A stretch of DNA of 33,538 nt from Paracoccaceae bacterium (lineage in GTDB: Bacteria > Pseudomonadota > Alphaproteobacteria > Rhodobacterales > Rhodobacteraceae): NCBI GenBank assembly GCA_021741465.1, contig JAIOXV010000015.1:1-33538 (forward strand), given 5' to 3'. The notes under the pieces are model-generated. The model made no database searches, was not told the origin of the DNA, and worked only from the letters and a program-made list of their open reading frames with translations. Below, in pieces: positions 1-33,538 of this stretch. Positions within the stretch are counted from its first letter, which is position 1; each line of letters begins with the position of its first letter. A program made the position numbers and the translations under genes.

Positions 1-266
1 TGCGCCAGCCCCAAAATGCGCCGCTGCGCCTTGGCGATGAGGTGGCCCTGATGCTGGCGGTTCAATCGGGAGCGCTGGATGCATTGCCGCTTGAGATTGT
101 GACCCGCTTTCGTGCCGCGTTGCCCGCAGCCCTTGACCGCGACGCCGCCGATGCCTTGGACAGCTTGGCCAAAACCGGAGCCCTCAGCGACACGGCGCGG
201 GCCGCCTTCAAGGCGGCAATTGCACGCCTTGCCGCGTCGCTCGGTGATGCGGACCCCGCACCATGA
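1..266 (+). CDS. atpA: F1Fo ATP synthase alpha subunit, C-terminal fragment (5' truncated by window)
   Basis: Frame 3 reads RQPQNAPLRLGDEVALMLAVQSGALDALPLE, typical of the F1 alpha C-terminal region; its stop overlaps the start of a gamma-like ORF (ATGA). Confidence 0.75.
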   Translation, partial: RQPQNAPLRLGDEVALMLAVQSGALDALPLEIVTRFRAALPAALDRDAADALDSLAKTGALSDTARAAFKAAIARLAASLGDADPAP

Positions 267-1117
267 CCGACCGGCTTGCCGATGTCAGCGCCCGGATCGA
301 TGGCATTCGCCAGCTGGGGGCGGTGGTGAATGCAATGAAGGGCATCGCGGCCGCCCGGGCCAGAACCGCCCGCACCCAGATCGAGGCGGTCGACAGATAT
401 GCCGCAACGATTGCTCAGGCGATTGCCAATGCGATTGGTCCTGCGCCTGCCGCCCCAAGCGCCGGGCCCCCCGCAGCCCCGACCGAAGGCGACCGCGGCC
501 TTTTGGTATTCGGCGCGGAACAGGGGTTTGTGGGGGCGTTCAGCGAAAGGGTTCTGGACAGCATCGAAGCGGACCTGTCGACAGCCAGCCTTTTTCTGAT
601 CGGCACGCGCGGCCTGTCCATCGCCATGGCGCGGGGGCTGAACCCGGTCTGGTCCGTGGCTATGGCCGCACATACCCCCGGCATTCCCAAAATGGCCGAC
701 GGGGTCGTCAAGGCGATCTACCGCGCTTTGGACGCGGGGCGATTTACCCGCATGGATGTGGTTCATGCCGGCTGGGTGTCGGGCCAATTTCAAGCGGTCC
801 GGCAGGTGCTTTTGCCGATCGACCTGTCAGATTTGCCGCCGCCCCTTGCCACCCGCCCGATGACGCAGCTGCCCACCCCCACCCTGATAACCAGCCTGAC
901 CGGCGATTATCTGCATGCCATGATCTGCAAGGCCGCGCTTCATGCCTATGGCGCAGAAAACGAGGCGCGGATGGAAGCAATGTCGGCCGCAAGCAGCCAG
1001 ATCACCCGGGAACTGCGCCAGTTCGAAGCAACCCTGCGCCGGGTGCGGCAAGAGGCGATCACCGCCGAGATCATCGAATTGGGGACCGGCGTCACCACCG
1101 CACGCCATGGGCGCTGA
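263..1117 (+). CDS. atpG: F1 ATPase gamma subunit, probably of the N-ATPase type
   Basis: 284 aa; N-terminal IDGIRQLGAVVNAMKGIAAARA and C-terminal ASSQITRELRQFEATLRRVRQEAITAEIIELGTG match the gamma coiled-coil pattern; overlaps the alpha stop; no beta subunit follows. Confidence 0.8.
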   Translation: MTDRLADVSARIDGIRQLGAVVNAMKGIAAARARTARTQIEAVDRYAATIAQAIANAIGPAPAAPSAGPPAAPTEGDRGLLVFGAEQGFVGAFSERVLDSIEADLSTASLFLIGTRGLSIAMARGLNPVWSVAMAAHTPGIPKMADGVVKAIYRALDAGRFTRMDVVHAGWVSGQFQAVRQVLLPIDLSDLPPPLATRPMTQLPTPTLITSLTGDYLHAMICKAALHAYGAENEARMEAMSAASSQITRELRQFEATLRRVRQEAITAEIIELGTGVTTARHGR

Positions 1118-1236
1118 TCCCGCAACATGACAACGGTGCCAAAGCTTTCGCTGGCGGCAACTGATCTGCGTCAACGCAAGGCGGCGCGATTGCGGCCATA
1201 CTTGGCGTCACCGATAGGCCATTTTCCATCCGCTTC

Positions 1237-1320
1237 GGCCCTGTAAACCGTGGCCCCGTAAACCCTGGCCCTGTCAACCTTGTCCCTGCAAACCGTGGCC
1301 CCGTCAGCCTCGGCCCTCAT
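1237..1320. repeat. Minisatellite: five 15-bp units plus a partial sixth
   Basis: GGCCCTGTAAACCGT / GGCCCCGTAAACCCT / GGCCCTGTCAACCTT / GTCCCTGCAAACCGT / GGCCCCGTCAGCCTC / GGCCCTCAT, exact 15-bp period. Confidence 0.9.
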
Positions 1321-1377
1321 ACACAAAGACATCGGCCGTTTTGGGCCGAAACGGCCAGCGCCCGAAAGGTTTCCGCA

Positions 1378-1794
1378 ATGGCATATGCCCCGACACAGCT
1401 TGCACAAGACCCGCAATACGAACGGTTTCTTTTCTCCCCCGTGGGCGAAGACCAGCGCGGGACCAGCGTTACTGTTCTGTCCATGCTGGCCCGGCTTGGC
1501 GTTGATCCTTGGGGCGAAGCCTCGGATCTGGCGAAATTGCCCGAAGGGGCGGCCCGACAAAGGCTGGACGCACTGCTTGGCCGTTTCAGCGATGTGCAAA
1601 TCCTTGTGGCCGATCGCGGAAGGATCGTGGCAAAGCTTTTGACCTTTCTGCCACGGCAGACCACATCTGCAAAAAGCCCCGGCGATGGGCCGGAAATCGG
1701 CATTGCCTTCCCGCCTCGGGGCTCGCCCCTTTACTGGATCATCGCTGCGGCCGTTTTGGTTGGCTGGATCGCCGTGTTGGCACAAGGCCAGTGA
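1378..1794 (+). CDS. Hypothetical protein with C-terminal transmembrane anchor
   Basis: 138 aa ORF; hydrophobic C-terminus YWIIAAAVLVGWIAVLA. Confidence 0.6.
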   Translation: MAYAPTQLAQDPQYERFLFSPVGEDQRGTSVTVLSMLARLGVDPWGEASDLAKLPEGAARQRLDALLGRFSDVQILVADRGRIVAKLLTFLPRQTTSAKSPGDGPEIGIAFPPRGSPLYWIIAAAVLVGWIAVLAQGQ

Positions 1795-1850
1795 GATGCC
1801 ATGTCGTAGGATCATTATTTTCGAATATCTTGCCAAGAAAGGAGCCTTGA

Positions 1851-2216
1851 ATGACAGCGGATGACACCCTTTGGGATCTGGAAGAACGCTTTTGGACAAA
1901 AGGGGCCGACAGTGCCCGCAATGCAACCGCAAAGGACGCGGTTTTTGTCTTTCCCTTTCCGACTGGCATTCTGCAAGGTGATGCGGTCTGGCGCGAAAAG
2001 GAAATCGCACAGCGCTGGCGGTCGGTCTTGATGTCACAGCGCTATCTGTCGCGCCGAGATGACATTGCCGTGCTGGCCTATCGGGTTTCAGCCGAACGCG
2101 ACGGCGAGCCGATTTATGAGGCCCTTTGCACCTCGAGCTATCTGAACGACGATGGCAAATGGCTACGCCTTTCGCATCAGCAAACACCCGTGCAGGCAAC
2201 TGCAGACGAAGATTAA
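1851..2216 (+). CDS. SnoaL/NTF2-like (DUF4440-type) small protein
   Basis: 121 aa; LWDLEERFWTKGAD...VFVFPFPTGILQG...LAYRVSAERDGEPIYEALCTSSYLNDDGKWLRLSHQQTP follows the NTF2-like fold pattern; RBS aggagcc upstream. Confidence 0.65.
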   Translation: MTADDTLWDLEERFWTKGADSARNATAKDAVFVFPFPTGILQGDAVWREKEIAQRWRSVLMSQRYLSRRDDIAVLAYRVSAERDGEPIYEALCTSSYLNDDGKWLRLSHQQTPVQATADED

Positions 2217-2277
2217 GCCCAATCGCCGCAGGGGGGCAAAATCTGCCCTGCCCCCGTACGCGGCGCGCTGAAAGCGG

Positions 2278-2856
2278 TCAATCGCTCCAGGGGTGGACGT
2301 GAACATCCTGCCCCGAATGGCCCTTCATGATTTTCACGGCAAGGTCTTGGCGTTCGCTGTCCTGCGCGCGAACCCACAGCAGAATTCCACCATGCTCTAT
2401 CTGCTGGGTATAATAGTCGCGGTGGTGCTTGCCGACGCGGTGCGCCAGCAAGGCGCCGATGGCCAAGGCCGGCGCTCCACCGATTGCAACGGCGGCGATT
2501 GACGCGGCAAGCACGCTTGAGGCCGTCAGCATGGCGGCCATTGCGATAGAGGACCCCAGAAACAGAAACCCGCCCGCAATCCCGCCCTGCAATTCACCAA
2601 TCGCTTCTTCGGACACGAAGGCAGCACGCGGGGCATCGGGGTTATCGGCCAGATCGGCCGAGCGCCAAAAGGCCGCACCAAGTTTTTCGTCCAACACGTT
2701 TTGGTTGCCAAGAAGGCTGATGTCATGGCGGCTGAACCCAACCATGCGCAGATCGTAAAAGGCCTTTTGCAGGTCTTCGAAGCGCTGAAAGATGCCGACC
2801 GCCTCTGAAATATTGATGACGGTGGTCTTGTGGTGCGGGGCTTTGGTGGCAGTCAT
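2278..2856 (-). CDS. General-stress-protein-like membrane protein (YflT/DUF1269-like)
   Basis: 192 aa; N-terminal FQRFEDLQKAFYDLRMVGFSRHDISLLGN plus Ala/Gly-rich hydrophobic middle. Confidence 0.5.
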   Translation of the reverse strand: MTATKAPHHKTTVINISEAVGIFQRFEDLQKAFYDLRMVGFSRHDISLLGNQNVLDEKLGAAFWRSADLADNPDAPRAAFVSEEAIGELQGGIAGGFLFLGSSIAMAAMLTASSVLAASIAAVAIGGAPALAIGALLAHRVGKHHRDYYTQQIEHGGILLWVRAQDSERQDLAVKIMKGHSGQDVHVHPWSD

Positions 2857-3118
2857 CGGGATATGCGTCCTTGTGGCGGCAATGCGGGCGGGCCTTGCCT
2901 GCCTGCGATGTTAAACGCCGCGGAGCGCCACGATGCTGATGCATATTAAGGCCCCCCCCAATCTGCGGGACAAAGCCCTTAACACAGCCCCGTCATGGAA
3001 GATTTTGCCAAGTCTGACCCTGCGCTAACCTCGGTTAATACCCGCGGTGCCACGATGATTTAGCCTTGTTGCATTCGCCGCCCCTCCCGGCGCGGCGCGT
3101 GCTGGCAAAGGATAAACC

Positions 3119-4570
3119 ATGGCAAAACCCGCAGCGACACCCCCTGAAGAAAGCGCCCGTTTCTGGTTTCCTTCGGCCTACAGCATTCTTTTTGCGCTGA
3201 TCATCATCATCGCCGGCCTGACCTGGGTCATCCCCGCCGGGCAATATCAACGCGTGGCGTCCGAAGCGATTGGCCGTGACCTTCCGGTTGCAGGTAGCTA
3301 TGCGCCGACCGAGGCTAATCCCCAAGGTGTCTTCGACGTTATCCTGGCCCCGATTGCCGGGTTTTACGACCCCAGCAGCTATACCGCCAATGCCATAGAC
3401 GTTGCGCTGTTTGTCCTGATGATTGGCGGTTTCATCGGTGTGGTTACGGCAACCGGGGCGATTGACGCGGGCATAAAGCGCGCGATGACGCGGCTGAAGG
3501 GGCGGGAAAAATGGATGATCCCAATCCTGATGGGGCTTTTTGCCCTGGGCGGCACGACCGAGGGCATGGCCGAAGAGACGCTGGCCTTTTACGTTCTTTT
3601 GACGCCCGTGATGATAAGCGCGGGCTATGATGCGCTGACTGCGGTGGCGGTGGTCTTGCTGGGGGCCGGGATCGGCGTGCTTGGTTCAACCGTCAACGCG
3701 TTTTCGACCGTGATCGCGTCGGATGCGGCGGGGGTGCCCTTTACCGATGGGTTAATCCTGCGGTTGGCCATTCTGGCGGTGACCTTCACGGCAACGGTGG
3801 CCTATGTCATGCGCTATGCCGAGCGGGTGAAGGCCGATCCGTCGCGGTCTTTGATCTTTGATCTCAAGGCCAAGAACGAGGCGCATTTTCGCAGCGCCGA
3901 CGAAGCGGCTGCCACCACCTTTACCGGTTTGCACAAGATCGTGCTTTTGCTTTTTGGCGCGACCTTTGCGGTGATGATCTGGGGCGTCTCACTTGGCGGC
4001 TGGTGGATGGCTGAAATGAGCGGTCTGTTTCTTTTCGCAGGCATTGCCATCGGTCTGATCGGACGTTTGGGAGAAAAAGGCCTGATCGACGCTTTCGTCG
4101 GCGGCGCGCGCGATCTTCTGGGGGTGGCGCTTATCATCGGGCTTGCGCGCGGCATCGTCGTGGTGATGGACGCAGGCCATATGACCGACACGATCCTGCA
4201 TTGGGCCGAAGGCACCGTCGCGGGTTTGAACCGGGTTGTCTTCATCAACGTGATGTATTGGATCGAGGTGGTGCTGTCGTTCTTCGTGCCCTCGACCTCG
4301 GGGTTGGCGGTCTTGTCGATGCCGATCCTTGCACCGGTGGGCGATTTTGCCGGGGTGGCGCGCAGTCTGGTGGTGACGGCGTTCCAGTCGGCTGAAGGGG
4401 TTGTCAACCTTGTGACCCCAACCTCTGCCGTGGTCATGGGTGGCCTTGCCATTGCGCGGGTGCCTTATGAACGCTGGCTGCGCTTTGTCTGGCCTGTGTT
4501 GCTGGGCCTGACGATCATCATCATGGCGGCTTTGAGCCTTGGCGTTTTGTTGCAGGGAACCCCGACATGA
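3119..4570 (+). CDS. YfcC-family transporter, likely arginine/ornithine antiporter (ArcD-like)
   Basis: 483 aa, many TM segments; [22 protein letters not shown] and [25 protein letters not shown] motifs; start of the ADI operon. Confidence 0.85.
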
Positions 4571-5802
4571 CCACCGAGATTTCCCCAGTCTATGGCGTGC
4601 ATTCCGAAGCGGGCAAGCTGCGCCGGGTGATGGTTCACAAACCCGGTGCGGCCATGGCGCGGCTGACGCCCGCGAATTGCGCCGAGCTGCTGTTTGATGA
4701 TGTGATCTGGGTCAAACAAGCGCGGATCGAGCATATGACCTTTGTCGATGCGATGCGGAACCGCGGCATCGAGGTGGTGTTCCTGCGGCAACTGCTGACC
4801 GAAACGCTGAAAGACAGAAACGCCCGCAGATGGCTGCTGGAGGCACGGATCCGCGATGATACCGTGGGGGTCGGTCTGGCCGTTGATCTTATGGCCCACC
4901 TGATGGAGGTCGACGCCGATCTGTTGTCAACCATCCTGATCGGCGGGATGAGCCGGGCCGAACTGCCCATCGCGCCAAAAGGCGTGCTGGCCCCAATGCT
5001 GGAACCTGCCGATTTCATCCTGCCGCCCCTGCCCAACCATATCTTCACCCGCGACACGACCTGCTGGATTTACGGCGGCGTCACGCTGAACCCGATGCAT
5101 TGGCCGGCCCGGCGGCTGGAAACGCTGAACCTTGCCGCGATCTATCGCTTTCATCCCGATTTCAAGGATGCAGGCTTTCCCATCTGGTGGGGCGGTACGA
5201 TGCAAGATCATGGCCCAGCAACGGTGGAGGGCGGCGATGTCATGCCCATCGGAAACGGCACGGTGCTGATCGGCATGGGAGAGCGCACCACAGCGCAAGC
5301 CGTGGGCCAGATCGCCCGCGGCCTGTTCGCCGGGGGTGGCGCGACCCGGGTCATCGCCTGTCAGTTTCCCCGCGCCCGCGGGTCGATGCATCTGGACACG
5401 GTCTTCACCTTTTGCGACCGCGATCTGGTCACCGTCTTTGCCGAAGTGACCGATGCCATCCGCTGCTACAGCCTGCGCCCCGGCCAGGGGATGGACATTG
5501 TAACAGAAGCCGAAACCAAACCATTTCTTGAGGTGGTCACAGAGGCGCTTGGCCTGAAGAAACTGCGCACCGTGCCAACGGGGGGCGATGCCTATGAGGC
5601 CGCACGCGAACAATGGGATGACGCCAACAACCTGCTGTGCCTCGAGCCGGGCGTCGTCGTCGGATACGAACGCAACGTCTTTTCCAACACCCTTTTGCGC
5701 AAGGCTGGCGTCGAAGTCATCACCATCCCGGGATCGGAACTTGGTCGTGGGCGGGGCGGGTCGCATTGCATGACCTGCCCGCTGATCCGCGATCCAATTT
5801 AA
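4567..5802 (+). CDS. arcA: Arginine deiminase
   Basis: 411 aa; [33 protein letters not shown] and C-terminal [23 protein letters not shown] with catalytic Cys; overlaps the upstream stop. Confidence 0.95.
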
Positions 5803-5812
5803 GGAATACCCT

Positions 5813-6814
5813 ATGCCTCAGAACCTTCGCGGCCGCTCTTTCTTGAAGCTTTTCGACTTTTCAGCAGACGAAATCTGGCAGTTTTTGCAATTGGCCATCA
5901 GCCTGAAAATGGCCAAGAAGGGCGGTTATGAGATAGCTCAGCTTGATGGCAAGAACATTGCGCTGATCTTCGAAAAAGACAGCACGCGCACGCGCAGCGG
6001 CTTCGAAGTAGCGGCCCATGACCAAGGCGCGCATGTAACCTATCTTGGACCCTCGGGCAGCCATATCGGCCATAAGGAATCCATCAAGGACACTGCCCGA
6101 GTTTTGGGGCGTTTTTTTGACGGGATCGAATATCGCGGCTATGGCCAAGAGGATGCCGAGGTGCTGGCAAAGTTTTCCGGCGTGCCGGTGTTCAATGGGT
6201 TGACCGATGCTTTCCACCCCACGCAGATCTTGGCCGATCTGATGACGATGCGGGAATCTTCCCAAAAAGCCCTGTCAGAGATTGCCGTTTGTTTCATGGG
6301 CGATGTCGGCAATAACACGGCAACATCGCTGATGGTGGGGGCGGCGTTGATGGGCATGGATATACGCCTTTGCGGGCCGCACCAATGCTGGCCGGATGAG
6401 GCGACGGTCACCCGCTGCCGCGCAATCGCCGAAACATCGGGCGCGCGCATCACCCTGACCGAAAAGCACGCCGAAGCGCTGGAAGGGGCCGACTTTGTCT
6501 ATACCGATGTCTGGGTGTCGATGGGCGAAGCTGACGCGGTCTGGGAAGAGCGTATTGCGCTTCTGTCGCCCTATCAGGTGACCGCCAAGGTGATGGGGAT
6601 GACGGGAAACCCACGTGCCAAGTTCCTGCATTGCCTGCCCGCCTTTCACAACCGCGACACACAGGTCGGCGAGGAAACGTTTCAGAAATTCGGCATTGAT
6701 TGCATGGAAGTAACCGATGAGGTTTTCGAAAGCCCCGCCTCGATTGTCTTCGAACAGGCCGAGAACCGGATGCACACGATCAAGGCGGTTCTTGTTGCCA
6801 CGATGGGGCCTTGA
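5813..6814 (+). CDS. arcB: Ornithine carbamoyltransferase (catabolic, ADI pathway)
   Basis: 333 aa; [50 protein letters not shown]. Confidence 0.95.
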
Positions 6815-6815
6815 G

Positions 6816-7832
6816 ATGCGTATTGTGGTTGCCTTGGGCGGGAACGCGCTGTTGCAGCGTGGAGAGCCGATGACAGCGCAGGCGCAGCACACGAATGTGC
6901 GCATTGCAGCCGTCGCGCTGGCCGATCTGGCGCGCGATCACCAGATCGTCGTGGCCCATGGCAACGGCCCGCAGGTTGGTCTTTTGGCGTTGCAAGGGGC
7001 TGCCTATGACCCCGATGCGCCATGGCCGCTGGATGTGTTGGGCGCAGAAACCGAAGGCATGATCGGCTATCTGATCGAACAAGAGCTGATGAACGCCCTG
7101 CCCGAAGGCGCGCATTGCGCCACCTTGCTGAGCCGGGTGGAGGTGGACCCAAAGGATCCGGCCTTTGAAAACCCGACAAAGCCCATCGGGCCGGTCTATA
7201 CCTCGGCCGAGGCCACGCTGGCGGTGCGCGATCATGGCTGGACAATGGGCACCGAGGCATCCGGCGGCAGCCGTCGGGTGGTGCCATCGCCGCGGCCGCT
7301 GCGGATCATCGGGCTGGACGCGATCAAGGTGCTTTTGCAGGCGGGCCACACGGTGATCTGCGCGGGCGGGGGCGGCATTCCCGTCATGCGCAACGCCGCG
7401 GGCAAGATGACAGGTGTCGAAGCGGTGATCGACAAGGATCGCACCGCCGCCCTTTTGGCGCTTGGCCTTCAGGCGGATGCGCTCTTGCTTTTGACCGACG
7501 TGTCCTCGGTCTTTCGCCATTTCGGTCATGAGGATCAAATTGCCATCACGGCCGCAACCCCCAAGACCTTTGATGATCTGGATCTGGCCGCAGGGTCCAT
7601 GGCCCCCAAGGTTGGCGCTGCGATCACTTTCGTCAAGACCAGCGGAAAGCTTGCCGGCATCGGCCGTTTGACCGACGCCCGCGCGATCCTTGAGGGCCGG
7701 GCCGGAACCCGCATCTTGCCCGAGGCCGCGACAAGCCGCCCGCGCAAGAACCATCCGCCAAAAACTTTCGGATTCACCGGGGCGGACCAATCTGTATCAG
7801 TCTGGCTCGATGATGGGGGTGCCATAGTCTGA
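6816..7832 (+). CDS. arcC: Carbamate kinase
   Basis: MRIVVALGGNALLQRGEPMTAQAQ...VVAHGNGPQVGLLALQ...VICAGGGGIPV...EAVIDKDRTAALLA. ATG at 6816 preferred over the 6717 ORF start, which lies inside arcB. Confidence 0.95.
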   Translation: MRIVVALGGNALLQRGEPMTAQAQHTNVRIAAVALADLARDHQIVVAHGNGPQVGLLALQGAAYDPDAPWPLDVLGAETEGMIGYLIEQELMNALPEGAHCATLLSRVEVDPKDPAFENPTKPIGPVYTSAEATLAVRDHGWTMGTEASGGSRRVVPSPRPLRIIGLDAIKVLLQAGHTVICAGGGGIPVMRNAAGKMTGVEAVIDKDRTAALLALGLQADALLLLTDVSSVFRHFGHEDQIAITAATPKTFDDLDLAAGSMAPKVGAAITFVKTSGKLAGIGRLTDARAILEGRAGTRILPEAATSRPRKNHPPKTFGFTGADQSVSVWLDDGGAIV

Positions 7833-7876
7833 AAGTTCGCCGCATTTAGGCGAACGTGTACCAGTCCGAGTGAGCC

Positions 7877-7919
7877 AGAAACACGTGGGGCGAGTTGTCC
7901 CCCTGCCCCGCGTGTTTCT
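7877..7919. terminator. Long stem-loop downstream of arcC
   Basis: AGAAACACGTGGGGC (7877-7891) pairs with GCCCCGCGTGTTTCT (7905-7919), one non-identical position, 13-nt loop; no clear following T-tract. Confidence 0.5.
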
Positions 7920-7951
7920 CGTTTGCGGACCGTCCATGAAAGGACACTCCA

Positions 7952-8149
7952 ATGACACCAGAAATCAACAAATCGACCAACGCTGCCGACCAGATGAAAA
8001 CCGTGAAGGCCGCGTGGGATAAGGCGCCTTCTGGCCCGAAGAAGGAAGCGGCACTGAAGCACTATCAGGCCGCCGAGAAGGCCCATACGGCCAAGAACGA
8101 TGCCGACACGATCAAGGCCTTGGACGCCGCGACCCACGCGCTGGCGTAA
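7952..8149 (+). CDS. Small Lys/Ala-rich hypothetical protein
   Basis: 65 aa MTPEINKSTNAADQMKTVKAAWDKAPSGPKKEAALKHYQAAEKAHTAKNDADTIKALDAATHALA; predicted helical. Confidence 0.6.
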   Translation: MTPEINKSTNAADQMKTVKAAWDKAPSGPKKEAALKHYQAAEKAHTAKNDADTIKALDAATHALA

Positions 8150-8318
8150 CATGATGACGGGACTGCCCGGTTTACTGCCGGGCAGGCCCACGAAAAACGC
8201 AGGCCAATATAATGCGCCCTGTGCGTCCCGCGCGGCGCGGCTTGCGCCACCTCAGTTCCAGTCCGACCGCGGTCCTTGCCCGATTTTGCCGCCAAGGACC
8301 CCAACAGGAGACAGCACC

Positions 8319-8483
8319 ATGTCACTTGGCACGATCCTCGTTATCGTCCTTATCATCTTCCTTCTGGGCGGGTTCAGCGGGCGCTTTGGCGGCTACGGCT
8401 ATGGCTTTGGTCATGCCGGCGTTGGCGCGCTGGGCACGATCCTCATCATTGTCGTGATCTTGATCCTTCTTGGCCGGATCTGA
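8319..8483 (+). CDS. DUF3309-like small membrane protein
   Basis: 54 aa MSLGTILVIVLIIFLLGGFSGRFGGYGYGFGHAGVGALGTILIIVVILILLGRI; two hydrophobic helices with Gly-rich linker; internal start of ORF 8100..8483 with aggag upstream. Confidence 0.75.
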   Translation: MSLGTILVIVLIIFLLGGFSGRFGGYGYGFGHAGVGALGTILIIVVILILLGRI

Positions 8484-8509
8484 CCGCACGTTTCTGGCGC
8501 GCAGCCGCA

Positions 8510-9235
8510 CTATTTCAACAGCGGCCCTTGATGGTCCATATAGGATGGGTCGAACTGGGCGAACTTGGCCATCTTGTCATAGTCTTCATACATGACGAAA
8601 CCATCGCGAAAGGTGACCATTCCGGCTTCGCGCAACTGCCGCAAGACCCGGTTGACATGAACCGCACTTAGCCCCAGCGCGTCAGCCAGAAGATATTGCG
8701 TCAGCGGACAGGCATACCCCTGCTTGCTTCCCAGCTTGACCAGCGTAAGCCGGGCACCCAGCTCCAGCAGGAAATGGGCCATGCGCTGGGCCGCATCGCG
8801 GCGCCCGATATCCACCAGATGTTCCACCACCATCGCCTCATCACGCGACGCGGCCCACAGCACAGCCGTTGCCAGCCGCGGTGTCCGCGCAAAGGCGTCC
8901 AACAGATCAGCGGCATGGATTTCGGTAACCTCGATATCGGTCACCGGCTCGACGCTGTGGTCCGACATATGCAGCAGAATACTGCGCAGCCCCAGAAAAT
9001 CACCGGGGATCTGAAAATCCACGATCTGCCTCTGCCCGTCTTCAAGGATCTTGTAAGAACAGGCCCAACCAGAGGCCAGAATATAAGCAGCCTGATCCGA
9101 CTGTCCCTGATGTACAAGATCGCGCCCTGCCACGAATGTTCGCCGTCGTTTGTGCAAGGATGCCAGCACCGAAAGTTCCGCATCCTTCAGGGCGACAAAA
9201 GCCCCAAGCTTATGGATCAGAGGGTTATTTTCCAT
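8510..9235 (-). CDS. Crp/Fnr-family transcriptional regulator
   Basis: 241 aa; cyclic-nucleotide-like beta roll (LVHQGQSDQAAYILASGWACSYKILEDGQRQIVDFQIPGDFLGL) and HTH (LTQYLLADALGLSAVHVNRVLRQLREAGMVTF); no FNR-type N-terminal Cys cluster. Confidence 0.9.
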   Translation of the reverse strand: MENNPLIHKLGAFVALKDAELSVLASLHKRRRTFVAGRDLVHQGQSDQAAYILASGWACSYKILEDGQRQIVDFQIPGDFLGLRSILLHMSDHSVEPVTDIEVTEIHAADLLDAFARTPRLATAVLWAASRDEAMVVEHLVDIGRRDAAQRMAHFLLELGARLTLVKLGSKQGYACPLTQYLLADALGLSAVHVNRVLRQLREAGMVTFRDGFVMYEDYDKMAKFAQFDPSYMDHQGPLLK

Positions 9236-9288
9236 TTTTTCAACTCTTGAACACAGGGAAAAGATCTATCGAAAGAAATTGTGTCGAT

Positions 9289-9306
9289 GACTGATATCTA
9301 TCAGTC
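9289..9306. promoter_or_regulatory. FNR-type palindrome
   Basis: GACTGATA-TC-TATCAGTC: perfect 8-bp arms; contains TGAT-N4-ATCA; about 55 bp upstream of the Crp/Fnr start codon. Confidence 0.65.
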
Positions 9307-9391
9307 CAGCATAGCAGAGTTTTTGAAAGACTTCTCCACATAAGCTCGGCGCACCCACAGCGTCATCAAGTGGTGGAAAGGTTAAAGCCCA

Positions 9392-9628
9392 ATGAAGGAC
9401 GATCAATCGCTTGCTGGCATGGCAGCTCTTTCAATCTGCGAGGCCCTGCTTCTTGCGCTGAATGACGCGAATATCCTGCCAGAAAACGAAATCATGGGGG
9501 TTCTGACCGACGCTGCCGCCACGCATGAAAACGCGATAGGTCTGGATGGTGAAAGCGATCAGCACCGCGGTGCTGCGGCCCTTATTCGCAAGATCGTGGC
9601 GGGGGGGAATTCGGTTCGCAGGCCATGA
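9392..9628 (+). CDS. Hypothetical small protein
   Basis: 78 aa ORF, divergent from the Crp/Fnr gene; MKDDQSLAGMAALSICEALLLALNDANILPENEIMGVLTDAAATHENA. Confidence 0.5.
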   Translation: MKDDQSLAGMAALSICEALLLALNDANILPENEIMGVLTDAAATHENAIGLDGESDQHRGAAALIRKIVAGGNSVRRP

Positions 9629-9720
9629 GCAGGGACATCTTGCACCAGGTTCAGTCGATCACGGGGCGATCTGGTCAGGTCGAACATCAATGCCAATTGA
9701 CCCATCAAAGGAGCGAAGCC

Positions 9721-10011
9721 GTGAAAAGACTTGATAAACCAGTCGCCGCATTGCGCGAAGGCGCCCAAGACACCTCTCGCACGGCCGAATCGCGTGGCAA
9801 GAAAGTTGATCGCCCCGGCTTTGATCTGGGGGGATCCTCGGGCGATACCCAGGCGGGCACCGGTCTTGGCCTTGGCAATGACGCGTCCGACACCGCCGGC
9901 GAAAGACGGCTTCCCGGACGGCGTCTGGAAAACAAGGCAACGATCCCACGTTGGGGCGGACCCGAACTGCGCGGCAATGACACATCTGCAAAGAAGCCGC
10001 CCAGCAAATAG
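9721..10011 (+). CDS. Hypothetical, low-complexity (probably disordered) protein
   Basis: GTG start preceded by aaaggagcgaagcc; 96 aa rich in G/D/R/K/T. Confidence 0.45.
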   Translation: MKRLDKPVAALREGAQDTSRTAESRGKKVDRPGFDLGGSSGDTQAGTGLGLGNDASDTAGERRLPGRRLENKATIPRWGGPELRGNDTSAKKPPSK

Positions 10012-10238
10012 ACCTGCGGCCACGGGGCAGAGTTCTTGGTCGACGCTGCCCCGTTGCATTCCACGAAAATGCCACCACCTCTGACCCGCGCGGCGACGGC
10101 CCATGTGATACGCACGCAACGATCGGCCGATCTTTTCTTATGAAAGACAGGTGAACAAAACACCTCAAGGTCGCGCGTGGCAGGCCTCAGCAAAACTCTG
10201 TTCAGAATATTACCAAGCTGCTCGATGGCAGAGACAGT

Positions 10239-10334
10239 TCAGAACTTATAGCCCACCGACAAACCGACAATATTGCTATTGAACGTGTCTGCCTTCACAA
10301 GGCCCGCTTGAACAAACGCGCCCGAGGGGTGGGC
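10239..10334 (-). pseudogene. C-terminal remnant of an outer-membrane beta-barrel protein
   Basis: Minus strand encodes SGAFVQAGLVKADTFNSNIVGLSVGYKF* with the terminal Phe typical of OM barrels; coding similarity stops at the IS end. Confidence 0.6.
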
Positions 10335-11095
10335 TGAGCTACCCCCGAAATTCGGACACTGACGGCAATCACGATTTGATGTCTGCTGGTCTTCAACAAA
10401 ATTGAGAACAGACATGTCGAAACGCTGAAACCACGACGCGGCATTCAAGGGGCGTGTTGTGCTGAAGACCTTGAAAGGTGAGCGGACGGTTTCGGAGTTG
10501 GCCACCGCCTATGGCGTTCACCTGTTACCGCCAGATGTTTGCGTCGCAAAAACCGCGAATCGACGATAATCTATCAGCGGAAGAAATCGCTGCTGAAGGG
10601 CGCGATTTGGCGGCGATTATGAACTGGCATTCCCGCAAGGTTCTGGCCTGGCGCATCTGCAACACCCAAGCCCGACGTCTGCGTCAAGGCCCTGAACGAG
10701 GCGATCCATCGGTTTGACGCGACGGGCATCATGAACCCAGATCAGGGGTCGCAGTTAACGTCCTTTGTTGGCATCGACTGGCTGAAAAGGGCGGGCACAC
10801 GCATCTCGATAGACGGAAAAACCCGCTGCATCGACAGCATCTTCATCAAGCGCCTTTGGCGGTCCCTGAGTGTGAATGCGTTTATCTGCATGGATGGCAG
10901 ACTGGATCACAGACCAAAGCGGGCATCGGGCAGCGGATGGCCTTCGACAACCATCGCCGCCCACCTTCATCGCGTGGCGGAACCCCGTCAGCCGTGTTCT
11001 AGCGGCACATCAACGAAATACCCCAACCCGATCAACAGGAGCAAAGAGCAGCTGAACTTGCACCGGAAACCGTCCCAGGATCGGCGCGTAGCTCA
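10335..11095 (+). mobile_element. Degenerate IS3-family insertion sequence, internally deleted
   Basis: Ends TGAGCTAC...GTAGCTCA; orfA remnant MSKR*NHDAAFKGRVVLKTLKGERTVSELATAYGVH; orfB remnants IMNWHSRKVLAWRI, VCVKALNEAIHRF, IMNPDQGSQLTSFVGIDWLKRAGTRISIDGK...IFIKRLWRSL; stops, frameshifts and a deletion. Confidence 0.85.
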
Positions 11096-11235
11096 TTGCG
11101 GCATCGCAAGGTATTGCGACTAAATGGTCTATTCCTATTGGCGCCTGCCTGACATCTGCTTTTGCACGCCCATTGCCCTGTGGAGAAAACGGGTAAAGCC
11201 TGTCGCTTGGGGTGGCGGCCAGTGCAAACGGGTTG

Positions 11236-11259
11236 CCCGTGGGTCAGTTGCCCCACGGG
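11236..11259. terminator. Hairpin downstream of the glycerate kinase gene
   Basis: CCCGTGGG (11236-11243) / CCCACGGG (11252-11259) with 8-nt loop; weak T-tract, so terminator function is uncertain. Confidence 0.35.
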
Positions 11260-11331
11260 GGATGAATAGCCAAACTTGCAGCAAATCAATCGGTCCCGGC
11301 GATGGCACGGCGTCACGCACTGTCGTTTGGA

Positions 11332-12582
11332 TCAGTGGCTTGGCCCCAAAAGCAGCACCTGCACATCGGCCACATTGGTGCCCGTGGCGCCGCTGACCAG
11401 AAGATCCCCCGCCAAAGACAAGGCGCGGTGACTGTCATTATTGGCCAAAAGCGCAGCCGGGTTGCCACCCGCCGCCACGATCCGCGCCACGGTTCTGGCA
11501 TCCACCACGCCGCCGGCGGCATCGGTCGGCCCGTCGCGGCCATCGGTGCCGCCGGACAAGAACGCCCAATCGCGCCCAATATCCGGCATCGCCATGGCGA
11601 CACGCAGCGCCAGTTCCTGGTTGCGACCGCCCAGCCCATTGCCCGACAGTTTGACGGTGGTTTCCCCGCCAAACACAAGGCAGCGATATGGGCCGGGGTT
11701 TTGTGCGGCCAAAATGATCTGCGCGGCCGCGTCCGAAACGTCGCCGATCAACCGATCTGATATGATGGCCGACCCGTCACATGCGGCAGCCTGCATCGCC
11801 TCAAGGCTTTTGCGGTTGGACCCGATCAGAACGTTCAATGCCACCGGCACGGGGGCGGCGGGTGTGTCACGGTCCAACGCTGCGCGCACCGCTGCAGGCA
11901 ACTGCAACCAAAGGCCTTGGGCATGCAAAAGCGCACGGGCATCGGCACGGCTTCCCACGGGGGCCACCGTCAGGCCCGAGGCGATGACGCGCAGATCATC
12001 GCCGATCACATCCGACAGGATATAGCCCGTTACTGGCGCAGCATTCGCGGCGCGCAAAAGCCCGCCTCCCTTCAACCGCGACAGGGCCTGCCGCACCAGA
12101 TTGAGTTGGGAAATATCAACACCCGCGCCCAGCAAAAGGCGGCTGGTCTCAGCCTTGTCGGCCAAAGAAACCCCCTCAACCGGCGCCGGCAACAGCGCCG
12201 ATCCACCGCCCGATATCAGCGCGATCACCCGATCCTCTGGCCGGGCATCGCGCAACATGGCTTCGACCGCCACTGCGGCTTTGGCCCCATTCTCATCAGG
12301 CACCGGGTGGCCAGAGGCCATCACAACCGCCCCCGCAACGGGCCGGGCGTTTTCATAATTCGTCACCACCAAAGCCACAAAACTTTGGTCCGCGACATGC
12401 GCGATCAGGCTTTCGGCCATCGGCACCGCCGCTTTGCCAATTGCGACAATGCGCAGTGTCCCGCCCCGGTCAGGGACGGGCAAAGGCGCGGCAGCAAGCG
12501 CGCGCGACAGGGCAATGCCGGGATCGGCCGCCTCGCAGGCGGTCTGAAACAGCGATATTGCCCGATCGCGCAGGCTTGTCAT
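11332..12582 (-). CDS. gckA: Glycerate 2-kinase (MOFRL family)
   Basis: 416 aa; IALISGGGSALLPAPVEGVSLADKAETSRLLLGAGVDISQLNLVRQALSRLKGGGLLRAA and CLVFGGETTVKLSGNGLGGRNQELALRVA. Confidence 0.9.
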   Translation of the reverse strand: MTSLRDRAISLFQTACEAADPGIALSRALAAAPLPVPDRGGTLRIVAIGKAAVPMAESLIAHVADQSFVALVVTNYENARPVAGAVVMASGHPVPDENGAKAAVAVEAMLRDARPEDRVIALISGGGSALLPAPVEGVSLADKAETSRLLLGAGVDISQLNLVRQALSRLKGGGLLRAANAAPVTGYILSDVIGDDLRVIASGLTVAPVGSRADARALLHAQGLWLQLPAAVRAALDRDTPAAPVPVALNVLIGSNRKSLEAMQAAACDGSAIISDRLIGDVSDAAAQIILAAQNPGPYRCLVFGGETTVKLSGNGLGGRNQELALRVAMAMPDIGRDWAFLSGGTDGRDGPTDAAGGVVDARTVARIVAAGGNPAALLANNDSHRALSLAGDLLVSGATGTNVADVQVLLLGPSH

Positions 12583-12585
12583 GCC

Positions 12586-13563
12586 TTACGCCGCCGAGAT
12601 TTGGCGGGCTTTTTGGACAAGAACTTCGGCCTGACGGATAGACGCATAGTCGATCAGACGACCGTCCAGCGACACCGCGCCTTTGCCCTCGGCCGCGGCC
12701 TGTTCCATCGCGGCAAGAATACGCTGCGCGCGGGTCACTTCGGCCTCGGACGGGCTCATCACCTCGTTGGCCAGCGCGATCTGGCTGGGATGAATGGCCC
12801 ATTTGCCCTCACATCCCAGAACTGCCGCACGCTTTGCTGCTGCGCGATAACCGTCCGGATCGGAAAAATCGCCAAACGGGCCATCCACCGGGCGCAGGCC
12901 ATTGGCGCGGGCAGCAACCACCATGCGCGCCAGCGCGTAATGCCACATGTCGCCCCAATGCACTTGACGGCTACCGTCATCCAGCTTGTCAGTCAGCACC
13001 GAATAATCCGGGTTCACACCGCCGATGATCGTGGTGCGCGCGCGGGTCGAGGCAGCATAGTCGGCCACGCCGAAATGCAGCGACTCATTGCGCTTCGACG
13101 CAGCGGCGATTTCCGAGACGTTCTGCATGCCGAGCGCGGTCTCGATGATATGCTCAAACCCGATGCGCTTTTTGTAGCCCTTGGCGTCCTCGATCTGGGT
13201 CACCATCATGTCGACGGCATAAACGTCAGCCGCGGTACCAACTTTCGGCACCATGATCAGATCCAGACGCTCACCAGCCTGTTCAACCACATCAACCACG
13301 TCGCGGTACATATAGTGGGTGTCGAGCCCGTTGATTCGGACCGACATGGTTTTCTTGCCCCAATCCATCTCGTTCAGGGCCTTGATGATGTTCTTGCGCG
13401 CCTGTGCTTTGTCATCGGGTGCAACCGCATCTTCCAGATCAAGAAAGATCACATCGGCATCAGATTGTGCTGCCTTTTCAAACATTTGCGGAGCGCTGCC
13501 GGGGACGGCGAGTTCGCTGCGGTTCAGCCGTGCCGGGGCTTGGGTGATGACGTGAAAGCTCAT
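12586..13563 (-). CDS. mcl1: L-malyl-CoA/beta-methylmalyl-CoA lyase
   Basis: 325 aa CitE/HpcH family; RSELAVPGSAPQMFEKAAQSDADVIFLDLEDAVAPDDK, RINGLDTHYMYRDVVDVVEQ, WAIHPSQIALANEVMSP. Confidence 0.92.
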   Translation of the reverse strand: MSFHVITQAPARLNRSELAVPGSAPQMFEKAAQSDADVIFLDLEDAVAPDDKAQARKNIIKALNEMDWGKKTMSVRINGLDTHYMYRDVVDVVEQAGERLDLIMVPKVGTAADVYAVDMMVTQIEDAKGYKKRIGFEHIIETALGMQNVSEIAAASKRNESLHFGVADYAASTRARTTIIGGVNPDYSVLTDKLDDGSRQVHWGDMWHYALARMVVAARANGLRPVDGPFGDFSDPDGYRAAAKRAAVLGCEGKWAIHPSQIALANEVMSPSEAEVTRAQRILAAMEQAAAEGKGAVSLDGRLIDYASIRQAEVLVQKARQISAA

Positions 13564-13668
13564 GCGTTGGCCTTTTCTGTTGCCGGATTCGCGGTCAGAA
13601 AGCGGCGCAAAAACCTATACTGTCAAGAAAAATAAATTCCTGAAAGCATACATTCGCATGCAATCTGC

Positions 13669-14289
13669 CTAGCGCGACTTGAAGTAATAAGCAACCGCTT
13701 GCGTGCGGCTGCTGACGCCAAGTTTCTCGAAAAGGTTTGTCAGGTGGTACTTCACCGTGTTGGTCGAAATGTCGAATTCACGGGCCAGATCCTTGTTGGC
13801 CAGACCGTTTGCAAGCGACTCGAGCAGCGCCTTTTCGCGGCGCGTCAACTGATGGATCGGGTCCGCTTGCAGCCCGCGCACATCGATGAAGGGGAACACC
13901 ATTTTCCCGGCGGCCACGTCAATGCAGGTTTCCAAAAGCCGCTCCACCGGTGATTTGCGGTCCACGAATCCCGCAGCACCCGCCGCCAAAGCCTTGAGCG
14001 ATTCGGTTCCACTTGGGTCTTCGGCATAGATCACCAGCCGCGGCGCGCCTTCTTGGTCGCGCAGCACCTCGGTCAGCTTCTGACCGCCCAGCTGCGGGAT
14101 GTGCCAGTCAATCACCCCGACCGTCACCGGCACCCGCATGACCGCACCAAGAAAGCCTTCGGCGGTGGAGGAGGTCGAGACGAGCGAAAATCTTCGATCT
14201 TTCTCAAAGACTTCGGACAGGGCCGACAGCACCAAAGGGTTGCCCTCGGCCAGGGCAAGATCGATCTGTTGCAGCTTGTTTTCCATCAT
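13669..14289 (-). CDS. LuxR/NarL-type response regulator with atypical receiver
   Basis: 206 aa; receiver-like N-terminus (LALAEGNPLVLSAL...VGVIDWHIPQLGG...AAGAAGFVDRKSP) and LuxR HTH (LTRREKALLESLANGLANKDLAREFDISTNTVKYHLTNLFEKLGV). Confidence 0.88.
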   Translation of the reverse strand: MMENKLQQIDLALAEGNPLVLSALSEVFEKDRRFSLVSTSSTAEGFLGAVMRVPVTVGVIDWHIPQLGGQKLTEVLRDQEGAPRLVIYAEDPSGTESLKALAAGAAGFVDRKSPVERLLETCIDVAAGKMVFPFIDVRGLQADPIHQLTRREKALLESLANGLANKDLAREFDISTNTVKYHLTNLFEKLGVSSRTQAVAYYFKSR

Positions 14290-14323
14290 CTCTCGCCTTG
14301 GATTTTGCTTGGCTGCTTCAAAA

Positions 14324-14400
14324 ACCTACCCATTTGAATAGGTCACGAACTGTATACACCTGCATACTTACCAATTTGGGTAGTTTATTTACCACCCATA
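14324..14400. promoter_or_regulatory. Putative operator cluster in the divergent promoter region
   Basis: ACCTACCCATTTGAATAGGT (14324-14343), TACCAATTTGGGTA (14369-14382) and ACCACCCATA (14391-14400) share TACCCA/ACCCA half-sites. Confidence 0.45.
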
Positions 14401-14486
14401 AGGACTTCCAAAAGCAGCAGTAAGGAAGGTTGTTCCAAAAGTCAAAGCAGCATTTGGTGCATCAACCATCCGAGGGAGGATCGTCC

Positions 14487-15734
14487 GTGACCACTACCAG
14501 CATTCCGCCACAGCTGCATATTCCTGAAACCTTGGCCGCAGGGCCGGGCCCCGGCAATACCGATGCCCGGGTTCTTGCAGCTTATGCCAACGCCGGCCTT
14601 GCCGATCACATGCAGGCCGACGTGCTGCGCGGGATGATCGAATGCAAAGAGATGCTCCGCAAGATCTGGGGCACCAAGAACACCTACACCTTCGGCGTTG
14701 CCGGAACCGGCTGGAGCGGGCTGGACTGCCTGTTCAGCGCCATTTTGCCCGGCGATACGGTGGTGACCTTTGTCAACGGCACCTTCAGCGGCATTGATGC
14801 GCTGACCGTCCGGATGAAAGCCGCCAGCCGCGCCGATCTGGCCGCCAATTCGATGGACCCGAAACCGGCGAACGTGACCCTTGTCACCGTGCCGCACGGC
14901 CAATCGGTGACGGGCGATGTGATTGACGCCGCGCTTGCCGCCAACAAACCCACCTGGGCCGTCATGGCGCATTGGGAAACCGGTTCGGGCCGGATTAACG
15001 ACATTCGCGCCTTTTCGGATGCTTGTGAGCGTCACGGGGTGATGGGCCTTGTCGATGCGGTCTCGTCCTTGGGGATCGAGGATTTTGACATTGATGATTA
15101 CCCCGGCATCGTCGGCTGGGCGTCTTGCCCGCAAAAAGGCGTGCTGTGCCTGCCCTTGACCTATGCTCCGGTCAGCTTTTCGGACCGCTACATCGCGCAT
15201 CTGAAAGCCAATGGCTCTTCCAGCTATGTGAACCACCCGATGATGGAGGCCCGGCATTGGGCGATCCACGACGGCAAGGACAGCGCCGCTGGCACCTATC
15301 ACCGCACTCATTCGGGCTATGCCGTCGCCGCCTTCCATGAGGCGCTGCGGATCAACCTTCAGCACGGCAAAGCGCAAAAGGCCGCGGACTACGCCTATCA
15401 CGAGGCAGCCCTGCGCGCCGCCGTCGTCGCCCTTGGCTGCGATGTCACCTCGAACATGACCAGCCTTGTGGTCTTGAACCTGCCCGCCAAGCTGGCTGGT
15501 CGTGAAAAGGATCTGGTGCAGGCCTGCCGGGCGCGCGGTTTCGGCATCTGGCCGACCCTGTCCGAACCGGTTCAGGTGCGCATCGGCATCCTGAACCAGC
15601 TTTCCCGCCATGCCATCAGTGACATCGTTGAGCGCTTTGCCGCCGCGATGAACGAAATGGGCGCGGGGGCCGATGTCGGCGCGGCGCGGGAGGCGCTGAA
15701 CCGGCATTACCTTGCAGAGATGGCAGCCGAGTAA
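14487..15734 (+). CDS. Class V PLP aminotransferase, candidate serine-glyoxylate aminotransferase (divergent)
   Basis: 415 aa from GTG with gagggagga RBS; LAAGPGPGNTDARV, GVAGTGWSGLDCLFSAILPGD, LVDAVSSLG, ASCPQKGVLCLP (PLP Lys); serine-cycle context. Confidence 0.75.
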   Translation: MTTTSIPPQLHIPETLAAGPGPGNTDARVLAAYANAGLADHMQADVLRGMIECKEMLRKIWGTKNTYTFGVAGTGWSGLDCLFSAILPGDTVVTFVNGTFSGIDALTVRMKAASRADLAANSMDPKPANVTLVTVPHGQSVTGDVIDAALAANKPTWAVMAHWETGSGRINDIRAFSDACERHGVMGLVDAVSSLGIEDFDIDDYPGIVGWASCPQKGVLCLPLTYAPVSFSDRYIAHLKANGSSSYVNHPMMEARHWAIHDGKDSAAGTYHRTHSGYAVAAFHEALRINLQHGKAQKAADYAYHEAALRAAVVALGCDVTSNMTSLVVLNLPAKLAGREKDLVQACRARGFGIWPTLSEPVQVRIGILNQLSRHAISDIVERFAAAMNEMGAGADVGAAREALNRHYLAEMAAE

Positions 15735-15816
15735 ACGCGGCCTGCGCGGCAGAGATGGCAGCCGAGTAAACGCGGCCTGCGGGGCGGAAATGTCAGCCGG
15801 GTAAACTCGGCCTGAG
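15714..15816. repeat. Three tandem copies of a 33-bp element (35-bp period) between the aminotransferase and mtkA
   Basis: GCAGAGATGGCAGCCGAGTAAACGCGGCCTGCG at 15714 and 15749 (identical), GCGGAAATGTCAGCCGGGTAAACTCGGCCTGAG at 15784; copy 1 includes the aminotransferase stop codon. Confidence 0.95.
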
Positions 15817-15826
15817 GGAGGAAAGA

Positions 15827-17023
15827 ATGGATATTCACGAATATCAGGCCAAAGAGATATTGGCGAAGTTCGGCGTGGCGGTTCCTCCTGGGGGGCTGGC
15901 CTATAGCCCCGAACAGGCGGCCTACCGTGCACGCGAGCTGGGCGGAAATCGCTGGATCGTAAAGGCGCAGGTTCATGCAGGCGGGCGCGGCAAAGCCGGC
16001 GGCGTGAAGCTGTGCAATTCCGAGCATGAGATTCAGGATGCCACCAACGACATGTTCGGCCAAAAGCTGGTGACGCATCAGACCGGCGCCGAAGGCAAGG
16101 GAATCTACCGCGTTTACGTCGAAAGCGCGGTAGACTTTAACCGCGAGATCTATCTGGGCTTTGTGCTGGACCGTTCAACCCAGCGCATCATGATTGTCGC
16201 CTCTTCGGAAGGCGGCATGGAGATCGAAGAAATCTCGTCGCAACGGCCCGACTCGATCGTGCGTTCGACCGTGGAACCTGCGGTTGGTCTGCAAGAGTTT
16301 CAGGCCCGCGAAATTTCCTATGCCCTTGGCATCCCCACCGCGCTAACCCAGCAAATGGTGCGCACGCTGCAAGGCTGCTACCGCGCCTTCCGCGATCTGG
16401 ATGCCACGATGGTGGAAATCAACCCGCTGGTCATCACCGCCGACAACCGCATTCTTGCGCTTGATGCCAAGATGACCTTCGACACCAACGCGCTTTTCCG
16501 TCACCCGCAGGTGGCCGAGCTGCGCGACAAATCGCAAGAAGACCCGCGCGAAAGCCGCGCGGCTGACCGGGGGCTGGCCTATATCGGCCTGTCCGGCAAC
16601 ATCGGCTGCATCGTGAACGGTGCGGGCCTTGCCATGGCCACGATGGACACCATCAAACTTGCCGGGGGCGAGCCTGCGAACTTCCTCGACATCGGCGGCG
16701 GTGCCACGCCAGAGCGTGTGGCCAAGGCGTTTCGTCTGGTGATGTCGGATGAGAATGTCGAAGCCATTCTCGTGAACATCTTCGCGGGCATCAACCGCTG
16801 TGACTGGGTGGCAGAAGGCGTGGTTCAGGCGCTGACGGCAAACCCGGTGAATGTGCCCGTGATCGTGCGCCTGTCGGGCACCAATGTTGAAGAAGGTCAG
16901 AAGATCCTTGCCAAATCGGGGCTGCCAATCATTCGCGCCAACACCCTGATGGAGGCGGCCGAACGCGCCGTCATCGCCTGGAAGAACGACCGCAAGCAGA
17001 ACACCACCGTGAGGGCCATCTGA
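15827..17023 (+). CDS. mtkA: Malate-CoA ligase beta subunit (SucC-like)
   Basis: 398 aa; [26 protein letters not shown]-grasp, [18 protein letters not shown]; adjacent to malyl-CoA lyase and serine-cycle genes, favouring mtkA over sucC. Confidence 0.88.
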
Positions 17024-17916
17024 TGAGCATCCTTCTTGATCGCGCCAGCCGTGTCATCGTGCAAGGCATCACCGGCCGCATGGCCCAGTTCCACACCAAG
17101 GAAATGCTGGATTACGGCACCAATGTTGTCGGTGGCGTTGTTCCCGGCAAGGGCGGGGAAACCGTGTTCGGCATTCCGGTCTTCGATACGGTGAAACAGG
17201 CTGTGGCCGCGACCGGGGCCGACACCAGCCTTGTGTTCGTGCCGCCCCCCTTTGCGGCCGACAGCATCATGGAAGCCGCCGATGCGGGCATCCGCTATTG
17301 CGTCTGCATCACCGACGGCATTCCGGCGCAGGACATGATCTTGGTCAAGCGCTATATGATGCGCTACCCGCGCGAGCGGCGCATGGTGCTGACCGGCCCG
17401 AATTGCGCCGGCACCATCAGCCCCGGCAAGGCGCTGCTTGGCATCATGCCCGGCCATATCTATCTGCCCGGCAATGTCGGCATTGTCAGCCGCTCTGGCA
17501 CCTTGGGATATGAGGCGGCCCAGCAGTTGAAAGACCGCGGCATCGGCGTGTCCACCAGCGTTGGCATCGGGGGCGATCCGATCAACGGTTCCAGCTTCCG
17601 TGATATTCTGGAACGGTTCGAAGCCGATCCCGACACCCATGTGATCTGCATGATCGGCGAAATCGGTGGCCCGCAAGAGGCCGAAGCTGCCGCTTACATT
17701 CAGGAACACATGACCAAACCGGTCATCGCCTATATCGCGGGTCTGACAGCCCCCAAGGGCCGCACGATGGGCCATGCCGGGGCGATCATTTCGGCCTTTG
17801 GCGAAAGCGCTTCGGAAAAGGTGGAAATCCTGTCCGATGCGGGTGTCACCGTTGCTGAAAACCCCTCGGTCATCGGCGAGACGGTCGCGCGCGTGATCGC
17901 CAAGCGCGCAGCCTGA
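17023..17916 (+). CDS. mtkB: Malate-CoA ligase alpha subunit (SucD-like)
   Basis: 297 aa; [57 protein letters not shown] (active-site His). Confidence 0.88.
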
Positions 17917-17924
17917 CGGAGGGC

Positions 17925-18899
17925 ATGATGGCAAAACCCAAGGTCCTTGTGACGCGGCGCTGGCCGCAGGCGGTGGAAGCGAAGATGGCGCAGGTCTTTG
18001 ATCTGAGCTTGAACACCTCTGACACCCCGCTGAGCGAGGCGGATTTTCACGGTGCGCTGGGTCAGTATGATGCGATCCTGCCCACAGTGACCGACCGCCT
18101 GCCTGCCGCAGTCTTTGATTGCAGCACGCCGCGCACAAGGATCTTGGCCAATTACGGTGTGGGCTTTGCCCATATCGACACCGCCGCCGCAAAAGACCGC
18201 GGTATCGCGGTGACCAATACGCCCGACGTGGTGTCCGAATGCACCGCCGATATCGCCATGACCTTGATCCTGATGGTGGCGCGCCGTGCTGGCGAAGGTG
18301 AGCGCGAGTTGCGTGCCGGCCAATGGACAGGTTGGCGCCCGACGCACATGATCGGCACCAAGGTATCGGGTGCGACGCTGGGCATCATTGGCTTTGGCCG
18401 GATCGGCCAAGCCATGGCGCAGCGCGCGCATTTCGGCTTTGGCATGAAGACCATCGTGCAAAACCGCTCGGCCGTGCCGGCCGAGGTGTTGGCGCGCTAC
18501 AACGCAGTTCAGGTGCCGACAGTCGAAGACCTGCTGCCGCAATGCGATTTTGTGTCGCTGCACTGCCCCGGCGGCGCAACCAACCGCCATCTTATCAACG
18601 CGCGTCGACTGGATCTGATGCGGCCGGGCGCGTTTCTTATCAACACCGCGCGCGGCGAAGTGGTGGACGAACATGCGCTGGCCCAGGCGCTGTGGTTTGG
18701 TACCATTGGTGGCGCGGGGCTTGATGTGTTTGAACGCGAGCCGAAGATTCCGGCCGAGCTTTTGGAGTCTGACAATCTGGTTCTCTTGCCGCATCTGGGG
18801 TCTGCCACCCGCGAAACCCGCGAGGCGATGGGCTTTCGTGTGCTGGAAAACCTGTCAGACTTTTTCGATGGCCGCCAACCGCGCGACCGGGTCGCCTGA
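17925..18899 (+). CDS. hprA: D-2-hydroxyacid dehydrogenase, likely hydroxypyruvate/glyoxylate reductase
   Basis: 324 aa; GATLGIIGFGRIGQAMAQRA NAD site, NTARGEVVDE, LPHLGSAT; position in serine-cycle operon. Confidence 0.82.
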   Translation: MMAKPKVLVTRRWPQAVEAKMAQVFDLSLNTSDTPLSEADFHGALGQYDAILPTVTDRLPAAVFDCSTPRTRILANYGVGFAHIDTAAAKDRGIAVTNTPDVVSECTADIAMTLILMVARRAGEGERELRAGQWTGWRPTHMIGTKVSGATLGIIGFGRIGQAMAQRAHFGFGMKTIVQNRSAVPAEVLARYNAVQVPTVEDLLPQCDFVSLHCPGGATNRHLINARRLDLMRPGAFLINTARGEVVDEHALAQALWFGTIGGAGLDVFEREPKIPAELLESDNLVLLPHLGSATRETREAMGFRVLENLSDFFDGRQPRDRVA

Positions 18900-18902
18900 C
18901 CC

Positions 18903-21578
<2,676 letters not shown>

Positions 21579-21595
21579 ACAGAGGACATTATCCC

Positions 21596-22894
21596 ATGAA
21601 CATCTCTACCAACATGACCACCGGTTTCTTCACCGAAAGCCTTTCCACCCGTGACCCCGAGATTTTCGGTGCTGTGACGCAAGAGCTTGGCCGTCAGCGC
21701 CATGAGATCGAGCTGATTGCCTCGGAAAACATCGTGTCGCGCGCCGTGATGGAGGCGCAGGGTTCGGTGATGACCAACAAATACGCCGAAGGCTATGCCG
21801 GAAAGCGCTATTACGGTGGCTGCCAGTTTGTCGACATCGCCGAAACGCTGGCGATGGAGCGGGCCTGCAAGCTGTTCAACTGCAGTTTTGCCAATGTGCA
21901 GCCCAACTCGGGGTCGCAGGCCAACCAGGGCGTGTTTCAGGCGCTGATCCAGCCCGGCGACACGATTTTGGGCATGAGCCTTGATGCTGGCGGCCACCTG
22001 ACCCATGGTGCCGCGCCGAACCAGTCGGGCAAATGGTTCAACGCCATTCAGTATGGCGTGCGCCCGCAGGACAGCCAGCTCGACTATGACCAGCTTGCCG
22101 CCCTTGCCACCGAGCACAAGCCCAAGCTCATCATCGCCGGCGGCTCGGCCATTCCGCGCATCATCGATTTTGCCCGCATGCGCGAGATTGCCGACAGCGT
22201 TGGCGCCTATCTTCTGGTCGACATGGCCCACTTTGCCGGGCTGATTGCGGCCGGGCTTTACCCCAGCCCCTTCCCGCATGCCCATGTGGCGACCACCACC
22301 ACCCACAAAACCCTGCGCGGCCCGCGCGGTGGCATGATCCTGACCAATGATGAGGCGATTGCCAAAAAGGTCAACTCGGCGATTTTCCCCGGCATTCAGG
22401 GCGGCCCCTTGATGCATGTGATCGCGGCCAAGGCGGTGGCCTTTGGCGAAGCGCTGCGGCCTGACTTCAAGGATTATCAGGTTCAGGTGGTGAAGAACGC
22501 CCAGGCGCTGGCAGCTCAGCTGATGAAGGGTGGCTTGGATATCGTGACCGGGGGCACCGACACGCACCTGATGCTGGTTGATTTGCGCCCCAAGTGCGTG
22601 AAGGGCAATGCCACCGAAAAGGCCCTTGGCCGTGCCCATATCACCTGCAACAAGAACGGCATCCCGTTTGATTCCGAAAAGCCGACCGTCACTTCGGGTG
22701 TGCGTCTTGGCACCCCTGCGGGCACCACCCGCGGCTTTGCCGAAGCCGAGTTCCGTCTGATCGGGGACTGGATTGTCGAAGTGGTCGACGGTCTGGCCAA
22801 GAACGGCGAAGACGGCAATGGCGCGGTTGAAGCCGCCGTCAAAGCCAAGGTCGAGGCGCTGTGCGAGCGTTTCCCGATCTATCCGACGCTGTAA
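21596..22894 (+). CDS. glyA: Serine hydroxymethyltransferase
   Basis: [46 protein letters not shown] and [20 protein letters not shown] 21596 preferred over the 21566 ORF start because ppc ends at 21578. Confidence 0.97.
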
Positions 22895-22905
22895 GCACCG
22901 GTTCC

Positions 22906-22951
22906 ATCCCAAAGAAAAGGCCCCGCTTCGGCGGGGCCTTTTCTTTGGGAT
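22906..22951. terminator. Bidirectional rho-independent-type terminator
   Basis: ATCCCAAAGAAAAGGCCCCGC-TTCG-GCGGGGCCTTTTCTTTGGGAT: perfect 21-bp stem, TTCG tetraloop, T-rich arm on both strands; lies between convergent genes. Confidence 0.95.
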
Positions 22952-22985
22952 CAGGCAAAAGCATCAGGCGCAGCAACGCCCGCTC

Positions 22986-24590
22986 TTACGCCTGCCAGAC
23001 GGGATTTCCCTTGAACAGCGTCAGCAAGACGCGGGTGGCGGAAATCTCTTGTGGCGGGCAGGTAAAGATATCGCGGTCCAGCATGATAAGGTCGGCGGAA
23101 AAACCGGGGCGCAATTGCCCGGTATAGCCCGCCCGCCAGACCGCCCGCGCCGCGTGGGTGGTATAGCCTGCAACGCATTCTGCGATGGTCAACGCCTGAT
23201 CGGCGTAAAACGGCGGCTTTGGCTGGTCAATCATGCGGGCCTGCCGGGTGATCGCGGTTTGCATGATTTCAAACGGGTTGAGCGTGCTGACCGACCAATC
23301 CGACGACAGGCACCAATCTGCCCCGGCATTCAACATCTTGCGAAACGCATAGGTGTCGGGGTGCCTTTCGGGGCCGATCATGTCCAAGGCGATATCGGGG
23401 ATTTCAGGGTCTAGCTGGGCCCAAAGCGGCTGAATATTGGCGGTGGCAAGCTGCGCAAGCCGGACATGATCGGCCGGATCAGTCAGTTGCAGATGGGTCA
23501 GTTGGTGCTGGGCCGGCCAGGGGCCATTTGCTGCGCGGGCGGCTTGCAGCCCATCCAGCGCCCGCCGGGCGGCGGCATCTCCGATGACATGCACATGAAT
23601 GGCAAAACGCGCCGCATCCAGCGCGGTGAAAAGGGCGTTCGTCTGATCGGCGCTGAACATGCAGGCCGCATTGCCGGGCTGATCGGCATAGTCTGCCAGC
23701 AAGGCGGCAGTGCGGTTTTCAAAGATGCCATCCATGAAGAACTTGGCAGACTGGATGTGGAAATCCGGCCCATGATGGGCCGCGCGCAGGGCAGAAAGCC
23801 GGGCCACAGCCGATGCGGGCGTATCGGCTTCGGTCACCTGCACCGCCCCCGCCACCCGCAAGCTGAGCCGCCCTGCCGCCGCAGCCCGGCCATAGACTTC
23901 GGCATCTTCTGCCGTGACCTTGGGGTCAAGCACGCCGGTCAGGCCATGGGCATTGGCATGGGCCTGCCCGGTCGCAAGCCCTTCGGTCAGATGGTTGGCG
24001 TCAAGCTGCGGCAGGCGGGCGTTGGCCCAGCCGATTGCCTCTTCATGCAGCATGCCCGTGGCCCTGCCGGCACCATCGCGCAGGATGTGGCCGTTCGGTG
24101 GGTCTGGGGTGTCATCCGTAATTCCGGCAATCGCCAAGGCGCGGCTGTTCAGGCAGGCGTTGTGAAAGCTGCTGTCATAGGCCAGCGCGGGCCGATCTGC
24201 GATTGCCCTGTCCAACACGGCCGCTGTTAGATTGTGGTCACCAAAAAGACCGGGCTGCCAACCCGATCCGGTGACCAGCCCCAGGTCAGGCCGCTTGGCG
24301 GCATGGGCGGCCATCGCGGCAATCAGGCATTCGATGTTTGGCACATCGTAAAGCTGCGCCGAGGTTGCAAGTTCGGTGCCCCCGGAAAGCAGGTGAATAT
24401 GGGCATCCTGAAAGCCGGGCAGCACCAGATTGCCATGCGCGTTGATCCGGCGGGTCTTTTTGGCCACGGCAGGCGGGGTGCCAAGGCCAAGCGCAGCAAT
24501 CAGGCCATCGCGGATCAACAGCCAATCGGCATGGGGGTGGGTCGGGTCCATGCTGCGGATCTTGGCATTGTAGACAAGGGTTTCAGACAT
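22986..24590 (-). CDS. Amidohydrolase family 3 (YtcJ-like metal-dependent hydrolase)
   Basis: 534 aa; LVLPGFQDAHIHLLSGG, KFFMDGIFENRTAALL, IHVHVIGDAAARRALDGLQ, LSSDWSVSTLNPF, GQLRPGFSADLIMLDRDIF. Confidence 0.85.
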   Translation of the reverse strand: MSETLVYNAKIRSMDPTHPHADWLLIRDGLIAALGLGTPPAVAKKTRRINAHGNLVLPGFQDAHIHLLSGGTELATSAQLYDVPNIECLIAAMAAHAAKRPDLGLVTGSGWQPGLFGDHNLTAAVLDRAIADRPALAYDSSFHNACLNSRALAIAGITDDTPDPPNGHILRDGAGRATGMLHEEAIGWANARLPQLDANHLTEGLATGQAHANAHGLTGVLDPKVTAEDAEVYGRAAAAGRLSLRVAGAVQVTEADTPASAVARLSALRAAHHGPDFHIQSAKFFMDGIFENRTAALLADYADQPGNAACMFSADQTNALFTALDAARFAIHVHVIGDAAARRALDGLQAARAANGPWPAQHQLTHLQLTDPADHVRLAQLATANIQPLWAQLDPEIPDIALDMIGPERHPDTYAFRKMLNAGADWCLSSDWSVSTLNPFEIMQTAITRQARMIDQPKPPFYADQALTIAECVAGYTTHAARAVWRAGYTGQLRPGFSADLIMLDRDIFTCPPQEISATRVLLTLFKGNPVWQA

Positions 24591-25434
24591 GCTGATCTTG
24601 CTCCAGATCGGCCCAATCCGCGGCGGGGATGATGCGGGCGGGCAGGTCAGCGGCTTGCGCCCGGTAAATCAACGCCAAGAAAGGCACCCGGCCGGTTTGG
24701 GCCAAAAGGGGGCGGTCAGGCGCAAGCCAGACCGGGGAGGGTGCCGCTTTTGTCGTAAGGTTACGCGCCGGGCCAAAGCGCCAACGCTGCGGCCCCGTCA
24801 GCGGCGCGTAAAGCGTGGCCCCAAGGTGACGATGATCGCGCAAGAGTTGGCCGGGGGCAATCAGCAAAAGGCCAAATGCACTGGCTTTGTCATCGCCGCC
24901 TACGAGCGGTGCATAGGCATGGTTGGCCGCAAGCTGTGCGCCGAAATCCTGCCCGGTAAAGGCGGGATGGTGGGTCCAGCGCAGTTGTGGCGCGGCGGTG
25001 GCAATGGCATCCGACAGCACGGTCTGCGCCAAAGCCATGGCGTGACGCGCCGCGTCAAGCCACTGCGCGGCCACGGCCTGCGCTGCGGCATCTTCTGCCA
25101 CCGGCGGGGCAGCCCGCCTTGGCGCGAGGGGCAGTGCCGCCCGCAACTCTGCCGCGCCGGGATGGTCCAGCGCCAAAAGATGCACCCGCGCGGCTCGGTA
25201 AAGCCTTGCCAATGGCAACAGCTCTGCGGCTTTCCAGCCGGGGGTGGGCAAGCCGCGTTCGGCCAACATCGGTGCGGGGTCGCGCCCGTCATGGGCGGCG
25301 GCGATGCGGTAAACTTCAAGCTGGGCTTCCGAGATCTGCCCGTCGCGCCACAATGCCATTGCCGCACCATAGCGCACCCGCCCAGAGCCGGCTTGGCCAA
25401 TCGGGCAGGCAAGATGCTCGAACGCGTCAATCAT
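24583..25434 (-). CDS. DMSP-lyase-like (DddQ/DddL-type) cupin protein, metal site apparently degenerate
   Basis: 283 aa from MIDAFEHL; LRWTHHPAF...NHAYAPLVGGDDKASAFGLLLIAPGQLLRDHRHLGATLYAPLTGPQRWRFG...LLAQTGRVPFLALIYRAQ resembles the DMSP-lyase cupin layout; overlaps neighbours at both ends. Confidence 0.55.
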   Translation of the reverse strand: MIDAFEHLACPIGQAGSGRVRYGAAMALWRDGQISEAQLEVYRIAAAHDGRDPAPMLAERGLPTPGWKAAELLPLARLYRAARVHLLALDHPGAAELRAALPLAPRRAAPPVAEDAAAQAVAAQWLDAARHAMALAQTVLSDAIATAAPQLRWTHHPAFTGQDFGAQLAANHAYAPLVGGDDKASAFGLLLIAPGQLLRDHRHLGATLYAPLTGPQRWRFGPARNLTTKAAPSPVWLAPDRPLLAQTGRVPFLALIYRAQAADLPARIIPAADWADLEQDQHV

Positions 25435-26266
25435 TGGTGCGGTAGGCCAACCGGCTGTCCGCAAGGCGGCGCTTTTCGCTGCGCATCATCAAGACCCCGG
25501 CGGGGACGACTCCCAGCCCCACAACAAGCACCATCAGCGTTGCCAGTGCATTGATATCGGGGGTCACGCCAAGCTTGACCTTGGACCAGATCAGCAACGG
25601 CAGGGTGGTCGATCCAGGCCCGGTGGTGAAAGAGGTGATGACCACATCATCAAGCGAAATGGTGAAGGCCAAAAGCCAGCCTGAAAGAATGGCAGGAAAG
25701 ATCGTCGGCAGTGTCACATCCAGCATCACCTGCCAGGGCCGACTGCCCAGATCCATCGCCGCCTCTTCAATCGCGCGATCAGATTGCACCATGCGCGCCT
25801 GAATGATGGTGGTCACGAAGACCATGGAAAACGTGATATGCGCCAGCGTGATGGTGGTGAACCCGCGCGCACCTGGCCAGCCGATCCAATCGGCCATCAT
25901 GATAAAGAAGATCAGCGATGAAATGCCGGTGATCACCTCGGGCATCACCAGCGGGGCCGTAACAAGGCCGGAAAACAGCAAGCGGCCGCGAAAGCGGGTA
26001 AAGCGGGCCAAGACAATGCCCGCCATGGTGCCCAAGATCGTGGCGAAGGTTGCCGACACCACGGCGATCTTAAGCGACAGCAGCAACGCCGCGATCACTT
26101 GTTTGTTCGAAAACAGCGAAACATACCATTTGGTGGAAAATCCGCCCCAGACCGTTGCCAAGCGCGAAGCGTTGAAACTGTAGACGATCATCGACAGGAT
26201 CGGGATATAGAAAAACGCGAAGCCAAAGCACAGCACGGTTATCAAGAACACGGGGCGTCGGTTCAT
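25427..26266 (-). CDS. Spermidine/putrescine-type ABC transporter permease (PotC-like)
   Basis: 279 aa from MNRRPVFLITVLCFGFAFFYIPILSMIVYSFN; EEAAMDLGSRPWQVMLDVTLPTIFPAILSGWLLAF (EAA loop). Confidence 0.9.
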   Translation of the reverse strand: MNRRPVFLITVLCFGFAFFYIPILSMIVYSFNASRLATVWGGFSTKWYVSLFSNKQVIAALLLSLKIAVVSATFATILGTMAGIVLARFTRFRGRLLFSGLVTAPLVMPEVITGISSLIFFIMMADWIGWPGARGFTTITLAHITFSMVFVTTIIQARMVQSDRAIEEAAMDLGSRPWQVMLDVTLPTIFPAILSGWLLAFTISLDDVVITSFTTGPGSTTLPLLIWSKVKLGVTPDINALATLMVLVVGLGVVPAGVLMMRSEKRRLADSRLAYRTND

Positions 26267-27177
26267 TTCGTGCCCTCCGCCCGGGCCTGATAATGGCTGT
26301 AAAGCATGGTCGGCCCGACCATCAGCACCAACAGCACCACCGCCACCGCCGAGGCCATGGGCCAATCGCGTGCCGAAGAAAACTCATCCGAAATCAGCCG
26401 CCCGATCATCGGCGATGAGGCATCCCCAACCAGCGAAGGAATGACCAATTCGCCCGCCGCCGGGATGAACACCAGCATGCCCCCCGCAATGATGCCGGGA
26501 ACCGATTGGGGCAGCGTGACATCGCGAAACACCTGCCAGGGACGGCTGCCAAGATCCATCGCGGCCTCGTCCAGCACCGGGTCCAGCCGCTCAAGGCTGG
26601 CGTACAAGGGCAAGATCATGAAGGGCAGGTAGGTGTAGACCATCACCAGCACCACCGCGAAATTCGAGTTCATCATCGGAATGGATTTCACGGCCCAATC
26701 CATTGGCACCAAAAGGTTCCATCCATCGGTCAAAAGCCCGTTGAACCACGAGTTTTTGCCCATCAATCCCATCCAGGCATAAACCCGCAGCAGAAAAGAG
26801 GTCCAAAAGGGCAGGATCACCAGCATCAGAAGGATGTTGCGCCAGCTTTTCGAAACGCGCGTCAGCCCCAGCGCCATCGGATAGCCAAGCAGCAGGCACA
26901 GCATCATCGCCACACCGGCATTGCCAACCGAGGTCAGAAAAGCGCGCAGATAAAGCCCATCGGTCAGAACCCGCACATAGGCCTGTCCGTTCACCCAAGG
27001 ATGATCGCCACCAAAGGAAAAAGGCGGGGCGGTGGGGGTTTTGGTGGCAAGGCTCATCGCCACCACGATCAGAAAGGGCAAAAGGAACAGGGCCAAAAGC
27101 CACAGATAGGGCAGGCCGATCAGCATGGCGGCAAAGCCGCGGCGGTCGAACCATTGTGAAATGCGCCCCATTGCCAT
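26263..27177 (-). CDS. Spermidine/putrescine-type ABC transporter permease (PotB-like)
   Basis: 304 aa; multiple TM helices; DEAAMDLGSRPWQVFRDVTLPQSVPGIIAGGMLVFIPAAGE; ATGA overlap with the PotC-like gene. Confidence 0.92.
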   Translation of the reverse strand: MAMGRISQWFDRRGFAAMLIGLPYLWLLALFLLPFLIVVAMSLATKTPTAPPFSFGGDHPWVNGQAYVRVLTDGLYLRAFLTSVGNAGVAMMLCLLLGYPMALGLTRVSKSWRNILLMLVILPFWTSFLLRVYAWMGLMGKNSWFNGLLTDGWNLLVPMDWAVKSIPMMNSNFAVVLVMVYTYLPFMILPLYASLERLDPVLDEAAMDLGSRPWQVFRDVTLPQSVPGIIAGGMLVFIPAAGELVIPSLVGDASSPMIGRLISDEFSSARDWPMASAVAVVLLVLMVGPTMLYSHYQARAEGTK

Positions 27178-28281
27178 TCATTCCACCAGAACAATTGCCG
27201 ATGTCGCGTCAAAGGCCAGCCAAACCTCGTCATCCCAATCGGCGACGCGGGCGCCTTCATCGCCACGACGGGCGTTCACGGCATGGGCCTGCACCAGCAC
27301 CCCAGAGGGCAGGGCGATCCGGTAAAGGCTGTCTTTGCCGAAATAGGCCAGATCGCGAACCTTGCCTTGCACGGCGTTGCCATCAGCGGGTTTTTCCATC
27401 GAAAGGCGCAGCTTTTCGGGGCGTATGGCCAAGGTAACCTTGCTGCCCTCCGCCACCCCCGATTGGCCGCGCGCCAGAACCTCGGTCCCAAGGGCAGGCA
27501 CCGACAGGCGCAGCAGCCCAGCTTCGACGCCAAGAACAGCCGCGTCGAATGCGTTGATCGAGCCGATGAAATCGGCAACGAACCGGCTGGCGGGAAATTC
27601 ATAAATCTCGGTCGGACTGCCGATCTGCTTGACCTCGCCCTTGTCCATCACCGCGATGCGGTCGGAAAGCGTCATCGCTTCTTCCTGATCGTGGGTCACA
27701 ACGATGAAGGTCACCCCGGTGCGGGCCTGAATGCTCATCAATTCGAACTGGGTCTGTTCGCGCAGTTTCTTGTCCAGTGCTGCAAGTGGTTCGTCCAGAA
27801 GCAACAGCTTTGGCTGGCGCGCCAGCGCACGGGCCAGCGCGACGCGTTGGCGCTGACCGCCAGAGATCTGATGCGGCTTGCGCGCCGCAAAGGGCACCAG
27901 TTGCACCAGTTCCAGCATCTCCCGGGTGCGGTCGGCCTTTTCGGCCTTGGTCAGGGCTTCGTGTTTCAGCCCATAGGCGATGTTCTTTTCCACGCTCATG
28001 TGGGGAAAGATTGCGTAGGACTGAAACATCATATGCACCGGGCGCTCCCATGCAGGAACGCCCGCCATGTCGCGGCCATCCAGAAAGATGCGCCCGGCGC
28101 TTGGTTCTTCAAACCCCGCAAGCATTCGCAAGAGCGTGGTCTTGCCGCAGCCAGACCCCCCCAAGAGCGAGAAGATCTCGCCCTTGCCGACCGAAAGGGA
28201 TACATTGCGCACGGCCTGAAAGCTGCCGAATGTTTTCGATACCCCTTCGATGCGCAAGAACGGCTCGGCCGCGTCCTGCAT
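27178..28281 (-). CDS. Spermidine/putrescine-type ABC transporter ATP-binding protein (PotA-like)
   Basis: 367 aa; Walker A GGSGCGKTT, signature ISGGQRQRVALARAL, Walker B LLLLDEPLAALDKKLR, C-terminal TOBE-like domain. Confidence 0.95.
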   Translation of the reverse strand: MQDAAEPFLRIEGVSKTFGSFQAVRNVSLSVGKGEIFSLLGGSGCGKTTLLRMLAGFEEPSAGRIFLDGRDMAGVPAWERPVHMMFQSYAIFPHMSVEKNIAYGLKHEALTKAEKADRTREMLELVQLVPFAARKPHQISGGQRQRVALARALARQPKLLLLDEPLAALDKKLREQTQFELMSIQARTGVTFIVVTHDQEEAMTLSDRIAVMDKGEVKQIGSPTEIYEFPASRFVADFIGSINAFDAAVLGVEAGLLRLSVPALGTEVLARGQSGVAEGSKVTLAIRPEKLRLSMEKPADGNAVQGKVRDLAYFGKDSLYRIALPSGVLVQAHAVNARRGDEGARVADWDDEVWLAFDATSAIVLVE

Positions 28282-28284
28282 GGC

Positions 28285-29388
28285 TTAGCCGCCCGCCTTG
28301 ATCTCGGTCCAGACGCGGGTCATCGCCTCTTCCTGTTCCGGGCTTTGGGGTTTGGGTGTGTAAAGCCGTGCCAGAGATTCGGCATCAGGATAGACCGCAG
28401 GGTCCGAACTGATCGACGGATCCACCAGCGGTGTCGCTGCGCTGTTGGCATTGGCATAGCCGGTGTAATTGGTGCAGGCTGCAATCACTTCGGGGCGCAG
28501 AAGATAGTCAATAAAGCGGTGCGCTGCGTCGACATTGGCCGCGTCCGTCGGAATGGCCCACATGTCGAACCAGGCGGGGGCCCCGGTTTTGGGCACGAAA
28601 TAGCCAAGGTTCATTTCGATCCCGGCCTCAGCGGCGCGGGCCTTGGCAACGCCGTAGTCGCCCGACCAGCTGTTCACCGCGCAGACCTCGCCATTGGGGA
28701 TGGTGGTCAGATAGTTGGTGTTGTCGAAGGTCGCGACATAGGGGCGTATGGCGGCAAAAGCCTCTGCCATCTTGGCAAGCTCTGCCGGGCCAGCGGTATC
28801 AGGGTCGATCCCCAACCATTTCAGCACGACAAAGCCGATGTCAGTGGGGCTGTCCAAAAGCGAGATCCCGCAGTCGGCCAGTTTGGCCGCATTTTCCGGC
28901 AGGAACAACGTGTCAAGGCTGGCCAGATCGGCGTCGGGCAGACGCTCTTTCACCATGTCGATGTTGTAGGTCACCCCGACAGACCCCCACATGTAAGGCG
29001 TGCCATAGGCGTTGGCGGGGTCAAAGCCTTCGACGATTTTCAGGATCGACGGGTCAAGGTTCGACCAGCCTGTCATCTTTGAACGGTCGGGTTTTTGATA
29101 AACCCCGGCCTTGGTCATGGTTGGGAAGGTCAGCCCGGCCTGCAATACAACGTCATAGCCCGATGACCCGGCCAGCATCTTTGCCTGCATCTCTTCCGCG
29201 CTTGCATAAAGGTCGTAAACCACATCAATGCCGGTTTCGGCGCTGAAATCGGCAACGGTTGTCTCGCCGATATAATCGGCCCAGTTATAGACATTCACCC
29301 TGCCGCTTTGCGCCCACGAGGGACGAACCCACGGGGCTGCCAGCGTGCTGCCAATTCCGACAAGCATATGACGGCGGTTCACTCTCAT
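28285..29388 (-). CDS. Spermidine/putrescine-type ABC transporter substrate-binding protein (PotD/PotF-like)
   Basis: 367 aa; Tat-like signal MRVNRRHMLVGIGSTLAAPWVRPSWA; VNVYNWADYIGETTVADFSAETGIDVVYDLYASAEEMQAKMLAGSSGYDVV. Confidence 0.93.
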   Translation of the reverse strand: MRVNRRHMLVGIGSTLAAPWVRPSWAQSGRVNVYNWADYIGETTVADFSAETGIDVVYDLYASAEEMQAKMLAGSSGYDVVLQAGLTFPTMTKAGVYQKPDRSKMTGWSNLDPSILKIVEGFDPANAYGTPYMWGSVGVTYNIDMVKERLPDADLASLDTLFLPENAAKLADCGISLLDSPTDIGFVVLKWLGIDPDTAGPAELAKMAEAFAAIRPYVATFDNTNYLTTIPNGEVCAVNSWSGDYGVAKARAAEAGIEMNLGYFVPKTGAPAWFDMWAIPTDAANVDAAHRFIDYLLRPEVIAACTNYTGYANANSAATPLVDPSISSDPAVYPDAESLARLYTPKPQSPEQEEAMTRVWTEIKAGG

Positions 29389-29430
29389 GTCGTTCTCCCT
29401 GTTATCGTTGGTATCAAATTATCCAAAAGC

Positions 29431-30648
29431 TTAAGCCCGGACCCCGGTCTGGCAAGTCAATTCTTCATTGACGCGGGCGATCTGGTCCTCTGGTGGGGCG
29501 TCTGGCAGGGCCATCACAGGCATCAACGCGCGCAATCCGTCGTGATGGCGCCGCAGGCCAAATTCCAGATCCGACAGATGGAACCCCTCGAAAGCTGAAG
29601 ATTTCATCGACTCGTTCGACCAGACCGAAAGCTGCTGATCTTCGGCCGATGTGTCGCGATCGATGCGATATGCCAGATAGCGCGCGACCCGTGCCTCGCG
29701 GCTTTCGTTCGGCCTGCGGTAAAGGCGTCCGGTCAAGCGGGTCTTGCCCGGCGAAATCGGCAGTTCCTGATAAAACTGCGCGCCCTCCGGTGTCATGGCA
29801 AAGACCGCATTGGGAAACAGCCCGTAATAGGTCCAGGCCTTTTGAAGATGCGGGGGCAGATCAGGCCGGGGCGGGGACAGAGCGGCATAGTTGCGCACCG
29901 ACCAAAGCCGCCCCGGCACATCCCCGAACCAGCCGATCGACACGTTCAGCCCATCATCAAGATGCAAGTCGCGGTATGTGCGGCCATAAAGGTCTTGCAG
30001 GCCAGGATGGGCCAGCGGGACGTGATAGCCTTCGTTGTCCACATCGCGCACCGACTTCCAGTTGACCGGCAGATCAGAGGCCCAGTGCGGAATGGTCACG
30101 GGCAGCAGCGAGGTAAGATCATAGGCCGCAAAATCTGCTTCATAGGGGGCGAAAAGCGTGGCGACGTCGGGCTGCGGGCCGGGGGCAAACCGCAAAAAGA
30201 AAAAGCCGTGATAGACCTGCATTTCGATCGGTTTCAGCGCGAAATCCTCGCGCTTCATATCGCCAAGGCTGCTGGGCTGGGCCGCCCCCCGCAGGGTGCC
30301 ATCCAGATTATAGACCCAGCCGTGAAATGGGCAAACGATAGACCCTTTGCAGGTGCCATTCTCCCCATCGACCACCCGCGCCCCACGATGGCGGCACAGG
30401 TTGTGAAAAGCCCGGGCCACCCCGTCGGCACCGCGCATGACAACCGCGCGTTCGCCCAAAAGGTCAAAGCTCAGCCAATCGCCGGGATTGGGAATATCGC
30501 ATTCATGCCCGACGACCTGCCAATGGGTCAGGAACAGTTTTTCCCGCTCCAGTGCGAACATGGCCTCGGAATGATAGGTCCAGGCTGGCAACCCGCCCCG
30601 GTCCCAGTCATTCGGGATTGTCATGCTGGCATAGGGAAGTTCGGTCAT
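29431..30648 (-). CDS. Rieske non-heme iron oxygenase alpha subunit (GbcA-like)
   Basis: 405 aa from MTELPYASM (ATGA overlap with upstream gene); Rieske CRHRGARVVDGENGTCKGSIVCPFHGW; Fe site DVDNEGYHVPLAHPGL. Confidence 0.9.
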   Translation of the reverse strand: MTELPYASMTIPNDWDRGGLPAWTYHSEAMFALEREKLFLTHWQVVGHECDIPNPGDWLSFDLLGERAVVMRGADGVARAFHNLCRHRGARVVDGENGTCKGSIVCPFHGWVYNLDGTLRGAAQPSSLGDMKREDFALKPIEMQVYHGFFFLRFAPGPQPDVATLFAPYEADFAAYDLTSLLPVTIPHWASDLPVNWKSVRDVDNEGYHVPLAHPGLQDLYGRTYRDLHLDDGLNVSIGWFGDVPGRLWSVRNYAALSPPRPDLPPHLQKAWTYYGLFPNAVFAMTPEGAQFYQELPISPGKTRLTGRLYRRPNESREARVARYLAYRIDRDTSAEDQQLSVWSNESMKSSAFEGFHLSDLEFGLRRHHDGLRALMPVMALPDAPPEDQIARVNEELTCQTGVRA

Positions 30649-31817
30649 GCAGTTGCCTCCATCTCGGCAAGGATCCACTGGTGAAAGCGGTGTATTTCAT
30701 ATTCTTCGGGCATCAGTCGCGCTTGGGTGAAGGCAGGCGATCTTAGGCCGCGCTGGTTCATCTCTGACGCTGCGCCGTCCTGTTCCATAACCAGCTTGGC
30801 AAAAGCGGCCACTGCGCCTGCATCAAATCCGGGCTGGGCCAGGGTGTCGGGCGGGAAATGCCATTCTGCGATCAGCCGGGTGCGTTGTGGGGCCAGTGGC
30901 ACAATCCGGACCGACCGCACGTAATCGACATGCGCCACCACATAGGCCGAGGGCCAAAGCGTGACAAAGCTATAGCCGGCCTGCCGCTCTGCCGCAGTAA
31001 GGCCGGGGAATGTCGGGCCGCAGGGGGCGCCATTGGCTGTCCAGCTTTGGGCACCCTTTCGTAGGTTTGGCTCTGCCGGATCTTCGGGCGACCAGTCCAA
31101 GGCCTCGCTTTGGCCCATGATACCTTTGCCATAAATCGGCACCATGTCGCACAGTTCGGGGTGAATGCCGGGGCAATGCAGGCATTCAGAATAGTTTTCC
31201 CAAAAGGCCTTCCAGTTGCAGGCAATGTCGGTTTGCCAGCGATGACCCGTCTCCAGCCCCGCCATTGGCCAGTTCGCCAGACTGTCCAGCCCGACATCAG
31301 CCCAAAGGGGGCCGGGATTGGCCGACAGGTTCAAAAACAAGAACCCGTTCCAATCGCGCAGGCTGACAGGTTTCAGCCCCATTGCCTTGCGGTCAAGATC
31401 GGCTGTCGGCACCGCGTGGGCGGTCGATACCAGCCGGCCATCCGCAGCCGAATAGGCAAAGGCGTGATAGGGGCAGCGGATCAGTTTGCCGATCTGTTCT
31501 TCATCGGCGCGGCACAGTTCAGACCCGCGGTGTGGGCAGGAATTGTGAAAGGCCGAAAGCGTGCCTTCGCTGTCGCACGCCACAATCACCTCGGCGGCGC
31601 CAACCACCGCGCGGCGCAGGGTGCCGGGCGAAAATTCGCGCCGTCGGCCAACCATTACCCATTGGCGTGCAAAAATCGTCGCCATTTCGCGGCGGTACCA
31701 ATCGTCGCCCAGAAACGCGTCGCGGGGCAGGCCGGGGGGGCAATGGTCCAGCCGGGGCGAAGCCGGGTGGCGCCGCCCTTCGTGGCTTTCGGCGGGGGAA
31801 ATTTCTTCTCGTCCCAT
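30645..31817 (-). CDS. Rieske non-heme iron oxygenase alpha subunit (GbcA-like)
   Basis: 390 aa; Rieske CPHRGSELCRADEEQIGKLIRCPYHAF; NWKAFWENYSECLHCPGIHPEL Fe-site motif. Confidence 0.9.
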   Translation of the reverse strand: MGREEISPAESHEGRRHPASPRLDHCPPGLPRDAFLGDDWYRREMATIFARQWVMVGRRREFSPGTLRRAVVGAAEVIVACDSEGTLSAFHNSCPHRGSELCRADEEQIGKLIRCPYHAFAYSAADGRLVSTAHAVPTADLDRKAMGLKPVSLRDWNGFLFLNLSANPGPLWADVGLDSLANWPMAGLETGHRWQTDIACNWKAFWENYSECLHCPGIHPELCDMVPIYGKGIMGQSEALDWSPEDPAEPNLRKGAQSWTANGAPCGPTFPGLTAAERQAGYSFVTLWPSAYVVAHVDYVRSVRIVPLAPQRTRLIAEWHFPPDTLAQPGFDAGAVAAFAKLVMEQDGAASEMNQRGLRSPAFTQARLMPEEYEIHRFHQWILAEMEATA

Positions 31818-31826
31818 CGGGGGTCC

Positions 31827-31879
31827 ATTGACAATCGGGGTGAAGCGCAGGGTTGCATTCCACTGACTGAATTGTCAAT
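31827..31879. promoter_or_regulatory. Two TetR-type operator-like palindromes
   Basis: ATTGACAAT (31827-31835) and ATTGTCAAT (31871-31879), each a perfect odd palindrome, 44 bp apart, between divergent Rieske and TetR genes. Confidence 0.65.
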
Positions 31880-31947
31880 CAGAGATTCCGCTTTGCCAAT
31901 TTTGCGATCCGCGCTAAAATAAAAGGCCAAGAAACCTGAGATGCGCC

Positions 31948-32589
31948 GTGCCCCAAATCGCCTCCGCTAACCCCCCTCCTCCGCGCACCCAAAGCCGCGA
32001 TGCGCGCCGGTTGCAGATCATCGAGGCGACGATCGCCACGCTGGCCGAAAAGGGGTTTTCGCGCATGACCTTGACTGCGGTTGCACAGCGCGCGGGGCTA
32101 AGCCATGGCTTGGTGCTGTTTCATTTCGGCACCAAGGACAACCTTCTGGCCGAAACGTTGGACTATCTTTCAGAAGAATATCGCGCCAATTGGCAAGCAG
32201 CCCTGCAGCTGGCCGACAACCGCCCTGAAACCCGCATCGCTGCGCTTGTGCGTGCCGATTTTTCGCCTGATCTTTGCACGCCAGAGCGTCAGGCCGCATG
32301 GCTGGCCTTTTGGTCCGAGGCACAAAGCCTGCCGTTGTATCAGGCGCGCTGTGCGGCGAATGATGCCGAATACAGCCGCATGCTGGAAGGGCTTTGCGCC
32401 CAGATGAACGCCCTTCACGGCTATGACCTGCCGCCCGTGCGCGCGGCGCGGCTGGTACGGATCATGATCGACGGGGTCTGGCTGGACCAGATGACATTGC
32501 AAGCGCCTTATGATCTGGATGAGGCGCTAAACACCGTTTTGACAGGGCTTGGCGCGCTTTATCCCCGGCATTTCGGGCCGAATGCCTGA
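31948..32589 (+). CDS. TetR-family regulator, BetI-like
   Basis: 213 aa; RRLQIIEATIATLAEKGFSRMTLTAVAQRAGLSHGLVLFHFGTKDNLLAETL HTH; C-terminal AWLAFWSEAQ...VRIMIDGVWLDQMT typical of BetI-like proteins. Confidence 0.88.
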   Translation: MPQIASANPPPPRTQSRDARRLQIIEATIATLAEKGFSRMTLTAVAQRAGLSHGLVLFHFGTKDNLLAETLDYLSEEYRANWQAALQLADNRPETRIAALVRADFSPDLCTPERQAAWLAFWSEAQSLPLYQARCAANDAEYSRMLEGLCAQMNALHGYDLPPVRAARLVRIMIDGVWLDQMTLQAPYDLDEALNTVLTGLGALYPRHFGPNA

Positions 32590-32593
32590 GGGG

Positions 32594-32965
32594 CTAGATC
32601 AAGCCGCGCCAGCGCAGAAGTGCGATCACCAAAAGCACGACCAGAAGAATGGAAACCGCGATCGAGGAGGCAACGGCAAGGGTGCCATCCAGCCAACCGG
32701 TTCGCGACTTCAGCGCGCCAAGGTGGCGTAGGCAAGTGTCGTAATCGCGCGCCAGCGTGGCGTGGTCCATCTGTAGCAAAAGCTTTGGGTTTTGCGCCAT
32801 GGCCGCAGCCTTGGCCAGATCAACCGCCGCTGTGCGCACCTTGCGCGGCAGGAGACGACCGCGCGCCTTCAGCTTGGCCTCAAGCCCTGCGCCGCGCGCA
32901 CCCAGCCGGTCTTCCATCAACTGGGCGACGCGGTCTGCCATTTGCTGGATTGAAATCGCGCTCAT
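32594..32965 (-). CDS. Hypothetical protein with C-terminal transmembrane helix
   Basis: 123 aa from MSAISIQQMADRVAQLMEDRLG; C-terminal AVASSIAVSILLVVLLVIALLRWRGLI. Confidence 0.65.
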   Translation of the reverse strand: MSAISIQQMADRVAQLMEDRLGARGAGLEAKLKARGRLLPRKVRTAAVDLAKAAAMAQNPKLLLQMDHATLARDYDTCLRHLGALKSRTGWLDGTLAVASSIAVSILLVVLLVIALLRWRGLI

Positions 32966-33059
32966 CCCGAAACTCCCATCTTGCGGCATGTTTAGGGCCG
33001 CAATCTGCGTTTCGCAACGGCTCTGGCCCTTTGGCCTGCGGGGCGGTAAAACCCGTGCC

Positions 33060-33538
33060 ATGCTTGCCACGATCCATCATCCTGCCGCTACGCCCGGCCC
33101 GTTCCCGCCTTTGGTCATTGCCCATGGCCTTTATGGTTCTGGCCGCAATTGGGGGGTGATCGCCCGGCGCTTGGCAGATCAGCGCGATGTCATTGCAGTG
33201 GACATGCGCAACCACGGGGCAAGCCCATGGCTGGATAGCCATTCCTACCCCGACTTGGCCCATGATCTTGCCGAGGTGATTGCCAGTATCGGGGCGCCTG
33301 TCGACCTGTTGGGCCATTCGATGGGGGGCAAGGCCGCGATGCAACTGGCGCTGGAACGCGGCAGCCTGGTGCGGCGGCTGGTGGTGGCCGATATTGCGCC
33401 GGTGGCCTATGACCATGACCAGACCCGCCATATCGACGCCATGCGCGCGCTTGACCTGACCGGGCTGCACAGCCGGGCCGAGGCGGATCTGCGGCTTGGC
33501 GCTTTTGTCGAAGATGCGGGTCTTAGGGCGTTTTTCCT
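33060..33538 (+). CDS. Alpha/beta-fold hydrolase (YbfF-like), 3' truncated by window
   Basis: Open frame from ATG 33060 to window end, absent from the ORF track because it has no stop; PPLVIAHGLYGSGRNWGVIARRLADQRDVIAVDMRNHGASPW...VDLLGHSMGGKAAMQLAL nucleophile elbow. Confidence 0.88.
   Translation, partial: MLATIHHPAATPGPFPPLVIAHGLYGSGRNWGVIARRLADQRDVIAVDMRNHGASPWLDSHSYPDLAHDLAEVIASIGAPVDLLGHSMGGKAAMQLALERGSLVRRLVVADIAPVAYDHDQTRHIDAMRALDLTGLHSRAEADLRLGAFVEDAGLRAFF

Follow-up and report, generated by a model that had tools for sequence, protein, structure and literature searches.

A DMSP-lyase-like cupin, probably dead or repurposed, fused to a Rieske-linked domain in a Paracoccaceae operon

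Gene order and setting of the operon

The window, by which we mean the whole 33,538-nucleotide stretch of Paracoccaceae DNA analysed here, carries between positions 22986 and 32589 an operon with two Rieske oxygenases (RieA and RieB), a polyamine-type importer, a two-domain protein and an amidohydrolase. The features discussed below are as follows.

22986..24590, minus strand: amidohydrolase (Amidohydro_3; PF07969, 269 bits)
24583..25434, minus strand: two-domain protein CDS, 283 aa (ATG at 25434, stop at 24585-24583, open frame)
24622..25092, minus strand: DMSP-lyase-like cupin, residues 115-271 (PF16867 and AlphaFold2 model)
24691..24711, minus strand: PLLAQTG, with Leu243 replacing a ligand His (DddQ His163; His in 87/87 relatives)
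24808..24834, minus strand: HRHLGATLY, with Thr207 replacing a ligand Glu (DddQ Glu129; Glu in 89/89 relatives)
24841..24843, minus strand: Leu198 replacing a conserved Tyr (DddQ Tyr120; Tyr in 86/89 relatives)
25231..25434, minus strand: N-terminal helical domain, residues 1-68 (stand-alone homologs of 63-85 aa beside RieB or PotI)
25427..26260, minus strand: PotI-like permease (326.8 bits with the NCBIfam PotI model, short of its equivalog cut-off; order kept in relatives)
26263..27177, minus strand: PotH-like permease
27178..28281, minus strand: PotG-like ABC ATPase (ABC_tran and TOBE_2)
28285..29388, minus strand: substrate-binding protein (SBP) of PotF/SpuD/SpuE type (3ttm, E 1.2e-97; PotF 7oyv, E 9.5e-95)
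29431..30648, minus strand: RieB Rieske oxygenase, nearest structure carnitine monooxygenase (6y9c, E 1.2e-30)
30645..31817, minus strand: RieA Rieske oxygenase (3vca, E 1.8e-37)
31948..32589, plus strand: divergent BetI-type TetR regulator (TetR_C_6; BetI model 120 bits, cut-off 201)

The interval 24583-25434, in which a preliminary description had placed a DMSP-lyase-like cupin, is exactly one CDS. Its start overlaps the stop of the PotI-like permease by 8 nt, its stop overlaps the amidohydrolase start by 8 nt, and homologs at the equivalent operon position are 38-53% identical. The order RieA, RieB, SBP, PotG, PotH, PotI, N-domain/cupin is conserved in about 100 loci of Rhodobacterales and some Rhizobiales, often with the amidohydrolase next. 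The window protein takes its place among the two-domain proteins of these Rieske operons, its N-domain and cupin lying between PotI and the amidohydrolase with RieA and RieB upstream.

We take RieA and RieB to belong to the Rieske enzymes acting on quaternary amines; the nearest structures to RieA are 3vca/3vcp (listed as a ring-hydroxylating dioxygenase) and the demethylase 4qup. The operon looks like one for the breakdown of methylated amines. Genes for a GcvT-type demethylase and an FAD protein, present nearby in about half of the loci, are absent from the window. A literature search found no published description of the operon at 22986-32589; this widespread uncharacterised operon, together with the family of about 70 residues to which the N-terminal domain belongs, is amenable to genetics in cultured strains, e.g., Fuscovulum blasticum DSM 2131.

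Beside the operon, at 14430-22894, the window also carries serine-cycle genes (an aminotransferase, mtkA/mtkB malate thiokinase, a hydroxypyruvate reductase-like protein, a PEP carboxylase-like protein, assigned by sequence, and glyA), whose proximity would fit assimilation of released C1 units. Malate thiokinase genes also lie near the operon in L088 and L084 (Aestuariivirga and a relative). Further away, at 3119-7832, are genes of the arginine deiminase pathway, namely a DcuC-type carrier, arginine deiminase, ornithine carbamoyltransferase and a member of the amino-acid kinase family.

Fold and active-site residues of the cupin

The C-terminal half had been described from the sequence as a DddQ/DddL-like cupin, an assignment with which Pfam, Foldseek and profile alignment all agree. 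In the HMM search that the preliminary description had proposed, PF16867 (DMSP_lyase) matched residues 121-224 at 29.1 bits, over the Pfam cut-off of 27; intact orthologs score 60-75 bits. The AlphaFold2 model, with a pLDDT of 88 (93.9 for the same-genus ortholog L028), finds DddQ structures as its best PDB matches in Foldseek (4b29, 5jsp and 4la3; TM normalised to the target up to 0.74), and DddQ likewise comes first in the PDB for the L028 model. The alignment behind the window model included intact relatives, and the model thus indicates that the sequence is compatible with a cupin fold rather than that the protein actually folds. With the single sequence, phmmer gave no match in the PDB, whereas the profile of relatives did; similarly, a contig scan with the window protein alone returned 0 relatives, compared with 299 for an alignment query. 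We also considered a paralog from a different subfamily and rejected it, as the tree nests the window cupin among intact orthologs with support of 97/86, its exact placement there being unsure owing to its long branch.

We set the residue register by aligning a profile of 16 intact orthologs to DddQ, taking the DddQ active-site residues and the DddW numbering from PMC4437653. This confirmed the ligand positions of the preliminary description, which had been aligned by eye. In the intact orthologs, YRDHHHPAPELY aligns on DddQ Tyr120, His123, His125, Glu129 and Tyr131, and the later PH on His163; the motif of the relatives is Y-R-D-H-x-H-x-A-P-E-L-Y, with the later His within PHxTKVG. The window reads LRDHRHLGATLY and PLLAQTG instead, giving Tyr120 to Leu, Glu129 to Thr and His163 to Leu in DddQ numbering. 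Over its full length, the motif YRDHxHxAPELYAPLTGP...PHxTKVG of the two-domain proteins is replaced by LRDHRHLGATLYAPLTGP...PLLAQTG. The two missing metal ligands that the preliminary description had pointed out, the Glu in HRHLGATLY (24834-24808) and the His in PLLAQTG (24711-24691), are therefore indeed gone, and the loss of Tyr120, which it had missed, comes in addition. Of the His/His/Glu/His metal site of cupin DMSP lyases only the first two His are kept (His201 and His203, equivalent to DddQ His123 and His125), and of the catalytic pair Tyr120 and Tyr131 only the latter, as Tyr209, with Leu198 standing for the former.

We compared 89 further distinct homologs: every one has the Glu and the equivalent of His203, and 86 have that of Tyr120. 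The later His is found in each of the 87 that extend far enough to include it. The ligand loss occurs in the window copy only among 90 distinct sequences, and the invariance of the Glu and the His, extending to the intact copy from the same genus, indicates that it is unique to the window lineage. Further changes near the pocket motifs (H232P, N237L and W258R) fall at positions that also vary in a few relatives, and L124 and L125 carry Arg at the first His. Three other relatives (L116, L138 and L143) have His or Cys at the Tyr120 position and Arg in place of Trp258 but retain the Glu and His ligands; they may form a subfamily that uses a different base.

The codons now found are ACG for the Glu, CTT for the His and TTG for the Tyr, each at least two bases from the ancestral-type codon, which together with the open frame makes sequencing error unlikely. 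An assembly error was rejected on the same two grounds and on the conserved blocks lying between the changes. The sequence comes from one MAG, 82% complete, in which no second intact copy was found, and it has no close relative in the same state. The same genome encodes three more PF16867 cupins (L001, L002 and L003), all with HxHxxxExY and the later His intact.

Comparison with known systems places these losses in context. DddQ (Ruegeria and others; PDB 4la2, 4la3, 5jsp, 4b29 and 5cu1), a cupin DMSP lyase, has the same fold including the preceding helices, and its register Y-x-x-H-x-H-x-x-x-E-x-Y plus later H aligns at about 20% identity to the window protein, which differs from it at the three positions above, by its extra N-terminal domain and by its Rieske/polyamine-type-importer operon. 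The DMSP-lyase-like cupin family of Lei et al. 2018 (cited in PMC8163506 and PMC6331615), which going by the title reportedly includes enzymes of unknown function, shares PF16867; the intact relatives considered here would belong to it, whereas the window copy is without the metal ligands. A PF16867 match does not equal a DMSP lyase, a warning for annotation. The intact orthologs (from Tabrizicola, Rhodobacter, Defluviimonas, Fuscovulum, Aestuariivirga and others; L006-L014, L028 and L071-L150) share domain order and operon with the window protein but keep the Glu in all cases and the later His wherever the sequence reaches it. DddK (Pelagibacter; PDB 5tfz and 6a53) shares the cupin barrel, and its scaffold also does C-N chemistry (PMC12582016); it is, in contrast, a single-domain marine DMSP lyase with a complete metal site.

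With two of the four ligands (Glu and His) and a catalytic Tyr lost, no metal/tyrosine beta-elimination of the DddQ, DddW or DddK type is expected from the window cupin. We therefore give next to no credence to an ordinary, active DMSP lyase: family and fold match, but the active site does not, and no acrylate-pathway genes (acuI, acuR) were recognised among the operon neighbours, where the TetR regulator scores 120 bits with the BetI model and 25 bits with AcuR. A reduced or alternative metal site, with which the cupin would still be an enzyme, could draw on the retained His201, His203 and Tyr209, yet we regard it as very unlikely, since Tyr120 is lost too and single Ala variants of the equivalent DddW ligands, E87A or H121A, lose both iron and activity (PMC4437653). 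Mutating four ligands of DddK together also abolishes its activity (PMC12582016). We searched for substitute ligands and rejected them: the barrel has gained neither a His nor a Glu, and the only new His residues, 155 and 156, precede the barrel strands in the predicted model.

The N-terminal domain and RieB

Residues 1-68 have no Pfam match and belong to a small-protein family without a name, with the pattern GSGRxRYxAAM...LEVYR...DP. Members also occur as stand-alone proteins, either directly behind RieB and ahead of a flavin amine oxidase (L203, L204, L205, L207 and L209) or behind PotI with the cupin absent (L039, L040, L041, L059 and L212). The N-domain is present in 27/397 genomes, 26 of which fall among the 29 with a RieB of at least 54% identity; in the remaining three of these 29, a short N-domain ORF adjoins RieB. 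Conversely, L069 and L070 have RieA without RieB and the cupin without the N-domain. This co-occurrence, together with L069 and L070, suggests that the N-domain follows RieB and that the cupin is an optional addition, dispensable in those genomes where the N-domain occurs without it. Both states are found in one genome of the same genus (G249), whose two operons carry an intact fusion (L058) and an N-domain alone (L059). In L069, two tandem cupin copies lie behind RieA, and the transporter, RieB and the N-domain are all absent.

An accessory role to the Rieske enzymes, as put forward in the preliminary description, is thus supported for the gene, given the synteny across about 100 loci, but it is the N-domain rather than the cupin that tracks RieB.

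Constraint on the two domains and the fate of the cupin

The two halves of the window protein have evolved very differently. In a leave-one-out comparison of 17 full-length sequences, the window protein has lost 0/13 invariant sites in the N-domain and 11/45 in the cupin, compared with 0-3 invariant cupin sites in each of the other sequences. On a single topology used for both domains, the cupin gives the window protein a terminal branch of 1.82, where the median is 0.23 and the next longest 0.65; with the N-domain the branch is 0.35 (median 0.24), and with five neighbouring operon proteins combined it is 0.22, rank 9/91. A codon model with one time shared by both domains gave an omega of about 0.44 for the window cupin against a background of 0.16, and of about 0.15 for its N-domain against 0.20. 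Relative to the free fit (lnL -12233.1), setting the cupin omega to 1 was about 6 units worse (best about -12238.9), the cupin at background gave about -12236.8 and both domains at background about -12248.0, about 15 units worse; with near-saturated synonymous sites and a coarse, bounded profile grid, these values are indications and not exact tests.

The hydrophobic core has been almost entirely retained: of 41 columns occupied by hydrophobic residues in the relatives, 39 are so in the window protein as well. In simulations of neutral drift starting from four extant relatives, neutrality of half the differences predicts 5.8-6.2 hydrophobic departures (P(<=2) = 0.02-0.045) and neutrality of all of them 11-13. 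The neutral share of the divergence is thus modest at most, which argues against an old pseudogene, although not against recently begun decay, and the fold seems, on sequence grounds, to be still under constraint.

The cupin half, in contrast to the seemingly intact remainder of the protein and of the operon, is probably dead or repurposed. We lean towards the former, with moderate confidence: a catalytically dead cupin attached to a living, Rieske-linked N-domain. The analysis itself shows the residue losses and their uniqueness, the domain-specific acceleration, the conserved core, the operon and the stand-alone N-domains. The N-terminal domain of about 68 residues, fused to a DMSP-lyase-like cupin, would work with a RieB-type Rieske oxygenase; the relatives' cupin, with its metal site complete, would be a metal-dependent eliminase or lyase in methylated-amine catabolism; and the window cupin would have lost metal and activity. 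The operon would be retained for import and Rieske demethylation and the gene for its N-domain, perhaps also for translational coupling to the amidohydrolase, while the cupin may persist as a still folded, catalytically dead passenger domain. The retained equivalents of His123, His125 and Tyr131 speak against a dead cupin, and the open frame and the 39/41 core columns, which a passenger need not keep for long, against a mere passenger.

A selected, non-catalytic role, to which the intact core lends support, is the main rival. The barrel, without its catalytic metal, could serve as a sensor, a scaffold or a regulatory domain that binds a pathway compound or a Rieske partner, its changes having been selected. 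Such repurposing agrees with the simulations, which disfavour neutrality for at least half of the differences (P of about 0.02-0.045), with the poorer fit of omega = 1 across the whole branch (about 6 lnL units) and with the physical tie of the gene to the Rieske enzymes. We nevertheless hold it to be improbable, though worth keeping in view, as relaxation gives the same pattern, the cupin is missing from other genomes with the same operon, and a single sequence cannot show a new conserved motif. In its more specific form, a selected pseudoenzyme whose metal-free binding or scaffold domain, together with the small N-domain, modulates or docks onto a quaternary-amine Rieske demethylase, the proposal seems to us similarly doubtful. 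The preliminary description had suggested a cupin repurposed for binding or sensing or with a different metal site: the latter lacks any replacement His or Glu in the barrel, and a non-metal binding role is no more than a possibility. A dead or relaxed domain explains the acceleration, the kept core and the normally evolving N-domain no less well.

Somewhat less probable still, in our estimation, is a cupin that is plainly decaying, a recent step towards the N-domain-only state of other genomes. The accelerated cupin and the lost active site are in line with this, as are the stand-alone N-domains in several lineages, one of them (L059) in the same genus; against it stand the lack of a stop or frameshift, the kept core and the disfavoured neutral share of at least half. 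The open frame could alternatively be kept by translational coupling to the next gene.

With intact and dead copies in one operon type and one genus, the locus offers a natural experiment in DMSP-lyase-like cupins in which the role of the metal site is testable. As for the intact orthologs, DddK adds amines to acrylate by aza-Michael addition (PMC12582016), and by analogy with this activity a role as C-N eliminase on an amine catabolite is at most conceivable.
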